From the NCBI GenBank assembly GCA_947625905.1, contig CANQQJ010000016.1, forward strand, positions 1 through 64,000: a DNA stretch of 64,000 nt, read 5' to 3'. Every line of letters begins with the position of its first letter. Position 1 is the stretch's first letter. This DNA is from an uncultured Clostridia bacterium. Its GTDB lineage: Bacteria; Bacillota; Clostridia; Monoglobales; Monoglobaceae. Positions 1 to 64,000 of this stretch are shown one piece after another. The translations under genes were made by a program, and so were the position numbers. The notes beneath the pieces are model-generated. The model was not told where the DNA came from, searched no databases, and was given only the letters and a program-made list of their open reading frames with translations.

Positions 1-122
1 TTTGTTCTTTAACATTATATCATATTTGGAGTTCATTTTCCTTTTTATTTGTCACCCATCAATTGTATCGTAACAAAGCGTGATTTTTACGTTTTCTTAC
101 GCACTAAAAAAGGAGCTGAAAT

Positions 123-314
123 ATGAATATCTTAGAGGAATACATAGCGGCAAGCGGTTTACTCCACGATACTGATTTGCCGCGAGCATTTAAAATCAAA
201 AGCGATAAGTTTAACCCGGAATATATCGCAGGAGATATTGTTATCGTCAAAAAGGCTAACAATAATATCACGGTAATTGAATTGAGAAGGAGCATTAATC
301 ATGGGAAAAGATAA
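123..314 (+). CDS. small hypothetical protein of integrated element
   Basis: A 63-residue ORF with a good ribosome binding site (AAAGGAG, about 8 bases before the ATG). The middle contains the segment AGDIVIVKK, which faintly recalls the beta-strand of S24/LexA-type peptidase folds, but the protein is too short for that domain and I do not assign it. Its 3' end overlaps the next gene by 14 bases, and that gene has its own RBS, so the two are probably cotranslated. It lies at the outer edge of the element, converging on the TerS-like operon. Function unknown. Confidence 0.5.
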   Translation: MNILEEYIAASGLLHDTDLPRAFKIKSDKFNPEYIAGDIVIVKKANNNITVIELRRSINHGKR

Positions 315-579
315 AAATACGGTACCACGCTGCCAATATAACAGGCTTGCCAATTTGGTCGATGGTGATATTGACATGGACGCAGAAAAAGCGTTAACGG
401 CTCTCGGAACGCTTTTAGATAGCTATTTCATCATGGATACAGAAGCCGAAAATTTTGCCGCCCGCTTAGAATATGAGTACGACTGGGCGCACCGGATGGC
501 GGATATCGTATTTGACTACATATCAGATATCAGAAAGCGCATTAGGGAAATAGATTTATACCCTATACCGGAAGCCTGA
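301..579 (+). CDS. hypothetical protein of integrated element
   Basis: A 92-residue acidic, largely helical protein preceded by AAGGAG and overlapping the upstream small ORF by 14 bases. It has no recognisable catalytic motif, signal peptide or membrane segment. The size and the pairing with another small ORF are typical of accessory genes in phages and integrative elements. It is followed by a hairpin shared with the convergent TerS-like gene. I do not recognise the family. Confidence 0.5.
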   Translation: MGKDKNTVPRCQYNRLANLVDGDIDMDAEKALTALGTLLDSYFIMDTEAENFAARLEYEYDWAHRMADIVFDYISDIRKRIREIDLYPIPEA

Positions 580-621
580 CGCACAAACACAAGTTGGAGA
601 CGGAAATCTAAAAAAGCATGG

Positions 622-647
622 TAGGAGCGGCAATTAAACCGCTCCTA
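622..647. terminator. bidirectional hairpin between convergent genes
   Basis: Arms TAGGAGCGG and CCGCTCCTA pair perfectly around an 8-base loop. On the minus strand a T-run follows a few bases beyond. The hairpin overlaps the last codons of the TerS-like gene and lies after the + gene that ends at 579. Both arms are copies of the GGAGCGG motif enriched across the element. Confidence 0.5.
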
Positions 648-1034
648 TTCGTTTATTAACTTTCTCAATTCCTCGGTAGTTAAATCGGCAAACGGATTAT
701 TTGCGCTTATATTTGCTGAAAGACTCCCGCTTACATCAATTTGCTGCTTGTGTTTCCCTTTAAGCTCAAAAAATAATCTTATCGCCGCTACGTTGCCTTT
801 CTTGCATTGTTGGATCAGTGCCGCCCAAACGACGCCCAATTCCTTATTTGTGTATTTGTCGATCAGATCTCCGGCATATTTGCATATTTCGGGATATTCA
901 CGCAACCAACGATAAAACGTATCATGACTGATCCCCAAAGATTTGTATATTTCTTTGTCTGTCTTATATTCCGTAGGATTTGCAAGCATTTCCGCCAATT
1001 TCTTTTTCTTGCCCTCAATATTAAACTTTGACAA
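645..1034 (-). CDS. phBC6A51-type HTH protein, TerS-like (phage terminase small subunit related)
   Basis: About 129 residues. The N-terminal half carries a helix-turn-helix (roughly residues 25-50, with DKEIYKSLGISHDTFYRWL), followed by a charged helix. This organisation is found in phage helix-turn-helix/TerS-like proteins of the phBC6A51 type, which recognise DNA packaging or regulatory sites. I chose the TTG start at 1034, since the SD AGGGGTGATC lies at proper distance from it; a GTG at 1043 would overlap the SD. It is the last gene of the minus operon that starts at 4502. A TerS gene at the far end of such an operon is typical of phage satellites. The family assignment is by motif and context only. 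Confidence 0.6.
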   Translation of the reverse strand: MSKFNIEGKKKKLAEMLANPTEYKTDKEIYKSLGISHDTFYRWLREYPEICKYAGDLIDKYTNKELGVVWAALIQQCKKGNVAAIRLFFELKGKHKQQIDVSGSLSANISANNPFADLTTEELRKLINE

Positions 1035-1072
1035 ATCGATCACCCCTATATTAAAAAATTACGGAGCGGGAT

Positions 1073-1819
1073 TTATTGTTTTTGTTCAGATTTTCTCAGC
1101 TTATTATCTCGAATATTATCACGTTCTCGCAGTTCTTCAAGTCTGATCACCGCCCACTCTGTAGAGCTTGTCCATGTAGTATTAAAAGTCTTATATCCGC
1201 GAGGCTTATACGCAAATTCTTGACAATACTCCTGAAGTCTCTTGTTATTTCTGAGAACACGCAAAGCCTCGTGCTGAAGTGTAGAAACATACTGACCGCT
1301 GCAGCCTATCCGCTCCGCTATTTCAATTTGCGTTTTGTCATAATAGTATACGCCTCGTATAACTTCCTGATATTTAGGTTTAAGGGCTCGAACCTCATTA
1401 TCAACAAATTCACCTATCAATTTACGCTCCACATCTTCAAAACCCTGCTGAGAGCCCTCGTCCTCTATGGTATCTAAAATCGTCTGCTCCGTCTCATCAT
1501 TCAAAGGAACGTCAAGAGATATAGGCTTAATGCGTTTTATCCCTCTAAAGCCGAAAAATTCCCTTATAACGTTATTGACATAATACCTTAGGTATGTATT
1601 AAACTTATACTCCTTATCCGGCTTATAATCTTTTATTGCCCGCTCCACGCCGAACCATGCAACGCTTATCAGCTCATCAGGCTCGCTCAAATGTTTACGC
1701 GCATAATCCGTATATCTGTTTATGTATCGGTACACGATTTTCCCGATATGCTCCCAGAGCTCATTTTTTGCCCCTAATTCGCCTTTTTGAATTTTAATGA
1801 TTAATTCCTCAGTTGACAA
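1073..1819 (-). CDS. sigma-70 family RNA polymerase sigma factor (element-encoded)
   Basis: About 248 residues. A region-2-like stretch includes ELISVAWFGVERAIKDY and KFNTYLRYYVNNVIREF (roughly residues 45-100). It is followed by a region-4-like HTH near residues 155-200 (EVIRGVYYYDKTQIEIAERIGCSGQYVSTL). The TTG start at 1819 fits a near-consensus SD (AGGCGGTGAT) better than the GTG at 1828, which lies inside the SD. Element-borne sigma factors usually drive late or transfer genes; its targets here are unknown. It sits between the DUF1492-like gene and the TerS-like gene in one operon. Confidence 0.75.
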   Translation of the reverse strand: MSTEELIIKIQKGELGAKNELWEHIGKIVYRYINRYTDYARKHLSEPDELISVAWFGVERAIKDYKPDKEYKFNTYLRYYVNNVIREFFGFRGIKRIKPISLDVPLNDETEQTILDTIEDEGSQQGFEDVERKLIGEFVDNEVRALKPKYQEVIRGVYYYDKTQIEIAERIGCSGQYVSTLQHEALRVLRNNKRLQEYCQEFAYKPRGYKTFNTTWTSSTEWAVIRLEELRERDNIRDNKLRKSEQKQ

Positions 1820-1954
1820 ACAAATCACCGCCTGATATAATATTTTTTAGTTTCTGGCGGTATATTTGCCTTTTGGTATAGGAGCGGGACGGTAAATTTC
1901 ATTTTTGGCGCCCGTAAAGTTTGATTGGTTTAGCCCCGCTCCTATATCCTGTTT

Positions 1955-2332
1955 TCAAGTAGTATTTACGTCCGGTATAAACTCGGCGACCGCTTCATAA
2001 GCCTTAAACTTTAAATCTCTGATTGTATGTCTACAACTGTAACCAATCTCCTGCGCTGTCTTTTGCCACGTCATACCGCACAAATAACGGCACGTCAACA
2101 GCGTCCGCAAAACATCATCTTGAACCGAGTTAATGGCATTTTCTATTTCGACTTTGGTTTTTATTAATTTTTCGCACAATTTGTCAATACTGCGCACATA
2201 CTCCCGATAACTCGGTTTTCCTAACGCCTCCACTCTTTCGGCGGTGTTATAAATACTTTCCCGCTCCGTTAAAAGAGCGTTAATCTCTGCGTCAATATAT
2301 CTTGCTCGGTTAAGCCATTTTTCGACTGTCAT
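1955..2332 (-). CDS. DUF1492-like phage regulatory protein
   Basis: 125 residues. The first two thirds are helical and coiled-coil-like. The C-terminus is an HTH resembling sigma region 4 (LRTLLTCRYLCGMTWQKTAQ, then EIGYSCRHTIRDLK). This is the layout of the DUF1492/ArpU-like proteins found before late genes in Gram-positive phages. It starts with ATG behind GGAGGGGTGA, 4 bases after the DnaC-like gene. It probably acts with the neighbouring sigma factor in transcriptional control, but that is inference from the HTH and position. Confidence 0.6.
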   Translation of the reverse strand: MTVEKWLNRARYIDAEINALLTERESIYNTAERVEALGKPSYREYVRSIDKLCEKLIKTKVEIENAINSVQDDVLRTLLTCRYLCGMTWQKTAQEIGYSCRHTIRDLKFKAYEAVAEFIPDVNTT

Positions 2333-2336
2333 AATA

Positions 2337-3200
2337 TCACCCCTCCAATCCTAAAATTGATCTGTCGGTTATGTATGCATCACTTGTTTTTCGCCGCCTC
2401 TGGCTTGCTCCCTTGACCTCGATCGGAGTACAACAGCCGAGTATGCGGTCAAAAATTCTGCTCTCGGTCATATTTCTCGGCGACTTCAGCTCTGCAAGGC
2501 TCAGATTAGTTGTAAAAATCAACGATCTTACTTCACACAACGAGTCTATGACCCGATAAACCTGTTCGCTCATGTATTCAGTACCCCGCTCCACACCGAA
2601 ATCATCAAATGCTATAACCTTAAAGCGCATAAGCTCGTCAATGGTTTCACTAAGCGACCGATCATATTTAAAATTTTTGTCAATCAAATATGACAAGCTC
2701 GTAAACGTGCAAGGCACATCTTGATCGATCAGCGCGTTTATAATACAAGCGGTAGCAAAGCTCTTTCCCGCTCCAATGTCACCCCAGAAAATTAAGCCGC
2801 GCTTTTGGGATATAAAGTGATCGACTTTCTCAACATACCTTTTGGCGATCTTGATAATCTGCGGGTTACTGCCGTTATCAAGATCAAATGTACACGATCT
2901 ATACTTTTCATTAACGACGCATGATCTTCGTATTTCCTTGCGTCTTTCTATTTTCATTTGCTCCTGATACTTCCGCTCCTCTGCCTCTTTTTTCTCTAAA
3001 AGCTCTCTGTCACATTTGCAGTTGCGCGGGTGCTTTTTGAGTTTTCCGTTAGTTCCATTTACCACATCTTCCGGATAGTCTTCTTCCTTCCGCTCGCCGC
3101 AAACGGAGCAGCGCTTATATCCCTCATCGTCAATGTAAGTATGCTCGCCTGAAATATTCATATTTTGCGCAAGCGACGCCTCGAAAATATTTGAATTCAT
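2337..3200 (-). CDS. DnaC/IstB-like AAA+ ATPase, helicase loader of the element
   Basis: 287 residues starting at the ATG behind AGGGGGTG. An upstream in-frame extension has no RBS and is rejected. An N-terminal Cys-rich stretch (CSVCGERKEEDY and CKCDRE) looks like a zinc finger. The AAA+ domain has Walker A GDIGAGKS near residue 138, Walker B VIAFDDFGVE near residue 195, and a sensor-1-like FTTNLS. DnaC/DnaI-type proteins load replicative helicase onto an origin. It lies directly after the replication initiator-like gene, so the pair probably forms the replication module. Confidence 0.8.
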   Translation of the reverse strand: MNSNIFEASLAQNMNISGEHTYIDDEGYKRCSVCGERKEEDYPEDVVNGTNGKLKKHPRNCKCDRELLEKKEAEERKYQEQMKIERRKEIRRSCVVNEKYRSCTFDLDNGSNPQIIKIAKRYVEKVDHFISQKRGLIFWGDIGAGKSFATACIINALIDQDVPCTFTSLSYLIDKNFKYDRSLSETIDELMRFKVIAFDDFGVERGTEYMSEQVYRVIDSLCEVRSLIFTTNLSLAELKSPRNMTESRIFDRILGCCTPIEVKGASQRRRKTSDAYITDRSILGLEG

Positions 3201-3210
3201 AAAACACCCC

Positions 3211-3945
3211 CTAAAACGGCAAATCGCCCTTGACGAATACTTGATCGCTTGCGTTAGCTTTTGGAGCGGCTTTATTATCATAAGCCCCCTCAAGCACTTT
3301 AACCGCGTTATTTTTGTTAATAAGCCAGTCAAAATTAGCTTGCCAGTCCGTTTTGCGCCCGCTCAAAAAGTCTGACGCCTGAGCCTTTTCAAAAATGGAT
3401 ATAAGCTCGTTTTCGGAGAACTCGTTTAAAAAAGATTTTATCTTCCTTTTGCGACTATCGGAGAGCTTTTTAACTTTCGGTAAATCAGTGCAAATTTCGT
3501 TGAAACGACTAATAATACTATTCAATGTAATATTAGTATATGTAATATTATATGGCTCATTTTTGGGCCGAGGGGTAGGCTCATTTTTGGGCTGACCCTC
3601 AGCCCATTTTTGCGCCGAGGTAGGCTCATTTTTGGGCCGAGGGGTATTGATCTTGATAAGACGGTTGATAACCTCGTTACTCATCTTATCACGTTCGAGT
3701 TGCACTTCTATATGTTTTTCCTTGCAAAGTGCAGATAGCCAACGCTTGACAGTCGAAACACTAACGCCGTACAAATCTGCAAAATATGAATTGCTCGCCC
3801 AGCAAAAGCCCTTTTCGTTGCACAGAGCGCTTATCTCGCCGTACAGCAGTTTTGCGTTTGCCGGAATTGCTTTGTCATATCTGACGCTTGCCGGGATAAC
3901 GGCATAATAACCCCTGCGCTCCTTATTCTCAACATTCTCGCTCAC
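3211..3945 (-). CDS. helix-turn-helix replication initiator-like protein
   Basis: 244 residues from a GTG start with SD AAAGGGGG. The N-terminal half is a winged HTH that opens with [22 protein letters not shown] and contains [20 protein letters not shown]. This arrangement is seen in RepA_N/DnaD-like phage replication proteins. The C-terminal part (residues about 165-225) is helical and DnaD-tail-like. A Pro/Asn-rich linker repeats PKNEPT three times and is encoded by tandemly related DNA at 3556-3650. It is upstream of the DnaC-like loader. Calling it an initiator is inference from architecture and position. Confidence 0.65.
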
Positions 3946-4135
3946 AAAAAAGCCCCCTTTCTCTGTCCGTAAGCTCCGTGAATGGAAAATCAATATCTTG
4001 GAGCGGAATGCTGCCCGCTCCGATTTGACTTTTCCGCATACGCGTGTTATAATAGTTTTGAGTTTGAACCCTGTTCAACTCGTGGGCTTGCGCGACTTTC
4101 CACTGAGGGCAAGCCCTTTTATTTTTGAGTTTCAC
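3929..4135 (-). CDS. small hypothetical protein, translationally coupled
   Basis: A 68-residue ORF with a GTG start that overlaps the stop of the AlpA-like gene (GTGA). It has an SD-like GAGGTG upstream and overlaps the next gene by 17 bases. The protein is basic at its N-terminus and has no recognised domain. The tight overlaps on both sides argue for a real gene. The odd composition and the lack of motifs argue for caution. Confidence 0.4.
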
Positions 4136-4326
4136 ACCTCGTCACCTCGGTTCAAATAGTCTGCGAGCCGTTCCGCATTGATCAGATATTTCTTACCCGC
4201 CTTGACGAAAACAATCTTCCGCTGTAAGCAAAGCTGACGGACGAAGTAACGTGTCAGTCCAAACATAGCCGCCGCCTCATCAATGCCGACCATGCGCGGA
4301 ATTTTTAACTCTGCTGCTACCGTCAT
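4132..4326 (-). CDS. AlpA/excisionase-like HTH protein
   Basis: 64 residues with the MerR-like winged HTH typical of small excisionases: IDEAAAMFGLTRYFVRQLCL, then the wing GKKYLINAERLADYLN. Such proteins direct element excision or activate the replication operon; AlpA plays this role in many satellites. ATGA-type overlaps join it to both neighbours, so it is the second gene of the operon that opens at 4502. Excision with the integrase at 5626 would be its natural partner function (inference). Confidence 0.7.
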   Translation of the reverse strand: MTVAAELKIPRMVGIDEAAAMFGLTRYFVRQLCLQRKIVFVKAGKKYLINAERLADYLNRGDEV

Positions 4327-4502
4327 GCCCGATCACCACCTTCCAACCGCTCGATCGCACTGAATATACGCTGTTTCTGTTCTTCTGTCGGTTCCTTACG
4401 AAGCCAACGAATTAACGTCATCTCGCAAATCCCGATTTCATCAGCGACTTGCCATAAATACAAACCTGCGTCTTTGATTTTTTGTTTTAGGTCTTTACCC
4501 AT
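4323..4502 (-). CDS. 59-residue HTH regulator, first gene of the element operon
   Basis: This short gene runs from an ATG at 4502, behind the SD AAAGGAG, to a TGA that overlaps the next ATG. Its sequence (KIKDAGLYLWQVADEIGI, then MTLIRWLRKEPTEEQKQRI) is a compact HTH of the type found as the first gene in Gram-positive integrative elements. It probably binds DNA to regulate the divergent promoters just upstream. Family name not certain. Confidence 0.7.
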   Translation of the reverse strand: MGKDLKQKIKDAGLYLWQVADEIGICEMTLIRWLRKEPTEEQKQRIFSAIERLEGGDRA

Positions 4503-4539
4503 AGATAAAACTCCTTTCGAAAAATGTTGTTATTTATGT

Positions 4540-4640
4540 TGACAGTTAGTGTTTATTATGATATACTGTCTATGATAAATAATAGCATAATCGCTATCAT
4601 AAATCAAGACTGTTTATAAAAATAATATAGACAGTCTATA
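4540..4640. promoter_or_regulatory. divergent control region with repeated ACTGTC operators
   Basis: The minus operon has a clear promoter: -35 TTGATT (4602-4607), a 17-bp spacer, and extended -10 TGCTATTAT (hexamer 4579-4584). Four copies of a GACAGT/ACTGTC-type half site surround it, near 4541, 4565, 4608 and 4632. The last lies in a perfect 15-base palindrome, TATAGACAGTCTATA (4626-4640). A second inverted pair, TATGATA/TATCATA, spans 4571-4601. This spacing fits a repressor that governs the switch between the integrase side and the replication side of the element. The + promoter is less clear. Confidence 0.65.
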
Positions 4641-4673
4641 AAAATCTATTGTTAGAAATTGGAGTGTCTATAT

Positions 4674-5648
4674 ATGCCAGAAGAATTAAAAGACGCAAAA
4701 TATGTAATTACTCGGCGTGCCGGAGAAGATTTTAAATTAGTTCAACACCCAAATTGTAATACTTTTAATCATCGTAAGTCTTTACGTTGGAGCGGGATTA
4801 AAGCTGTCCAAATAGATGATTTTGTGCCATCTATTTTAAACCAAACTCCCGCTACAACACAGTTAAAAGTTAATGATAATTTCATAATAAATGATTATTT
4901 TGATTATATAGAAAATACTAATATTTCGAAATATATGAAAGTGATTGATGATGTATTGTTACAAAAAAATGGAACGCAAAAAACGTCTGCTATGGATAGG
5001 TATTTTGAATATTCATATATTAACATAAGTCCATTAATGTGCTTAGGCTATGACACTATAATAACAGCCATTCCTAACATTCATCCAGAAAATTCGGAAT
5101 TTTCTTTGACCGAAATAGAAAAATTATACTTAACACCCTTTGATGAGAGGAATAGAACAAATAATATATTTAAAATGTATGCCGGAATTATACTTGAGCA
5201 CTACATTTTTGAAACTTTTGAAAGTATGTTTAGATATTGTATTCTACATATGATTGAAAATAATATTATGTTAAAAAAATGTGAAAATTGCGGCAAATAT
5301 TTTTATCCCGCAAGCCGCTCCGATGAAAAATACTGCAATAATGTACTCAAAAACGGTAAAACGTGCAGACAGCTCGGTTATGAAATCAAGGTTAATAATG
5401 ATGAATTATTAAAAACATACAGAACGGCATATAAGACGGCTAACGGTTGGAAAAACCGTAACAAGGCAAATATTAAAAATATTGATACAGCATTTTCAAA
5501 CTGGCATAAGGACACCAAAAAACAGCTGAGACAAGCGCAAGACGGAAATTTAAGCATAAATGAATACAAACAATGGTTTAAAGATAATAGCTTTAGAAAT
5601 TATGTAAAGCGAGGGGTGATTGATCATGGCAAGCATAAAACGCATTGA
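4674..5648 (+). CDS. DUF6076-like zinc-binding protein next to integrase
   Basis: 324 residues from an ATG behind GGAG. The N-terminal two thirds have no recognised motif. The C-terminal third carries a CGNR/zinc-finger-like motif (CENCGKYFYPASRSDEKYC, then a later Cys) followed by a basic helical tail, as in DUF6076-type proteins often found beside integrases. It overlaps the integrase start by about 23 bases and shares its transcript. In satellites this position usually holds the master repressor, so a regulatory role is possible but not shown. Codon use is AT-rich compared with the following integrase. Confidence 0.55.
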   Translation: MPEELKDAKYVITRRAGEDFKLVQHPNCNTFNHRKSLRWSGIKAVQIDDFVPSILNQTPATTQLKVNDNFIINDYFDYIENTNISKYMKVIDDVLLQKNGTQKTSAMDRYFEYSYINISPLMCLGYDTIITAIPNIHPENSEFSLTEIEKLYLTPFDERNRTNNIFKMYAGIILEHYIFETFESMFRYCILHMIENNIMLKKCENCGKYFYPASRSDEKYCNNVLKNGKTCRQLGYEIKVNNDELLKTYRTAYKTANGWKNRNKANIKNIDTAFSNWHKDTKKQLRQAQDGNLSINEYKQWFKDNSFRNYVKRGVIDHGKHKTH

Positions 5649-6963
5649 TGGCAAAAACGGAGCTGTAAGCTATAAGATCACCGTATCAAACGGCTATGAC
5701 GTGAACGGGCGCAAGATACGTAAATTTAAAACCGTAAAGCTCGACCCTTACAAATTTAACACCGAACTCAAACGACAAAACGAGTTGGAGCGGCTCGCTT
5801 ACGAGTTTGAAAAAAGTGTTATAAGCGGTGTGTATATGGACGGCGAAAACATGACGCTGCATGAATTTTCCGCAAAATGGTTTAAGGAATACGCAAAGGA
5901 GCAGCTCACAGAGGCAACACATTACTTTTATCTTGACGTGTATAACGCATACATCAAAGACGAAATAGGGCATTACACCATGTCCGGCTTAAAGCCGCTC
6001 CGTATACAAGAGCTGCTAAACCACCTGAAAAATGACAACGTGCGCCGCGACAACAAAGAGGGCGGTTTAAGCAGTTCCACAGTAAAGAAAATATATGCTC
6101 TGCTGTCCAAAATGTACGCCTGCGCCGTTAACTGGCAAATAGTTAATGACAATCCTTGCCGTAAAGTGCAGCCCCCGAAAGCCGAAAAAAAGGACGATAT
6201 AAAGCACTTCACTCCGGAGCAGGCTCTTATATTCTTAAACGCACTTGACGTGGGCTATACCACCACATACAAGGCGCATACCAGAACAGACGATACAGGC
6301 AAAAAATACACCGTTCCAGAATACACCGAAACTCATTATATCCCGCTCCAGCTTAAAGTATTTTATCACATAGCCTTATACGGCGGCATGAGGAAAGGTG
6401 AGATCCTCGCTCTTACATTTGACGATATAGATTTTAAGCGGCAAACCATATCAATCACAAAATCGGTCTCATACGTCAATCACCGATTGATAATCAAAGA
6501 GCCAAAAACGCAGACGTCAAACAGAGTTATTGTAGTTCCAAAGCACGTTATAGATCTGATACGGCAGTTAAAGCTCGAAAAGGCAAAGAAACAGTTTGAG
6601 CTCGGAACCTATTGGAAAAATACAAATTATTTGTTCACCACGGAGCGGGGCGAACCTATGAACGTGTCAACACCATATCAAGCGTTTAAGAAGATAATCA
6701 GGCGGCATAACCGAATGATAGAGACAGACGAAAGCCTTAAACCAAAACAAAAACAGTCGCTGCTCCTCCCCGATATACCGCTCCATGGGCTCAGGCACAC
6801 ATCAGCAACTTTGCTTATAGCGAAATCCATTGACCCTAAGACAGTTTCGGCAAGGCTCGGACACTCCCAAACAAGCACAACGCTTAATATATACGCCCAC
6901 GCCTTAAAATCTCTTGATGAAACGGCAAGCACAGCCCTTGAAGATATTTTACAGGCAAAATGA
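5626..6963 (+). CDS. tyrosine recombinase, integrase of the tRNA-Arg element
   Basis: 445 residues. The ATG at 5626 is preferred over a TTG at 5620 because GAGGGG lies 9 bases before it. The protein has an AP2-like N-terminal arm-binding region, a SAM-like core-binding domain (about residues 70-180) and a catalytic domain. Catalytic residues are visible: Arg in GGMRKGEILAL, HGLRHT, LGHSQTSTT and the Tyr in NIYAHAL. The gene reads toward the 3' end of the tRNA-Arg gene only 110 bases away, the standard arrangement for tRNA-targeted elements. The other attachment site is not in the window. Confidence 0.9.
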   Translation: MASIKRIDGKNGAVSYKITVSNGYDVNGRKIRKFKTVKLDPYKFNTELKRQNELERLAYEFEKSVISGVYMDGENMTLHEFSAKWFKEYAKEQLTEATHYFYLDVYNAYIKDEIGHYTMSGLKPLRIQELLNHLKNDNVRRDNKEGGLSSSTVKKIYALLSKMYACAVNWQIVNDNPCRKVQPPKAEKKDDIKHFTPEQALIFLNALDVGYTTTYKAHTRTDDTGKKYTVPEYTETHYIPLQLKVFYHIALYGGMRKGEILALTFDDIDFKRQTISITKSVSYVNHRLIIKEPKTQTSNRVIVVPKHVIDLIRQLKLEKAKKQFELGTYWKNTNYLFTTERGEPMNVSTPYQAFKKIIRRHNRMIETDESLKPKQKQSLLLPDIPLHGLRHTSATLLIAKSIDPKTVSARLGHSQTSTTLNIYAHALKSLDETASTALEDILQAK

Positions 6964-7013
6964 AATCTTTGTGATTTATTTAACAGTCGCCAAATAGTCA
7001 CCAAAACACAAAA

Positions 7014-7041
7014 CCGCTCTTTTACGGAGCGGCTCTTCTTT
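7014..7041 (+). terminator. terminator of integrase gene
   Basis: Arms CCGCTC and GAGCGG form a hairpin with a 7-base loop, followed by a T-rich run. It lies between the integrase stop and the tRNA and contains the last copy of the element's enriched GGAGCGG motif. Confidence 0.6.
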
Positions 7042-7072
7042 TTGAAAACCAACGTGTTTTCGCTGTTTTGAG

Positions 7073-7149
7073 TGGTATGCCCGGCGGGATTTGAACCCGC
7101 GACCTTCAGAGTCGGAGTCTGACACTCTATCCAACTGAGCTACGGACAC
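7073..7149 (-). tRNA. tRNA-Arg (anticodon CCG)
   Basis: On the minus strand the sequence folds as a complete cloverleaf. The acceptor stem GTGTCCG pairs with CGGGCAT (with two wobble pairs). The D arm is GCTC..GAGT, the anticodon loop is CTCCGAC giving anticodon CCG, and the T arm is GCGGG TTCAAAT CCCGC. The CCA end is encoded. The 3' end faces the integrase, marking it as the likely integration target of the left element. Confidence 0.93.
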
Positions 7150-7305
7150 ATATTCACAATAAAAAATTATATCACAATTTTTCGGCTTTTGCAAGCATTA
7201 TTTTTCCCGCTTTTCATTTCTCTTGTTTTTCATCTCCGAAAGACATTGATAAAAATTTAACAAAATTATTTTAAAATGTATACATAACTTAGTAAAATTT
7301 GGATA

Positions 7306-7363
7306 TTGTAAATCATTATATCCTGTGCTATTATTTAAGCATAGATTGTTAAATAGTTATCAA
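7306..7363 (+). promoter_or_regulatory. adhE promoter with Rex-like operator
   Basis: The -35 TTGTAA (7306-7311), a 17-bp spacer and the extended -10 TGCTATTAT (hexamer 7329-7334) form a strong sigma-A promoter. Just downstream, at 7346-7363, lies TTGTTAAATAGTTATCAA. This differs at one position from the clostridial Rex consensus TTGTTAANNNNTTAACAA. Rex would block the promoter when the NADH/NAD+ ratio is low, so adhE is probably induced when NADH accumulates (established for clostridial adhE; inferred here). Confidence 0.8.
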
Positions 7364-7389
7364 TCAAATCAAAGAAAGGAACTGATAGC

Positions 7390-9993
7390 ATGAAAGAGTA
7401 TTTGGTTGACAGCGTTGAGAGTCTTGAAAAACGCTTGGCCGAGGTCAGAGCGGCGCAGCGCGTGTTCTCTTCCTACTCTCAGGGGCGGGTTGACAAAATT
7501 TTCAAGGCGGCGGCGACCGCGGCTAACATGGCGCGGATACCGCTGGCGAAGATGGCTGTCGAGGAAACCGGAATGGGCGTTGTTGAGGACAAAGTGATCA
7601 AAAACAACTACGCTTCGGAGTACATCTACAACAAGTACAAAAACGAAAAGACATGCGGCGTTATCGAGGAGGACAAGGCGTTCGGCATAAAGAAGATAGC
7701 CGAGCCGATCGGAGTTCTGGCGGCGGTGATACCCACCACCAACCCCACTTCCACCGCTATTTTTAAGACGCTTATCGCCTTAAAAACACGCAACGGCATA
7801 GTTATCAGTCCTCACCCGAGAGCCAAAAAATCAACTATCGAGGCGGCGAGGATCGTGCTCGAGGCGGCGGTGAAAGCCGGAGCGCCCGAAAATATCATCG
7901 GATGGATCGACATTCCCTCGCTTGAGATGACGAACCTCATAATGCGCGAGGCGGACTGCATACTGGCAACCGGCGGACCCGGAATGGTCGCCGCGGCGTA
8001 TTCATCGGGAAAGCCGGCCATCGGCGTGGGCGCGGGCAACACCCCCGCCATCATAGACGAGAGCGCGGACATTCTGCTGGCGGTCAACTCGATCATTCAT
8101 TCAAAGTCGTTCGACAACGGCATGATCTGCGCCTCGGAGCAGAGCGTTATCGTCGATAAAAACATATACGCGAAAGTCAAAAAAGAATTCGAGTACCGCG
8201 GCTGCTATTTCCTAAAGCCCGACGAGATCGACAAGGTGCGCAAGACCATTATCATAAACGGCGCACTCAACGCCAAGATCGTGGGTCAGAAGCCCGTGAC
8301 GATTGCGCGGCTCGCGGGTGTTGAAATACCGGAATCGACCCGCGTCATGATAGGCGAGGTCGAGAGCGTCGAACTGTCCGAGGAATTCGCCCACGAAAAG
8401 CTGTCGCCCGTGCTCGCCATGTACAAGGCGAAGGATTTCGACGACGCCCTCGACAAGGCGGAACGGCTCATCGCCGACGGCGGCTACGGCCACACCTCCT
8501 CAGTCTACCTCAACACGGTGACCGAGCGCGGAAAACTCGACAAGTTCGGCGAGAGAATGAAGACCTGCCGCATACTTGTGAACACGCCCTCGTCCCACGG
8601 CGGAATCGGAGACCTGTATAACTTCAAGCTCAATCCGTCGCTGACTCTGGGCTGCGGCTCTTGGGGCGGCAACTCGGTGTCCGAGAACGTTGGCGTTAAG
8701 CACCTTATAAACATAAAGACCGTCGCTGAGAGGAGAGAGAATATGCTGTGGTTCAGAACGCCCGAAAAGGTGTATATCAAAAAAGGCTGTCTGCCGGTCG
8801 CGCTTGAGGAGCTTAAGACCGTGATGAACAAAAAGAAGGCGTTTATCGTGACCGACGAGTTCCTTTATAAAAACGGCTATTCAAAGGCGATAACCGACAA
8901 GCTTGACGAGATGGGGATCACCCACACCACGTTCTTTAACGTGGCGCCCGACCCGTCTCTCGCGTCCGCCAAAGAGGGCGCCGAGGCAATGCGCGCGTTT
9001 GAGCCCGACGTGATAATCGCGCTGGGCGGCGGCTCCGCCATGGACGCGGGCAAGATCATGTGGGTTCTGTACGAGCACCCCGAGGCGGACTTCATGGATA
9101 TGGCGATGCGCTTTATCGACATCAGAAAGCGCGTTTACACCTTCCCCCGCATGGGAGAAAAGGCCGACTTTATCGCCGTGCCCACCTCGGCCGGCACAGG
9201 CTCCGAGGTTACACCCTTCGCGGTCATAACCGACGAAAAGACGGGCATCAAATATCCCCTCGCCGACTATGAGCTGATGCCCGACATGGCTATAGTCGAC
9301 GCCGACCTGATGATGGATATGCCTAAGGGTCTGACATCCGCTTCGGGAATAGACGCGCTGACCCACGCGCTTGAGGCCTACGTTTCCGTTATGGCGACCG
9401 AGTTCACCGACGGCATTGCCCTAAAGGCGATACAGACCATATTCGATTATCTGCCCGCGGCCTATTCCGAAGGCGCTGCGGACCCCAAGGCGAGGGAAAA
9501 AATGGCTCACGCCTCATGCATGGCGGGAATGGCGTTTGCCAACGCTTTCCTGGGCGTGTGCCACTCGCTGGCCCACAAGCTGGGAGCGTACCACCACATT
9601 CCTCACGGCATAGCCAACGCGCTGCTTATATGCGACGTTATGCGCTACAACGCTGCCGAGGCGCCGCAGAAGATGGGGACCTTCCCGCAGTACGACCATC
9701 CGCGCGCTCTCGCGAGATACGCCGAGATCGCCGACTTCCTGCACCTGGGCGGCAGGACCGAAGAGGAGAAGCTTGAAAAGCTCATAGCGAAGATCGAGGA
9801 GCTCAAAAAGGCTGTCAGCATAAAGGAAACCATCCGCGATTACGGAGTTGAGGAAGATAAATTCCTTGAGACACTCGACGAGATGACCGAGATGGCGTTT
9901 GACGATCAGTGCACCGGCGCTAACCCGCGCTATCCGCTGATGAGCGAGCTTAAAGAACTGTACAAAGGCGCATATTACGGAAAGGAGAATTAA
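7390..9993 (+). CDS. adhE: bifunctional acetaldehyde-CoA/alcohol dehydrogenase AdhE
   Basis: 867 residues, the usual length for AdhE. The N-terminal aldehyde dehydrogenase half reduces acetyl-CoA to acetaldehyde; its catalytic Cys lies in DNGMICASEQ near residue 246. The C-terminal iron-dependent alcohol dehydrogenase half reduces acetaldehyde to ethanol; GGGSAMDAGK and the His-rich metal region (CHSLAHKLGAYHHIPHG) are visible. The enzyme re-oxidises NADH in fermentation and normally forms cytoplasmic spirosome filaments. The start follows AAAGGA by about 9 bases. A Rex-like operator lies upstream. Codon use is more GC-rich than in the flanking element, as expected for a highly expressed core gene. 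Confidence 0.97.
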   Translation: MKEYLVDSVESLEKRLAEVRAAQRVFSSYSQGRVDKIFKAAATAANMARIPLAKMAVEETGMGVVEDKVIKNNYASEYIYNKYKNEKTCGVIEEDKAFGIKKIAEPIGVLAAVIPTTNPTSTAIFKTLIALKTRNGIVISPHPRAKKSTIEAARIVLEAAVKAGAPENIIGWIDIPSLEMTNLIMREADCILATGGPGMVAAAYSSGKPAIGVGAGNTPAIIDESADILLAVNSIIHSKSFDNGMICASEQSVIVDKNIYAKVKKEFEYRGCYFLKPDEIDKVRKTIIINGALNAKIVGQKPVTIARLAGVEIPESTRVMIGEVESVELSEEFAHEKLSPVLAMYKAKDFDDALDKAERLIADGGYGHTSSVYLNTVTERGKLDKFGERMKTCRILVNTPSSHGGIGDLYNFKLNPSLTLGCGSWGGNSVSENVGVKHLINIKTVAERRENMLWFRTPEKVYIKKGCLPVALEELKTVMNKKKAFIVTDEFLYKNGYSKAITDKLDEMGITHTTFFNVAPDPSLASAKEGAEAMRAFEPDVIIALGGGSAMDAGKIMWVLYEHPEADFMDMAMRFIDIRKRVYTFPRMGEKADFIAVPTSAGTGSEVTPFAVITDEKTGIKYPLADYELMPDMAIVDADLMMDMPKGLTSASGIDALTHALEAYVSVMATEFTDGIALKAIQTIFDYLPAAYSEGAADPKAREKMAHASCMAGMAFANAFLGVCHSLAHKLGAYHHIPHGIANALLICDVMRYNAAEAPQKMGTFPQYDHPRALARYAEIADFLHLGGRTEEEKLEKLIAKIEELKKAVSIKETIRDYGVEEDKFLETLDEMTEMAFDDQCTGANPRYPLMSELKELYKGAYYGKEN

Positions 9994-9994
9994 G

Positions 9995-10744
9995 ATGAAC
10001 CTGAATAATGTTATCGCGACCAGACCCGACAAGACCGTGTACCGCGACGGAGACGCGGCTATCAAGGTATTTGCAGAAAGCTACAAGACCGCGGACGTTT
10101 TAAACGAGGCGCTGAACACCGCGCGCATCGAGGAAACAGGCCTGAATATCCCCAAGATACGCGAGGTAACAAAGATCGACGGCAAGTGGGCGATCATCAC
10201 CGACTTTATCGAGGGCGAGACGCTGGCGTCGCTTATGGAAAAAAATCCCGGCAAGGAGGACGAGTACCTCGACCTGTTTGTTGACACTCAGCTTGAGATA
10301 CAGAACAAGTCGTGCCCGCTGCTCAACAAAATACACGACAAGATGAACCGAAAGATCTCCGAAAGCGCGCTCGACGCCACCACGAGATACGAGCTGCACA
10401 CGCGCCTGAACGGAATGAAAAAGCACACCAAAGTGCTGCACGGCGACTATAACCCGTCGAACGTGATAATCACAAAAGACGGAACGCCGTATATCCTCGA
10501 CTGGTCCCACGCGACGCAGGGCAACGCCTCCGAGGACGTGGCGCGGACATATCTGCTGTTTAAGCTTGAGAAAAAGGACGCGCTCGCCGAAAAATATATC
10601 AAGCTGTTCTGCAAAAAGTCCGACACCGCGCTGCAGTACGTCCAGTCGTGGCTGCCGATAGTCGCGGCGTCACAGCTTGTGAAGAACAAGCCCGAGGAAA
10701 AGGAATTCCTCGAAAGCTGGATAAACGTCGTCGACTACGAGTAA
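9995..10744 (+). CDS. aminoglycoside phosphotransferase (APH)-fold kinase, TIGR02172-like
   Basis: 249 residues starting one base after adhE ends, with AAAGGAG in the adhE tail, so it is cotranscribed. The kinase-like fold is clear. IITDFIEGETL is the hinge, VLHGDYNPSNVI contains the catalytic HGDxxxxN, and ILDW holds the metal-binding Asp. The family includes antibiotic kinases but also many small-metabolite kinases, and the sequence resembles the TIGR02172 group. The link to adhE suggests a metabolic or repair role rather than resistance. Substrate not predictable. Confidence 0.75.
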   Translation: MNLNNVIATRPDKTVYRDGDAAIKVFAESYKTADVLNEALNTARIEETGLNIPKIREVTKIDGKWAIITDFIEGETLASLMEKNPGKEDEYLDLFVDTQLEIQNKSCPLLNKIHDKMNRKISESALDATTRYELHTRLNGMKKHTKVLHGDYNPSNVIITKDGTPYILDWSHATQGNASEDVARTYLLFKLEKKDALAEKYIKLFCKKSDTALQYVQSWLPIVAASQLVKNKPEEKEFLESWINVVDYE

Positions 10745-10750
10745 AATATT

Positions 10751-10786
10751 AAAAGCCGTTGGCCGCAATTTGCGGGCAGCGGCTTA
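10751..10786 (+). terminator. hairpin after adhE operon
   Basis: Arms AAGCCGTTGGCCGCAA and TTGCGGGCAGCGGCTT pair with few mismatches. The T-run after it is weak, so this may be an inefficient terminator or a 3' stabilising stem. Confidence 0.5.
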
Positions 10787-10838
10787 ACATTGCCGCGCAC
10801 AATAATCTCGAAATTCCTTTTATCGTCGATACTTATCA

Positions 10839-10867
10839 TTGACAATCGGGGCTTTTGAAGATATAAT
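10839..10867 (+). promoter_or_regulatory. consensus sigma-A promoter for the HAD hydrolase gene
   Basis: TTGACA (10839-10844), a 17-bp spacer and TATAAT (10862-10867) match both consensus hexamers exactly. The leader to the HAD gene is about 60 bases. Confidence 0.85.
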
Positions 10868-10933
10868 AAGATATGCGTCACAAATGATAAGCGTGAAATT
10901 CATCCGAAAAGACCTATAAAGGAGAAAACAAAT

Positions 10934-11746
10934 ATGAGCACAAACACCGACGCGGAGCGAAAGTTAAAAGACGTTAAGCTGTTCTTGCTTGACATGGACG
11001 GCACCATCTATCTTGACAGTCAGCTGTTCGACGGCACGCTCGACTTTCTGCGCTGCGTAAAAGAAAGCGGAAAGCGCTATATGTTTATGACAAACAACTC
11101 GTCAAGAGGCGTTGAGCAATACATAGAAAAGCTGGACAGCATGGGCATATATTCGCGGCAGGAGGATTTTTTCACTTCCGCGGACGCCGCTCAGATATTT
11201 TTGCAGGGCAGAAATTATCACAAAATTTATCTGTTCGGAACAAGATCGTTCCGGAACCAGCTGCTCGACGCGGGTCTCCCCGTCACCGACAAGCGCGAGG
11301 ACGACGTGGACTGCCTGATGATGGGCTTTGACACCGAGCTGACCTTCGGAAAGCTTGAGGACGCCTGCATTTTGCTGGGAAAGGATATTGACTATATCGC
11401 CACAAATCCCGATTGGGTATGCCCCACATGGTACGGTTCGGTGCCCGACTGCGGCTCGGTCAGCGAAATGCTATACAGGGCCACGGGCCGCCGTCCCAAG
11501 TTTCTGGGCAAGCCGAACGCGTATATCGCGTCGCTGGCTATGGAGAAAGCCGGATACAGCGTCAATGAGACCGCCGTTGTGGGCGACCGCATTTATACCG
11601 ATATCGCCTGCGGCGTCAACTCGGGCGCCCTTTCGATATTCCTGCTCGGCGGCGAGGGCGTTATGTCGGATATAGAAAAATATGACGTTCACCCCGATTT
11701 GATATACGATAATATACGCGCGCTCTACAACGCGATATCTTCGTAG
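10934..11746 (+). CDS. HAD-IIA family sugar/nitrophenyl phosphatase (NagD-like)
   Basis: 270 residues. HAD motif I is DMDGTIYLD (about residue 20), motif II is MTNNSSR, the Lys is in LGKPN, and motif IV is VGDRIYTDIACG. The large insertion between motifs II and III is the C2 cap of subclass IIA. Members dephosphorylate small phosphorylated metabolites such as glycerol-phosphate, phosphoglycolate or sugar phosphates in the cytoplasm. The start follows AAAGGAG. It stands alone behind its own consensus promoter. The exact substrate cannot be read from sequence. Confidence 0.85.
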   Translation: MSTNTDAERKLKDVKLFLLDMDGTIYLDSQLFDGTLDFLRCVKESGKRYMFMTNNSSRGVEQYIEKLDSMGIYSRQEDFFTSADAAQIFLQGRNYHKIYLFGTRSFRNQLLDAGLPVTDKREDDVDCLMMGFDTELTFGKLEDACILLGKDIDYIATNPDWVCPTWYGSVPDCGSVSEMLYRATGRRPKFLGKPNAYIASLAMEKAGYSVNETAVVGDRIYTDIACGVNSGALSIFLLGGEGVMSDIEKYDVHPDLIYDNIRALYNAISS

Positions 11747-11839
11747 GCGAGAGCCCGCCGAGCGGATCGTTATGCACGGATATTCTCGGCGGAATTAAAA
11801 AAATACAAGTCTGCAATAAAATGCCGATAGGAGGACATT

Positions 11840-12460
11840 ATGAAAAGAGTATTATTTCAAGGCGATTCGATCACCGATGCGGAGCGAAACAGAGAAAACG
11901 ACAATTATCGCGGAAGCGGTTATTCCACCCTTGTGGCGGCAAAGCTTGGCTTTGAGAAGCCCGGGAAATATGAGTTTATAAACCGCGGCATAGGCGGAGA
12001 TCGGAGCGTTGATCTGCTTGCGAGAATAAAGGCCGACGCAATAAATCTCAAGCCCGACATCATGAGTATCCTGGTCGGAGTAAACGATGTGTGGCACGAG
12101 CTTGACAGCCGAGACGGCGTTGACTGCGAAACATATGAGATTTATTATGACATTATGCTGACCCAAATAAAGCAGGCACTGCCGAATATCAAAATAATTA
12201 TTCTCGGCCCGTATTTGCTCAAAGGCTCTGCCACGGAAGAAAAGTGGGAGATATTCAGAAGCGAGGTTGAAAAGAGAGCGGACGCGGCGAGACGGATAGC
12301 CGAAAAGCACTATCTGCCTTTTGTGCCGCTGCTCCAAAAATTCGATGAGGCCGAAAAAACAGCTCCGTCCGATGTGTGGCTGCTCGACGGCGTGCACCCG
12401 ACGGCTGCCGGTCATGAATTGATCGCCCGCGAGTGGATACGAGAATTTAACAAGCTTTAG
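11840..12460 (+). CDS. SGNH/GDSL-family hydrolase (esterase)
   Basis: 206 residues with all four SGNH blocks: FQGDSITD (nucleophile Ser), the Gly in INRGIGGDRS, VGVNDVW (Asn) and DGVHPTAAGH (Asp/His pair). There is no signal peptide, so it is cytoplasmic. It probably removes acetyl or other acyl groups from carbohydrates, as do many clostridial members of this size. RBS AGGAGG precedes the ATG. A strong hairpin follows. Confidence 0.85.
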   Translation: MKRVLFQGDSITDAERNRENDNYRGSGYSTLVAAKLGFEKPGKYEFINRGIGGDRSVDLLARIKADAINLKPDIMSILVGVNDVWHELDSRDGVDCETYEIYYDIMLTQIKQALPNIKIIILGPYLLKGSATEEKWEIFRSEVEKRADAARRIAEKHYLPFVPLLQKFDEAEKTAPSDVWLLDGVHPTAAGHELIAREWIREFNKL

Positions 12461-12498
12461 CCTGCGCTTCGCGGTATTCCGAAAATAAAGTATTATGT

Positions 12499-12530
12499 AA
12501 AGGCCCCGAGAGATCATTTCCGGGGCCTTT
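12499..12530. terminator. rho-independent-type hairpin
   Basis: Perfect 10-bp arms AAAGGCCCCG and CGGGGCCTTT surround a 12-base loop. It lies between the convergent SGNH hydrolase and MgtC-like genes and may serve both directions. Confidence 0.75.
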
Positions 12531-12561
12531 ACGCATATTAAATAAAATGTGAATATATCGG

Positions 12562-13239
12562 TCAAACTGTGTGTTCCGCTTTCAAATCGTGAGTCGGATC
12601 TTCCTTTTTTTCAATTTCCTTCGGCAGCACCGCCTTAAAAGAATACACGATTCTGTCGTCCTCGTCGTAGTCCTCGTCCTTCGAGGTTTCTATGATCTCA
12701 ACGCCCATATTCTCAAGCTTTGCCGTCACAGCCGACATATTTATCGGCTTACGCTTCGGCTGATCGGCGTTTGCCCTGATCCTCGCCTTGGCGGCGTGCC
12801 ACGAATTGAGATGGAAAACGACCTGAATCAGCAGTATTATCAGCGCAGCCGCGAGCCCCACAAAATACATACCCGCGCCCACGGTCATGCCGACGCCCGC
12901 AGTCGCCCAGATGCCCGCCGCGGTAGTCAGGCCCGTTGTCGTCTTCTTGTTCATGAAGATCATGCCCGCGCCCAAAAAGCCGATACCGCTGACAACGCCC
13001 GCGGCGATACGCGACGGGTCGATCTTCATCAGGTCTCCGTACATTTCCGTCACATCCAAATACGCGTATTTGGATAAGATCATCATAAGCGCCGACGCGC
13101 ACGCCACAACGCAATGGGTGCGCACACCCGCCACCTTGGAGCGCTTCTGGCGCTCGTAGCCGATCAGCAGTCCGCAAAATCCCGCGAGCAGCAATCTGCC
13201 GACCAATTCCAAATTCCACAATTCAAACAATTTTATCAT
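12562..13239 (-). CDS. MgtC/SapB family membrane protein
   Basis: About 225 residues from the ATG at 13239. The longer in-frame extension reads through the GlpP gene end and is unlikely. The N-terminal domain has the MgtC signature: GRLLLAGFCGLLIGYERQ, then RTHCVVACASALMMIL, and GVVSGIGFLGAGMIF. It contributes about five membrane helices. A cytoplasmic acidic tail (residues about 150-225) follows. Family members are linked to magnesium limitation and control of membrane ATPases or transport. It is 70 bases downstream of glpP, in the same direction. Its role here is not shown. Confidence 0.85.
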   Translation of the reverse strand: MIKLFELWNLELVGRLLLAGFCGLLIGYERQKRSKVAGVRTHCVVACASALMMILSKYAYLDVTEMYGDLMKIDPSRIAAGVVSGIGFLGAGMIFMNKKTTTGLTTAAGIWATAGVGMTVGAGMYFVGLAAALIILLIQVVFHLNSWHAAKARIRANADQPKRKPINMSAVTAKLENMGVEIIETSKDEDYDEDDRIVYSFKAVLPKEIEKKEDPTHDLKAEHTV

Positions 13240-13309
13240 CCCCTTATTCAATCTCCGTCCAATCCGTCCGTCGGCGAATTTCGGGAAACACCTGCCCGGC
13301 CTCGATATA

Positions 13310-13855
13310 CTATCTCCAAAGCTCCCGCTTCCCGGTGGAAACTGCGGAAGCCCCCGCCGCAAACGCGGCGAGGATATCCTCTCTGCTCTCGATCAATCCT
13401 CCGGCTATCACCGGGACCGACGAGACGGCTGCGGTCCTCTCGATCACCTTGGGCAGCAGTCCCGGCATTATTTCTATCATGTCGGCCTTGGTTGTCCGCA
13501 AGGTCTCGAGCGCTGTAGACACAGACTGCGAATCGATCATAAAAAATCTCTGCACCGTGAGCAGTCCCGTCTCTTTTGCCGACTTTATAATACTCGCGCG
13601 CGTGCTGATTATTCCGTCCGCGCCTTTTCCTTTTATATAATCCAAACCGGCCGCGTCCTTGCCGATCCCCTCTGAGAGATCAACGTGCAAAAACATCCGC
13701 TTTCCGCACTGACGCGCGCGGAATATCCGCGCCGAAATTTTATGTATATTGGGCGTCAGGTCAAATATCAGCTTGCATCCGCTTTTCAGCGCCGCAGCGA
13801 ATTCCTCATCGGTCCGCACCGCCGCGACAACAGTCTTATTCCTAAAACGTATCAT
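13310..13855 (-). CDS. glpP: glycerol-3-phosphate responsive antiterminator GlpP
   Basis: 181 residues with a TIM-barrel-like pattern typical of GlpP: FDLTPNIHKIS, MFLHVDLSEGIGKDAAGLDY, GIISTRASIIKSAKE, RFFMIDSQSV, IEIMPGLLPKVI and PVIAGGLI. In Bacillus, GlpP with glycerol-3-phosphate binds leader mRNA and prevents termination at a hairpin. It is the last gene of the operon that starts with lctP at 18680, one base after the DUF1667 gene. That operon's leader contains a terminator (18704-18750), a natural candidate target. Confidence 0.9.
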   Translation of the reverse strand: MIRFRNKTVVAAVRTDEEFAAALKSGCKLIFDLTPNIHKISARIFRARQCGKRMFLHVDLSEGIGKDAAGLDYIKGKGADGIISTRASIIKSAKETGLLTVQRFFMIDSQSVSTALETLRTTKADMIEIMPGLLPKVIERTAAVSSVPVIAGGLIESREDILAAFAAGASAVSTGKRELWR

Positions 13856-13856
13856 A

Positions 13857-14216
13857 TCAGATTCCTCTTTCTATATCTTTTGACGCGATCAGATCCGCGT
13901 CCGTTCCCGCGATATGTTTTATTATAACACTGCCGCGCTTAATTGGCAAGTGCAGTTTAACCCGATTGACCTCCGCCATACAATCAAACAATGTCTCCTT
14001 GGGCACCGCGCTGTCGGTCCGCACCGGGATGACCCGCCCGTCCTCCGTCATTGCGGTGGTTGTGAGCACGCGCATCGGGCGGACACATTCCTGACGCGCG
14101 TAATCAGCGCCGCGCTTACACGTGTTTCCCGAAACTTCGGTCACCTCTCCGTTTTCGATCTCTACCGTCAGAGCGCAGCCCAACGGACAAACTATGCATG
14201 TTAATTCCTGTTTCAT
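13857..14216 (-). CDS. DUF1667 protein, glycerol-3-phosphate dehydrogenase-associated
   Basis: 119 residues. Four Cys (CIVCPLGC, then CKRGADYARQEC) suggest an iron-sulphur or zinc site near the N-terminus. In Firmicutes this small protein regularly follows GlpA-like and FAD/NAD oxidoreductase genes and is thought to be an electron-transfer subunit of the complex. It starts one base from the end of the oxidoreductase gene and ends one base before glpP, so all are translationally linked. Confidence 0.85.
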   Translation of the reverse strand: MKQELTCIVCPLGCALTVEIENGEVTEVSGNTCKRGADYARQECVRPMRVLTTTAMTEDGRVIPVRTDSAVPKETLFDCMAEVNRVKLHLPIKRGSVIIKHIAGTDADLIASKDIERGI

Positions 14217-14217
14217 A

Positions 14218-15471
14218 TTATCCCGCCTCCAGCACAAATTCAAGCTTCGCATCTCCGCACTCGGCAAGCTGCGCCCCGGTTAAGGTCAGCGATTCCATCT
14301 CGCCCGGCGCGGCCGCCGCCAATTTTTTGGCGAATATCGTTTTGTCGCCGTTTATGACTTTTATTTTCACGTTTTTATATATATTGTCTACGCGGAAATA
14401 GACCTTCACGTCCTCGTCTCTTGAGGCGATCCGCTGCGGGATCGTGTAGCGGATCTTCCCGTCTGGCTTAAGGTCGAGGGGAGCGCCCTCGTCAAGTCCG
14501 CCGCTGATATACTCCGCCGCGCTTTTTCCCGCCAACGCCGCTTCCTCAGACACAAAATCCACCAGATCGTGGACGTGCAGCACATTTCCGCAGGCGAATA
14601 TTCCGGGGCAGGATGTCTGGCGCTTCTCGTCCACGACCGCCCCGCCCGTTATCGGGTCAAGACTGATCCCCGCGCCTTTTGACAGCTCGTTCTCGGGGAT
14701 AAGTCCGACCGAGAGGAGCAGTGTGTCGCACGAAATATATTCCTCTGTCCCGGGTATCGGACGTCTGTATTCGTCCGTTTCGGAGATCGTTACGCCCGTC
14801 AGGCGCTCCCTTCCGTGCACGGCGGTCACCGTGTGCCTGAGCTTAAGCGGAATGTCAAAGTCGTCCAGGCACTGCCGTATATTGCGGGCAAGGCCGCCCG
14901 AATACGGCATTATTTCGCACACGGCTTTCACCTTCGCGCCCTCGAGCGTCATTCGCCGCGCCATGATCAATCCGATATCGCCCGAGCCGAGAATAACGAC
15001 CTCCCGTCCCGGCAGGTAACCCATACAGTTGACGTATTTTTGAGCGGTGCCCGCCGTGAAAATTCCCGACGGGCGGCTTCCGGGGATGTTCAGTGCGCCT
15101 CGGCTGCGCTCGCGGCAGCCCATCGCGAGGACGACCGCCTTTGCCTCTATCCTCGAGACTCCGTCCGAATTTACCGCCGTGACGACTTTATCGGGGGACA
15201 CGTTCAAAACCGTCGTTCCGCAGCGGATCGGGATGTTCCGCTCCGCGGCCATCCGCTCGTATTCCCACGCGTACTCGGGTCCGGTCAGTTCCTTTCCGAA
15301 TCGATGGAGCCCGAATCCGTTATGTATGCATTGCTGCAGAATACCGCCGGTGTTAACATCTCTTTCCAAAACCAGCATATCCCGAACGCCGCTGTCGTAC
15401 GCCGCGACTGCCGCGGCCAGCCCCGCGGGGCCGCCGCCGACAATTATCAGGTCAATTTGTTCTCTGTTCAT
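14218..15471 (-). CDS. FAD/NAD(P)-dependent oxidoreductase, GlpA partner
   Basis: 417 residues. The FAD-binding GGGPAGLAAAVAAYDSG lies near residue 12 and the NAD-binding GSGDIGLIMARRM near residue 165. A C-terminal FAD motif, GIFACGNVLHVHDLVD, resembles that of the thioredoxin reductase-like class. It passes electrons from the GlpA-like subunit to a cofactor or quinone pool. It overlaps the upstream GlpA-like gene by 4 bases, and its SD GGAGGAG lies in that gene's tail. The C-terminal 80 residues form a separate small domain. Confidence 0.88.
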   Translation of the reverse strand: MNREQIDLIIVGGGPAGLAAAVAAYDSGVRDMLVLERDVNTGGILQQCIHNGFGLHRFGKELTGPEYAWEYERMAAERNIPIRCGTTVLNVSPDKVVTAVNSDGVSRIEAKAVVLAMGCRERSRGALNIPGSRPSGIFTAGTAQKYVNCMGYLPGREVVILGSGDIGLIMARRMTLEGAKVKAVCEIMPYSGGLARNIRQCLDDFDIPLKLRHTVTAVHGRERLTGVTISETDEYRRPIPGTEEYISCDTLLLSVGLIPENELSKGAGISLDPITGGAVVDEKRQTSCPGIFACGNVLHVHDLVDFVSEEAALAGKSAAEYISGGLDEGAPLDLKPDGKIRYTIPQRIASRDEDVKVYFRVDNIYKNVKIKVINGDKTIFAKKLAAAAPGEMESLTLTGAQLAECGDAKLEFVLEAG

Positions 15472-16910
15472 GCCTGCCCTCCTCCTTTTGTTCTGCAAAT
15501 GTTCAAATATGAGCCGCCTCCGCTTTTGGTCACACGTTCTATCGGGATGCCCTGTTCACGCGCCAGCAGCTCCACGATGCGCGGAGAGCAGAATCCGCCC
15601 TGGCAGCGGCCCATTCCGCTGCGCGTCCTGCGCTTCACTGCGTCCAGGTCCAAGGCTTTCGGTTCACGTCTGATGGCCTCCAGTATCTCGCCTTCGCTGA
15701 CAGTCTCGCAGCGGCAGACTATTTTACCGAAGTCGGGGTGGTCTTTTATATACGCGTCCTTTTCTTCCGCGCCGAGCCTGCGGAACCAATAATAGGATTT
15801 GCGCTCCGCTTTAAAATCCGCGCGTTTTTCCGTCTTTAGGCCAAGCTCAAACAAAAGCTCCGCAATGCGGACGGCTATCGCGGGCGAGGCGGATAATCCC
15901 GGTGATTCGATACCCGCCGCGTGCACCATGCGCGTTTTGTAGGGACGGATAATAAAGTCGCCCGTGTCCGCCGCGGCTCGCAGCCCCGCGAACGAGGTGA
16001 TGACCGCCCTGACAGGAACGCCCTCCGCCTCCTCGTTTATCTGCGCGATAATGTCATTCAGGCCCGCGGCCGTCGTATCGGTATTGTCGCGCTCTTCCTG
16101 CTCCTCGGCCGTGGGGCCGAGCAGGAGATTTCCGTCCGCCGTGGGGCTGACGAGTATTCCCTTGCCTTTTTTTGTCGGCACCTTGAATATTGTATGATCC
16201 ACTATTCCGCCGCAGTCCTTATCCAGCAGAAGATATTCGCCGCGCCGCGGATGGATAGAAAAGCTGTCGTCGCCGACCATGCGCGCTATCTTGTCCGAAT
16301 AAACGCCCGCCGCGTTCACCGCGTACCGCGCCTTGACGCTGCGGCCGTCCGACGCGTATATCGTGAGCGAGTCTTTATCCTCAAGGATCTCCGATACCTC
16401 AAAGTTCCGCAGAAACTCCGCGCCGTTGTCCATCGCGCTGCCCAATGCCGCCACGGTAAGCTCATACGGACAGATGATGCCGCCGGTCGGCGCGTGCAAG
16501 GCACATACGGCGCTTCGCGATACCGCGGTTTCAAGCTTCCGCAGTTCCTCGCCGCCTAGGATCTCCAGACCGCGCACTCCGTTTTCCTGTCCCTGCCGAT
16601 ACAAAAGCTCCAGAATTTTCCTGTCGTCATCATTATAACCCAAAACCAGGGAGCCGTTTTGCCGATACGGAACGCCGAGCTCCTCGGCTATTTGAGGCAT
16701 CATTTCCGAGCCCTCAACATTAAACCTCGCCTTCAAGGTTTTTGGTTTCGCGTCAAAGCCCGCGTGCACAATACCGCTGTTGGCCCGCGACGCTCCCGCG
16801 GCGGCGTCGTTTGAGCGCTCAAGCACGCAGATCGACATATTATATTTGCTGAGCTCACGCGCCGTCATGGCGCCAATGACCCCGGCTCCGATAATTACCG
16901 CGTCATACAT
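15468..16910 (-). CDS. GlpA-like FAD-dependent glycerol-3-phosphate dehydrogenase with BFD-like Fe-S domain
   Basis: 480 residues. The DAO-type FAD domain starts with YDAVIIGAGVIGAMTARELS, followed by GASRANSGIVHAGFDAKP. The C-terminus contains a BFD-like [2Fe-2S] domain with CRCETVSEGEI and CQGGFCSP (residues about 400-450). It oxidises glycerol-3-phosphate to dihydroxyacetone phosphate in many Firmicutes, although lactate or other hydroxyacids cannot be excluded given the linked lactate permease-like gene. The ATG at 16910 has AAAGGAA upstream. The GlpP gene in the operon favours glycerol-3-phosphate. Confidence 0.85.
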   Translation of the reverse strand: MYDAVIIGAGVIGAMTARELSKYNMSICVLERSNDAAAGASRANSGIVHAGFDAKPKTLKARFNVEGSEMMPQIAEELGVPYRQNGSLVLGYNDDDRKILELLYRQGQENGVRGLEILGGEELRKLETAVSRSAVCALHAPTGGIICPYELTVAALGSAMDNGAEFLRNFEVSEILEDKDSLTIYASDGRSVKARYAVNAAGVYSDKIARMVGDDSFSIHPRRGEYLLLDKDCGGIVDHTIFKVPTKKGKGILVSPTADGNLLLGPTAEEQEERDNTDTTAAGLNDIIAQINEEAEGVPVRAVITSFAGLRAAADTGDFIIRPYKTRMVHAAGIESPGLSASPAIAVRIAELLFELGLKTEKRADFKAERKSYYWFRRLGAEEKDAYIKDHPDFGKIVCRCETVSEGEILEAIRREPKALDLDAVKRRTRSGMGRCQGGFCSPRIVELLAREQGIPIERVTKSGGGSYLNICRTKGGGQA

Positions 16911-16996
16911 TTTTATGATCATTCCTTTCGCAGCGCTCATGGCGCAAAATTATGTATAGTTTATTTATCTCAATACAGATATGTCGCAAATCACGC

Positions 16997-18680
16997 TCAA
17001 ATGACCGCGTGAGTCAGCGGCACAGGGTCAAAACCCAACAGGAGTGCGACGGCAAACACGATCACAACAACGAGACAGAATATCACGCAGGGTATAACGT
17101 TGCTGCGGATGATCCTGCCCTCTCTCCCCACTGTACCGGTGGTGGCGCACGCGGATACCACGTTATTCACGCAGATCATATTGCCGATAGCGCCGCCGTT
17201 ATTCTGCAGGGCTACGATAAATATCTGAGGCAGGGCCACCAGCGTGGCGGTCTCAAACTGCAGTGACGAAAACAGGGTGTTCGAGACCGTGTTGGAGCCG
17301 GACATGAACGCGCCCAGCACGCCGATAAGAGGCGCCACGGCGAGATAGCCCCGTCCGGCCAGATCGGCCATTCCGCGGGCCATTACATACAGCATTGAGC
17401 CCGTCCATAACATCCGGAGCCGAGACGTTGGTGTATCGAAAAATATTGACCGCTGCAATGCCGAACAGGAGGGCGACAGCCGCTCCCGACACCTGCCTGC
17501 ACGTGTCGGCCCAAGCGCCCTTGACGGCATCGCGGTTCATACCGTGGATCAGAACAGTGATCAGAGCCACGATAATAAACACGATACCCGGGCTCCACAG
17601 TATGGCGCAGTTCCAGTTCTGACCCAAGATAACGCCGCTGCTGCCGGTGCCGACGGTGAACGTTTTCATGGCGTTTGCCCAGTTCATGCCCAGGTTCTGG
17701 CACACGCGGGTGATAACTAATACTGTCACAATAATAATGTATGGAGCCCAAGCCTTGACCAGAGACATATTACTGATCTTGGGATCGGGCACTTCGGTGG
17801 TGGACAGCCAGCTTGAGTCCCAATCGGACCTGTCACCGAAGGTCCATACCTCTTTGGGCTGCAGGAAACCTATCTTGGCGGTGAACAAAGAAACGAACAG
17901 GGTCACGATCGCGGCTCCGAGAGAAACCAGCTCCGGACCGATGAAGCGGGCGATAAGCAGGTATACAATGTCAAACACGCCCACAATGAAAATAATGTAA
18001 GGAATAACGGGCAAAGCGTCTTTGAAGGATTTGTTCTTGCCGAACAGCTTCACAAGCACACACATACCCACGAATACTATCACGAACGCACCGACAGCCA
18101 TGGGAAGGGCGGACCAGAAAGTCAGCGACATCTTCCATGCCTCGGGATCCGCACCGCCAGCCGCCACCGCGTCACGCACGGTGGTGAAAGCGGTGTTGGT
18201 GGGTGTGCCCACAGCGCCGAAACACACGGGTACCGAGTTGTATATCAGAGCCACGGTAGCTGCGGCCAAGGGCGGGAAGCCCACGCTGATCAGTAGGGGT
18301 GCCGCCAAGGCTGCGGGTGTGCCGAACCCGGCGGCGCCCTCGATGAAAGCGCTGAAGACGAAGCCTATGATCACAGCCTTGATGCGGGCATCGGGGGTAA
18401 TGCCGTCAAACATCCGATTTATGGCCGAAATTGCTCCGGAGCGCTTCAGTGTATTCATAATAAGTATAGCGCCGAATATGATGCAAAGCGTCTCAACAGC
18501 GCTCAAAAAGCCTGTTAGGGTGTATGCCGCCATGTCCTTTAAATTCATTTTCCATATTATGAACGCTATAACACAGGACAAGAGCCATGTCAATGGCAGA
18601 ACGCGCTTGGCGGGCCGATTAAAGACCACCATCAGCACAACGGTTATAATCAGCGGTATAAAAGCTATCAACGCATACAT
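16997..18680 (-). pseudogene. lctP: L-lactate permease family transporter (lctP), single-base frameshift
   Basis: The open frame from the ATG at 18680 (SD AAAAAGGAGA) encodes a polytopic LctP-family permease: [19 protein letters not shown] and [12 protein letters not shown] are family signatures. Near 17400-17402 the reading frame breaks after APDVMDG. The remaining C-terminus ([16 protein letters not shown], then [15 protein letters not shown]) continues in another frame to 16997. Removing one G from the GGG run (CCC on +) restores a protein of about 560 residues, the normal family length. The cause could be an assembly indel or a true mutation. It would import lactate or a related hydroxyacid. 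First gene of the operon ending in glpP. Confidence 0.85.
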
Positions 18681-18703
18681 TTTTATATCTCCTTTTTGCA
18701 AAT

Positions 18704-18750
18704 AAAAAACGCACCAAAACCGAAGCTCACCGACTTCGGTTTTGATGCGT
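18704..18750 (-). terminator. leader terminator/attenuator upstream of lctP operon
   Basis: In the minus-strand RNA a 17-bp stem (arms 18709-18725 and 18734-18750, with one G-U pair) and an 8-base loop are followed by a run of U. It lies between the promoter at 18777-18805 and the lctP start codon, so it must be read through for the operon to be expressed. GlpP, encoded at the end of the operon, is the obvious candidate antiterminator. Confidence 0.85.
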
Positions 18751-18776
18751 CTCAACATCTCTGCATCATTGTATAC

Positions 18777-18805
18777 ATTTTAACACATTTATTTCGGCTT
18801 GTCAA
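18777..18805 (-). promoter_or_regulatory. sigma-A promoter for lctP-glpP operon
   Basis: On the minus strand: TTGACA (18805-18800), a 17-bp spacer and TAAAAT (18782-18777). Transcription would begin near 18770, giving a leader of about 90 bases that includes the terminator hairpin. Confidence 0.8.
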
Positions 18806-18849
18806 GCGATTTTCAAAACAAATTACAGAAATTTTGATTATTATTTTTC

Positions 18850-18878
18850 TTGACAAATATGGGAAACTTTAATATAAT
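18850..18878 (+). promoter_or_regulatory. consensus sigma-A promoter for sugar nucleotidyltransferase-galK
   Basis: TTGACA (18850-18855), a 17-bp spacer and TATAAT (18873-18878). The surrounding 60 bases resemble the promoter region at 30540-30620. Confidence 0.85.
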
Positions 18879-18971
18879 TACTGTAAACTGTTTTTGAATT
18901 TTGCGCATCGTGATCCGAGACCGATAAAATTCAAAAACAGAATAAATTAACAAATATTTACGGAGGAAAAA

Positions 18972-19853
18972 ATGAAAAAAACATTAGTTATTATGGCTGC
19001 GGGCATAGGCTCAAGATTCGGAGGCGTAAAACAGCTCGCAAAGGTGGGACCGAACGGAGAAGTAATCATTGATTACGCGATATCCGCCGCCCTTGACGTC
19101 GGATTCAACAAGATCGTTTTTATTATCCGCGAAGACATAGCGGATGATTTTAAGGAAATTGTCGGAAACCGCGTTGAAAAAATGTGCGAGGTCGCGTACG
19201 CTTATCAGTCGCTTGACGACGTGCCCGAGGAATACAAAGGAAAATTCGAGCGCTCAAAGCCGTGGGGCACGGGTCAGGCTATACTTGCCTGCAAAAACGC
19301 GGTCAACGAGCCGTTCGCGGTTATAAACGCGGACGATTATTACGGAACAGAGGCGTTCAAAAAAATCTATGATTATCTGTACTCCGAAAACACGAGCGAA
19401 GACGAATACTGCATGGCGGGATTCAAGCTGAAAAACACTCTCAGCGACAACGGCGGCGTTACCCGCGGTGTATGCCGCACCGACGGCGATTCATATCTTT
19501 CGAAGGTGACGGAAACATCGAATCTGGTCAAGACCCCGACCGGAGCCGGCGTGGAAAAAGACGGCAAAATCATTGAGGTTGACCCCGAATCCTATGTTTC
19601 GATGAATATGTGGGGATTCACGGCAAAGATATTTGATTATCTTGAAAGCATGTTCAAGGATTTCCTGTCCGGTCTTGACGACGCAGACACCAAGTCGGAG
19701 TTCCTGATCCCAACCGTTGTTGACGAGCTGATACACGCCGGAAAAGTCAAGGTAAAGCTTCTTGAAACAAACGACAAGTGGCTCGGCATCACATACAAAG
19801 AGGATCTGCCGTCCGTCAAGGAGGCTCTCGCGTCGGTCAATATCGCTAAATAA
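18972..19853 (+). CDS. NTP transferase family sugar-1-phosphate nucleotidyltransferase
   Basis: 293 residues. The Rossmann-like nucleotidyltransferase fold begins with MAAGIGSRFGGVKQLAKVGP, which holds the nucleotide-binding GxGxRxGG and the Lys. WGTGQAIL and VINADDYYG supply sugar and metal contacts. Such enzymes make UDP- or other NDP-sugars from sugar-1-phosphates. The galactokinase gene follows 26 bases downstream, so galactose-1-phosphate or glucose-1-phosphate in a Leloir-like pathway is a likely substrate (inference). RBS GGAGG precedes the ATG. Confidence 0.85.
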   Translation: MKKTLVIMAAGIGSRFGGVKQLAKVGPNGEVIIDYAISAALDVGFNKIVFIIREDIADDFKEIVGNRVEKMCEVAYAYQSLDDVPEEYKGKFERSKPWGTGQAILACKNAVNEPFAVINADDYYGTEAFKKIYDYLYSENTSEDEYCMAGFKLKNTLSDNGGVTRGVCRTDGDSYLSKVTETSNLVKTPTGAGVEKDGKIIEVDPESYVSMNMWGFTAKIFDYLESMFKDFLSGLDDADTKSEFLIPTVVDELIHAGKVKVKLLETNDKWLGITYKEDLPSVKEALASVNIAK

Positions 19854-19879
19854 GCGCGCTCTATATGAAAGGGGAAAAT

Positions 19880-21058
19880 ATGTCAAGCATCAACGAGCTT
19901 AAAGCTTTATTCCGAGAAAAATTCGGATATGATGACAAAATAGAAATATACGCGGCGCCGGGAAGAGTTAATCTTATCGGCGAGCATGTTGACTACTGCG
20001 GAGGTCCCGTGCTACCTGCGGCGCTCACGGTCGGCACCACACTGCTCGCGAGAAAAAGGAACGACAACATCCTGCGGCTAATGGCGACCGATCTGGATGT
20101 GACGGTCGAGGCGCCGCTTGACGATCTCGAAAAATTCAAAGGCACGCTCAAATGGGGCGAGTACACGCTCGGCGTGGCTTTTGAAATGCTCAAGGCCGGC
20201 TTTAAATTCTGCGGCTATGATATGCTCTATCACGACACGGTCCCGCACGGGGCGGGTCTCTCCTCTTCCGCCGCGGTCGAGCTCTCGACAGCCATATGCT
20301 TTGCGGCGGGCGCCGAAGCCGACATCAAGTCGCCGCGGCTCCTGACCGAACTCGCGCTCATCTCTCAGAAGGCCGAGCACAATTATATCGGCGTAAACTG
20401 CGGAATAATGGACCAGTTCGCGTCCGCTATGGGCAAAAAGGACAACGCGGTATATTTAAACTGCGCCACGCTCGAGCATGAGTACGTTCCGCTGAAACTT
20501 GGAGATTACAAGCTTGTTATCGCGAATTCCAACAAAAAACACGCCCTCGGCGACTCAAAGTATAACGAGCGCAGAGAGGAATGTTCGGAGGCGTTTGAAA
20601 CGCTCAAAAAAGTTATGCCGGATATAACCTGTCTGGCGGATGTGACTTGCGCCGACGTTTCCGAATATTCGGAATTGTTTAAAAACGCAACGATAAAAAA
20701 CAGAGCCGCGCATGTCGCCTCGGAGTGCGAGCGCGTGCACAAATTTGTCGAGGCGCTGAAAAACGGAGATCTGTCCACGGCGGGAAAGCTTATGAACGAA
20801 TCGCACATATCCTTGAGAGACAATTTTGAGGTCTCATGCGACGAGCTCGATATTCTGGCCGGATCGGCGTCACGTTACAGCGGAGTTTTGGGCTCCCGCA
20901 TGATCGGCGCCGGATTCGGCGGCTCCGTGCTCAGCATTGTGCATAAGGACCGCGTGGACGAATTCATATCTGACATCGGACAAGAGTACAGCGGCAAAAC
21001 AAATTTAAAAGCCGATTTCTACATATCGGAGATCGGAGACGGAGCTCGGGAATTATAA
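19880..21058 (+). CDS. galK: galactokinase
   Basis: 392 residues. The GHMP signature motifs are clear: GRVNLIGEHVDYCGG (galactokinase motif 1), HGAGLSSSAAVELS (ATP-binding motif 2) and GSRMIGAGFGGSVLS (motif 3). The substrate would be galactose, phosphorylated at C1 with ATP. I chose the ATG at 19880, with AAAGGGG before it, over the ATG at 19865. The gene is in an operon with the nucleotidyltransferase and ends inside a strong terminator hairpin. Confidence 0.93.
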   Translation: MSSINELKALFREKFGYDDKIEIYAAPGRVNLIGEHVDYCGGPVLPAALTVGTTLLARKRNDNILRLMATDLDVTVEAPLDDLEKFKGTLKWGEYTLGVAFEMLKAGFKFCGYDMLYHDTVPHGAGLSSSAAVELSTAICFAAGAEADIKSPRLLTELALISQKAEHNYIGVNCGIMDQFASAMGKKDNAVYLNCATLEHEYVPLKLGDYKLVIANSNKKHALGDSKYNERREECSEAFETLKKVMPDITCLADVTCADVSEYSELFKNATIKNRAAHVASECERVHKFVEALKNGDLSTAGKLMNESHISLRDNFEVSCDELDILAGSASRYSGVLGSRMIGAGFGGSVLSIVHKDRVDEFISDIGQEYSGKTNLKADFYISEIGDGAREL

Positions 21059-21073
21059 TTCCCGAGCTTTTTT
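21044..21073 (+). terminator. intrinsic terminator of galK operon
   Basis: Arms GCTCGGGAATT and AATTCCCGAGC followed by six T. The 5' arm covers the last codons of galK. Confidence 0.9.
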
Positions 21074-21105
21074 ATAGTGCGGGCTTGCTCACCGCAATAA
21101 ACACG

Positions 21106-21918
21106 TTACTCTTCTGCTTCCGCTTCCGTGCTTGTGGCGTTCATAACGGAATTGTTGGCGCTTATCGTTTTTGCGATTTCGGCGAGAGTTTGATTTCTCA
21201 AATTCTTATCGTCTATATCCTCCGCCAGCAGATCAGCGAGCAAATTGTCTGTGTTATGTATGAGGCGGTTTTGTATTTGCATAGAAGCCTTTATTGTCTC
21301 CGTGTACATCCTTATAAAAATCACGCCGATAAAATCCACCAGAATACCGCTGACCGCACCGGTAAGAACCGCGATGTCATATTTGACGGGCGAGACCGCA
21401 AACATAATTATCGCCAGGAATATGATGATCATACCGGCCAAAACCGTGCCTATCCCAAGCTTAAACACCCAGCTTAACTGATTAAGATTGATGTCAAAAA
21501 AACGCTTGAAATCACTTTGACTGTTGTCAAATCTGATTTCGGCCTGCATTTTAGGCGTTTTGTTTTGCACGCTCATAACAGCGATCGTCTCATCTATCTG
21601 CGCACAGCGTGAAGTGAGGGACGTATGGCGCGTGTCGTTGTTTATGCTTGTGAAAATATTGTATAAAACTCCGAAAAGAACGATCGCCGCGCCCGCGATC
21701 ATCAGCGAAGCGGGAAGGAAGCTCGATACAACCGTTTGTTCGACAAAGCCGAACATATACCTCCTTGAGATAATTCCGCATACCGTAAGCGCTATACCCG
21801 CAAGCGTAAAGAATATCACGGCAACGGGGAATCTGCGCGTTTTAGGCTGTTCCATTTCTTCAACGAGTTTATCCCGCTCATTCATAAGCATTTTTTCATA
21901 CTCCGTGTTCTTTTCCAT
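21106..21918 (-). CDS. four-helix membrane protein, TRADD-N-associated membrane domain-like
   Basis: 270 residues from the ATG at 21918 with SD AAAGGAGG. The N-terminal 30 residues are charged and helical. Two membrane helices lie at about 30-80 and two more at about 150-205. The last pair has the pattern GILVDFIGVIFIRMYTETI, then QIQNRLIHNTDNLLADLLAE, then a helical tail. This resembles the membrane domain called TRADD-N-associated in predicted conflict systems, but I cannot test the match. It stands alone after galK with opposite orientation. Confidence 0.5.
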   Translation of the reverse strand: MEKNTEYEKMLMNERDKLVEEMEQPKTRRFPVAVIFFTLAGIALTVCGIISRRYMFGFVEQTVVSSFLPASLMIAGAAIVLFGVLYNIFTSINNDTRHTSLTSRCAQIDETIAVMSVQNKTPKMQAEIRFDNSQSDFKRFFDINLNQLSWVFKLGIGTVLAGMIIIFLAIIMFAVSPVKYDIAVLTGAVSGILVDFIGVIFIRMYTETIKASMQIQNRLIHNTDNLLADLLAEDIDDKNLRNQTLAEIAKTISANNSVMNATSTEAEAEE

Positions 21919-22002
21919 ATGCACATCCTCCTTTCGGTTATTCCGCGTACATTTTATCACAATAAAAATAGAATTTCAACAAAATCCGCGTCAAGATTTT
22001 CG

Positions 22003-22473
22003 TTACGCTTCATTATCTCCGAAGGCATGTATAACGCTTTCAATAAATATCCGCGCAGCGTTACAGTCATTTTCGTCGGGGCGGCCTTTGTTTATGCCGC
22101 CGACCAGCTTGAACGGCCCGAACTTATCAAACGCCTTGCAGCCAAAAGAGCCCAAGACGATTTTATTTTTGCTTTTCAGCAAATCGACCAGAGGCTTGTT
22201 GTTTTTATCAAAGCTGCCCGTGCCGCTTGTGGAAAATACAAACGTATGCGTCGCAACGTTTTCGGGCAGGCTTTCCGCGAATTGCATTATTTTTGCGTCA
22301 TGCTTGCCGAAATAAATTCCGCTGCCAAATCCCACGATGTCATAATCACGCAAGTCATACTCGGGCGCGCCGTCAATTTCCGCGATCGTGAGCGGCGCGC
22401 TTTTCGCCATTGCCTCCGCGATTTTTCTCGTGTTTCCCATATGAGCGGAACTGATGATAACCAATATTTTCAT
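22003..22473 (-). CDS. flavodoxin-family protein
   Basis: 156 residues with the FMN phosphate loop near the N-terminus (ISSAHMGNTRKIAEAM), followed by YDIVGFGSGIYFGKHD and FVFSTSGTG, which contact the isoalloxazine ring. It carries electrons or acts as a small FMN oxidoreductase in the cytoplasm. The start has AAGGAAG upstream. It is monocistronic, with no clear partner nearby. Confidence 0.85.
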   Translation of the reverse strand: MKILVIISSAHMGNTRKIAEAMAKSAPLTIAEIDGAPEYDLRDYDIVGFGSGIYFGKHDAKIMQFAESLPENVATHTFVFSTSGTGSFDKNNKPLVDLLKSKNKIVLGSFGCKAFDKFGPFKLVGGINKGRPDENDCNAARIFIESVIHAFGDNEA

Positions 22474-22673
22474 ATCCGCACTTCCTTATTTTCAAAATAT
22501 TTTTTACTTTTTCGCTTGTGTCGATAGTAACATTATAAGAGATTCAGCTTAAAAAAGCAATAGAAAAATGAGCTTTTAAACCCGCATTAAAATCAAGGGA
22601 TTAAGAATCAAAAATTAGCAAAGTAATATATTCTATTACTATACCACAAAATGAGATTCTATTTTTCCATATC

Positions 22674-23441
22674 TCAAATATGTATTTGAAATTCTCCAAA
22701 ATCAAATATGCCGTTTCCTTGCCGCAGCTTGCCTTGTCGATATAAGGACTGAAACGCTTTCGCAATTTCACCAACTAAGGAAATCGAAATATTAAGCTGA
22801 TGATGTGCCGGCAACACCTTTTTGATTTTGAGCGAGCTTACCTTTTCCACAGAGCGCATAAACTCGATCGGATCGGTAGTGGGATAAAAAGCGTCCAAAC
22901 AGCCTTTGTAAATCAAATCGCCGGAATACAACCGCCCTCTGTCTCGCTCATAGAAACAGCAGTGTCCCGGTGAATGACCGGGCGTATGGATCACTTTCAG
23001 CGTTCGATCGCCTAAATCAATAAAGTCGCCGTCGCGCAGTATTCTTGTAGGTGTTCCCTTGAAAATTTGATAATCTTCTATATTAAAATTTTCAGGAAAT
23101 ACGCTCGGTTTCAAAGTCAGATTTTCCTTGACCGCTTGCAGCGGAATGGGAAATTGCTCGGAAATCCAACTTACTTCGTTTTCGTGTACGGCAAAATCCG
23201 CAAAATACTTATGCCCGCCAATGTGGTCCCAATGGACGTGGGTGGTAAGAACAGAAACAGGCAGATCGGTCAAATTTTCGATCGCCTTTTTGATGTTCGC
23301 AACACCCAATCCCGTGTCGATCAACACGGCCCGCTCAGTCCCGCAAAGCAAATAACAGTGCGTTTCTTCCCAATGCTTATACTCGCTGATCGCAAACGTC
23401 TGAGAATCAATTTTTTCAACGGTAAACCAATTATATTGCAT
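22674..23441 (-). CDS. metallo-beta-lactamase fold hydrolase
   Basis: 255 residues. The metal site motifs are in order: THVHWDHIGGH, HTPGHSPGHCCF, YSGDLIY and LPAHH. The length and motif order fit glyoxalase II-like and general MBL hydrolases rather than an antibiotic-specific enzyme. SD AAAGGGAA precedes the ATG. The 57-residue gene upstream in the same direction may be cotranscribed. Substrate unknown. Confidence 0.88.
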   Translation of the reverse strand: MQYNWFTVEKIDSQTFAISEYKHWEETHCYLLCGTERAVLIDTGLGVANIKKAIENLTDLPVSVLTTHVHWDHIGGHKYFADFAVHENEVSWISEQFPIPLQAVKENLTLKPSVFPENFNIEDYQIFKGTPTRILRDGDFIDLGDRTLKVIHTPGHSPGHCCFYERDRGRLYSGDLIYKGCLDAFYPTTDPIEFMRSVEKVSSLKIKKVLPAHHQLNISISLVGEIAKAFQSLYRQGKLRQGNGIFDFGEFQIHI

Positions 23442-23460
23442 GGTATTTCCCTTTTTATAT

Positions 23461-23634
23461 CTAATTTTCCCGTATTATTTTGTCTATCTCATCAATCGAA
23501 ACGTTGTATAGGGTTTCCCAATCTTTCGGTGACTTTCCGACATCAATATCAAAGCTTGTGTTATCGTTCACTTCGATAACGCACCCTGTCCGACCGTCTT
23601 TAAGCAAAACGGTATCATATTGCTGTATTTGCAT
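23461..23634 (-). CDS. small hypothetical protein (beta-barrel-like)
   Basis: 57 residues from the ATG at 23634, behind AAAGGAGG. A longer in-frame extension lacks an RBS. The pattern YDTVLLKDGRTGCVIEV resembles small SH3-like proteins of the DUF4926 kind, but the evidence is thin. It ends 19 bases before the MBL hydrolase start. Confidence 0.5.
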   Translation of the reverse strand: MQIQQYDTVLLKDGRTGCVIEVNDNTSFDIDVGKSPKDWETLYNVSIDEIDKIIREN

Positions 23635-23759
23635 TATCCGACGACCTCCTTTATGTATGCCGCAGTAAGCCTTTTGTCTTCCGCTCAGCTTCACAATAAA
23701 CAATCACAAAAGGCGAAGCATGATATATTCTTCTTCCTTTTCGGTTTATGCAAACGCTT

Positions 23760-25826
23760 TTACTGATATTCTTTAACAAAGGGCAGTCCTATCAGTTTTT
23801 CCGTTTGCTCATCGCTGAATTCCAGGCCCCAGCGCTCCCGCATGAAACCAAGGAGCTGCTCGCTTCGGGCATATATCGCCGACGCATCCCAATCGCGTAT
23901 CTTTGAAACCTCAATTTCCGAATGGGAGCCGTGCTCATAGCCGCGGCGGCCGCCGTTCTTGTGCTTTTTTTCCTCAAAACCTACATTCTGCAAAGCGGAA
24001 TTGATTTTCTGCGACAACGGCAAGAGATTGCCGAGCGCTCCCGTGAGCCTTTCGATTTGTTTTTCATCAAATCCGCCGAACATATTGCGCCAATAAGGCT
24101 CTGTCGGTGTTTGCGGGAGAATATGCTCAATAGACACTTTGTCCTTCTCGGACTTTATAAACTTTGACCAGGGCATGTTGTTCAGTTTGTCGATATTATT
24201 CAGCCCCGACAGCATATCCTCGTACTCATAGAAAAAGTATTTCAGACTGTTCCAATCATAATAACCCTTTCCGTCCGAGAAATACTTCTCAATTTTGGCA
24301 ACAAAATTTTGAACGGCAAAACTCATATCATTCGTTGTCTTGTCATGGATTTTTTTAAGGAGTTCATCAATATCTGTCTCTTTAGCATATATCTGCCGCG
24401 CAGCTCTGTAAAAATCACTGCTGCCGCGTGACGCGCGGAAATTACCGAATCGGAATTCAACAAAAATATACCGTTCAACAGCCTCAAATAATTTCACTTT
24501 GCTGTCGGCGGAAATATCGCGTCTGCCGATGACAGCGGTAACCAGCGGCCTGAAATAGCTTATCCCGATACGATCAAGCCTTTCGATACACTTTTTCTCG
24601 CTCTGTGTCAGGTTATCGCTTTCAAGCGGGTAATAGGAATCATACCAGTACTGCGCCATGTTTTTGAGACTGCTGACATAGTCTTCGATTTCTTTCGGCC
24701 CAAGTTTGGGAGCCTCTGCGGCCTTCTGTTCTTGCGCCTTGCTATTTTCATCTTCATCAATGACATCATCACCGATAACAGCCGCTTCCTCCGGCTCAAC
24801 CAAAACGGAGGCTTTTTCAAATATCTTCTTTGGCGAGAACTTTTCCATCAGGTATTTTATGTAGTCGTCGCCGCGATTACGTGAATATTTAAAGTATATG
24901 ATCCAATGGGCGCGCAGGTATTCATCATCCGAAAGAGGATTTTTATTTCTTCCAAGGTGATAATAGACTTCTTTCCAAGCGTCATTTATCTTTTTGCGGA
25001 GAGCGGACTTGTCTTTTTCGTCCAACACGTCATCGTCGTAGAGCGTGGTCAAATAAATCAACCTGTTCTTCAACAGCTCGAGATTCGTCAGCTTCTTGCC
25101 GCGATAATTCATGGTCTCAAAGGCTACGAACACATCATAATCATCGTCGATCTCGTACAAGTTGAACATCAGGCGCCGAGTTAGATTTTCGTACAGAACG
25201 CTTATTGCCTTAAGGCAGCCTTCTCCGGAGTCCTCGCAAAGCTTTCCTATGTTCTCGGCAAAGAATTTTTTTGCATACTTCAGATTTTTTGTGTAGTATG
25301 TCTCGTTTACCGTACCCGGATTCCCTGCGCCGAACACCCTGTATTTCATATATTCCGCGCTGGGATTGTCCTCCTCGTAGCCGAAAAGATATGTTGTTAC
25401 CAATTCATACGGAGGTCTTATCCGACAAATATACTTTGAGACAATACTCTCGAGCGTTTCATTGCCGAGAGTAATTTCATTATCAGGCTTATCCTTATTC
25501 TCGTCCAAATTACGTAAAAACAATACGATTTCATTCAAAAGGATAACGGAAGTGGTGATACGCTGCTGACCGTCAACGATATGACAAGGCGTATAACCAT
25601 CCTCAACAAGCCATAAATCATCACCCAGGCTGTCAATTTGCTCTTTTTTCAGCCGCTTGAGAGACAGGGTACCCGTATAATGATAGCGGTTAGGGTGAAT
25701 ATTTACAAGATCATCCCAGAAATCGACCAGTTGCCGCTGCTGCCACGCATATCCGCGCTGATAGTCCGGGATACGGAATATTCTGTTTTGAAAGATCTCC
25801 GATAAAGACAACAGTTCTTTTTCCAT
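23760..25826 (-). CDS. DUF262/DUF1524 (GmrSD-like) nuclease, probable type IV restriction enzyme
   Basis: 688 residues. The N-terminal DUF262 half is ParB-like (GmrS type) with PDYQRGYAW and DGQQRITTSVILLNEI (about residues 20-100). The C-terminal DUF1524 half has the HNH-type SIEHILPQ near residue 568 and the conserved LGNLLPLSQKIN. In GmrSD and BrxU these halves join nucleotide-dependent specificity to cleavage of modified phage DNA. The fused single-chain form is common. SD AGGAGG lies before the ATG. First gene of the defence island; no methyltransferase is adjacent, as expected for type IV. Confidence 0.88.
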   Translation of the reverse strand: MEKELLSLSEIFQNRIFRIPDYQRGYAWQQRQLVDFWDDLVNIHPNRYHYTGTLSLKRLKKEQIDSLGDDLWLVEDGYTPCHIVDGQQRITTSVILLNEIVLFLRNLDENKDKPDNEITLGNETLESIVSKYICRIRPPYELVTTYLFGYEEDNPSAEYMKYRVFGAGNPGTVNETYYTKNLKYAKKFFAENIGKLCEDSGEGCLKAISVLYENLTRRLMFNLYEIDDDYDVFVAFETMNYRGKKLTNLELLKNRLIYLTTLYDDDVLDEKDKSALRKKINDAWKEVYYHLGRNKNPLSDDEYLRAHWIIYFKYSRNRGDDYIKYLMEKFSPKKIFEKASVLVEPEEAAVIGDDVIDEDENSKAQEQKAAEAPKLGPKEIEDYVSSLKNMAQYWYDSYYPLESDNLTQSEKKCIERLDRIGISYFRPLVTAVIGRRDISADSKVKLFEAVERYIFVEFRFGNFRASRGSSDFYRAARQIYAKETDIDELLKKIHDKTTNDMSFAVQNFVAKIEKYFSDGKGYYDWNSLKYFFYEYEDMLSGLNNIDKLNNMPWSKFIKSEKDKVSIEHILPQTPTEPYWRNMFGGFDEKQIERLTGALGNLLPLSQKINSALQNVGFEEKKHKNGGRRGYEHGSHSEIEVSKIRDWDASAIYARSEQLLGFMRERWGLEFSDEQTEKLIGLPFVKEYQ

Positions 25827-26064
25827 AGTGGGTTTCCTCCTACATTCAGCGTTCAAGAAATTTTTACCCGTTCTGATACTCGGCAATAACATCGCTGCGG
25901 ATCAACATGATCTCAAATGCCGCGGCGACCATGCGCAAAAGTTATACTCGTCAAATCATCTCAAAATTAGGAAACGAGCCTATTAAAGTATAACCTCACT
26001 TTCATTTTTTGTCAAGCGGCGAACCTGAATAGTCTATAGTGAAATGGTTTGTTTTTTCATGCAG

Positions 26065-26099
26065 ATACAAAAAACCGGACCGTCGTTGACGGTCCGGTT
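26065..26099 (-). terminator. terminator of macro-vWA operon (first copy)
   Basis: A perfect 12-bp stem with a 3-base loop (arms 26073-26084 and 26088-26099) is followed on the minus strand by six T. It follows the vWA gene, ending the operon. The rest of 25827-26137 holds no gene that I can see. Confidence 0.85.
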
Positions 26100-26137
26100 C
26101 GGCTTTAACTTTGATATTTTCTGACGCTTCTTTTGTT

Positions 26138-26785
26138 TTATTTTTCTTTTTTAAATCTCTCCTCGATTCGTTTTTTCCAGCTTTTGTCGAGCGGAGCCGC
26201 GCAGCAGCGCTTTTGGGTGATCGCTTCGCTCATCACGTCGTAGTTCAGCATAGTGCCTTCTTCATCGCTTTTGTATGTGACGGCATAATCGCGTTCGATG
26301 CCGATCCTCGCGCCCATCTCGGCGGCGTCGATATTCGCGCCCAGGAACAAAAATTCCCAGCCGTATTTTTCCTTTTGACGCTCGATCATCTTTTTCACCT
26401 TGTCGTAGCTGTACTCGCGGCTGGCGTTTTCCATGCCGTCGGTCGTGATTATGAACAGCGTCTTTTCGGGCACGTCCTCTTCTCGCGCGTATTTGTGGAT
26501 GTTGCCTATGTGCCTGATCGTGCCGCCCACCGCGTCCAGAAGAGCCGTGCAGCCGCGGGTGAAATATTCGCGGTCGGTCATGTCCTCTACGTCTTTGATC
26601 GGCGCGCGGTCGCAGATCGTTTCGACCTCATCGTCAAACAGCACCGTTGTGACATACGCCTCGCCATCTACCTTGTGCTGCTTTTCGAGCATTGAGTTGT
26701 AGCCGCCTATCGTGTCACGTTCAAGCCCGTGCATCGAGCCGCTTCTGTCCAGGATAAAAACTATCTCCGTTAAATTCTTTTTCAT
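26138..26785 (-). CDS. von Willebrand factor A domain protein, copy 1
   Basis: 215 residues, nearly all one vWA domain. The MIDAS metal site is complete: DRSGSM near residue 13, the Thr in the TRGCTALLDAV region, and TTDGMENAS. There is no signal peptide, so it is cytoplasmic. vWA proteins of this type scaffold protein complexes through a metal-bridged ligand. It follows the macro-domain gene in one operon (83-base gap with a hairpin) and is almost identical to the protein encoded at 34123-34770. The paired macro gene suggests a role linked to ADP-ribose signalling (inference). Confidence 0.88.
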   Translation of the reverse strand: MKKNLTEIVFILDRSGSMHGLERDTIGGYNSMLEKQHKVDGEAYVTTVLFDDEVETICDRAPIKDVEDMTDREYFTRGCTALLDAVGGTIRHIGNIHKYAREEDVPEKTLFIITTDGMENASREYSYDKVKKMIERQKEKYGWEFLFLGANIDAAEMGARIGIERDYAVTYKSDEEGTMLNYDVMSEAITQKRCCAAPLDKSWKKRIEERFKKEK

Positions 26786-26847
26786 TTGAAAAACCTCTCT
26801 TTCATTTAATTGATGTGTTTATTTTACATCACTTGAAAGGGAGTTTG

Positions 26848-26864
26848 GTCGCTTTTTAAGCGAC
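26848..26864 (-). other. intercistronic hairpin between macro and vWA genes, copy 1
   Basis: GTCGCTT-TTT-AAGCGAC is a perfect 7-bp stem. The second copy of the module has the same stem with the loop CAT, so the stem is conserved while the loop varies. It has no T-run and is probably an mRNA processing or stability element. Confidence 0.55.
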
Positions 26865-26868
26865 ATTT

Positions 26869-27927
26869 TTACGCGCCGATAAGCGGCAGATCAAACGAGA
26901 ACAAGACCTCGTTTATTTCAAAAATATTGTAGTTCTTATTCAGAATAAAATATTCGATAATTATATCAAACTTGCTGCTGTGCGTCAGGGAATAGCCCGC
27001 TCTGCCGATAAGGTCGCGGGCGGTGTCGATATCAAGTCTGAGCGCGAGCGTAAGCGCCACCGCGGTTATCTTGCTCGGCTTATAATTCCGATTGCCGCGG
27101 ATCTTTGAGAATAATTTCCTGTCGATATTCGCCCGCTTATACACCTGAACATCGGTCATTCCGCTTGCGTCGATAAGATGCAATAGATATTCCGAAAATG
27201 ACGCGTCCATATTTTTAAGCATTTCATTTATATCGCGGGGCACGGATGTCTGTTTGGGCCTGCGGAGCGGTTTGCGCTCCGATATACCGGGCTTTGGCTC
27301 GGGCATCTGAACCGAGATCTGCGCTGTATCAAATACGGCGTGATCCAGCTGCATCGACTCGCGCGCCTCGCGCCGGCGGCGGTTTATCTCCTCATTTTCG
27401 GCGAGTATCTTATCAATATAATCGGCGACATTTGAGATGAGTTCGGTGTCGGCCTCAAACCCGATTTTAGAGTATATGACCAAGTAAATATCCATCTCGC
27501 TGTTTTCGAGAAAATCCGAGATCGCACGCTCGGCTACCTTGAGCGCATCCTTCGGGGGATAGCCGTACACGCCCGACGAGATAATCGGGAAAGCTATGGA
27601 TTTGACGCGCTTGCGTTTTGCCAGTTCAAGGCTTGATCTGTAGCAGGAATAGAGCAGCCCTTCCTCATTATTTCCGCCGCCGCGATAAATCGGCCCGGGA
27701 GTGTGGATTATGTACTTTGCACTAAGGTCAAAGCCTTTGGTTATCACGGCCTTGCCCGTGTCGCAGTGCCCGATCTTTCGGCATGCGGCGTCCAGCTTTT
27801 CATATCCCGCCGCCGCGAATATCGCGCCGCACACTCCGCTGCCCGGCATCAGCGAGGTATTCGCCGCGTTGACGATCGCCTCCGCATCCGTTTTTGTTAT
27901 GTCGCCCCGTATGATCTTAAACGGCAT
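26869..27927 (-). CDS. macro-domain protein with C-terminal HTH-like domain, copy 1
   Basis: 352 residues from the ATG at 27927, behind GGAGATG. The N-terminal macro domain (about 1-175) has KIIRGDITKTDAEAIVNAAN, PGSGVCGAIFAAAG and PIISSGVYGYPPKDAL, all ADP-ribose-binding loops. A charged linker follows. The C-terminal domain (about 235-352) contains an HTH-like GMTDVQVYKRANIDRKLFSK. Such proteins bind or hydrolyse ADP-ribose or O-acetyl-ADP-ribose; the HTH-like region may mediate regulation or protein contact. A near-identical copy lies at 34852-35910. First gene of the macro-vWA operon. Confidence 0.88.
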   Translation of the reverse strand: MPFKIIRGDITKTDAEAIVNAANTSLMPGSGVCGAIFAAAGYEKLDAACRKIGHCDTGKAVITKGFDLSAKYIIHTPGPIYRGGGNNEEGLLYSCYRSSLELAKRKRVKSIAFPIISSGVYGYPPKDALKVAERAISDFLENSEMDIYLVIYSKIGFEADTELISNVADYIDKILAENEEINRRRREARESMQLDHAVFDTAQISVQMPEPKPGISERKPLRRPKQTSVPRDINEMLKNMDASFSEYLLHLIDASGMTDVQVYKRANIDRKLFSKIRGNRNYKPSKITAVALTLALRLDIDTARDLIGRAGYSLTHSSKFDIIIEYFILNKNYNIFEINEVLFSFDLPLIGA

Positions 27928-27957
27928 GAAATCATCTCCAGAATTAATTTTGATTAT

Positions 27958-27986
27958 ATTATATATCACACGAACCGAATTATCAA
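27958..27986 (-). promoter_or_regulatory. sigma-A promoter of macro-vWA operon, copy 1
   Basis: On the minus strand: TTGATA (27986-27981), a 17-bp spacer and TATAAT (27963-27958). The promoter is retained in copy 2 with TTGCCA as the -35. Confidence 0.75.
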
Positions 27987-28176
27987 GGGGAGAAATATTT
28001 AAATATGTGCTATTCCCACTCCTAAGTACAAAACCAACCTTAAACGGCTTTGTATAGAGAATATGACTTGATATAGCTTTGTTGGGCTCAGATTATCCAA
28101 TTTATATAGGGTATCCTCGCTTTTGCTATCATTTTTCTATCATGGAGAACTATCATTATTCCTTCAAAGGACTAGG

Positions 28177-28275
28177 CTAATTTATATCAATACGTTCCCA
28201 AAAGCCGAGCGTCTGCGCCGCGCCAGTATCTACAGCCTTTATCAGCTCTATAATTTGTTTGTCATTTATTTTCAT
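28177..28275 (-). CDS. 32-residue small ORF with good RBS
   Basis: This lies in the 470-base gap between the macro gene and the Mrr-like gene. The ATG at 28275 has AAAGGA at proper spacing and the ORF ends in TAG. The peptide is acidic and helical (IIELIKAVDTGAAQTLGF). It may be a real microprotein or the start of a decayed gene; no homology is recognisable. Nothing else is evident in this gap apart from the macro promoter. Confidence 0.3.
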   Translation of the reverse strand: MKINDKQIIELIKAVDTGAAQTLGFWERIDIN

Positions 28276-28398
28276 TGCACTATCCTTTCTCAGCTTTATC
28301 GCAATATATTAAAGAAGCTACTCTATGCTACCTCACTAATTTTAAAAACGCATAATAGCACGTTTTCTTCCAAGCAATATTATTGCATTTAGTACTAG

Positions 28399-29241
28399 CT
28401 ATTTCTCAATATACAAGTATACCATTAAATCATCTTCTTTGTAAAGCCATTTGCATTGTTTCGGCACAATTACACCTTCATCTGAAATCATATTATAGTC
28501 TTTAAAAAATGAAGTAACGCCACCGAAATAATTCCTTGATCTGTTTATACTGAAATGGTACATATTTTTGCCATTCACTTTTACATCTACACTTGTTTGT
28601 CTTTCTGAAAATTGATTAATAATCGACGACGGAATTGACACTATTCTCGCTCTAATGTCGTTAGACGTTATTGTTTTCTCTATATAATTTTTACTGTTAT
28701 CAAATGATATATTATTGTCCTCCGCAGTTGTGTTGTCATTTTTATGTAAAAACAAATTCATCTGGTTAGTGCTGAAAACAGGTTTAAACAAAAAACCTAT
28801 TTCGTTATCTATACAGCTTGTAACAAGAGCTTTGCCATCAATTATAACAACAGGTTTGGATGGATCATTTCTTGATTCTTCAACGGCGTCTCTTGTACAA
28901 AATGACGTGGTTATAAGCATTCCCTTATGCCCAAACGGTGTTATACCTTTTAGTTCCCTAATATTGTGAACATTCACTTTATGGTTTAAATTATAACATT
29001 TTGCCTGAACGTAATAGTTTGTTACATCAACGTCACTAAAATCTCCAACGCCTTTTCGGACGGCTTTTAAATCAACTCCGCCATCTCGTGATCGTTGTGT
29101 AACTTCAACCTCGTCAAGTCCCATCTTTAGCAAATATTCTTTTAAAAAGTATTCAAAAGCATATCCGGACTCAAAATATTCATAGAATTTTTGCTGTAAT
29201 TCTTTTATCTCTGTATCTGAAAGATTTGAACTTACTTGCAT
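28399..29241 (-). CDS. Mrr-like restriction endonuclease
   Basis: About 280 residues. The central PD-(D/E)xK-type domain shows DEVEVTQRSRDGGVDLKAVR and YYVQAKCYN, in which the D and QxK form the Mrr catalytic core, then VHNIRELKGI and MLITTSFCT. Mrr-type nucleases cleave modified DNA and need no partner methyltransferase. The C-terminal 110 residues are a separate domain, perhaps for target recognition. The start is taken at the second Met (29241), with GAGGGTG upstream. It lies downstream of dpnI in the same direction. Confidence 0.82.
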   Translation of the reverse strand: MQVSSNLSDTEIKELQQKFYEYFESGYAFEYFLKEYLLKMGLDEVEVTQRSRDGGVDLKAVRKGVGDFSDVDVTNYYVQAKCYNLNHKVNVHNIRELKGITPFGHKGMLITTSFCTRDAVEESRNDPSKPVVIIDGKALVTSCIDNEIGFLFKPVFSTNQMNLFLHKNDNTTAEDNNISFDNSKNYIEKTITSNDIRARIVSIPSSIINQFSERQTSVDVKVNGKNMYHFSINRSRNYFGGVTSFFKDYNMISDEGVIVPKQCKWLYKEDDLMVYLYIEK

Positions 29242-29304
29242 ATTTTTCACCCTCATTTCATTATATTATACTGCTTGTCCGCATCATTATACTAAATCTA
29301 AAAT

Positions 29305-29497
29305 TTAATGACATTTCATTATGTCGCCCGATGAAGATACAACTGTCATCTGTTTGAATTGTAATTCACATGGACATAGCACTATATCACCTTGCTTATA
29401 TTTATCTTCTGCGGTTCTTAACACTATTGTTTCATTTTCCGCGACGATTTTAAACTCACTAACAACCGTTTCTTCAATAGCGACAGGTATATTTATT
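29305..29497 (-). pseudogene. possible degraded small gene between dpnI and Mrr gene
   Basis: One minus-strand frame stays open for about 60 codons (ending near IVLCPCELQFKQMTVV and DIMKCH) but has no ATG, GTG or TTG at its 5' end. An ATG overlapping the dpnI stop (ATGA) runs into a stop after two codons, in another frame. A small gene once coupled to dpnI may have decayed. This is weak evidence. Confidence 0.25.
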
Positions 29498-29507
29498 AAT
29501 TATTATA

Positions 29508-30278
29508 TCATTTTACCTTTCTGTAATATCCGTTTCCCAAAAATTCTATAACACCTTTATCTCGCAAAAACTGAAGCTGTTGCCTTATTTTAGGTTTAAC
29601 GTTATTATTGGCGGGATGTTTTTGCCACAATAGCTCCTCAAAATTGTACATATCTCTCAAGCAAAACTCTTCAGCATCTATTGCATTTACACAATGTAGT
29701 GTGTCCATAAGCCAACCTCTTGCGGATATGTTTTCTATTTTAAGTGATTGTGCTATTCGCGTCTTTTGCAAAACATAGTTTTTGTTTGTAATACTGCCGT
29801 TTGATACAATAGAAATACGTCCCTGAATCGGAATCTTATAAAGCAAAATATTACATCCGACCCACCCTGCCCGTCTCGCGGTTGACGCAAGCGGTTTTCG
29901 ACGCTCAATAATATCGGGAACAAAGAAATGTTTTGGAACAAGTATAACATCACTTACTCTGCACTCACTTCTTGAATATGCCATAAGGAAAAAATCGGGA
30001 TTATTATTGCTCGTGATACGTTCAATCATTGTATTGTATGCACCGTCATTGATTTTCTTGCCGAATTTTCCGTTTTTGCTTTTCAGCTCATACTGATTGC
30101 CACAATCAGGGCAATAAAAATCAGCAACCGGCATATTGTTCTCAAATTGCTTTATGTGTTCACATTCGCATCGAGGGCAAAACATATTATTATATATCCA
30201 TGATTCTGTTAAGCGACGCGCAATTTGCGAACGGCTTCTGTATCCTTCAGATAATGTCATATCAAATGATAACTCCAT
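29508..30278 (-). CDS. dpnI: DpnI-type methyl-directed restriction endonuclease
   Basis: 256 residues, full length for DpnI. The catalytic PD-(D/E)xK residues fall at the same numbers as in pneumococcal DpnI as I recall it: D53 in VADFYCPDC, then E64 and K66 in YELKSK. TARRAGWVGCNILL and the C-terminal winged helix (KIRQQLQFLRDKGVIEF) also match closely. The N-terminal Cys pairs (CPRC, CPDC) bind zinc. It cuts GATC only when adenine is methylated, so the host should lack Dam-type GATC methylation. No second gene such as dpnC or dpnD is adjacent. Confidence 0.95.
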   Translation of the reverse strand: MELSFDMTLSEGYRSRSQIARRLTESWIYNNMFCPRCECEHIKQFENNMPVADFYCPDCGNQYELKSKNGKFGKKINDGAYNTMIERITSNNNPDFFLMAYSRSECRVSDVILVPKHFFVPDIIERRKPLASTARRAGWVGCNILLYKIPIQGRISIVSNGSITNKNYVLQKTRIAQSLKIENISARGWLMDTLHCVNAIDAEEFCLRDMYNFEELLWQKHPANNNVKPKIRQQLQFLRDKGVIEFLGNGYYRKVK

Positions 30279-30551
30279 GATTTCTCCTTTATATTATATC
30301 ATATCTTATGACGACAATTTTCGCACATTTTTATTCATCTACTACACAAATCATGCTAGCTCAATTTGTCTTTCATAAACAAACAGGTTTTCCGTATAAG
30401 TGGTAATACTCACTGGTTCTTTTCTTGTTATCATCTCATTATCGCAGTTGATAACAATGAAAATCCACCATGAATTAACCCTTTGCTTATAATATATTAT
30501 ACTTCAATCTTCAAAAATTGCAAGTAGAATTTGATTCGCATTTTATTTTCC

Positions 30552-30580
30552 TTGACAAATATGACAAACTTAATTATAAT
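30552..30580 (+). promoter_or_regulatory. consensus sigma-A promoter for small membrane protein gene
   Basis: TTGACA (30552-30557), a 17-bp spacer and TATAAT (30575-30580). The neighbouring bases resemble the galK operon promoter at 18841-18910. The region 30279-30630 otherwise appears empty. Confidence 0.85.
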
Positions 30581-30630
30581 GTTTTATGAAAACAGTTTTT
30601 GTTTTTTGTGTATTGAAAGTTGTGGCTAAA

Positions 30631-30714
30631 ATGAATAAAAATGAGCTTGAACAGAAGCTCGGTTTTCCGGAACGCGCTGCTGATGTGCGTATTGCACAGT
30701 ACGAGTCCGAATAG
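30631..30714 (+). CDS. 27-residue leader-like ORF
   Basis: It lies between a consensus promoter and the membrane protein gene at 30732. The ATG at 30631 lacks a strong SD. The peptide (ELEQKLGFPERAADVRIAQY) is highly charged. It ends 17 bases before the next start and may be a leader ORF or a gene remnant. Confidence 0.3.
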   Translation: MNKNELEQKLGFPERAADVRIAQYESE

Positions 30715-30731
30715 AGTTATGAGGTTTTCTT

Positions 30732-31091
30732 ATGAAAAAGTTAAAGTTTATAGCAATCACGCTTGCTAATTATCTCCCTGTTTTATGTGCTTGCTTATTT
30801 TACAAAGGCGGCGCCCCTGTTGAATGGAAGCTTTGCATTATATTGCAGATTTTGCTTGTTGTTTTAAATTATATATTTTCGAGTAAAAAGTCAGTTTTGA
30901 CTTTTTATAATGTAAATCTTTTTATATCAACTATACTTGCCAATGCGCTCAGTACATATCTGTACTACTGCAACGTCAGTTCCGATTCGGAAACACCTGC
31001 AGTGGGGATGTTTGGGCTGATTGTCGGGGCAATATTTGTATTTATTTTATCATTGATTTCCATATTGCTAAAAAGAAAAAAGTCCGAATAA
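30732..31091 (+). CDS. small four-helix membrane protein
   Basis: 119 residues with hydrophobic segments at about 5-25, 33-50, 58-78 and 88-112 and a basic tail (KRKKSE). There are no catalytic residues. It sits alone on + within an island otherwise on -, with its own consensus promoter and strong terminator. Small membrane proteins can be effectors or immunity proteins in defence islands, but nothing in the sequence shows this. Confidence 0.6.
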   Translation: MKKLKFIAITLANYLPVLCACLFYKGGAPVEWKLCIILQILLVVLNYIFSSKKSVLTFYNVNLFISTILANALSTYLYYCNVSSDSETPAVGMFGLIVGAIFVFILSLISILLKRKKSE

Positions 31092-31096
31092 ACGCA

Positions 31097-31137
31097 AAAC
31101 CGCCGCCGAAAACTTTAATCGTTTTCGGCGGCGGTTT
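31097..31137 (+). terminator. strong intrinsic terminator
   Basis: A 17-bp GC-rich stem (AAACCGCCGCCGAAAAC and its complement) with a 7-base loop. It follows the membrane protein gene. Confidence 0.85.
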
Positions 31138-31567
31138 CTAATTTTCTGATTATCTATGGCAATAATTAATGCCACAGTAATACCACAGACCATATAACGA
31201 TCCCCAAAGAGCACGTTTTCACGCACCTTTAGGGGATTTTGGCCATCATTCCCATTCTGCCTCCCGCATGTGCTATATTCTTAATTTACGCATTAATAGT
31301 ACATATTTCAGGCAAATATTACACGCATTTCATCCAAAATAACAATTAACAAAAACTTTTGTAGCCAATTTGTAGCCACTCGCGGAAACGCTCAGTTCAC
31401 CTCTGCTACTGTTTTGCAATAACCGCGAGTGGTTTGCAAATCAATTATATGTCCACGGTGAGTAACAACAATGCTTATTGTCAACCATCTCTTAAAAATC
31501 TGTTTATTTCATCCAGCATTGATGAATTTACAATATCGGTAAGAGTCCGTGGTTCAAAGGTAGAGTT
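31138..31567. other. intergenic region with integrase-border-like repeats
   Basis: No gene seen in 430 bases. TTGTAGCC occurs twice in close succession near 31360-31377, resembling sequences often found at ends of tyrosine-integrase elements; the left element has a similar GTCGCC/GTCACC pair after its integrase. An inverted repeat, CACTCGCGG/CCGCGAGTG, spans about 31378-31433. This may be the scar of an earlier insertion. Confidence 0.3.
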
Positions 31568-33658
31568 TTATTTCCATCGCGCTGCGTGCATATACTTTCG
31601 CCACCAATCTGCGTCATGATATCCAAGATAATAATTGTATTCGCTCATACTGCAGCCGAAACATAAATCATCCGCCATTTCAAGGATCACATCTTTCAGT
31701 TCAAGTCGCTCTTTCCATTTATCTTCGATCGCTTCATATCCATGCAGGGCGCCTAAAATGTTTCCGGTGACTGCTGCTGTAGAATCACTGTCGCCGCTAT
31801 GGTTTGCCGCCGCAATTATGCCCTTTGAAAAATCATTTTCATATTTTAAGCTGCAATAGATCGCTATCGCCAGCGTTTCTTCGGCTACCCATCCCTCGCC
31901 AAGACTACGGATATTTTCCAAATCATCATGGTCATTTTCGGACAGTTCCATCGCTTTATTGATCAGCATAGTTAATTCCCTTAAATACTTATCCCCTGCA
32001 AACACCTTTGACGCAGTATCTCGTGCATCTGCGATGATTTCCCTTAATGATTTTTCTTTATTCGGATAAACAATTTGATTAATTATATGAGCCAAAACCG
32101 CCGAGGACATATAACCTAATGAATGACCATGTGTGATCGCCGATAATTCAGCCGCCTTTTTTTGTAATATTCGCGGTCAATCTACATTAAAGCGAGGTTC
32201 ATCATGGAGTCCAAGCGGAGCGATCCGCGTAAGAGCACCACAGCTTTTGCTGTCGTTGATCGGAAAGTCCAAAAAGTCATTGTAAAAGTTATACTGTCTT
32301 TCCTCTAAAGCTGATAGACAAGTTTTTTCAGGTGCGCGTCTTGCGTAAAGTTCCGGCACGTCCAAAAGCCAAGATACACCTTTATTTCGGTAATGTCTAC
32401 TGGTGTTTTTACCTTGTTCAAAACTTTTTTCCTGTGTAATTAGCCAATCCTGATAGGAATTTAAAACATTTTCAGTTGGAAAGTTGACTGCCGATCCCAT
32501 GACGGCTCTTGTTTCTTCAACCAGTATCCCGTTAGCGGTAAATAATGTCATCTGAGTATCGTCCGAAATTTGAGCTACATTATCAACTAAATCGTATTCG
32601 ATTATTCCTTTTTTACCATATTTTCGATAAATTTGTTCAACTCGCAAAAACTCGACAGGATATCCAAGGGCGTCTCCTGCGGCGCCTCCGATGAGAGAAC
32701 CTCGTATTTTATCTAAATATTTAATCCTTCGATTTTTCTGTTCAAGGCATAGTTCTTCTATATGTTTTCGTTTTTGTTTATAATAATTATCCGCTCCGAA
32801 ATTGCGATAAAACTCTTTGAAATTGTATTGATTTTCAGGAGGTGAAAGAACCGCGAAATCAACCGTACTGAAAACTTCCCTTTCAAAAGAATATGACAAA
32901 TGATTAAAAATGTCTATCGCTCTATGAAACAAATCCGATACGACTTTTGCGTCATTGCCGAACACACCACAGCCAAACGCGCCCAAGACAAGGTGTTCGT
33001 ACCCCAGTTCTTCTGCGCATCGCAGCATAGCCATAATGCGGTTATAGAACATTGTACGATATTCTTCTTCGGAAAGCCCTTCATATCCATAACGGATCAT
33101 TGGTGCCGCGCAGGTCATAACCGCCACAACAACCGTTTCGTCAAGCAAATTTCCGTTTTTGTCTTTTATAATTTCTACTTTTGGCGTAACTATTATCGCG
33201 TCCGAGCCCATATTTGTTTTAAGTCTTTTGTTGTATGCATAATATCTTTCCGCTTCTTTGCTTTCCAAAGACAATAACAAAGAACTCTTTCTGCATAGAT
33301 CTTCTTCCTGTGCAATAGCGCCTCTGCGGACTCCGCCACCCGGATGAACGGGATTGGCAAAGTTCAAAACTAAAATCTCTTTTTTGTTTGGCGAAATTAA
33401 ACTGCTGCTGAGGCGTTTTCTCGCCATCGAAAACGAATCCGTATTTTCACAGCTGTATCTGCAACTTCTTCTTATAAAAAATCGATATTGTCTATCCTCA
33501 GCGTAGTATGAAGGCGAATGGTCGGGCAGAAAAACCTTTACACCGCGCTGCTCCTGTTCTGACAGCTTTAGCGGAACGCGTCTGCCGTTTAACTCATAAT
33601 ATCCCTTTTCAAATATTTTTAAAGTATTCTCAAGCATCATGATCTCATGATTTTGCAT
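31568..33658 (-). pseudogene. PARG-like (TIGR02452) + ADP-ribosylglycohydrolase fusion, interrupted by in-frame TGA
   Basis: The first part (33658-32177, 493 residues) has a microbial PARG-type domain: ILVLNFANPVHPGGGVRRGA, LLLSLES, and FGCGVFGNDAKVV. An ADP-ribosylglycohydrolase then starts (GSLIGGAAGDALGYPVEFLR and SDDTQMTLF). A TGA at 32177-32179 follows RFNVD. The same frame then continues to 31568 with SAITHGHSLGYMSSAVL and ANHSGDSDSTAAVTGNILGA, the rest of the same enzyme, including the metal-binding Asp residues. One nonsense mutation, or a pair of compensating indels near the A7 run, would explain it. Intact, it would remove ADP-ribose chains and single units from targets. Confidence 0.85.
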
Positions 33659-33685
33659 TTTGCTTTCTCCCCTTCATCCTAATCG

Positions 33686-34114
33686 TTATGAGTTCAAAAT
33701 TTCAATAGCTTTCCGATATTTTTCTACTCGTTCTTTTGATTTTTCATCCACAACATCAAGTCTTGTAAGGTCGCTGTTATGCCTAAGATCCGCCAGTTTG
33801 ACTGCTCTTGCAATAGGATTTTCCTTGATTTTTCGCACATAGTCCATGTAAGGCACGGATTTGTCATGCGTCATCAGACGCAGCGCCTCCAGCGCCGGCT
33901 CGGGAAAACCCTCATTCCGCAAATCGCTCAGTGTGATGTCTGTGTCCTCAACCACATCATGAAGCAAAGCCACACATGTTGTCTGCTCGTCTTTCATCTG
34001 TTCAGCCAAATGGATAGGATGATAGATATACGGTATCTCGCTTTTGTCTGTCTGATCTTTATGCGCCTCGTATGCGATCTTCATTGCCTTTTTAGTGAGC
34101 TGTGAATAAATCAT
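33686..34114 (-). CDS. HD-domain hydrolase, SpoT/MESH1-like
   Basis: 142 residues. HD-type motifs are YIYHPIHLAEQM, ALLHDVVEDTDIT (the HD pair) and KLADLRHNSDL. This matches the hydrolase half of RelA/SpoT proteins and single-domain alarmone hydrolases that remove pyrophosphate from (p)ppGpp. SD AGGAGGT precedes the ATG. It is only 9 bases downstream of the second vWA operon's termination side and 28 bases upstream of the PARG fusion, so it may be cotranscribed with both. In this island it could act on another nucleotide signal. Confidence 0.82.
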   Translation of the reverse strand: MIYSQLTKKAMKIAYEAHKDQTDKSEIPYIYHPIHLAEQMKDEQTTCVALLHDVVEDTDITLSDLRNEGFPEPALEALRLMTHDKSVPYMDYVRKIKENPIARAVKLADLRHNSDLTRLDVVDEKSKERVEKYRKAIEILNS

Positions 34115-34122
34115 AATACCTC

Positions 34123-34770
34123 CTATTTTCCTTTTTTAAATCTCTCCTCGATCCGTTTTTTCCAGCTTTTGTCGATAGGCGCGGCGCAGCAGCGCGTTTG
34201 TGTGATCGCATCGCTCATCACGTCGTAGTTCAGCATGGTTCCTTCTTCATCGCTTTTGTAGTTAACGGCAAAATCGCGGTCGATGCCGATCCTCGCGCCC
34301 ATCTCGGCAGCGTCGATATTCGCGCCCAGGAACAAAAATTCCCAGCCGTATTTTTCTTTTTGCCGCTCAATCATATTTTTCACTTTGTTGTAACTGTACT
34401 TGCGGCTGGCGTTTTCCATGCCGTCGGTCGTGATTATGAACAGCGTCTTTTCGGGCACGTCCTCTTCTCGCGCATATTTATGAATGTTTCCGATATGTCT
34501 GATCGTGCCGCCCACCGCATCAAGAAGCGCCGTACAGCCGCGGGTGAAATATTCACGGTCGGTCATGTCCTTTACGTCTTTGATCGGCGTGCGATCGCAG
34601 ATCGTTTCGACCTCGTCGTCAAACAGCACCGTTGTGACATACGCCTCGCCCTCGACCTGGCGCTGCTTTTCAAGCATTGAGTTGTAGCCGCCTATCGTGT
34701 CCTGTTCAAGCCCGTGCATCGAGCCGCTGCGGTCAAGGATAAACACTATCTCCGTTAAATTCTTTTTCAT
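34123..34770 (-). CDS. von Willebrand factor A domain protein, copy 2
   Basis: 215 residues, matching copy 1 at 26138-26785 with about fifteen scattered substitutions (for example VEGEAYVTT for VDGEAYVTT). The MIDAS residues DRSGSM and TTDGMEN are kept. Its preservation argues that both copies are under selection or that the duplication is recent. It is followed closely by the HD hydrolase gene, unlike copy 1, which ends at a terminator. Confidence 0.88.
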   Translation of the reverse strand: MKKNLTEIVFILDRSGSMHGLEQDTIGGYNSMLEKQRQVEGEAYVTTVLFDDEVETICDRTPIKDVKDMTDREYFTRGCTALLDAVGGTIRHIGNIHKYAREEDVPEKTLFIITTDGMENASRKYSYNKVKNMIERQKEKYGWEFLFLGANIDAAEMGARIGIDRDFAVNYKSDEEGTMLNYDVMSDAITQTRCCAAPIDKSWKKRIEERFKKGK

Positions 34771-34832
34771 TTGAAAAACCTCTCTTTCATTTAATTGATG
34801 AGTTTATTTTACATCACTTAAAAGAGAGATTG

Positions 34833-34849
34833 GTCGCTTCATAAGCGAC
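34833..34849 (-). other. intercistronic hairpin, copy 2
   Basis: GTCGCTT-CAT-AAGCGAC. It has the same stem as at 26848-26864 with a different loop, supporting a conserved RNA structure. Confidence 0.55.
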
Positions 34850-34851
34850 AT

Positions 34852-35910
34852 TTACGCGCCGATAAGCGGCAGGTCAAATGAGAATAGGACCTCGTTTATT
34901 TCAAAAATATTGTAGTTCTTGTTCAATATAAAATATTCGATAATTATATCAAACTTGCTGCTGTGGGTCAGCGAATAGCCCGCTCTGCCGATCAGGTCTC
35001 TGGCGGTGTCAATATCAAGTCCGAGCGCGAGCGTAAGCGCCACCGCGGTTATCTTGCTCGGCTTGTAATTCCGATTGCCGCGGATCTTGGAAAACAATTT
35101 CCTGTCGATATTCGCCCTCTTATACACTTGAACATCGGTCATTCCGCTGATATCGATAAGCTGCAGAAGATATTCCGAAAATGACGCGTCCATATTTTTA
35201 AGCATTTCATTTATATCGCGGGGCACGGAAGTTTGTTTGGGTCTGTGGAGCGGTTTGCGTTCCGATATATTGGACTTTAGCTCAGGCATCGGAGCCGAAA
35301 GCTGCGCGGTGTCAAATATGGCATGATCCATTTGCATCGACTCGCCCACCTCGCGTCTGCGTCGGTTTATCTCCTCGTTCTCGGCGAGTATCTTGTCTAT
35401 ATAATCGGCAATATTCGAGATGAGCTCGGGATCGGCCTCAAAACCGATTTTGGAGTATATGACCAGATAGATGTCCATCTCGCTGTTTTCGAGAAAATCC
35501 GAGATCGCGCGCTCGGCGACCTTGAGTGCATCCTTCGGGGGATAGCCGTATACGCCCGATGAGATAAGCGGGAAAGCTATTGATTTGACGCGCTTGCGTT
35601 TTGCCAGATCAAGACTTGATCTGTAACATGAATAGAGCAGCGCTTCCTCGTTATGTCGGCCGCCGCGATAAATCGGTCCCGGAGTATGGATTATGTACTT
35701 GGCTTTAAGGTCAAAGCCTTTGGTTATCACGGCCTTGCCCGTGTCGCAGTGTCCGATCTTGCGGCAGGCCGCGTCCAGCTTTTCATATCCCGCCGCGGCG
35801 AATATCGCTCCGCACACACCGCTGCCCGGCATCAGCGAGGTATTGGCCGCGTTCACCACAGCCTCCGCGTCTGTTTTTGCTATATCTCCCCGTATGATCT
35901 TAAACGGCAT
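34852..35910 (-). CDS. macro-domain protein with C-terminal HTH-like domain, copy 2
   Basis: 352 residues from the ATG at 35910, behind GGAGATG. A longer frame to 36138 has no RBS and is rejected. The ADP-ribose-binding loops are as in copy 1 (VVNAANTSLMPGSGVCGAI and PLISSGVYGYPP). Substitutions are concentrated in the linker (about residues 195-235), while the macro core and the C-terminal domain are almost unchanged. This pattern suggests purifying selection on both domains. Confidence 0.88.
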   Translation of the reverse strand: MPFKIIRGDIAKTDAEAVVNAANTSLMPGSGVCGAIFAAAGYEKLDAACRKIGHCDTGKAVITKGFDLKAKYIIHTPGPIYRGGRHNEEALLYSCYRSSLDLAKRKRVKSIAFPLISSGVYGYPPKDALKVAERAISDFLENSEMDIYLVIYSKIGFEADPELISNIADYIDKILAENEEINRRRREVGESMQMDHAIFDTAQLSAPMPELKSNISERKPLHRPKQTSVPRDINEMLKNMDASFSEYLLQLIDISGMTDVQVYKRANIDRKLFSKIRGNRNYKPSKITAVALTLALGLDIDTARDLIGRAGYSLTHSSKFDIIIEYFILNKNYNIFEINEVLFSFDLPLIGA

Positions 35911-35940
35911 GAAATCATCTCCAAAATCAATTTTGATTAT

Positions 35941-35969
35941 ATTATATATCACACGAGTCGGATTGGCAA
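35941..35969 (-). promoter_or_regulatory. sigma-A promoter of macro-vWA operon, copy 2
   Basis: On the minus strand: TTGCCA (35969-35964), a 17-bp spacer and TATAAT (35946-35941). The -35 box is weaker than in copy 1. Confidence 0.7.
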
Positions 35970-36053
35970 GGGCAATACAAAATTTATGTATTAATCGCTT
36001 ATTTTTCGATCTTTCAAACAGGCATCGCTCTATATGCTTATAAAACACAAATG

Positions 36054-38450
36054 CTACCTTGAATCCCTTTTTACGTTTCTTAAAATTAATATACAGCCCA
36101 CCGCACAAATTACCGCGAATGCCAGCATAATGCCCCATGAGCGGAACAAATTTGCCTTTGTGAACTCAAATATATCTTCCGCGGCTTTTTGAGCGCCCGG
36201 AATTACTATTTTAGACGGCATTGAATTCAGATCCGCCACGGTTCCCAGCGCGCTTACCGCCCATCGGCTTACGGTAAAATACGACAAAAATTCCGTATAA
36301 TCCGACAACGCGAAAAGAATTCCGGAAAAAAGCAGCTGTATTATCAACACAAATGGCGCCACTGTCATGGCTTTGTCCGGATTTTTTGCTACCGCGGATA
36401 TGATAAGGCCTATGGCCGCCGATGCAAAAGCCGTCAATGTCAACGAAATATAATTTTCAAGCAAACCGCTGTATGTCAACACTGAATCTTCGCTTCCCCC
36501 AACGAGCAATTTAAAAAGTATCGTTACAAGCAGCATCTGAACGGCGCACAATATAAACTGCACAATAAACTTTGAAAGAACGTACGTTCCAAGTCTTAGG
36601 TTTGCCATATACTCCCGCTTTAAAATATTTCTTTCCTTGCAAATTTCCTGAATCGAGTTAAATAACGCGGTCCATATTGCGCCGCAGGTCAACGCGAATA
36701 AAATCGATCGTGTATCCTCGAAATTTACAAAGGTTCCGTCTGCCGCGACAAATGACAAAAGTATCGTTATTCCGACAGGCTGCGCAAACAGCATGATCAG
36801 TCTGTGCCAATCGTTTAAGATTAATTTGGTATATCGATGGCATAATATTCCGAGCTGTTTGAAAAACGCCGGTTTTTTAAAAAATATCTTTGCTGTTGTA
36901 ACGTCGCCGCTGTCAGCTCTTCGTTGTTCGCGCTCATATTGTGAATAGAATTTTTGCGACCACATATCTACCGTTCGATCATCACTCAGCATATTATATA
37001 TTTTTGTGAGCGAATCTGTTTTAAAAAAATTCAGACAATCTTGCGGCGATCCGTAATAACACACTTTGCCGCCTTTTCCCATGAACAAAATTTTATCACA
37101 AAGCCGCAAATTCTGTGTGGTATGCGTAACCATAATTATTGTTTTACCTTTGTCCGCGGCAAGTTTGCTCAAGGTTATCATCAGACTTTCCTCTGTGCCG
37201 GGATCCAATCCCGACGTGGGTTCGTCAAGAAAAAACAGTCCGGGATCCGCGAGCAGCTCAACAGCTATGCTCGCTCTTTTTTTCTGTCCTCCGCTCAACT
37301 CGCGTATCAAGGTGCGCTTATGCTCGGTTAGTTCAACCAGTTTTAAAACTTCACTTATTCTGGCTTCCCTTTCCGTTTCACTTATATCCTCGGGCATGCG
37401 CATTTGAGCCGAAAACTCCAGCATATCATAAAGAGAAAGATTTTCATAAATGATTTCCTGCTGAGGAACATAGCCGATTATGTTTTTCAGCACGTCGTAG
37501 TTTTCATAAAGATTAACAGAATTGACAAAAACCTGACCTTTTGTGGCATGCTCAAAACCGCTCATTGCATTCATAATTGTTGACTTGCCTGCACCGCTTC
37601 CTCCGATAATCGCCACAAATTCATTTGGGTCTACCGTAAGACTCACATTGCTCAATATACATTTTTCTCCGCCGCTCGATTTCACACTTCGGGACACATT
37701 TTGCATACGCACCTTTGTTCCTCCGTTATCGGATTTGTAAAACAAAACACCTCCGGAAAAAATCGCAATTGAGTTAGCAAAGCGTATTATGTCTTTTTCA
37801 CACAAAGCGTGTTCTGAATTAATGCGTTTTCCGTTAACAAACACGCCGTTAAAACTGTGCAGATCATTTAAAAACAAATATCCGTCGCGCTGATAGATCT
37901 CGGCATGTTTTCTGGAAACGCTTACGTTTCCCAAAACAATATCGCACTTTTCGCTTCGTCCGATGCTCACATAGTCAGCGCCCAATAAGTCAAACCGTTT
38001 CCACTTTCCGACACTTCTTGTAAAAGTAAACAACATAATAACTCCGTGGCCTTTTGCCATGCCCGGAGTAATATTGTCAATTCTGATTATATCGCCCTCT
38101 TCAAGGCGATAACCGTAACTGCTGCTGACACCTGTCGGAGCAAGCAGTCTGCCATTTACAAATGTTCCGTTAGTACTGTTCAGATCCTCTATATACCAGC
38201 TGCCATCGTGCATACGAAGCTGCGCGTGTGAGCGGGAAACCAAATTTGAATTTATAAATATGTCCGAAACGTCTCCTCGCCCGATCAACACAGTATTTTT
38301 GCCGAAACTGCTCAGCATGTACTCTTGGATTTTGCCGCCGCTGTCGAGAACAACAAGTCTGCCGCTGTCTATTGCTGCCGGTTTAATGAATTGAGTGCGT
38401 TCCGAAAATTGTGTCTGCTCCGAATATTTAATATCTTCTGATATGCTCAA
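36054..38450 (-). CDS. FHA-FHA-ABC transporter (ABCG-like half-transporter)
   Basis: 798 residues from a TTG start behind AGGTG. Two FHA domains come first: residues about 30-125 (NLVSRSHAQLRMHDG, LNSTNGTFVNG) and about 150-230 (VSVSRKHAEIYQRDG, LHSFNGVFVNG). The ABC ATPase follows with Walker A GGSGAGKST, signature LSGGQKKRASIA and Walker B FFLDEPTSGLD. The C-terminal 260 residues hold about six membrane helices (ABC2 type). FHA domains bind phosphothreonine, so the transporter is probably controlled by the Ser/Thr kinase encoded at 41940. It is the last gene of the T7SS-associated cluster. Substrate unknown. Confidence 0.9.
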   Translation of the reverse strand: MSISEDIKYSEQTQFSERTQFIKPAAIDSGRLVVLDSGGKIQEYMLSSFGKNTVLIGRGDVSDIFINSNLVSRSHAQLRMHDGSWYIEDLNSTNGTFVNGRLLAPTGVSSSYGYRLEEGDIIRIDNITPGMAKGHGVIMLFTFTRSVGKWKRFDLLGADYVSIGRSEKCDIVLGNVSVSRKHAEIYQRDGYLFLNDLHSFNGVFVNGKRINSEHALCEKDIIRFANSIAIFSGGVLFYKSDNGGTKVRMQNVSRSVKSSGGEKCILSNVSLTVDPNEFVAIIGGSGAGKSTIMNAMSGFEHATKGQVFVNSVNLYENYDVLKNIIGYVPQQEIIYENLSLYDMLEFSAQMRMPEDISETEREARISEVLKLVELTEHKRTLIRELSGGQKKRASIAVELLADPGLFFLDEPTSGLDPGTEESLMITLSKLAADKGKTIIMVTHTTQNLRLCDKILFMGKGGKVCYYGSPQDCLNFFKTDSLTKIYNMLSDDRTVDMWSQKFYSQYEREQRRADSGDVTTAKIFFKKPAFFKQLGILCHRYTKLILNDWHRLIMLFAQPVGITILLSFVAADGTFVNFEDTRSILFALTCGAIWTALFNSIQEICKERNILKREYMANLRLGTYVLSKFIVQFILCAVQMLLVTILFKLLVGGSEDSVLTYSGLLENYISLTLTAFASAAIGLIISAVAKNPDKAMTVAPFVLIIQLLFSGILFALSDYTEFLSYFTVSRWAVSALGTVADLNSMPSKIVIPGAQKAAEDIFEFTKANLFRSWGIMLAFAVICAVGCILILRNVKRDSR

Positions 38451-38514
38451 ATTAATTTCACCTGCCTGTTCATTTTGCTATATATCCCAAGTGCCGTGAC
38501 GGCGGAATAATTGT

Positions 38515-39495
38515 CTAATAGGAAATATAAACCGTCTGAGTCGGATCGTCCCAGCTTACGTTCGCGCCGAACGCCTCCGCGGCGGCTCGCAGCGGTATAT
38601 ATGTACGGTCGCCGATAACAGTCGGCGCCACATCCATTTCAAACATATCATAATTGTGGAAACAGTACTTTCCCCCGATGTACATGGCAACTCTGTCTGT
38701 GCCGCTGCCGTTCAGCATGGTTACAGACTCTTTTTCCTCATTCCACACAACGGTATACCCCATTTTTTCGGCCACGGCTCTTATCGGAACCAAGACCCTG
38801 TCGTTCTGCATTATCGGCGGGCTGTCGGGATAAATATACTCGCCGTTCATAACTATGCTTATTCCGTTAGAGGACGTTAAAACAGCCTTTTCCGTTGTCG
38901 GAAACGTGATCGACTGCATCATCGCGTATACATCCGAAAAATGATTGTAATTGTCATCTCTGTGATAGAGAACAATAATACTGATGCCATCTTTTATGCC
39001 GACGAACGAGGTCGCATAGCCGTGATACGGATAATAGCCTTCGTTTGTTCCCGTGTATGCTTTTTCTGTTCTGAAAAACTGGACATTGTTGATCATTTCA
39101 CGACTGCTGATCTCCGATTCGACTTTAATGTTAATAGGAGCGTTAAAGCCGTCGGCTATTGTATCATTATCCATTAATGCTCCGTAAGCGTCTTTTATAT
39201 CGTCATCACTGAACATTTCGGTATTAACGCCTGCAACATTTGATCCGTATTCAGCCCTAAGGGAATTGTCAAAATATATATCAACAAACTCATTGTCGTT
39301 ATATTTATACCGATACGCAACATCGCAAACCGCTGTATTGCCTATCACGCCGCTGTCAATATAGCTCCAGTTATCCGATATGACCAGTGATATACCCGTC
39401 GCGTCATCTTTATAATACTGCGCGAAAACGGAAAAACTGAAAGTAAACGTCAAAACAGCAGCGGTTAATATCGTAAAAAATATTTTTCTTTTCAT
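38515..39495 (-). CDS. secreted stalk-domain (copper amine oxidase N-terminal-like) protein
   Basis: 326 residues. A signal peptide is clear (KRKIFFTILTAAVLTFTFSF, then VFAQ cleavage). The middle part (about 25-190) is a PsbP/DUF1795-like lipid- or surface-associated fold. The C-terminus (about 215-326) carries two copies of the stalk-domain motif (VPIRAVAEKMGYTVVWN and IPLRAAAEAFGANVSWDD). Such domains are frequent in Clostridia cell-surface proteins and have no amine oxidase activity. Its place in the cluster suggests a surface role beside the T7SS. Confidence 0.75.
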   Translation of the reverse strand: MKRKIFFTILTAAVLTFTFSFSVFAQYYKDDATGISLVISDNWSYIDSGVIGNTAVCDVAYRYKYNDNEFVDIYFDNSLRAEYGSNVAGVNTEMFSDDDIKDAYGALMDNDTIADGFNAPINIKVESEISSREMINNVQFFRTEKAYTGTNEGYYPYHGYATSFVGIKDGISIIVLYHRDDNYNHFSDVYAMMQSITFPTTEKAVLTSSNGISIVMNGEYIYPDSPPIMQNDRVLVPIRAVAEKMGYTVVWNEEKESVTMLNGSGTDRVAMYIGGKYCFHNYDMFEMDVAPTVIGDRTYIPLRAAAEAFGANVSWDDPTQTVYISY

Positions 39496-39556
39496 AAATA
39501 ATACCCTACCCTTTCTTTGAATTTGCATTGCACATATGATTCTAATTTTAAGCGCG

Positions 39557-40696
39557 CTAATTCTGCATCGCGCTGTACACGTTGTACCAAGAAGTGAAGG
39601 CGTTTAACGCAGGTGCGGCGTTCGCGCGGTTTCCTTCCGCGTACTGCAAAACAATATATATAATACGATCGTCTACTGTTCGCAAATACATTTCCGTCTT
39701 TACATGAATACCGGAAGTAATCATGTCAAAAATAAGCTCTTTGTATTGCGCGCCGCTTATCGTCTGATTGCCATAATCCGCCTCAAAAATCATACCTTCG
39801 TTGCTCAGTATGTTTTTTATTGACTCGGCGCATTGATCAACAGTCATATTCCTGGATGGAATTTGTTCGGTAAACATATAAACCTGCTCACGGGTGACCG
39901 CATTAAAAGCGGAAAACTCATAAGCATCGGGATCGTTGGGAGAAAAAAATTCGTTTGTTTCGTCTTTGGTTCGCATTACCCAGTTCTCCGGCGCAATAAA
40001 TCCCAAATCGATGCTTACATTAACATATAAGTTCTTCTCCGGCACAAGCGAACCCTTTATAAATTGCGTTTTAGGAACGACGGTCGCGTATGGCTGCGAG
40101 CCGGCAACACTCTCGGAAGTCGATGCCGCTGATCCGTCAGGGTTCCATATGCCGCATATACCAAAAATCGGCAGCAAGATCAACGCGATACACGTCGAAA
40201 GAGAAAGCGTTAATCCCCATTTTCCGAGTCCCGTACCTTTCTGATCGTTATTATTAGCCTGATTGAGAGCAACCGCCGAGATCAGAGCCGTGATAATCGG
40301 AAAAACAGGAATACTTACAAATCCGGTGCAAATGAATACCACAAGGCTTGCCGCAAAAGCAATAATGCAGAGCGTGTTTTTCTTTTTCTTTTTCGGTTTT
40401 GTTTTCGTTTTAAAATATTCATCAAAATCGGATAAGTCATTTTCCGGTTCAACATCCGTTATGTTTTCGGGTTCCGCAGCCGTTGTTTTCTCCGTCTTGG
40501 AAAGCAAAAGAATAATTCCGCCTATCAAAAACGCGAGCCTGAGAGATATTTCTATCACAGCCGAAATTCTGTTTGTTTCATTCAAAACATACCACATCCG
40601 CCCCGCGGACACGTTTTCGGATATTTGTCCAATAATCGACATAACACTCAAAAGGATCAAAACAATTCCCCATACAATTTTAGTGCTTCTTTTCAT
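39557..40696 (-). CDS. membrane protein with cytosolic Lys-rich loop and extracellular domain
   Basis: 379 residues. Two helices near the N-terminus (about 8-25 and 48-66) are followed by a Lys-rich loop (KTKPKKKKK). Two more helices lie at about 107-145 and 160-182. An extracellular C-terminal domain of about 180 residues resembles the PsbP/DUF1795-like part of the neighbouring secreted protein. SD GGGAGA precedes the ATG. The role is unknown. It could be a structural part of the secretion apparatus, given that the usual EssA/EssB/EsaA genes are not recognisable here. Confidence 0.6.
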   Translation of the reverse strand: MKRSTKIVWGIVLILLSVMSIIGQISENVSAGRMWYVLNETNRISAVIEISLRLAFLIGGIILLLSKTEKTTAAEPENITDVEPENDLSDFDEYFKTKTKPKKKKKNTLCIIAFAASLVVFICTGFVSIPVFPIITALISAVALNQANNNDQKGTGLGKWGLTLSLSTCIALILLPIFGICGIWNPDGSAASTSESVAGSQPYATVVPKTQFIKGSLVPEKNLYVNVSIDLGFIAPENWVMRTKDETNEFFSPNDPDAYEFSAFNAVTREQVYMFTEQIPSRNMTVDQCAESIKNILSNEGMIFEADYGNQTISGAQYKELIFDMITSGIHVKTEMYLRTVDDRIIYIVLQYAEGNRANAAPALNAFTSWYNVYSAMQN

Positions 40697-40731
40697 AATC
40701 TTTCTCCCTTCGTTACCACAACATAAATGGG

Positions 40732-41916
40732 TTAATATATTGTTCCGCCATGATTTGGCGGATTGTGTCCGCCATCATTTCTGCGGGATCTGTTATCACG
40801 TTCCGGCCGATTGTTCGGCAATCTGTACGCTCCGTTTAAATTACCGGATCCGCGCTCTTCGCCTCCATAATTATCGCGCCTCCGCTCGCCGCCGGCGGGA
40901 GCGGAGCGGTGATCTGCGGGCTGTCTCCGTTGATCCTCGCCTCTCCAGTTCACCCAATCCTCGTCTCTGCGTTCTTCGCGGGGCCTTTGAGGCTCATTTC
41001 GTCTTGACGGATCGGGCATTGCGGCTTCCGGCTGTCTGCGCGGCGCGCCGTTCACGCTTCTCATATCCGCCGTTCTTTGTTCTTGATATACATTCATTCC
41101 GCCATAGGGCCTGTTATAGCCGTACCGATCGCCCATAGGGCCATACGCGTTTACGGAAGGACCACGCAGCGCCTCGTTGTAATAACCCGCCGCCGCTATT
41201 CCTCTCAGCATATTTGCGGCTATAACGATCACAACGCCTATCAGTATAAGGAACAAAAACAAAATGCCGAAAGCTGAAACAGCGCCGAGCCCGCGTCCGT
41301 AAAAAATATATCTTGATATAATACCGCTGATACTGAAATCAGCTACCTCGGAGATCACAACTGCCAGCAGCGCCACCAAAAGGTAATACACGAACGGAAC
41401 GAGAAGAAGCACCAAATCCGTCAAGAACATATATCCCTTATACCCCTGAGTCATATTCTTTGATTTGTTAAGAGCGTCAACGGGATCTGTATTTTCCTCA
41501 TTCATCAGTATGTAGGGCGTGAACGAATAACAATACGACTTATATATGCCGACAATCCGAAACGCGAAAGCTGCCAACACACCCAAAATCGGTACAATAA
41601 ATGACACTATCGTTCCGGATATAGTCCAGATACTGATCCACAGCCAACGCCAGAGCATTCCGCCGCCAACGCGTTTTGCTGATTTAAATCCGGAAAGAAG
41701 TCTTTTTGAATCCGCCTCTTTTCCGTTATACACATCAAGGAAAACAGTACACATTCCGGCGTCCAGCAAGAGTACGATCGGAACCGAAATGATAGGCAAA
41801 ATACCCATAACATAGGCCAAAATCACCATCAGAGTTTTAAGAAGGGTAAATCCGTATATGCGCGCAGGCGAACGTTTGAGCGCGTTAAATGAGTTGCTTA
41901 AAATATATGAAAACAT
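40732..41916 (-). CDS. multi-pass membrane protein with disordered Arg/Pro/Gly-rich tail (DUF975-like)
   Basis: 394 residues. The first 245 form about six hydrophobic segments, and the N-terminus (SNSFNALKRSPARIYG) recalls DUF975-type integral membrane proteins. The last 150 residues are disordered, rich in Arg, Pro, Gly, Asn and Asp (PRRQPEAAMPDPSRRNEPQR). SD GGGAGGT before the ATG. It lies between the kinase and another membrane protein in one direction, so cotranscription is likely. The tail could be a phosphorylation or assembly platform (speculative). Confidence 0.6.
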   Translation of the reverse strand: MFSYILSNSFNALKRSPARIYGFTLLKTLMVILAYVMGILPIISVPIVLLLDAGMCTVFLDVYNGKEADSKRLLSGFKSAKRVGGGMLWRWLWISIWTISGTIVSFIVPILGVLAAFAFRIVGIYKSYCYSFTPYILMNEENTDPVDALNKSKNMTQGYKGYMFLTDLVLLLVPFVYYLLVALLAVVISEVADFSISGIISRYIFYGRGLGAVSAFGILFLFLILIGVVIVIAANMLRGIAAAGYYNEALRGPSVNAYGPMGDRYGYNRPYGGMNVYQEQRTADMRSVNGAPRRQPEAAMPDPSRRNEPQRPREERRDEDWVNWRGEDQRRQPADHRSAPAGGERRRDNYGGEERGSGNLNGAYRLPNNRPERDNRSRRNDGGHNPPNHGGTIY

Positions 41917-41939
41917 TGTTTACCTCCCATATTCACCCG

Positions 41940-43877
41940 TTATTCCGTAACTTCAATGATCTTTGTGTAATCATCCTTAGCGTTTCTGACATCATACTTC
42001 TGAACCGTGCCGTCGTCGAACGTGAGCTCTATAATGCCCTTTTCGTTCATCTTGAGGCTCGACACCGGCTGACCCCAAAGAATAACGCCATTTGTGCCCT
42101 CGTCGTATTTTCCGTCCGGATTAACGCGGCACAGCGCTCTGTCCTCATAATAGCTGATGAAATATATCCATCCGTCATAATAAACGTCATACTCGCAGTG
42201 CTTGTCCGAGATCATCGTCAGCTGCGTGCCGTCCCGTTTTATCTTATAAAGAGGCGAAGCCTGAATCGTGCCCGTCGGAACCAGCTCGTCTTCCTTCTGA
42301 CTGAAATAGAGCCACTTTTTATCGTTTGAGTCGAGATAGTAAGCGCCGATAACCTCCTCGTCGTTTTTCTGGATCCTTCCTCTGTCTATACCGAACTGAT
42401 ATTTATGTATCGCGTATTCATCGGCCTTTTCCGCTCTGTACTCTATGGTCTGGGGCCAGATAAGCACTATCGCTATCGCGAGGAGCGCGGCTCCGGCCGC
42501 GGCGATCGCTATCCATATATTGCGCTTTTTGATCTTTTTTTGCTTTTCCATAACAAGGACTTTCTCGTTTTCGAGCTGCTCGATCTTCTGGCGCAGTTTT
42601 CTGCCTGCCGCGCTGTTTGTTCCCAAAGATTTAAGTATTCCGACCGTGCTTTCACCGGCCATTTTTTGATCGAATAAATCGTAATCCCGGTCGTCATATG
42701 TGTGAGGACCGACCTGTCTCCTTAATATAGATTCCGATTCTGTCTCAGACTGATTATCCCAGATGCTTATTGTCTTGTTACTTCCGTCGTCATCCGAGGG
42801 AACGTTATTAACCGGCCCGGGAACGTTCCATTCAACTTCATTATGGGGCGGCTGATATGACTCGTTTGTTACGGCGTGTCTTTCCGACTCGACCGAGATA
42901 GACTTGATTTTTCTCACCGCGGGGAATTGGATCTCGGAATTCAAAACACTGTCGGGCAGTCTCTTTTTGGCCTCGGTCAAATCATGAATAAGGCTGTCCG
43001 CCACTGAGTATCTCTCATCCTTATCGTATTCGCAGGCCTTCTGGATAACCGGGGCAAGCGCTTCCGGAGCAAACTCCGGCGGCGGAACCTTTTCGCCCGA
43101 CATTCTGATGTTGAAAGCCCTGTTGTTGTCCTCCAAAGTAACGCGGCCCTGACTTGATCTGGGCATAAACGGGTATCTGTTGTAATTAAACAGCTTATAC
43201 AAAACTATGCCCAGCGAATAAATATCCACGCTTCCGGTATAACGCTCGCCCTTTTTTACCTCGGGCGCCATGTAATATTCACTGCCAACTCCTTGGGTAA
43301 TTCCTCTTGTTGCAGTGTTCATGTTCGCAACGCCGAAATCGCCGATCTTAAAATGCCCGTTGCTGCCATAGAAAATATTATCCTCTTTTATGTCTCTGTG
43401 TATGATCTTATATTCATGGCAAGTTTTGAGTCCCGACGCGATATCGATACCCAGATCGATCGCTTCGCCGACCGTTATCGGCTTTTCCGCCAAGTATTGC
43501 TTAAAAGGAGTGGCAAATTCCATAACTATATATATCTGCCAGTTGATATCTATTTTTTTGGCGCTGTGGTCAATATATTTTATGATATTTGTGCATTCGT
43601 CATTGGCACTGAGACGCATCATTGACTCGGTTTCAGCCACAAATTTATTGGCTATGTCCGAAACAAAGTTCTCCAGTTCGTCCGTGCTTCCGCCATAAGC
43701 GTTTTCAAATTCTTTTATAAGATCCGATGTCGGCAGTTCGATGACCTTAACGGCCACTGTCTGACCGTGCGAACCGTGCGCGCTGAACACCATGCCGTAC
43801 CTTCCGCGGCCGACAAAATCGTCGATCGTATAATTTATAATTTTTTTGCCTAAATACTTTTCGTATGTGGATTCCAT
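41940..43877 (-). CDS. transmembrane Ser/Thr protein kinase (PknB-like)
   Basis: 645 residues. The kinase domain (about 15-295) has an intact Gly loop (VGRGRYGMVF), the Lys in VAVKVIE, the catalytic loop IIHRDIKEDN, DFG in IGDFGVAN and APE in YMAPEV. A juxtamembrane region precedes a single membrane helix near residue 460. The extracellular C-terminus (about 170 residues) has repeated WIYF- and LYKIKRDG-type strands, as in DUF5050-like propeller pieces. I place the start at the ATG 6 bases after GAGGTG. Substrates probably include FHA-bound proteins in this cluster, EssC and the FHA-ABC transporter (inference). Confidence 0.93.
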   Translation of the reverse strand: MESTYEKYLGKKIINYTIDDFVGRGRYGMVFSAHGSHGQTVAVKVIELPTSDLIKEFENAYGGSTDELENFVSDIANKFVAETESMMRLSANDECTNIIKYIDHSAKKIDINWQIYIVMEFATPFKQYLAEKPITVGEAIDLGIDIASGLKTCHEYKIIHRDIKEDNIFYGSNGHFKIGDFGVANMNTATRGITQGVGSEYYMAPEVKKGERYTGSVDIYSLGIVLYKLFNYNRYPFMPRSSQGRVTLEDNNRAFNIRMSGEKVPPPEFAPEALAPVIQKACEYDKDERYSVADSLIHDLTEAKKRLPDSVLNSEIQFPAVRKIKSISVESERHAVTNESYQPPHNEVEWNVPGPVNNVPSDDDGSNKTISIWDNQSETESESILRRQVGPHTYDDRDYDLFDQKMAGESTVGILKSLGTNSAAGRKLRQKIEQLENEKVLVMEKQKKIKKRNIWIAIAAAGAALLAIAIVLIWPQTIEYRAEKADEYAIHKYQFGIDRGRIQKNDEEVIGAYYLDSNDKKWLYFSQKEDELVPTGTIQASPLYKIKRDGTQLTMISDKHCEYDVYYDGWIYFISYYEDRALCRVNPDGKYDEGTNGVILWGQPVSSLKMNEKGIIELTFDDGTVQKYDVRNAKDDYTKIIEVTE

Positions 43878-43921
43878 TTTCATCACCTCGTATTAATTTT
43901 ATGATCTCGACCATATTCGGT

Positions 43922-44719
43922 CTATATTCCTCCGTATTTGCCCCCGATACACAAACATATCAGGACAACCGCCGCCACAACGGCAGCTGACCATGCGGCT
44001 ATCGCAAACAGCGAGGTTTTGGCGCGCGCGGCGCCGTGTTTCAAGTTCTTTTCCTCTTTCCCATGATTTAATTCATTCTCATCAGTATATATCGGATTAA
44101 CGTCAGACGCGGCAATTGCCGCCACAGCAGACTTCCTGACGTTCGGCTCAAGCATGTCGGCCCGGCTGACAAGCCTTTGAAGGGCAACGCTTATATCCTC
44201 GCCCGAGAGCAGATACGCCTCTATCGCAGACACTCTGAGCGCATCCGCGACTCCGCGGCTCAAAGCGATAAAAATCTTTGGTACCGCGAAGAAATTATCC
44301 GCCTTAGTGCGGGAAACCTTTCCGCGCTCGGATAACAGCTTCAGTTTGCTGCCGGAAAGCTCATAGATTACCGAGCCGCCGTCGGCCAGAGCGGATACGC
44401 CGTTATCGCTTATATCCATAACGGCGTATGGAAACGGGTCATCCGCGGGAAGCTTTTTTGAAATATACTCGACGATCTTACCGCCTCCCGCGTGATTTTT
44501 CTCCGCTTCATCATATATATTAATAACTCTCACCGCATTTCGCTCATGACCGCTGCTGCACTGACCCACCAAAACGCGTTCCTTAACGCCGCTGTCGCTC
44601 ATCGCGGCGCGGGGCGGCTTTCCAGCGTTGCACAGATTTTCTCCGAGATAAACTCTCTCTCCGCGCAGATTATTCTTTGTTCCGCCGGAGGCCACGCCGA
44701 CGATTTTGTATTTTATCAA
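43922..44719 (-). CDS. degenerate PP2C-like membrane protein (pseudo-phosphatase)
   Basis: 265 residues from a TTG start behind GGAGGTG; the ATG at 44755 would lie inside the upstream gene. The N-terminus (SGGTKNNLRGERVYLGEN) corresponds to the PP2C entry motif but lacks the usual NED. VSALADGGSVIYEL and FIALSRGVADAL stand where VGDSRVY and CSDGLTD would be, and the metal-binding Asp residues are absent. One membrane helix lies at about 236-258. It probably binds phosphoproteins without dephosphorylating them. Confidence 0.6.
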   Translation of the reverse strand: MIKYKIVGVASGGTKNNLRGERVYLGENLCNAGKPPRAAMSDSGVKERVLVGQCSSGHERNAVRVINIYDEAEKNHAGGGKIVEYISKKLPADDPFPYAVMDISDNGVSALADGGSVIYELSGSKLKLLSERGKVSRTKADNFFAVPKIFIALSRGVADALRVSAIEAYLLSGEDISVALQRLVSRADMLEPNVRKSAVAAIAASDVNPIYTDENELNHGKEEKNLKHGAARAKTSLFAIAAWSAAVVAAVVLICLCIGGKYGGI

Positions 44720-44741
44720 AGTCCGCACCTCCGGATATTGT

Positions 44742-46379
44742 TTATTCTGCCGCATTTTTACCGCTGTTTGAGCTGCTGCGTAAGCCTCCGCCGTCGGAAC
44801 CGCCGCTGCTTGAGCCGCCTGAGCTGCCGCTTGAACCGCCGGAACTGCCGCCTCCGCCGCTTGAGCCGCCGGAACTGCCGGAGCTGCCGCCTCCGCCGCT
44901 TGAACCGCTATACCTTGACGACGAGCCTCTCGATGAAGAGCTTCCGGCTGACGAGCCTCCGGCTGACGAGCCTCCCGATGACGAAGACGACGAGCCGGAA
45001 GACTGTTGCTGCTGAGCCTTTCTGCGCCGTTCGGCAGCGGCCGCTTCAGCCGCTGCCGCCGCGGCCTGATCTTTTTCCTGCTGGTATGCCTGAACGGCTT
45101 GGTCGGCGGCGGCTTTGGCGCTCGCGAGCTTGTCGAACTGAGCCGTATAATTTGACTGTATGTTCGACTCGAGTTTTTCCATACCGCTGTATTTTATCTG
45201 CGTGTCCTTCTCACCCTTGATAACGCTTATGGTGTTGCTGTAATCCTGTATCATTGTTGACGTTGCGGCAAATTCGTTGTTTAGATTTTGATATGTTTCG
45301 TTATATTTGGTGTCTTTTAAAACCTCATATTTTCCTGTGGCAATTTCGTCGGTATAGGGCTTAAGATCCCCGTTCATAGCCGAGACCTGATACTCGTCGC
45401 CGTTCAGGCGGCTCTGATCTGCAGTTGTCCAGCCTTCAATATCGTCATCGCCGCCGTTTCTAAAATGCGCGGCAGTAAATCCGCCTGCCGCCAAAAGCAC
45501 GACCGCGGCCGCGACCAACGAAATCAGCGCTTTTTTACTTTTGAGCCGGATATTTTTCTTTTTGCTGCCCGCGCCGCTCCCGTTAGGCTTTATTGTTATG
45601 ATCATACAGCTGACGTTGTGATTGTCGGCGAACATGGCCGCTCTTTCGGACAGTAGCTTTACCGCGCTCTTCGGATCACGGCCGGCTACTTCCGACGCTA
45701 TTGAACCGGTGCTGAATTTGTCCGCGATAAACGGCGAGCAGAGCACAAATGTGCCGCCCTGCGGAAGCTCGGTTACCGGCTTGCTCAGCGCCGGCTTTTC
45801 GTCGGCTCCGCCCACGCCGATATTGCGGTTCTTGACGGTTCCGCCTATATCTATGAGCTCGGATCCGTCGTCGGTCAGCATGTAAACACCGACGCCGCCC
45901 ATCGAGAGACCCGCTATTCCCTTCTCGTTCAGGATTATCGCGCCCAGACCGATTTTGCCGCCGCTCACATGGTTCGCGCGCCGCGCCCGATCGAGCCCGC
46001 ACAGGAATGAGGATAAATTTTTCTGACATTCTTTGGGGCTGCCGACAACAAATTCAGCGCGGTTTTGATCGATCTTTCCGATCAATTCCTTTCCGATCAA
46101 GTCATCCTCATCCTCAAGCGCGCTCAGTATATAAAGACCTCTGTCAGAATCAATGCGGATCTCTTTGGAATAACTTGAGAACTTATATTCCTTCATGTAT
46201 ATTCCGTCCATATACAGATTGTCTCCCAGTGTAGATTTTTCCCCACCGGTTTCGCTTGAGCCGTATATGTGCAGGTCCCAGTTTCCGACAGACTTATCGC
46301 TTGCCAGATACTCGACATTGCTGAGAGATGAATATTGCGACTCAAAAGCCGAGCGTAATCCGCCGGACTTCGTGCTCAT
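44742..46379 (-). CDS. degenerate PP2C-like protein with membrane helix and Ser/Gly-rich tail
   Basis: 545 residues. The cytosolic part (about 1-275) follows the PP2C order: LGDNLYMDG, MGGVGVYMLTDDG (for VGDSRVY), FVLCSPFIADKFS (for LLCSDGLTD) and ADNHNVSCMII (for GGxDNITVV). Key Asp residues are missing in the second and third, so it is likely inactive. A membrane helix lies near residue 290. An extracellular region with a coiled coil (about 370-440) and a low-complexity Ser/Gly tail of about 85 residues follow. The tail could thread the cell wall. SD AAGGAGG. It pairs with the pseudo-phosphatase gene downstream. Confidence 0.7.
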   Translation of the reverse strand: MSTKSGGLRSAFESQYSSLSNVEYLASDKSVGNWDLHIYGSSETGGEKSTLGDNLYMDGIYMKEYKFSSYSKEIRIDSDRGLYILSALEDEDDLIGKELIGKIDQNRAEFVVGSPKECQKNLSSFLCGLDRARRANHVSGGKIGLGAIILNEKGIAGLSMGGVGVYMLTDDGSELIDIGGTVKNRNIGVGGADEKPALSKPVTELPQGGTFVLCSPFIADKFSTGSIASEVAGRDPKSAVKLLSERAAMFADNHNVSCMIITIKPNGSGAGSKKKNIRLKSKKALISLVAAAVVLLAAGGFTAAHFRNGGDDDIEGWTTADQSRLNGDEYQVSAMNGDLKPYTDEIATGKYEVLKDTKYNETYQNLNNEFAATSTMIQDYSNTISVIKGEKDTQIKYSGMEKLESNIQSNYTAQFDKLASAKAAADQAVQAYQQEKDQAAAAAAEAAAAERRRKAQQQQSSGSSSSSSGGSSAGGSSAGSSSSRGSSSRYSGSSGGGGSSGSSGGSSGGGGSSGGSSGSSGGSSSGGSDGGGLRSSSNSGKNAAE

Positions 46380-46421
46380 ATTTTTTCCTCCTTGACGTTA
46401 TTGATTTTTTGTTTATTTTAC

Positions 46422-48164
46422 CTACGGTTTTGTCGTAGTCTCCGGTGTAGTAGCCGACTCCTGTGTTGCAGCCGGCTCCTGTGTTGCAGCCGGATCAGCC
46501 GGATCAACCGATGTCTCTGATACCTGCGGTGCCACCGTCGGTGTAGCTGTCGGCGCAACTGTCATCGGCGCCGGTGTCGCCTGAGTCTCAATAACATTTA
46601 TTGTTATTGTTTTTGTATTTATATCCCGATTAGTCTTTATCTTAAACGAGGCACTCGCTTCACCATTTTCTTTATTTTTTTGTGAACCATCAAGCATGGA
46701 AACAGGACCATTACAAATAAAGCTTATATTAAATCCGGGTTTTTTATAGCTTACCTCAAATATATCTTCATTTAAAAGCCGAATACTCTCTGTATTGTCT
46801 TTATTTTCTTTTCCGTTTATTTTAGTAATAGTTACATTAGGATCTACTTTTAAATTATAATAATCTATATCAACTGTGCGTGTATCAGCATTCCAGCCAA
46901 CAAAATAACCAAGTGCCTCGGATATTGCCCTAACGGGAACCATAGTTGAACGATCATATAACAGGAAGGGTGAGTAATCAATATTCGACATACCTTCATT
47001 CATATGTGATTCAACACCATTTACATTTATTGCGTTACTGCCAATAGATAAGGAAATATTTTTATTTCCTTTTGTAGCTGTGACAGTTGGATCATTCCAA
47101 TTTACATTATCAGCTCCTAATTCATCAAACATTTGTCTCATAGGCAAAAATGTAACACCATTTCTACTTACCGGAACTTCATATACATCGGTAATAGGTT
47201 TATTCTCAACAAATATATTGACTTTCCTTGGAACTATACTGGTTATTCTTCTGCTCAACGAAATGGCAAAATCCAATACTCCATTCTCGATAGTAAATGA
47301 GCTGGAAATAACAACATCCGCTCCATCGGGATCAGATAAACCTATTTGCCCACCCCAATAATCGCTAACATCCGGTTTGTTTTTCAATCGTATCCAAGAA
47401 TGTTCGGAATTGCCACTTGTCAACCAATAGTCACCATTTTCATCTTTATCAATAGTACCCGCAACTTGAAACATTCTTACATCACTGTTACCACTATTTA
47501 TTTGTTCAAACTGTTGATATAATTCGGCAACGGTTAAATCATTGGTTGGATCACTATCCTGAAACGTGCCTCCTCCGAAAAAGGCACTTAACGTATCTTT
47601 ATCAATATAATTTGAAATTGTTATAATATCAGCTTTTTCATCATAAGAATATGTGAAATTTTCGTTAATTGCTTTTCCGACAGCTCCGAGTGGCACAAAA
47701 ATTGTATTCGAATCAGGATTAATATAAGAATTGGCAAATCTGATATCAATTCCTTGAGAAGCAAATTGGTCGTAGTACTTAATAAGATCATTTACTTCTT
47801 GAACTTCTCCGTCTTTCATTGTGGTATACGTTATAACATTATTTTTATCCGAAAGATTTATAAGTCTGTCATAATACACAATCTGTATTCCGCCGCCGCC
47901 AATATTATAAACACTTCCGCCAATTAAGTTAAGAATTTCTTTAATCGGCACCATAATTATGCCTTCATCGTTTTTATATGGGCCATAGCAATGTATTGCC
48001 TTACCATCAACGTCAGGTCTAAATCTTAAAACTGTATCACCAATTTTTATGCCCGTATTATATGATACGGTATGTGCCTGTACCTCATCAGAGTATGCCA
48101 AGTTAACTAAATTAAAACTCAACATGAAAATCAACAATGATAAAACTAATGAAATTTTTTTCAT
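46422..48164 (-). CDS. secreted stalk-domain protein with Thr/Pro-rich tail
   Basis: 580 residues from the ATG at 48164 behind GGAGG. The signal peptide is KKISLVLSLLIFMLSFNLVN. Stalk-domain (copper amine oxidase N-like) motifs occur at about 65-190 and again at 330-430 (VPVRAISEALGYFVGWNADT). An OB-like segment lies between them (about 215-300). The C-terminal 60 residues are low-complexity Ala/Thr/Pro/Glu. Its codon use is much more AT-rich than its neighbours (46.4-48.2 kb), which hints at a separate origin. Probably a cell-surface protein; function unknown. Confidence 0.75.
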   Translation of the reverse strand: MKKISLVLSLLIFMLSFNLVNLAYSDEVQAHTVSYNTGIKIGDTVLRFRPDVDGKAIHCYGPYKNDEGIIMVPIKEILNLIGGSVYNIGGGGIQIVYYDRLINLSDKNNVITYTTMKDGEVQEVNDLIKYYDQFASQGIDIRFANSYINPDSNTIFVPLGAVGKAINENFTYSYDEKADIITISNYIDKDTLSAFFGGGTFQDSDPTNDLTVAELYQQFEQINSGNSDVRMFQVAGTIDKDENGDYWLTSGNSEHSWIRLKNKPDVSDYWGGQIGLSDPDGADVVISSSFTIENGVLDFAISLSRRITSIVPRKVNIFVENKPITDVYEVPVSRNGVTFLPMRQMFDELGADNVNWNDPTVTATKGNKNISLSIGSNAINVNGVESHMNEGMSNIDYSPFLLYDRSTMVPVRAISEALGYFVGWNADTRTVDIDYYNLKVDPNVTITKINGKENKDNTESIRLLNEDIFEVSYKKPGFNISFICNGPVSMLDGSQKNKENGEASASFKIKTNRDINTKTITINVIETQATPAPMTVAPTATPTVAPQVSETSVDPADPAATQEPAATQESATTPETTTKP

Positions 48165-48199
48165 AATATTTCCTCCAAACTTTTTAATTATAATCAATT

Positions 48200-49936
48200 T
48201 TAGTTCACACTATTGTTTGTACCGCCTCCGCCGCTTGAGCTTCCGCCGCTGCTTGAGCCGCCACCGGAGCTTCCACCGCTGCTTGAGCCGCCGGAGCTTC
48301 CGCCGCTACGGGAACCGCCGCCGCTGCCGCTGCCGCTACGGGAACCGCCGCTTGAGCTACCGGAACTTGAACCGCTTGAGCTTCCGCTGCTGCCGCGGGA
48401 ACTGCCGCCGGAATTATTCTGCGAGGCCGCTGCCGCCGCGCGGCGTCTTTCGGCCTCTGCCGCGGCTGCCGCGCGGGCCTCCTGAACTCTTTTGACCTCG
48501 GTATCATACGCGACCTTCGCCGAGTCTGAAGCCTCCTTTGCCGCGTACAGCGAAGCGCCGCTGTCGCCGCTGAAATACTTTTGCTTGTATTCGTTGATCT
48601 TGTTCTGCAGCTCGTCGGCTTTGGCCTTTCGCTCCTCGCTGCGCTCCTTTGCGTAATCCTCGCCGCCCTCGGCTCCGTCCTCGGGCTTGAGGCTTATCGC
48701 AAACGCCCGGGCCCTCAATTCTTCAAGGGGCGAAAGCTCGGAACGCGCCGTGTTTTTTTCGGCCTCGTAACTCGCGTTGGCCGCCGCCCACGCGTCTTTT
48801 TGAGTCTGAGCGTCGCTGCCGTCGGGGATCGCCTCGACCGGATAATCCGCGTCGAGCTTTTTCTCAAGGCGCTTTATCTGGAGCTCGTAATTATCCTCGG
48901 GATTGATATAATTCGGATCCGAGGGATCGAGCTTGTTTATAAGCTCGTCCGTCACAGCGTCGGCGTTGAGCTTTTGGACAAGCTCTTTGTCTGGAGCCGA
49001 TATATCAAGCGATATTCCCGAATACTCCGGCGCCATCAACGGCGCGAAGTAATTGTATACTATGCCTCCCGCGGCTACCAGAGCTATCACAGCGGCAGCC
49101 GCAATATAAGTCGAGGGCTTTTGCAGCCGGCGTTTGACGACCGACGATGTTGGGATCACGTCGATCACCTCAACCGTGACGTTATCGTCGCCGCCGATCT
49201 TTTTCGCCGTGCTGACAAGTTCCTTGGCAGCCGCGGCCGGGCTCTTGTTTTTGTTCAGTATAGCCTCTATTTTGTCATCGTCCAGCATGTCGGTCAAGCC
49301 GTCGCTGCACAGCAGGAAGCGGGTCTTGTCAAGTATTTTAAGCGGCTCGATACCGCAATACGGCGTAACAGCGCCCATATCGGCGGGCACGCCCAAATAC
49401 CTCGTCAGAGCGCCCTTACCGTCGACCGCGTCAGTATGGTCCATTGATATCTTCTCGATCCTCCCGCGTTTTATCATATATACGCGGCTGTCGCCGACAT
49501 TGACGGGCATCACTTTGTCGCCAAAAGCGTAAAGCCCGCATATCGTGGAGCCCATTCCGTGGAGCAGCGGGTTAGCGTCCGCCGCGTAACTGATGCCGCC
49601 GCTGATCTCGTCGATCAACTTCTCAAATGAATTGACCGCGCTCCGGTAATCCGATGGCTTTATAATCTCTTTATATATGTCGCTTATCGCGCTCACTGCC
49701 ATAAAGGACGCTTCCTCGCCGCCGTTATGACCTCCCATACCGTCGCATACCGCAAAAAACGCGTTATTTTTCCCGTCAACGGCCAGAGGCTTCCCGTCGT
49801 TTGATTTGTTAAGATCATAAACATTTACATATTTATTTTTAATTTTCTGTCCGGGAACAAACAGGTTATCCTCGTTGTTGGCGCGCTTCATTCCTATGTC
49901 GCAGATCGCGCCGACTTCAAATCTTAACTTTGCCAT
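48200..49936 (-). CDS. PP2C-type protein phosphatase with membrane helix and Ser/Gly-rich extracellular tail
   Basis: 578 residues. The phosphatase domain (about 1-260) is complete: KRANNEDN, VCDGMGGHNGGE, NVGDSRVYMI, LCSDGLTDML and GGDDNVTVEV. It should be active with Mn or Mg. A membrane helix lies near residue 287. The extracellular part has helical, charged segments (about 310-500), then an 80-residue Ser/Gly-rich tail. It is the natural opponent of the kinase encoded at 41940. It shares architecture with the degenerate 44742 protein. SD AGGAG before the ATG. Confidence 0.93.
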   Translation of the reverse strand: MAKLRFEVGAICDIGMKRANNEDNLFVPGQKIKNKYVNVYDLNKSNDGKPLAVDGKNNAFFAVCDGMGGHNGGEEASFMAVSAISDIYKEIIKPSDYRSAVNSFEKLIDEISGGISYAADANPLLHGMGSTICGLYAFGDKVMPVNVGDSRVYMIKRGRIEKISMDHTDAVDGKGALTRYLGVPADMGAVTPYCGIEPLKILDKTRFLLCSDGLTDMLDDDKIEAILNKNKSPAAAAKELVSTAKKIGGDDNVTVEVIDVIPTSSVVKRRLQKPSTYIAAAAVIALVAAGGIVYNYFAPLMAPEYSGISLDISAPDKELVQKLNADAVTDELINKLDPSDPNYINPEDNYELQIKRLEKKLDADYPVEAIPDGSDAQTQKDAWAAANASYEAEKNTARSELSPLEELRARAFAISLKPEDGAEGGEDYAKERSEERKAKADELQNKINEYKQKYFSGDSGASLYAAKEASDSAKVAYDTEVKRVQEARAAAAAEAERRRAAAAASQNNSGGSSRGSSGSSSGSSSGSSSGGSRSGSGSGGGSRSGGSSGGSSSGGSSGGGSSSGGSSSGGGGTNNSVN

Positions 49937-49949
49937 AATACTCTCCTAT

Positions 49950-50228
49950 TTAATTCTCATTTTGTTTGCCCAATTCTTCGAGGCCGTGTTCAAGATTTTT
50001 TATAAAAATCTGACGCTCCGAATCATCAAGCCCGAAAAAGCTTATGTCTTCAATGTCCTCGTGATTAAAAAGCATCATGCTGTCCAAATCAAGGACTCCT
50101 TCGGGATAAGGACAGCCCATATAATCATATGTCTTTCCGTCTCCGTTTCTAAGCAACAGACCAACGATCATAATTCTTTTCTGCGCGTCCTTTAATTTGA
50201 CAACGCTTCCTATGGGAATTAATACCAA
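49950..50228 (-). CDS. DUF4176 protein, T7SS effector-associated (second copy)
   Basis: 92 residues from a TTG start 7 bases after AAAGGAG. A GTG at 50246 overlaps the SD and is less likely. The DUF4176 pattern is clear: IPIGSVVKLKDAQKRIMIVG, YDYMGCPYPEG and FNHEDIEDISFFG. DUF4176 proteins are regularly found next to LXG-type effectors of firmicute T7SS, where they may assist targeting of the effector or act as accessory factors. It follows the effector-like gene at 50258. Confidence 0.82.
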   Translation of the reverse strand: MVLIPIGSVVKLKDAQKRIMIVGLLLRNGDGKTYDYMGCPYPEGVLDLDSMMLFNHEDIEDISFFGLDDSERQIFIKNLEHGLEELGKQNEN

Positions 50229-50257
50229 ATAAATCACTCCTTTCACAAACTGATATA

Positions 50258-51493
50258 TTACATTGCCACATCCTTGACAAAAGATGTTCCCTTACCGATA
50301 ATTCCGCCGGGTTCCGGCTTATTGCCCATAATAACATCTTTGATCATATCTTTCGGCTCACCAAAAATGTTGGTTATCAGCGCTGTCGTTGAAGAAACAT
50401 TTTTATAAGCGTTCACGGTATGCGGTATTTCGTATGACAAAAGCTTCGCTTGATATGCGACTTCACTTTTTAAGTTTGTAATACTGTAATCCGTTCTCGC
50501 GAATATATCCCAGCTTCCCTTTACAGTAGTTTTCGCCTCGGACGCGACACCGGACCAATTGGCCGGAGTCGCCTGCTTGAGTTTGTCGATGCCGGTGGAA
50601 ATATTATAAACAGATGTGGCGATTTTTCCGACATCATACGCGCCGGTTCCTATTCTTTCTCCTATTTCCCGACCTATCTCTCCGTTTCCGAACACTTCGC
50701 CGATCGCGCCGCCGACACCACCTACAATAAATCCGGCTCCGTCTTTTAACAAATTGTTTTCCTCTATCTCAGCGGTTTTTCCGTCGGCAAGATTGGATGA
50801 TATGTCGAAAACATCTTTGGCTCCGCTGACAATATCATTTATTCCGTAGGCGATAGACGCTACCGCCAAAGGTGTAGATCCGCCGGCTGTTCCAATGATA
50901 GTGCCGATAGAAAGAGCAACCGCCGAGACACCCCCAATTACTTTGGCGGCCGCTTTTCCGTACTGCGCAATCGTATAAACAATTCCCTTATTGCTGTAAC
51001 TGTCTTTGATCCATGAGAAGCAGTCCTTTCCGGCCTGCACAACGTTGCCGAAGGCGCTTTTAACATTGTCCCAGAATGAAGTTCCGCCGGCTGCGCCGCC
51101 GGAGTTTCCTTTTCCGTTCAGCCACCCCAACGCATCTCTGCCCGCCGACGTCCACGCGCCTATAATGCTTCCGGCAACCGCGCCAAAAGCGCCGGGATTA
51201 ATCCCGTGAGGCGAAACATTCGCGCCGCTCAGCTTGTCCTCCGTGCTCGCGTATGCCCGCTGAATTGACAGAATAGCTGACGACATGCTCGTCGCGGATC
51301 GGGAAAATCTCTCTATTGACTCACTTATGCCGTCAAGAGACCTTTCTATCTGCGCCCTCGCGGGGAGCTGAAATCCTAAGCCGGATTTAACTCCGCTGAT
51401 CTCGCTTCTGATATTATTCAGTGTTCCGACAATGCTTCTGTATTCATCCGACGCGCCCTGAAGCCCGGCCGGATTTACCATTATTTCAGCCAT
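50258..51493 (-). CDS. T7SS effector-like protein B
   Basis: 411 residues from the ATG behind GGGAGGTGA. Residues 1-95 are a helical domain nearly identical in pattern to that of effector A: EYRSIVGTLNNIRSEISGVK, then SGLGFQLPARAQIERSLDG and the motif EDKLSG. The central part (about 95-300) is rich in Gly/Ala with hydrophobic stretches (KVIGGVSAVALSIGTIIGTA, GAGFIVGGVGGAIGEVFG) that resemble glycine-zipper or membrane-inserting segments. No known toxin domain is recognised at the C-terminus. Location among WXG100 and DUF4176 genes supports export. Its activity is unknown. Confidence 0.7.
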   Translation of the reverse strand: MAEIMVNPAGLQGASDEYRSIVGTLNNIRSEISGVKSGLGFQLPARAQIERSLDGISESIERFSRSATSMSSAILSIQRAYASTEDKLSGANVSPHGINPGAFGAVAGSIIGAWTSAGRDALGWLNGKGNSGGAAGGTSFWDNVKSAFGNVVQAGKDCFSWIKDSYSNKGIVYTIAQYGKAAAKVIGGVSAVALSIGTIIGTAGGSTPLAVASIAYGINDIVSGAKDVFDISSNLADGKTAEIEENNLLKDGAGFIVGGVGGAIGEVFGNGEIGREIGERIGTGAYDVGKIATSVYNISTGIDKLKQATPANWSGVASEAKTTVKGSWDIFARTDYSITNLKSEVAYQAKLLSYEIPHTVNAYKNVSSTTALITNIFGEPKDMIKDVIMGNKPEPGGIIGKGTSFVKDVAM

Positions 51494-51530
51494 CTGTGTA
51501 TCACCTCCCGAACAAAAAAACGCTACTCTT

Positions 51531-51806
51531 TTACTTCTTTTTCTTATAATACTCGGAGAGCTTGTCGATAAAGCTTTCGCGTTCAATATCGTTGTAGCCG
51601 ATAAAAAATACTTCTTTTATATCGCTCTGATTGAACAGAACCAAGTTCTCGCCCAAATTGCCCTCCGGATACGGCACTCCGCTATAATCATACTCGGTAT
51701 TCGAGCTTCTGTCGGTTTGTTTGATGCCGATGATCATAACTCTCTTGCTGCCGCCTTCCAGCTTGACAACAGACCCCGCGGGGTATAATCTGGATATTTC
51801 CTGCAT
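51531..51806 (-). CDS. DUF4176 protein, T7SS effector-associated (first copy)
   Basis: 91 residues from ATG behind GGAGGT. It shows the same pattern as the other copy: YPAGSVVKLEGGSKRVMIIG, YDYSGVPYPEGNLG and FNQSDIKEVFFIGY. It lies between effector A and effector B, so each effector has its own DUF4176 partner downstream. The C-terminus is Lys-rich (YYKKKK). Confidence 0.82.
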   Translation of the reverse strand: MQEISRLYPAGSVVKLEGGSKRVMIIGIKQTDRSSNTEYDYSGVPYPEGNLGENLVLFNQSDIKEVFFIGYNDIERESFIDKLSEYYKKKK

Positions 51807-51951
51807 AAATTAACCTCCAATTTTAAATATTAAAATAAACTCCGGCCGTTTCTCATTAACGGGCAAAAAAGTCCGCCAAAACCGTCGCCCATGCCTTTTC
51901 AAAACGAAAAGATCTTTCTTCCCGCGTTTGTAACAATCGTTGCCATATTAA

Positions 51952-52752
51952 TTACAAACTCCACAATACCCCGGGAAGCCACACTCTTCCTCCAATGCGC
52001 GAGAGTATGTTGTCGGCGTCAATATAGAAATCACTTATGACTTCGGTAAAACCTTTTGAGCAAATGCTCTCGGAAATAACGTCGAGTACTATGCCTGCAG
52101 CAACGGCTACCAAGGCGCCAACAGCTGCCGGTGCTCCGAGAGCAACGGCAGCAGCGGCCACACCTGCTCCGAAAACGATATCTATACCCGTTTCAAGAAC
52201 GACCTCTTGCCAAAACCTTGAATTTGTCAAGTCACCGCCAAATTCTTTCCAGTTTGAAATAACATTATTTATAGCCGTAATGACACCGCCGGTAAACTTG
52301 GCAACGCCTTCCCACACATCTTTTGCAAATTCGCTCACGACCGAAAACACTCTGTCTATCTGCGTTATGACTCCGCCTAACCCGCCGGGAATCAACACAT
52401 CCCAAAGAGTATCCCAAAAACTCTTTTGTTCGGAACCCGCGGATGAGCTGCCGCCGTCAACGCCTTTTGGGTTTACGCTGACGCCGCTCAACTTGTTTTC
52501 GGTATTCAAATATGTGCTCTGTATGGAGCGAAGAGCGTTTTCCATGCTGCGTGCGGAGCGCGAACTGCGCGTTATCGAAGCGCCGATCCCGTCCAGACTT
52601 CTCTCGATCTGAGCTCGGGTCGGAAGATCAAATCCGAGCCCGGATTTCACGCCGCGTATCTCGGAACTGATCCTGTCAAGTGTGCTGCATATACTCCGAT
52701 ATTCCGCCGAAACATGTCCAAGAGATGCGACTTTTACGCTTATCTCAGCCAA
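51952..52752 (-). CDS. T7SS effector-like protein A, C-terminus possibly frameshifted
   Basis: 266 residues from a TTG start behind AAAGGAGG. The N-terminal 95 residues match effector B closely (EYRSICSTLDRISSEIRGVK, then GLGFDLPTRAQIERSLDGIG and ENKLSG). The C-terminal region is hydrophobic (GAGVAAAAVALGAPAAVGAL), followed by VISDFYIDADNILSRIGG. Just before the stop, the +1 frame continues with a well-formed helix (SVASRGIVEFVINMATIV) to a stop at about 51899. The end shown (RVWLPGVLWSL) could therefore be an indel artefact. It is the first gene after the WXG100 cluster. Function unknown. Confidence 0.65.
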   Translation of the reverse strand: MAEISVKVASLGHVSAEYRSICSTLDRISSEIRGVKSGLGFDLPTRAQIERSLDGIGASITRSSRSARSMENALRSIQSTYLNTENKLSGVSVNPKGVDGGSSSAGSEQKSFWDTLWDVLIPGGLGGVITQIDRVFSVVSEFAKDVWEGVAKFTGGVITAINNVISNWKEFGGDLTNSRFWQEVVLETGIDIVFGAGVAAAAVALGAPAAVGALVAVAAGIVLDVISESICSKGFTEVISDFYIDADNILSRIGGRVWLPGVLWSL

Positions 52753-52819
52753 TATGTCCGCCTCCTTTGCTTTTTTCCGCGCTATCCCTCCGCGATGCGG
52801 AGGGATAAGTGCTTATTTT

Positions 52820-53134
52820 TTATTCAATTACTCCGGTCGGAAGGCCTCCGGCTTGCTCGTTTGCGGCACTTTCTGCCTGGTCGTACTGAGCCGCTATCTC
52901 GTTAAGGTCGGTGCAGTGCTCCTTAACTCTGTTGTAGAGAACCTGTCCATCCTGCTGGAGACTTGAAAATTTACTGGTATAAGACGAGCTTGCCTCACCT
53001 TTCCACGCGCTTCCGATGCTGCTTGCTATCTCAGCTATCCTGCTGATAATATTGTTAAGGTTGCCCGCCTCTGATTCAAACTGACTCGCGCCTGCTCTAA
53101 GCTGTTCTGTTGAAACTTTAATAATATCTGCCAT
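52820..53134 (-). CDS. WXG100 family protein (ESAT-6-like)
   Basis: 104 residues, two helices around the WxG turn (SAWKGEAS), with a C-terminal YDQAE resembling the YxxxD/E export signal. Such proteins are secreted as helical-hairpin dimers by T7SS. SD GGAGG before the ATG. Nearest WXG gene to the effectors. Confidence 0.9.
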   Translation of the reverse strand: MADIIKVSTEQLRAGASQFESEAGNLNNIISRIAEIASSIGSAWKGEASSSYTSKFSSLQQDGQVLYNRVKEHCTDLNEIAAQYDQAESAANEQAGGLPTGVIE

Positions 53135-53187
53135 TTTTTTATTCCTCCTGTAAAATTAAAATTCAAATTACGGTTTACTTATACGGC

Positions 53188-53481
53188 TCAACCCACGTTG
53201 GCTGTTGAAACATTTACTGACTCCGCCTGCTCATACTGCTGAGCGATCGTGTCAAGCGCCGCGGCATACTGATTGATAACGCCCTTATATGTTTCCATTT
53301 TCGCGTGGCTCATCTGAAACGCGTTCCTGAACGTCTCTTTTGCGTCGCCCTCCCACATGCTTGAGAGAGACTGCTCCGCGCTGCTCAGGTTTTCCAGGCT
53401 CGCCTGAAATTGTGTTCCGAGATTTCTGATCTCGTTTGCTTGGTTTTTAAGTTGTGATGATGTTACTTGAAATTCTGCCAT
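53188..53481 (-). CDS. WXG100 family protein
   Basis: 97 residues with the turn SMWEGDAK and C-terminal YEQAES, which fits the YxxxD/E-type export signal. It is helical throughout, with SD AGGAGG. Together with its neighbours it probably forms homo- or heterodimers exported through the EssC channel. Confidence 0.9.
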   Translation of the reverse strand: MAEFQVTSSQLKNQANEIRNLGTQFQASLENLSSAEQSLSSMWEGDAKETFRNAFQMSHAKMETYKGVINQYAAALDTIAQQYEQAESVNVSTANVG

Positions 53482-53543
53482 GATAAAAATCCTCCTATAA
53501 ATTTTTATATATTTGTAATTATAATTTATTTTTCGCCTTTTAA

Positions 53544-53837
53544 TTATTTAACCGTTGCCAAACTGCGCGCACGTTCCTCGGCGTTTTTCATATCCGTCGC
53601 TACCTTTCGGATCGTCGACGCAACCTTTCTGACATCAGAGGCCTCTCGAGTAATCTTATCCCGAAGCGTTTGTGATTTGCTGCAAAACATCTGTGAATTT
53701 TCGCTCTCCCAATTGCTCCTGATATTGTTTTCACATGACTCAAGACTGCCGGTCGCGACTCTGCTCAGCTGCTCGGCCAGCCTGTCAAGCTTGTCGGCGC
53801 TTCTCATTGCCCTCGAATATGTAAAATCAATATTCAT
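53544..53837 (-). CDS. WXG100-like protein with altered turn (WES)
   Basis: 97 residues from the ATG behind AAAGGA. The helical hairpin is like WXG100, but the turn reads NWESENSQ, with Ser in place of Gly. The C-terminal helix (ASDVRKVASTIRKVATDMKN) lacks a clear YxxxD/E signal. It may be a partner that dimerises with a signal-bearing protein. An N-terminal extension to 53936 has no RBS. Confidence 0.75.
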   Translation of the reverse strand: MNIDFTYSRAMRSADKLDRLAEQLSRVATGSLESCENNIRSNWESENSQMFCSKSQTLRDKITREASDVRKVASTIRKVATDMKNAEERARSLATVK

Positions 53838-53945
53838 AATAAATCGTCCTTTCTCAATAAAATATCGATTAATATTTAATACCTGTATTTTGGCCGCTCC
53901 GCTTAAAATCAAATACCACCCGGCGTACCGCGTCAAACAGCGGCT

Positions 53946-54260
53946 CTATGACAGCACATCCGACGGAAGCTCGCTTGATTCCGAAGCCGCTGTACTCTCT
54001 GTCTGTTGATACACGCCCGCGATCTTGCGCAGACTGTCTATATGTTTTTTCCAGCGCTCGGTAATTCCGCTGACATCCGTTTCTATCGATGAGTAAAGCT
54101 GTCTGTGCTTGTCCGCGGCTGCGCCGGTCCAATACGATCTCGATCCGTCCAGCGTGTTCTTTACCTGCTCAAACTGGTTCTTCAAGTTTCCGACCACAGA
54201 CTCGATCGCCTGGGCCTGCGCATTCAGCGCCTCTGTGCTCACTTTTATTCTGTCAGGCAT
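53946..54260 (-). CDS. WXG100 family protein
   Basis: 104 residues, turn SYWTGAAADK, C-terminal YQQTES and an acidic tail. SD GGAGGTGA. Helical, no membrane segment. The first helix (EALNAQAQAIESVVGNLKNQ) has the usual heptad spacing. Confidence 0.88.
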   Translation of the reverse strand: MPDRIKVSTEALNAQAQAIESVVGNLKNQFEQVKNTLDGSRSYWTGAAADKHRQLYSSIETDVSGITERWKKHIDSLRKIAGVYQQTESTAASESSELPSDVLS

Positions 54261-54280
54261 TTATTTCACCTCCGAAACGC

Positions 54281-54583
54281 TTAAACCTGAATTGACTGAA
54301 CTTCCCCCGCGACCGTGCGCTCGCAGGACTCATATTCTCTTTGTGCTTCTTCAAGCTTTTGCATAATTGTGTTAATTTCCTCAACAACCTCCATCAAGCG
54401 GTCACGGTCTGTTTGAGCGGAATTTACAAACGTGTCATGGGCGTCGCCCTCCCACATTGTGTTAAGACCGTTAATACCGTCAAACATCGAATCGATATTT
54501 GACTTCATAGAAGAGGCGATCTGTCCGATTTCCGACGCTGCGCTCCCTATCTGTGTTGTTGATACGCGAATTCTGTCTGCCAT
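54281..54583 (-). CDS. WXG100 family protein (EsxA-like)
   Basis: 100 residues, turn TMWEGDAHD, C-terminal REYESCE which fits YxxxD/E. It is directly after the YukD-like gene, the usual place for the primary EsxA-like substrate. SD AGGAGATGA before the ATG. Confidence 0.9.
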   Translation of the reverse strand: MADRIRVSTTQIGSAASEIGQIASSMKSNIDSMFDGINGLNTMWEGDAHDTFVNSAQTDRDRLMEVVEEINTIMQKLEEAQREYESCERTVAGEVQSIQV

Positions 54584-54605
54584 AAAATCATCTCCTGTTT
54601 TTATT

Positions 54606-54854
54606 TTAAAGCAACATAAGCCGACTGCCTGTCACTATTCCGTTTTCATTGAGAGTCAGATCCGGACGTATATTTTTCTTGCTGTCAATACAGCACAAAA
54701 GCAGCTGCCCGCTGTCTTTTACGTCCGGGTACCGTTCCTTTTGGCATATCATCACAGCTATTTCCTCAATAATAAGAGCCGTGGTCGTGTTTTCATCAAC
54801 ATTAAAATCATAGGTTTTCTCAAGCGCCGGCAAAAACACGTCAACAGTTATCAT
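54606..54854 (-). CDS. EsaB/YukD-like ubiquitin-fold protein
   Basis: 82 residues. The pattern ITVDVFLPALEKTYDFNVDE, then QLLLC and the C-terminal GIVTGSRLMLL match the beta-grasp YukD/EsaB proteins, which regulate or assist firmicute T7SS. It begins 6 bases after essC ends, behind GGGAGGT. Confidence 0.85.
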   Translation of the reverse strand: MITVDVFLPALEKTYDFNVDENTTTALIIEEIAVMICQKERYPDVKDSGQLLLCCIDSKKNIRPDLTLNENGIVTGSRLMLL

Positions 54855-54860
54855 AATAAT

Positions 54861-57800
54861 CTACCTCCCAAACATAGGTATCACATATCTCTTTATTTCC
54901 GTCTCGCCGACATCGGGAGCAATATATACAATTCCGGGCCTCATAATTTTGCTCTGCTCCGCAAAAGGCAGCGCCGAAAAATCAAATACGCGCTGTCCCG
55001 CGGGGTTTCCGCCGTGAAGGGCTCCCGCGGCGTCATCCAGCAAATTGGAAAAGGTCTTGTTGCCCGCCATTCGGTTCACATCATCAAGATCGATCTCGAA
55101 AATAAATGCTATATTATGGCCGCGACCCTTTTCGGTAATGTTTTCCATAAATCCGCGCATATCACCCTGTTTGACATTTTCGGAGTCATATATGGTTTTC
55201 ACATAGTCGGCAAGGTTGGTTATGAATATATATTTCTGGTCCATCTCCCGCATTTTTTCATATATTTCATCCTCGGTGCAGCCGTCTGATATAAGCTGCC
55301 TCTTGAGCTTGTTTCTCTTAACAAACTCCGGTATCATATTTTTCCAAAAATCGTATAAATCCTTATAATCCGTTATCCTGCGCATATCTCCGTCAAACTG
55401 TCCCGTTAGCTTGTTCTGCGTATCAATAACCGTAACGTCGGCTTTTTTAAGCAGCGCTGACGCAAGCATGATCTTGAACGTGTTGCTCTTGCCACTGCGG
55501 CTCCTGCCGGCAAGACAATAAGAAAATGTTTGGCTGAGATCCACGCTGCCGACTGACGCGTCGCGCATATTGTATCCGAACGGAAGTCTCCGTTTGTCCG
55601 CTGACAAACGAATAAACTCCTCGTTTTCTATCAATCCTGACCAGACCGGTTTTTCCGGAATAACCGGAATAGGTCTCGCTCTGCGACCCTTCCAATTCGC
55701 GTTGATTTTTTCGCAGATCTCGGTTATATGTTTGTTCCTCTCATAGTCGTCCGCGGCTCTCTCCGCGATAGCCGTCTGAAATTCCAGAAAGCTACCCTCC
55801 ACGTCCGTTATGCCGCGTCCTTTTATTCCCGCTTCGGGCAGAACCTCAAATTTCAGCGAATGCAAAACCTCGCCGTATTTGTATTTGTCGCCCATCTCAA
55901 GACAAACAACTTTTTTTATGTAGTCCGCGATCCGATTTGGCAGCTCGGATGATCCGAAGCCACCCGAAGAAATAATCAAAAATATCCCGTAAGCCGCGCC
56001 GTCACGGGCAAGCGCCATTACGTCCCTGTCGTACGCGTCGCCGGTTTTTTCGCGAAACGCGGCATAATTGTCAATAAAAATCAACATCGCAGGCATTTTG
56101 ACACCGTTCGCTTTTACGAATTGAGCATAGCTTCCGCTTTTGAGCACAGCCTTTCGCTCGTTTATATTCTTTTTCACCATAGTGAAGAACTTGCTTATTT
56201 TCTCTCCGTCATTTTCATACATGATGCCTCCCACATGCGGCAAAGGCTCGAATACCGAAAGCATCTTATTGCTGAAGTCCAGGGCATAAATATTGATATG
56301 ATCCGGAGAATATTTGTTTATCAAAGAAAATATCAATGTTTGCATAAATGTGCTCTTTCCGCTTACAACCGTTCCGCATATCGCGTGATGGCCGTCTCTT
56401 GATATATTTATGTTAAGCGGATATTGAGCCTGGTTAACGGGATCATCACAAAGTCCGACAATGGCCTCTATGCTCCAATCGCCAGAGGCCTGTCTGTCGC
56501 CCGGATCGTTGTTGTATCCCTCGATTTCCGCCAAAGTTATACTGTCACTCAGCGCGGGCAGCCACAGCTCCACATTATTTTCAAAGCCGTTGACTTCGGC
56601 GACCGTTTTCAAATATTCAACGATCGCGTCAAGCTGAGTTTTTTCTTTTGCCTCAGGCAGTTTCTTACCCGATGCCGCAGCCGAGTTATATATCTGCTTG
56701 ACCAAATCAGGATCGAAAAAATTAATATTTCCCGTCTCGGCATACCAAAATCTTATATAACCCTCAAGTCTGCTGCCATTATAAACTGAACGCGGATAGT
56801 CAAAATGCCGCTCTTCAATATTGCTGAAGATCTCACTTATAAGGAAATCAAGTGAGAGCGCAGGATTTTTAATAGCATCAATTACAGCAGGGCCTTCTTT
56901 TTCGAGTGTTTCTCCAATAATGTCCGACAGTTTTACAAGCCATTCCGTCTTTCGCGCGGTTTTGTTCCGTATTTTGGTTCGGTTTCCAACCAGAGCGGCC
57001 TTTCCCGTAGTGTCGATCATGGTCGCAAGAGATTTTTCCTTGCCTATTTCGTTCTCATTGTATTCGCCGCCGCTGTAACCCGACTGGAAAAGTTCGAATA
57101 TCTCGTCGTTTCCCACCTGCAGGTAACATCTGCCCGCTTGGGTAATATAAGCGGCGTCAGGCTTGTGAAGCATGTCGTTGCTGTCCTGCCTGTCCTGCAC
57201 TCTGAGACAAAGTTTAAATTTTGAGTTACTCCATATATTGTCATCAACTGTGCCGCTCGGCTTCTGAGTCGCCAAAATCAAATGAACGCCCAGACTTCGT
57301 CCTATCTGCGCCACGCTTATAAGCTCGCGCATAAAGTCGGGTTCTTCGCGTTTGAGCTCGGCAAACTCATCGATTATTATGATCAAATGCGGCACCGGCA
57401 TTTCGGCGTCATTGTTTTTTAGCAGCCTTGTGTAAGCGTTTATGTTATTGACGCCAAACTGTCCGAAAAGCCTCTGTCTGCGCTTGCACTCGCTTTTTAT
57501 CGAAACCATGGCTCTGTATATTTGGTTGCCCGACAAGTTGGTTATTTTTCCCGCCAAATGAGGCAGATCCGAAAACAGGTTTGCCATGCCTCCGCCTTTA
57601 AAATCAATTATAAAAAACGCTACGTCGATAGGACTGTACTCAATCGCCAAAGAAAGGATATATGTCTGAAGAGTTTCGCTTTTTCCCGATCCTGTTGTTC
57701 CGGCAACAAGCCCGTGCGGGCCGTGATATTTTTCGTGTATATCAAGATAGCATCCGACTCCGCCGGCTTTTATGCCCACCATAGCCTTCATTGAATCATA

Positions 57801-59834
57801 GGTCCTGCTCTTTCTCCATCTGTCATAAACTTTAAATTCTTCAAGAGAAGAGACATTGTACATCTCAAAAAAGTCCAAACCGTTTGGCAGTTCTCCGCCG
57901 CTCTCGGCCTGACTTACTCTGATATCCGATATACGTCTTGAAAACTCATCGGCAGCCTTCAGTGAGATCTCATCAAAAGCCACGCTGATCCTATCGTTAA
58001 CATTGGCTTGTATATCACATATTCCGCAGAACTCCTCATCATCCTGTATAATGTAATTACATTGATTGGGCAAATCGTCGCAGGTGTCCGCCAATATAAC
58101 GGCAGACACGCCGCAATCCACATCTTCATTAAAAATATATTTTGACAGAGCATCGCCTTCCAAAAGCTCGGTCGAATCGATTATCATTACATAATACGGT
58201 ATTTCAATTTTTTCTGAACTGCCGTTATTATTCTCAAGTCTGTTCCTGAGATGACCGCTCAGTTCATATATAACATCGCCCTTTTCGTTTTCATCAAAGG
58301 CAACATAACGAATTTTCCTGTCATTCGCCCAAGTATGAGGGATCCATTTTATAAAATTCCACGGTTCCGCGTCTTTTTTTCCGCTGTGTAAAAATACTAT
58401 TTTCACATCGGTATAACAATTGTTGGCCGCGATCTGGCAAACAATATTACGGGCTATTTTTATGTTTCGGCCGTTTTTACCCACAACTCCGACATACTTT
58501 CTTTTAAGCAGGTCAACGCATATCGGCACGTTTTTTAGTCTGGCATAACTTTCCGCGATTTTTCTCGGTTCCGATGCGAGGCTGTCGTTAATCAACGAAA
58601 ACTTTTCCTTCGGAGTTTTAATATTGACCTGAAACGGCACATCACCCAAGCCGATCCTCACACACAAAAAATCCTCATGAGTGACATTTCTGTTCCAAAG
58701 CTCAGATGTTTTTACAGAAAAAGAACAACATGTATGAGCGGATGGATACATTTTGTGCATTATTTTATAATTTTCATCATAAAGCACACTGATCTTATCC
58801 GCCATTTTGCGAAGATACACACCGTATGCATTTACTCTGTGCATTTCCTCCTCGCGCGCGACCTTTTTAGAATATTTTAAATTTACAAGAGCCCAGATCA
58901 CTCCTATCAGCGCTGATGAAACGGCTGTCACTATTCCGGTATACATAAATGGGCTAACTCCGCCCTGAGTATTCATCGCGCTGATAGCCAGCATACAGCC
59001 GAACACCATGGGAAGCGCCATAGTGAGTGATGGGCCGATAGTCAACAACATCGGCCGTTTTTCCATTCGACGCATCGATGGCGGCGGTTCTATCTCTATT
59101 TCTTCATCATTCAGCTTAAGCATATTTCTGGGCGAACGGTGGAATATCTTACTCGCATCATCACTAATATGCTTGGACGGATGTTTCTTTATTTTATTCA
59201 CGCTCGGTGAGACCTTGCGCAAGTCTTTCTCATTGACTGAAAATACATTGTCGAACGATAAGATCGCAAGAACATCATTCAAATATAGAATTTTTAATCC
59301 GAAAATATTAACGCACTCGCCGTATTTCAGCTCGGTTCTGTCGTAAATACGGTTGTAGCCGATAAAAACGCCGTTTATGCCCACGCCTTCGACATAGCAT
59401 TTTCCGTTTGAAAAATACAAATTAGCGTGCAGTTTTGACACAAGACCGAGGTTATCATATCGAATTGAATTAAGACGTCCGCTGCCTATTGTCAGCGTAT
59501 CCGAATTAAATCTGTATTTTAAAAATACAGGAAAATCCTCCTTTGACTCGCTTATAATTACAGATAACTGAACACCGTTTTTGGTTATGAGTCTGAGCAG
59601 ATCACCGTTTTGCAGCGTTTGATTAAAATAACTGTCCCCATTTTTAATTATACTGTAATTGTCTGTTTCAACAAATCTCCAGTTATCATCCAACACTTCC
59701 AGTTCAATTACAATATTCTCGGGCAAAGAAAACTCCTTCCCAGCAAGCATAATCCTATAATCGGAATTGCTGAGAACCGGAAGATTGAAGTATCTGAATG
59801 CTTTTTTTGTGTATACAGATATTATATAACTCAT
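54861..59834 (-). CDS. essC: EssC-type T7SS membrane ATPase
   Basis: 1657 residues. An FHA domain (about 105-200) is followed by two membrane helices (about 270-320). Three FtsK/SpoIIIE-like ATPase domains follow: D1 with GTTGSGKSET near 711 and Walker B LIIIIDEFAEL near 823, D2 with GTVVSGKSTF near 1158, and D3 with AGRSRSGKSNT near 1446. D2 and D3 have weaker Walker B motifs (LIFIDNYA and IFITNLAD). EssC is the motor and channel of T7SS and recognises substrates by its C-terminal ATPases. SD GGAGGG before the ATG. First gene of the T7SS cluster. The promoter is not obvious in the present orientation (see the inverted repeats at 59893 and 61246). Confidence 0.96.
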   Translation of the reverse strand: MSYIISVYTKKAFRYFNLPVLSNSDYRIMLAGKEFSLPENIVIELEVLDDNWRFVETDNYSIIKNGDSYFNQTLQNGDLLRLITKNGVQLSVIISESKEDFPVFLKYRFNSDTLTIGSGRLNSIRYDNLGLVSKLHANLYFSNGKCYVEGVGINGVFIGYNRIYDRTELKYGECVNIFGLKILYLNDVLAILSFDNVFSVNEKDLRKVSPSVNKIKKHPSKHISDDASKIFHRSPRNMLKLNDEEIEIEPPPSMRRMEKRPMLLTIGPSLTMALPMVFGCMLAISAMNTQGGVSPFMYTGIVTAVSSALIGVIWALVNLKYSKKVAREEEMHRVNAYGVYLRKMADKISVLYDENYKIMHKMYPSAHTCCSFSVKTSELWNRNVTHEDFLCVRIGLGDVPFQVNIKTPKEKFSLINDSLASEPRKIAESYARLKNVPICVDLLKRKYVGVVGKNGRNIKIARNIVCQIAANNCYTDVKIVFLHSGKKDAEPWNFIKWIPHTWANDRKIRYVAFDENEKGDVIYELSGHLRNRLENNNGSSEKIEIPYYVMIIDSTELLEGDALSKYIFNEDVDCGVSAVILADTCDDLPNQCNYIIQDDEEFCGICDIQANVNDRISVAFDEISLKAADEFSRRISDIRVSQAESGGELPNGLDFFEMYNVSSLEEFKVYDRWRKSRTYDSMKAMVGIKAGGVGCYLDIHEKYHGPHGLVAGTTGSGKSETLQTYILSLAIEYSPIDVAFFIIDFKGGGMANLFSDLPHLAGKITNLSGNQIYRAMVSIKSECKRRQRLFGQFGVNNINAYTRLLKNNDAEMPVPHLIIIIDEFAELKREEPDFMRELISVAQIGRSLGVHLILATQKPSGTVDDNIWSNSKFKLCLRVQDRQDSNDMLHKPDAAYITQAGRCYLQVGNDEIFELFQSGYSGGEYNENEIGKEKSLATMIDTTGKAALVGNRTKIRNKTARKTEWLVKLSDIIGETLEKEGPAVIDAIKNPALSLDFLISEIFSNIEERHFDYPRSVYNGSRLEGYIRFWYAETGNINFFDPDLVKQIYNSAAASGKKLPEAKEKTQLDAIVEYLKTVAEVNGFENNVELWLPALSDSITLAEIEGYNNDPGDRQASGDWSIEAIVGLCDDPVNQAQYPLNINISRDGHHAICGTVVSGKSTFMQTLIFSLINKYSPDHINIYALDFSNKMLSVFEPLPHVGGIMYENDGEKISKFFTMVKKNINERKAVLKSGSYAQFVKANGVKMPAMLIFIDNYAAFREKTGDAYDRDVMALARDGAAYGIFLIISSGGFGSSELPNRIADYIKKVVCLEMGDKYKYGEVLHSLKFEVLPEAGIKGRGITDVEGSFLEFQTAIAERAADDYERNKHITEICEKINANWKGRRARPIPVIPEKPVWSGLIENEEFIRLSADKRRLPFGYNMRDASVGSVDLSQTFSYCLAGRSRSGKSNTFKIMLASALLKKADVTVIDTQNKLTGQFDGDMRRITDYKDLYDFWKNMIPEFVKRNKLKRQLISDGCTEDEIYEKMREMDQKYIFITNLADYVKTIYDSENVKQGDMRGFMENITEKGRGHNIAFIFEIDLDDVNRMAGNKTFSNLLDDAAGALHGGNPAGQRVFDFSALPFAEQSKIMRPGIVYIAPDVGETEIKRYVIPMFGR

Positions 59835-59892
59835 TGTCCCTCCGCATATTTATCGGCATATATGAAAAAAATATACTATATGAGCAAATTTC

Positions 59893-59918
59893 TCGCAAAA
59901 CTCTAATGTTTTGCGAAA
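59893..59918. repeat. left inverted repeat of proposed invertible segment
   Basis: The core is TCGCAAAAC-TCTAAT-GTTTTGCGA plus two A. The 9-bp arms are perfect complements around a 6-bp asymmetric spacer, the shape of a tyrosine-recombinase crossover site. The exact reverse complement is at 61246-61271. It lies 59 bases upstream of the essC start codon. Confidence 0.85.
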
Positions 59919-59982
59919 TAAGGTTCAAAAATCAAATAGAACCGGACTTTCCATACAAATTTGACCAGAATATTTACGGTGA

Positions 59983-61056
59983 TTAAATTATTTCCTCAAA
60001 TTTTGCCATGCTGTTCCTTTTGTGTTCATCGAGAGAATGAGCGTAAATCCTTAATGTAACGGTCGCGTCGGCGTGACCCAGTATTTCGCTTAATGTTTTA
60101 ACATCAAATCCAAGCTCCAGCGCGCGGACACTGAATGTGTGGCGCAGAGTATGCGCGTTGGCATACCGTACACCGGCGCGCAATAATATTTTCTTATATT
60201 GATATTGAAATGTCCTCGTGTCCATTGCATGATAATTGGTATGAAGCACATATACGGATTGCCGCAGTTTCCACGCTGTTTTAAGTTTAATAAATAAACA
60301 TTGCGGTATGGGTATCTTGCGCTTAGAAGTCTCGCTCTTCGGCGGCAGTTCACGCAAGACGGATCTGCCGTCAACAGTCACTCGCTGCAGTGTTCTGTTT
60401 ATATACATATTCTTGTTTTTAAAGTCAATGTCGCTCCATTTCAAACCGCATACCTCGCCTATGCGAAGTCCTGCATAAAGGCATATCAAAATCCCTATAT
60501 CATTTGGATTTTTCTCAATATTTAGGGTATTTTCAATCTGCTTCTGTTCTTCTCGCGAGAACGCTGTAACCTCGTTACGCTTAATCTTAGGCAAGTCAAT
60601 ATCAAGCCATATAGGAGCGATATAATTTTCCTTATTGGCTTTTTTAAGCGTTTCACGTAAAAAAGAAAAAATTCCCTTAATTGTTGACGGAGATATGTGA
60701 GACAGAGAATTAACAAACGCTTGTATTATCTCACTGTTCATCTTACACAAAGCTATATTTCCGAAAAACGGCTTAATATGGTTTTTAATATATCTCTCAT
60801 AAATCTTGTACGTACCTATTTTTAATCTGTCTCCCTGTGATTTAAGATATTCTTCCGCCCACGAAACAAATGATATAGCTACGGGCTTAATTTTTTCCGA
60901 CTCAACTCGGCTTTTCATTTTCATCTTAACCTCGGTATATGATTTACCATATATTGACTTATATATAGCCTTGCCGGCAGCGTTATACGTCGTGATATAG
61001 CGGCCTTCCCATCTGTTATCTTTACGTTTATAAATGTTTTCACCTTTTCTCGGCAT
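59983..61056 (-). CDS. tyrosine recombinase, proposed invertase of T7SS promoter segment
   Basis: 357 residues from the ATG behind CAGGAGGA. A longer frame to 61152 lacks an RBS. The SAM-like core-binding domain spans about 60-145. The catalytic domain has the Arg in LYAGLRIGEVCGLKW, HTLRHTFSV, ILGHADATVT and the Tyr in RIYAHSLDE, so it should be active. It lies wholly inside the segment bounded by the two 26-bp inverted repeats, 65 bases from the left and 190 from the right. Its own promoter also lies inside. It could alternatively be the integrase of the mobilizable element at 61.5-64 kb, but true att sites would be direct repeats. Confidence 0.9.
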   Translation of the reverse strand: MPRKGENIYKRKDNRWEGRYITTYNAAGKAIYKSIYGKSYTEVKMKMKSRVESEKIKPVAISFVSWAEEYLKSQGDRLKIGTYKIYERYIKNHIKPFFGNIALCKMNSEIIQAFVNSLSHISPSTIKGIFSFLRETLKKANKENYIAPIWLDIDLPKIKRNEVTAFSREEQKQIENTLNIEKNPNDIGILICLYAGLRIGEVCGLKWSDIDFKNKNMYINRTLQRVTVDGRSVLRELPPKSETSKRKIPIPQCLFIKLKTAWKLRQSVYVLHTNYHAMDTRTFQYQYKKILLRAGVRYANAHTLRHTFSVRALELGFDVKTLSEILGHADATVTLRIYAHSLDEHKRNSMAKFEEII

Positions 61057-61099
61057 TTTCTTGTCCTCCTGTACCACTAATTTGACGGTAAATAAGTTA

Positions 61100-61105
61100 A
61101 TTATA
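61100..61105 (-). promoter_or_regulatory. -10 of recombinase promoter
   Basis: On the minus strand TGATATAAT is an extended -10 about 45 bases before the recombinase ATG. The -35 is weak (TGTAAA-like). Transcription would stay within the bounded segment and read toward essC through the left repeat. Confidence 0.55.
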
Positions 61106-61191
61106 TCAAAAAAACGAATGATTTTACATTTTGCACAAAAATATTTCGACAAAATTATGTATTTTAAACAAACAAAATCACCAAAAATTTA

Positions 61192-61220
61192 TTGTACTTT
61201 TTGTTCAATTATGCTATAAT
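61192..61220 (+). promoter_or_regulatory. strong outward promoter inside proposed invertible segment
   Basis: TTGTAC (61192-61197), a 17-bp spacer ending in TGC, and TATAAT (61215-61220): a consensus -10 with extended TG. It fires rightward through the right repeat, away from the T7SS, and meets the hairpin at 61286. If the segment inverted, it would point at essC with a leader of about 110 bases. Confidence 0.8.
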
Positions 61221-61245
61221 AAAACAAAATATGGTGAAATTTGTC

Positions 61246-61271
61246 TTTCGCAAAACATTAGAGTTTTGCGA
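61246..61271. repeat. right inverted repeat of proposed invertible segment
   Basis: The perfect reverse complement of 59893-59918, with the spacer reading ATTAGA. It lies between the outward promoter and the terminator hairpin. The region 61057-61549 holds no gene. Confidence 0.85.
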
Positions 61272-61285
61272 AAATTTTAGATATT

Positions 61286-61321
61286 AAACCGCTGATTTCA
61301 TAAGAGTGAGATTGGCGGTTT
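61286..61321 (+). terminator. terminator facing the outward promoter
   Basis: The RNA folds into a 16-bp stem with several G-U pairs (AAACCGCUGAUUUCAU against GUGAGAUUGGCGGUUU) and an AAGA loop, followed by UCUG and later a U-run. It would stop transcripts from the 61192 promoter in the present orientation. Confidence 0.6.
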
Positions 61322-61549
61322 TCTGTTGCTTTTTCAGGTAATATTCCGTTTATGTCAAAAAACAAACGATACATTTTTAAATTTGTAATGTAATAATAAA
61401 ACCTGCAATTTTTCTATTTACATCGTTTTATTTCTTATTTTTATTTAATTATATCAGATATATTCCGTTATAGCAATGGTTTTTGAGGATTTATTCTAAC
61501 ATTTCCATAAAATATATCGTGTATAATATGATAAAAGGAAGTGTTTATT

Positions 61550-61861
61550 TTGTATGAAAAAGAATTTTCACAAAGACTGGCTAAGCTCAGATTACAAAAA
61601 GGTGTTTCTGCGCGCGATATGAGTTTATCTATCGGGCAAAATCCCGGATATATTAATAATATTGAATCGGGTAAAGCCATGCCTTCGATGATGTGCTTTT
61701 TTTATATCTGCGAATATCTTAATATTTCTCCGAGTGAGTTTTTTGATATTAAATCCGAAAATCCCGAAAGACTAAATACTCTCGTTGAAGATTTAAAACA
61801 TCTTGACAGCAAACAGTTAGAAAATATCTCTGCAATCGTAAAAGACTTAATAAGAAAATAG
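61550..61861 (+). CDS. XRE-family HTH regulator
   Basis: 103 residues from a TTG at 61550, 8 bases after AAGGAAG; a GTG at 61541 overlaps the SD. The XRE HTH occupies about 8-60 (RLQKGVSARDMSLSIGQNPG, then YINNIESGKAMPSMMCF). The C-terminus is helical. A -10 TATAAT lies at 61522. Likely the regulator of the mobilizable element to the right; an effect on the switch is possible but unsupported. Confidence 0.85.
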   Translation: MYEKEFSQRLAKLRLQKGVSARDMSLSIGQNPGYINNIESGKAMPSMMCFFYICEYLNISPSEFFDIKSENPERLNTLVEDLKHLDSKQLENISAIVKDLIRK

Positions 61862-61902
61862 AATACGATTAATTTATTGCATTACACAATCGTGGACATT
61901 TA

Positions 61903-62160
61903 AAACCTCAATTTTAGGGCTTGACGGACGGGGATATAGGCGGTATTATTTTTGCTTTAAAACTCCGCATTTTTGCGCCGCTTACTGCTGTCTAAATGTC
62001 CATTGTGCGCATAAAAAAATAAGAGCATAACCGATTTGATTTTAGCGGTTATGCTCTTAGTATGAGTGGAACAATAGAACCTCATTTTGAGGGGTTATGG
62101 TATAAGTATATTGCTGCGGCTGTTTTTGGCTTTAAAACCAACGTTTTTACGGCGTTTGCG
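61903..62160. repeat. diverged direct repeat, non-coding
   Basis: Two segments of about 80 bases (near 61900-61985 and 62080-62160) share the order AACCTCAtTTT, AGGG, TTTTTxGCTTTAAAAC and TTTTTxCGxCG with many mismatches. Each begins with a small CCTCA/TGAGG-type stem. They lie after the VLP gene and may be part of the element's 3' untranslated or transfer region. Confidence 0.35.
62020..62059 (-). terminator. terminator of mobC-relaxase-VLP operon
   Basis: A 14-bp stem (TAAGAGCATAACCG with its complement) is followed on the minus strand by seven T. Confidence 0.85.
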
Positions 62161-62165
62161 GAGCC

Positions 62166-62521
62166 CTATTTTTCCACTCTCGATCTGTATTTCTGCTGAT
62201 ATTCCGCTTTCTGCCGCCGAAGTATGGTTTTCTTGCATTTTTCGCAATTTTTCGCCTTGTTTCCCATATAAGAAAACTCCTTGCCGCAAATCACACAGGT
62301 TTTGGTGTTTTTCGGCGCATCAGTTTTATGTACAGGTCATTGTCAAGAGGAAGAACGGCGTTTCTGAACCATTTGCACAGCAGGGAATATGAGATAGTCT
62401 GCGGACATACGCAGGTCTCGCCGTCATCCAGAAGTACACAGTTGCCGCTGTCGTAATTGCAGCACTCTTTTTTGATGAGGGCTTTAACTCTCTTTAAGTC
62501 AGCGGGGTCGTATCTTATCAT
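62166..62521 (-). pseudogene. cysteine-rich VLP-domain protein, frameshifted
   Basis: The open frame from 62521 gives 76 residues (IKKECCNYDSGNCVLLDDGE, then CVCPQTISYSLLCKWFRNAV) and stops at 62291. The -1 frame continues without a stop with the second zinc-knuckle half of the family (CVICGKEFSYMGNKAKNCEK, then CKK) to a TAG at 62166. The break lies near 62315, at an A5 run. Proteins of this kind sit beside relaxases in Firmicutes mobile elements. It follows the relaxase with a 4-base overlap. Confidence 0.75.
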
Positions 62522-63861
62522 AATTCAATATCGGGCGGTTTCCGCTGCTTTTTCGGCTTATTGATTATCATGTCAACATTTCGCTTGATCGTATCATATT
62601 CTTGAACCGCCTTCCTTGCCTTTTTGTATTCGGAATACAGATGATTCTTTTGCTCGGTCAATCTTTCAAGCCGCTTGTTAAGGCTGTCTACCGTCGGCAG
62701 TTTTCCGTCTGTCAGTGATGCCGTAAGCTGCTCGGCCGCACTCTCGTACAACATGATCTCTCGTCTGTGTTTTTCATAAAACGCGGCCTTGTTTTTGGCT
62801 TTTTTGTATGCCGAATATACGGGCTTCATTTCCCGATAGGTCATAATGTCTTTTCTCAGGATATGTATATCCTTGATTTGTTTTTCGACGGATTTCAGTT
62901 CATCGGCTGTCTTGTCAAAACCGCTGTTCAGTTCTTCGATCTTGGATTGCAGTTCGCTATATGTTCCTATCCCGTGTGTATTCAAAAAGCTCATGGTCTT
63001 AGCCGCATTTTGCAGATTATATTTTTTAGCCCAATATTCATAGCCCTTACTTTCCTGCGCCTTAATGCTGTTTTGAATATCAATAAGCAGGTTAATTTGT
63101 TTTCCGTTGTTCAATGACGGCTTTTTAATTTTTGATTTGTTTAAAATCCTATCCGTAATAGCCTCGGCGGTATAATTGCCGCCTAAAGTTTTTGCACGCG
63201 TATATCTTTCCTGACCCGCAGCACGGAACGAAATATATTTGCCTTTCTTGATCTCATATCCGCTTTGTTCCATAAGTCTGAGAAAATCATCAAAGTCTCT
63301 CGCTCTCGGAATAACCGTGTCAATAGTTCGTTTAAGTTTTGCTTTCCAGCTCGTACCGTTCTTTTCGGCGGTATATTCTTTATAGCTCTTGCCTTTGTCT
63401 TTTCCGGCCTCTATGGTGGACAATCCGTATTCTCTGCACAGTCGGTCGCCGGTACGTTTTGCATAGTTATACCATTGTTTATTTATGTGAATATGCTTAT
63501 AATCTACAAAGCTGACATCGTTGCATATTATATGGTTATGGATATGATTTTTGTCTATATGTGTTGCAAGTATATATTCATATTTGCCGCCAAGAATCTC
63601 ATCCGCCCACTTCCTGCCGATTTCGTGCGCCTGTTCCGGAGTTGTCTCTCCCGGCTCAAACGCTTGTATGATATGTCTCGCAAGATGTTTTCCTTTTCCG
63701 CCGGCGAGTCTGCGCGTTACATCAAATTCAATATCCGCCGTTTTCGGAGTACAGGCAAAAGAATATATCAATATGTTGCCGTCGGTTTTTTCTTTGCTTG
63801 TAATATAGTCAATAGCGGTTTTTAATGTAGTGTTAATAGTATGGTTCTTTGTAATCGCCAT
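62518..63861 (-). CDS. MobA/VirD2-type relaxase
   Basis: 447 residues. The N-terminal nickase domain has the metal-binding His triad in HIDKNHIHNHIICNDVS (about residue 115) and the region AIDYITSKEKT containing the candidate Tyr. The C-terminal half is a long coiled coil (about 285-440). It nicks oriT and pilots DNA for conjugation, using a helper element's channel, since no coupling protein or T4SS is in view. The N-terminus overlaps the MobC-like ORF. Confidence 0.9.
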   Translation of the reverse strand: MAITKNHTINTTLKTAIDYITSKEKTDGNILIYSFACTPKTADIEFDVTRRLAGGKGKHLARHIIQAFEPGETTPEQAHEIGRKWADEILGGKYEYILATHIDKNHIHNHIICNDVSFVDYKHIHINKQWYNYAKRTGDRLCREYGLSTIEAGKDKGKSYKEYTAEKNGTSWKAKLKRTIDTVIPRARDFDDFLRLMEQSGYEIKKGKYISFRAAGQERYTRAKTLGGNYTAEAITDRILNKSKIKKPSLNNGKQINLLIDIQNSIKAQESKGYEYWAKKYNLQNAAKTMSFLNTHGIGTYSELQSKIEELNSGFDKTADELKSVEKQIKDIHILRKDIMTYREMKPVYSAYKKAKNKAAFYEKHRREIMLYESAAEQLTASLTDGKLPTVDSLNKRLERLTEQKNHLYSEYKKARKAVQEYDTIKRNVDMIINKPKKQRKPPDIEL

Positions 63862-64000
63862 ATCTCGTCCACCTTGTTTTGTATTTCTTCTATATCGGCT
63901 TTATATATTGAGTTTGTCGAATTGACCCGCTTTGCAATTTGATTTATATTATTTCCGATAGCTTGAAGTTCTTTAGCATATTCTTTTATCGGTGATAAGT
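63822..64000 (-). CDS. MobC-like mobilization protein, 5' end outside window
   Basis: The open frame at the right edge encodes the conserved C-terminus of MobC-type relaxosome proteins (QAIGNNINQIAKRVNST, then DIEEIQNKVDEIWRL) and stops at 63822. It overlaps the relaxase start by 40 bases. MobC opens DNA at oriT for the relaxase. Confidence 0.75.
   Translation of the reverse strand, partial: LSPIKEYAKELQAIGNNINQIAKRVNSTNSIYKADIEEIQNKVDEIWRLQRTILLTLH

Follow-up and report, generated by a model that had tools for sequence, protein, structure and literature searches.

The window, a 64,000-nucleotide stretch of DNA from an uncultured Clostridia bacterium, contains a segment (59893–61271) that is very probably a self-contained ON/OFF inverton controlling a type VII secretion system (T7SS), and that appears to be OFF in this assembly. 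An initial annotation had proposed a recombinase-driven invertible promoter, OFF here, with the T7SS downstream. This proposal is supported by the finding of both orientations among homologous segments, by a conserved outward promoter, by a terminator on the OFF side and by a second T7SS operon, in genome G051. Our confidence is slightly lower than it would otherwise be because the comparison with locus L033 extends to one flank and because the promoter at the second T7SS locus, L068, is not significant alone.

Organization of the segment

The features of the segment and its surroundings are listed by position in the window.

36054–54854, minus strand: remaining T7SS cluster (YukD-like, WXG100 proteins, DUF4176, PP2C phosphatase, Ser/Thr kinase, FHA-ABC protein and others)
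54861–59834, minus strand: essC, first gene of the T7SS cluster (TIGR03928, 1085.5 bits against a cut-off of 778.4; FtsK/SpoIIIE domains)
59893–59918, plus strand: left inverted repeat, core site on the operon side, perfectly complementary to 61246–61271 (spacer TCTAAT at 59902–59907)
59962–59979, minus strand: candidate arm-type site CCGTAAATATTCTGGTCA, 3′ of the recombinase gene (1 mismatch to GTCA-N8-GTCA)
59983–61056, minus strand: tyrosine recombinase of 357 aa, proposed invertase (Pfam Phage_integrase and SAM-like domains)
61071–61088, minus strand: candidate arm-type site CCGTCAAATTAGTGGTAC, 5′ of the recombinase gene (2 mismatches to GTCA-N8-GTCA)
61100–61105, minus strand: candidate extended −10 of the recombinase's own promoter, TGaTATAAT (read by eye)
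61192–61220, plus strand: outward promoter TTGTAC-N17-TATAAT with an extended −10, directed away from essC now and toward essC after inversion
61246–61271, minus strand: right inverted repeat, core site on the terminator side (spacer ATTAGA at 61257–61262 on the plus strand)
61286–61321, plus strand: terminator faced by the promoter now, OFF side (terminator scan and fold)
61541–61861, plus strand: XRE-type regulator on the far side of the terminator, in the direction in which the promoter now points (Pfam HTH_19)

In the proposed mechanism, the recombinase would act on the two 26-bp core sites and invert the 1.38-kb segment, including its own gene and the outward sigma-70 promoter. In the present orientation this promoter would fire into the right-hand terminator, leaving essC and the genes behind it without a transcript from it, and because the promoter faces a terminator the T7SS is predicted to be OFF. 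Inversion would turn the promoter toward essC, with transcripts crossing the left repeat and carrying a leader of approximately 100 nt (ON). As the apparent promoter of the recombinase gene lies inside the segment, the recombinase would be expressed in both states. We infer that the window copy flips at some rate, that essC transcription depends on this and that the GTCA motif described below acts as an arm-type site.

The repeats had been described as perfect 26-bp inverted repeats with 9-bp arms around an asymmetric 6-bp spacer, and this was borne out. Complementarity between 59893–59918 and 61246–61271 is perfect, and in each core site the palindromic arms TCGCAAAAC/GTTTTGCGA flank the spacer. 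That a tyrosine recombinase gene is enclosed by the repeats, upstream of essC, was likewise confirmed by the sequence and by Pfam. When extended in the repeat search, the repeats reach 33 nt at 94 %. The chance expectation for perfect 26-bp pairs in 5.5 kb is approximately 3e-9 with equal base frequencies, a figure that AT-richness raises somewhat. A gap of 58 bp separates the left repeat from the essC ATG.

The segment is present in one orientation in its own assembly, and just two sites in that genome, the window pair, are within 3 mismatches of the 27-base site. A looser arm pattern found one further site pair, in contig C33, enclosing a recombinase that is 71 % identical. A master recombinase serving many sites is therefore unsupported for this genome, which has only these two site pairs. 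Single weak core sites in G012, G024 and G039 were not counted, since controls with the reversed pattern also matched once in G001 and once in G009.

Among the T7SS genes, four small cluster proteins match PF06013 (WXG100) above the cut-off, and the YukD-like protein (54606–54854) scores 27.5 bits with PF08817 (cut-off 27). Several of the T7SS families of the window recur in G051 and G319. At the far end of the cluster (32177–36138), macro, vWA-like (weak), HD, PARG and ADP-ribosylglycohydrolase domains form an ADP-ribose-handling set.

The recombinase and candidate arm-type sites

The recombinase matches PF00589 (4e-25), and R198, K240, H302, R305, H328 and Y338, which we take to be the catalytic R-K-H-R-H-Y of tyrosine recombinases, are invariant across 34 sequences. 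In the AlphaFold2 model (mean pLDDT 88.1, pTM 0.67) a beta-beta-beta-alpha N-terminal domain is predicted, followed by core-binding and catalytic domains. The best PDB match in both sequence and fold is Tn1549 Int, which matches the protein beyond the N-terminus. For the N-terminal domain no PDB relative was established, the VIA-align rows barely covering residues 1–56. An AGGAGG is found upstream of the ATG. As evidence for the candidate promoter of the recombinase gene itself, GATATAAT is present within the 5′ spacer of six of the nine near loci. The window also encodes a second tyrosine-recombinase-like protein (5626–6963, 445 aa), which is 25 % identical to the G051 recombinase.

Because of the predicted N-terminal fold and the match of the remainder to the Tn1549 integrase, we propose that GTCA motifs on either side of the gene are candidate arm-type sites of a heterobivalent recombinase. 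With at most one mismatch, GTCA-N8-GTCA was found in the 5′ spacer of 44/57 family loci (shuffle mean 1.06, maximum 4) and in the 3′ spacer of 37/57 (shuffle mean 0.88, maximum 5), and it flanks the recombinase gene on both sides in 29/57. The motif is often CCGTCA-N6-NNGTCA and lies approximately 30–40 bp upstream of the start codon or shortly past the stop. The 5′ site of the window, with 2 mismatches, is outside the 44 loci.

The outward promoter and terminator

The initial annotation placed a strong promoter at 61192–61220. An extended −10 promoter is present there and is kept in L033, but 'strong' overstated it. The extended −10 is perfect (TGcTATAAT) and the spacing is 17 bp, while the −35 (TTGTAC) matches at 3/6 positions. 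It was overlooked by the standard scan and its score is reached by 6/60 shuffles, which is not significant alone. The window promoter gains support from L033, in which the two hexamers and their distance are preserved and the spacer differs by one change.

Across 58 repeat-bearing family loci, near-copies among them, 51 have an outward sigma-70 promoter at ≤3/60 shuffles, just within the repeat that adjoins the 5′ end of the recombinase gene, and in 45/58 the end of the −10 is 18–40 bp from the repeat. The seven loci above 3/60 are L064, L068, L080, L117, L125, L134 and the window. As neither the window promoter nor that of the second T7SS locus, L068 (10/60 shuffles), is significant alone, the case for them rests on conserved position. 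The comparison supports the outward promoter as a conserved component of the cassette. The 58 loci are the automatic repeat matches minus eight duplicates and L137, with L037/L038, L033, L035, L036 and the window added by hand; L037/L038 were missed by the automatic inverted-repeat search because their 6-bp spacers differ.

On the side now faced by the promoter, the right repeat hairpin and the terminator (61246–61330) fold at −35.4 kcal/mol (fold z −7.7). The homologous hairpin of L033, in which the T run is longer, lies opposite the operon. Of the 58 loci, 33 have no terminator-like hairpin on either side, 15 have one only where the promoter faces, 9 only on the opposite side and 1 on both. 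One-sided hairpins are no more frequent than independence predicts (both sides, 1 seen vs 2.8 expected), and this distribution fits an operon on one side with a stop on the other without being significantly one-sided. To the right of the XRE gene, a MobA/VirD2-type relaxase is encoded at 62518–63861; this gene and a 130-aa neighbour in L040 (1823–2215) are perhaps relics of a mobilizable element beside the switch.

Both orientations in homologous segments

Comparison of homologous loci had been suggested as a check on inversion, and both orientations were found, with both flanks in the L037/L038 pair and with one flank in L033 and the window. L037 and L038 belong to a near-identical ICE carried by G004 and G006, which are of the same genus as the genome of the window. 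A 1,384-bp recombinase segment is found in opposite orientations at L037:8868-10251 and L038:8469-9852 (pairwise comparison), and the two copies are identical at 1383/1384 positions when one is flipped. In the 20-kb stretches compared, the flanks are 99.97 % identical over 8,890 bp and 99.91 % identical over 8,491 bp. The inversion end points fall in short repeats, AATATTTTA-N6-GACATA, with differing core spacers (TTATAT vs CTTTAA); identical spacers seem not to be required for inversion in this pair. The ICE recombinase is 48 % identical to that of the window, and the ICE also encodes a T4SS coupling protein and PrgI, TraG-like, TrbC-like and NlpC/P60 proteins. In one state the promoter is directed at an ECF-type sigma factor gene and a DUF4367 gene, and in the other at a hairpin.

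The closest homologue of the window recombinase (86 % identical) is that of L033/L063, which has repeats of the same kind. The right flank of L033, which includes the terminator, aligns colinearly with that of the window cassette (69.65 % identity over 257 bp), whereas the segment itself is reversed. The L033 promoter is directed at an operon (VTC domain, DUF4956, Cthe_2159 carbohydrate-binding) starting 60 bp from the repeat, and by this comparison the window would be OFF and L033 ON. The terminator-side flank alone is clearly homologous and the operon-side flanks are not clearly so; this pair may reflect insertion of the cassette in opposite directions rather than inversion. Weaker swapped-flank pairs (L134, L072, L088 and others) were left out of the argument. 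Judged from where the outward gene starts, among nine near relatives L063, L066 and L035 look ON, the window, L064, L067, L068 and L070 look OFF, and L069 is ambiguous.

The cassette family and its targets

A search with alignment A1 found at least 80 loci in the genome collection and 18 in the viral collection. The 94 loci examined, near-copies included, comprise the 80 genome-collection matches listed, 8/18 of the viral matches and 6 from a genome search. The initial annotation held that loss of the repeats in relatives keeping the recombinase would speak against a switch. Flanking inverted repeats (score ≥16, ≤700 bp from the recombinase gene) are retained in 61/94 loci, and this check did not refute the switch; the other 33 gave no pair, a point against it. 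For 600 mismatched pairs the 95 % point of the score was 12, the 99 % point 17 and the maximum 140; the cut-off of 16 is just below the 99 % point, and a few weak matches may be chance. The 61 include L137, where a 466-bp perfect inverted duplication (9301-9766 / 11175-11640) surrounds a homologous recombinase and ends in a core-like site; it was dropped from later sets.

Arms and spacers vary between family loci. The second cassette of the window's own genome (L035:15182-16577, in G000:C33) has 33-bp perfect repeats, and its promoter is directed toward a gene for a 314-aa protein and radical SAM genes; it appears to be ON, unlike the T7SS copy. Its arms are near-identical to those of the window cassette, and its spacer is TCTATG vs TCTAAT in the window. 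The differing spacers could prevent the two cassettes from recombining with each other, although the ICE pair speaks against matching spacers as a universal requirement.

Among near relatives, the adjacent first genes include those for MinD-like and T2SSE ATPases (Tad-pilus-like) in L064, SLH and leucine-rich-repeat proteins in L069, cohesin/dockerin/SLH proteins in L036/L070, radical SAM proteins in L035 and a STAS-APH protein in L034. From these gene contents, several targets in near relatives are cell-surface systems, as in known invertons.

One cassette (repeat TTCGTAGAGTACATTACTCCACGAA) occurs in six records of different genera (L099, L101-L105) in a single orientation, with left flanks 99.97-100 % identical over 3 kb and right flanks 94-100 % identical over the aligned part. 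In G004 (L034:5760-6200 and the end of L047) a cassette is seemingly split by a transposase gene (weak DDE_Tnp_1 match) into promoter and recombinase parts, at contig ends. A single core site in G007 (L049 around 1501; G007:C11:56292-56319) joins flanks resembling the terminator-side and operon-side flanks of G004, as might be expected of a site that lost its cassette or never received one.

On balance, we lean towards regarding these loci as a large class of portable switch cassettes, present in Clostridia and Enterococcus and absent from the papers searched. Its members would consist of a core site, an outward promoter, an arm-type site, an integrase-type tyrosine recombinase, a second arm-type site and a second core site. 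Such cassettes would have been captured before whole machines, most simply twice independently by T7SS operons, and also by Tad-pilus-like, S-layer/cohesin and leucine-rich-repeat genes and by an ICE sigma-factor operon. Whole secretion systems would thereby be turned into bet-hedging traits, and recombination between cassettes of one genome may be prevented by their differing spacers.

A second T7SS operon and the rarity of the switch

Locus L068 (CANQKM010000004.1, uncultured Clostridia, genome G051) encodes a recombinase 68 % identical to that of the window, between 45-bp perfect repeats. A plus-strand T7SS operon starts 129 bp past the 3′-side repeat, and encodes PP2C, a kinase, EssC, WXG100-like proteins and homologues of the DUF4176 protein and the FHA-ABC protein. 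The cassette is likewise oriented OFF, and inspection by eye, though not the hairpin script, showed a hairpin on the side away from the operon.

The two T7SS operons differ in the first gene behind the cassette (essC in the window vs PP2C in G051), and their EssC proteins are 48-49 % identical. The G051 EssC has a nearer relative in the G319 protein (64 %), and no such recombinase was found in 35 kb of G319. The two T7SS-linked recombinases are not sisters in a tree of 17 rows, where they need two changes, and a single clade for them was rejected (log-likelihood difference 134.9, p-AU 2e-82). The simplest reading is that T7SS operons captured the cassette twice.

An EssC match at E ≤ 1e-60 was found in 28/391 sampled genomes of the class, that of the window included. 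No recombinase of this family was detected near EssC (tblastn, E ≤ 1e-5) in any of the 28 other EssC genomes (27, G319 among them, and G001, the contig of which stops within EssC); the stretches covered were at most 20 kb long, or shorter where a contig ended. As none of the 28 holds the recombinase in the stretches examined, the switch, on this sampling, is rare and no standard part of this T7SS. An EssC-like match at L135 was dropped as a T7SS candidate (25 % over 332 aa of a 1112-aa protein).

Alternative explanations

The initial annotation saw no strong essC promoter. A weak promoter-like site (TTGCGA-17-TATATT, 59898-59870) is present near essC, partly within the left repeat. Promoter-like sites on both strands occur at chance frequency in 59700-62200 (10 found vs 10.6 expected) and in excess in 40200-59900 (59 found vs 31.1 expected). 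Because of the weak site and this excess, transcription of part of the cluster may be independent of how the segment is oriented. Both observations agree with a reading that we consider unlikely, namely that the segment flips but essC has its own or internal promoters, so that the switch tunes or barely affects secretion, or that the main target is the XRE gene. The XRE gene is past the terminator in line with the promoter now, and XRE homologues are found near the recombinases of L135, L119 and L120, with a remnant in L047. However, a strong hairpin separates promoter and XRE gene, L033 in the opposite orientation has its operon 60 bp from the repeat and no XRE gene on the other side, and G051 has a T7SS operon at the corresponding place.

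A minimal mobile element, with an integrase between attL and attR and no switch, is a very improbable explanation. The recombinase is integrase-like, with Tn1549 Int closest among solved structures, the unit is found before unrelated operons, and at the single G007 site the two flanks adjoin, the appearance expected after deletion or without insertion. Against this, the sites are inverted, spacer included, and not direct; the 85 % direct-repeat match of the ends arises from the palindromic arms. In a mobile element the promoter kept in place would be without a role. The attachment-site reading was rejected as the main explanation on the inverted repeats and on the homologue, which underwent exact inversion with its flanks unchanged.

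It is scarcely credible that the palindromes are bidirectional terminators or operators with incidental symmetry since, although both repeats can form 11-bp hairpins and the terminator scan picks up the right one, the inverted identity is perfect and includes the asymmetric spacer, the arrangement recurs with different arms and spacers, and the ICE-pair inversion end points are within repeats.

Significance and comparison with known systems

A switch of this kind bears on the timing of T7SS deployment in commensal Bacillota. A flipping promoter would turn a secretion machine of approximately 24 kb into a bet-hedging trait, on or off in individual cells. It could explain cells with intact yet silent T7SS genes, and its state would be readable directly from metagenomic reads. 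As the recombinase and layout are recognizable, a search for the cassette leads to other switchable systems, such as Tad-pilus-like genes, S-layer proteins and an ICE sigma factor.

To our knowledge, there is no report of a T7SS controlled by an invertible promoter. None under an inverton or invertible promoter was found among the titles and abstract openings listed in the searches of accessible journal papers. The T7SSe/T7SSj systems (kinase, PPM phosphatase, FHA), as described in the abstract and most of the Results of Garrett et al. 2024 (PMC11217815), resemble the window system, which has EssC, a YukD-like protein, several WXG100 proteins, a kinase, a PP2C phosphatase and FHA; those parts of the paper do not mention control by inversion. 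In the part of PMC11898584 available, ESX-1-associated phase variants in M. tuberculosis arise by homopolymer indels, a different mechanism.

The accessible parts of the inverton literature, to which PMC10939037 also belongs, describe gut-bacterial invertons and the Clostridioides difficile switches (flgB, cmrRST, pdcB/C). These share with the window segment a promoter between short inverted repeats, a site-specific recombinase and ON/OFF control of surface or regulatory genes. The window segment departs from them in containing the recombinase gene and in having a T7SS as its target. Unlike Tn1549/Tn916-type integrases, the window recombinase is not shown to be surrounded by a transposon, and on the comparative evidence it inverts rather than excises.

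The H segment of Salmonella carries an outward promoter, and Hin is a serine recombinase with an enhancer, whereas the window enzyme is a tyrosine recombinase with candidate arm-type sites. According to the parts of the papers available, invertases near invertons are generally not positioned for regulation by them (PMC11892184), and a recombinase within the invertible segment is occasional, Hin being the example (PMC5903667); the H segment likewise has its recombinase gene within the invertible segment (PMC5903667). From these comparisons, the segment appears to be a known kind of switch, with a Hin-like layout and a tyrosine recombinase, and its target, a T7SS, apparently unreported as such, was found here at two operons.
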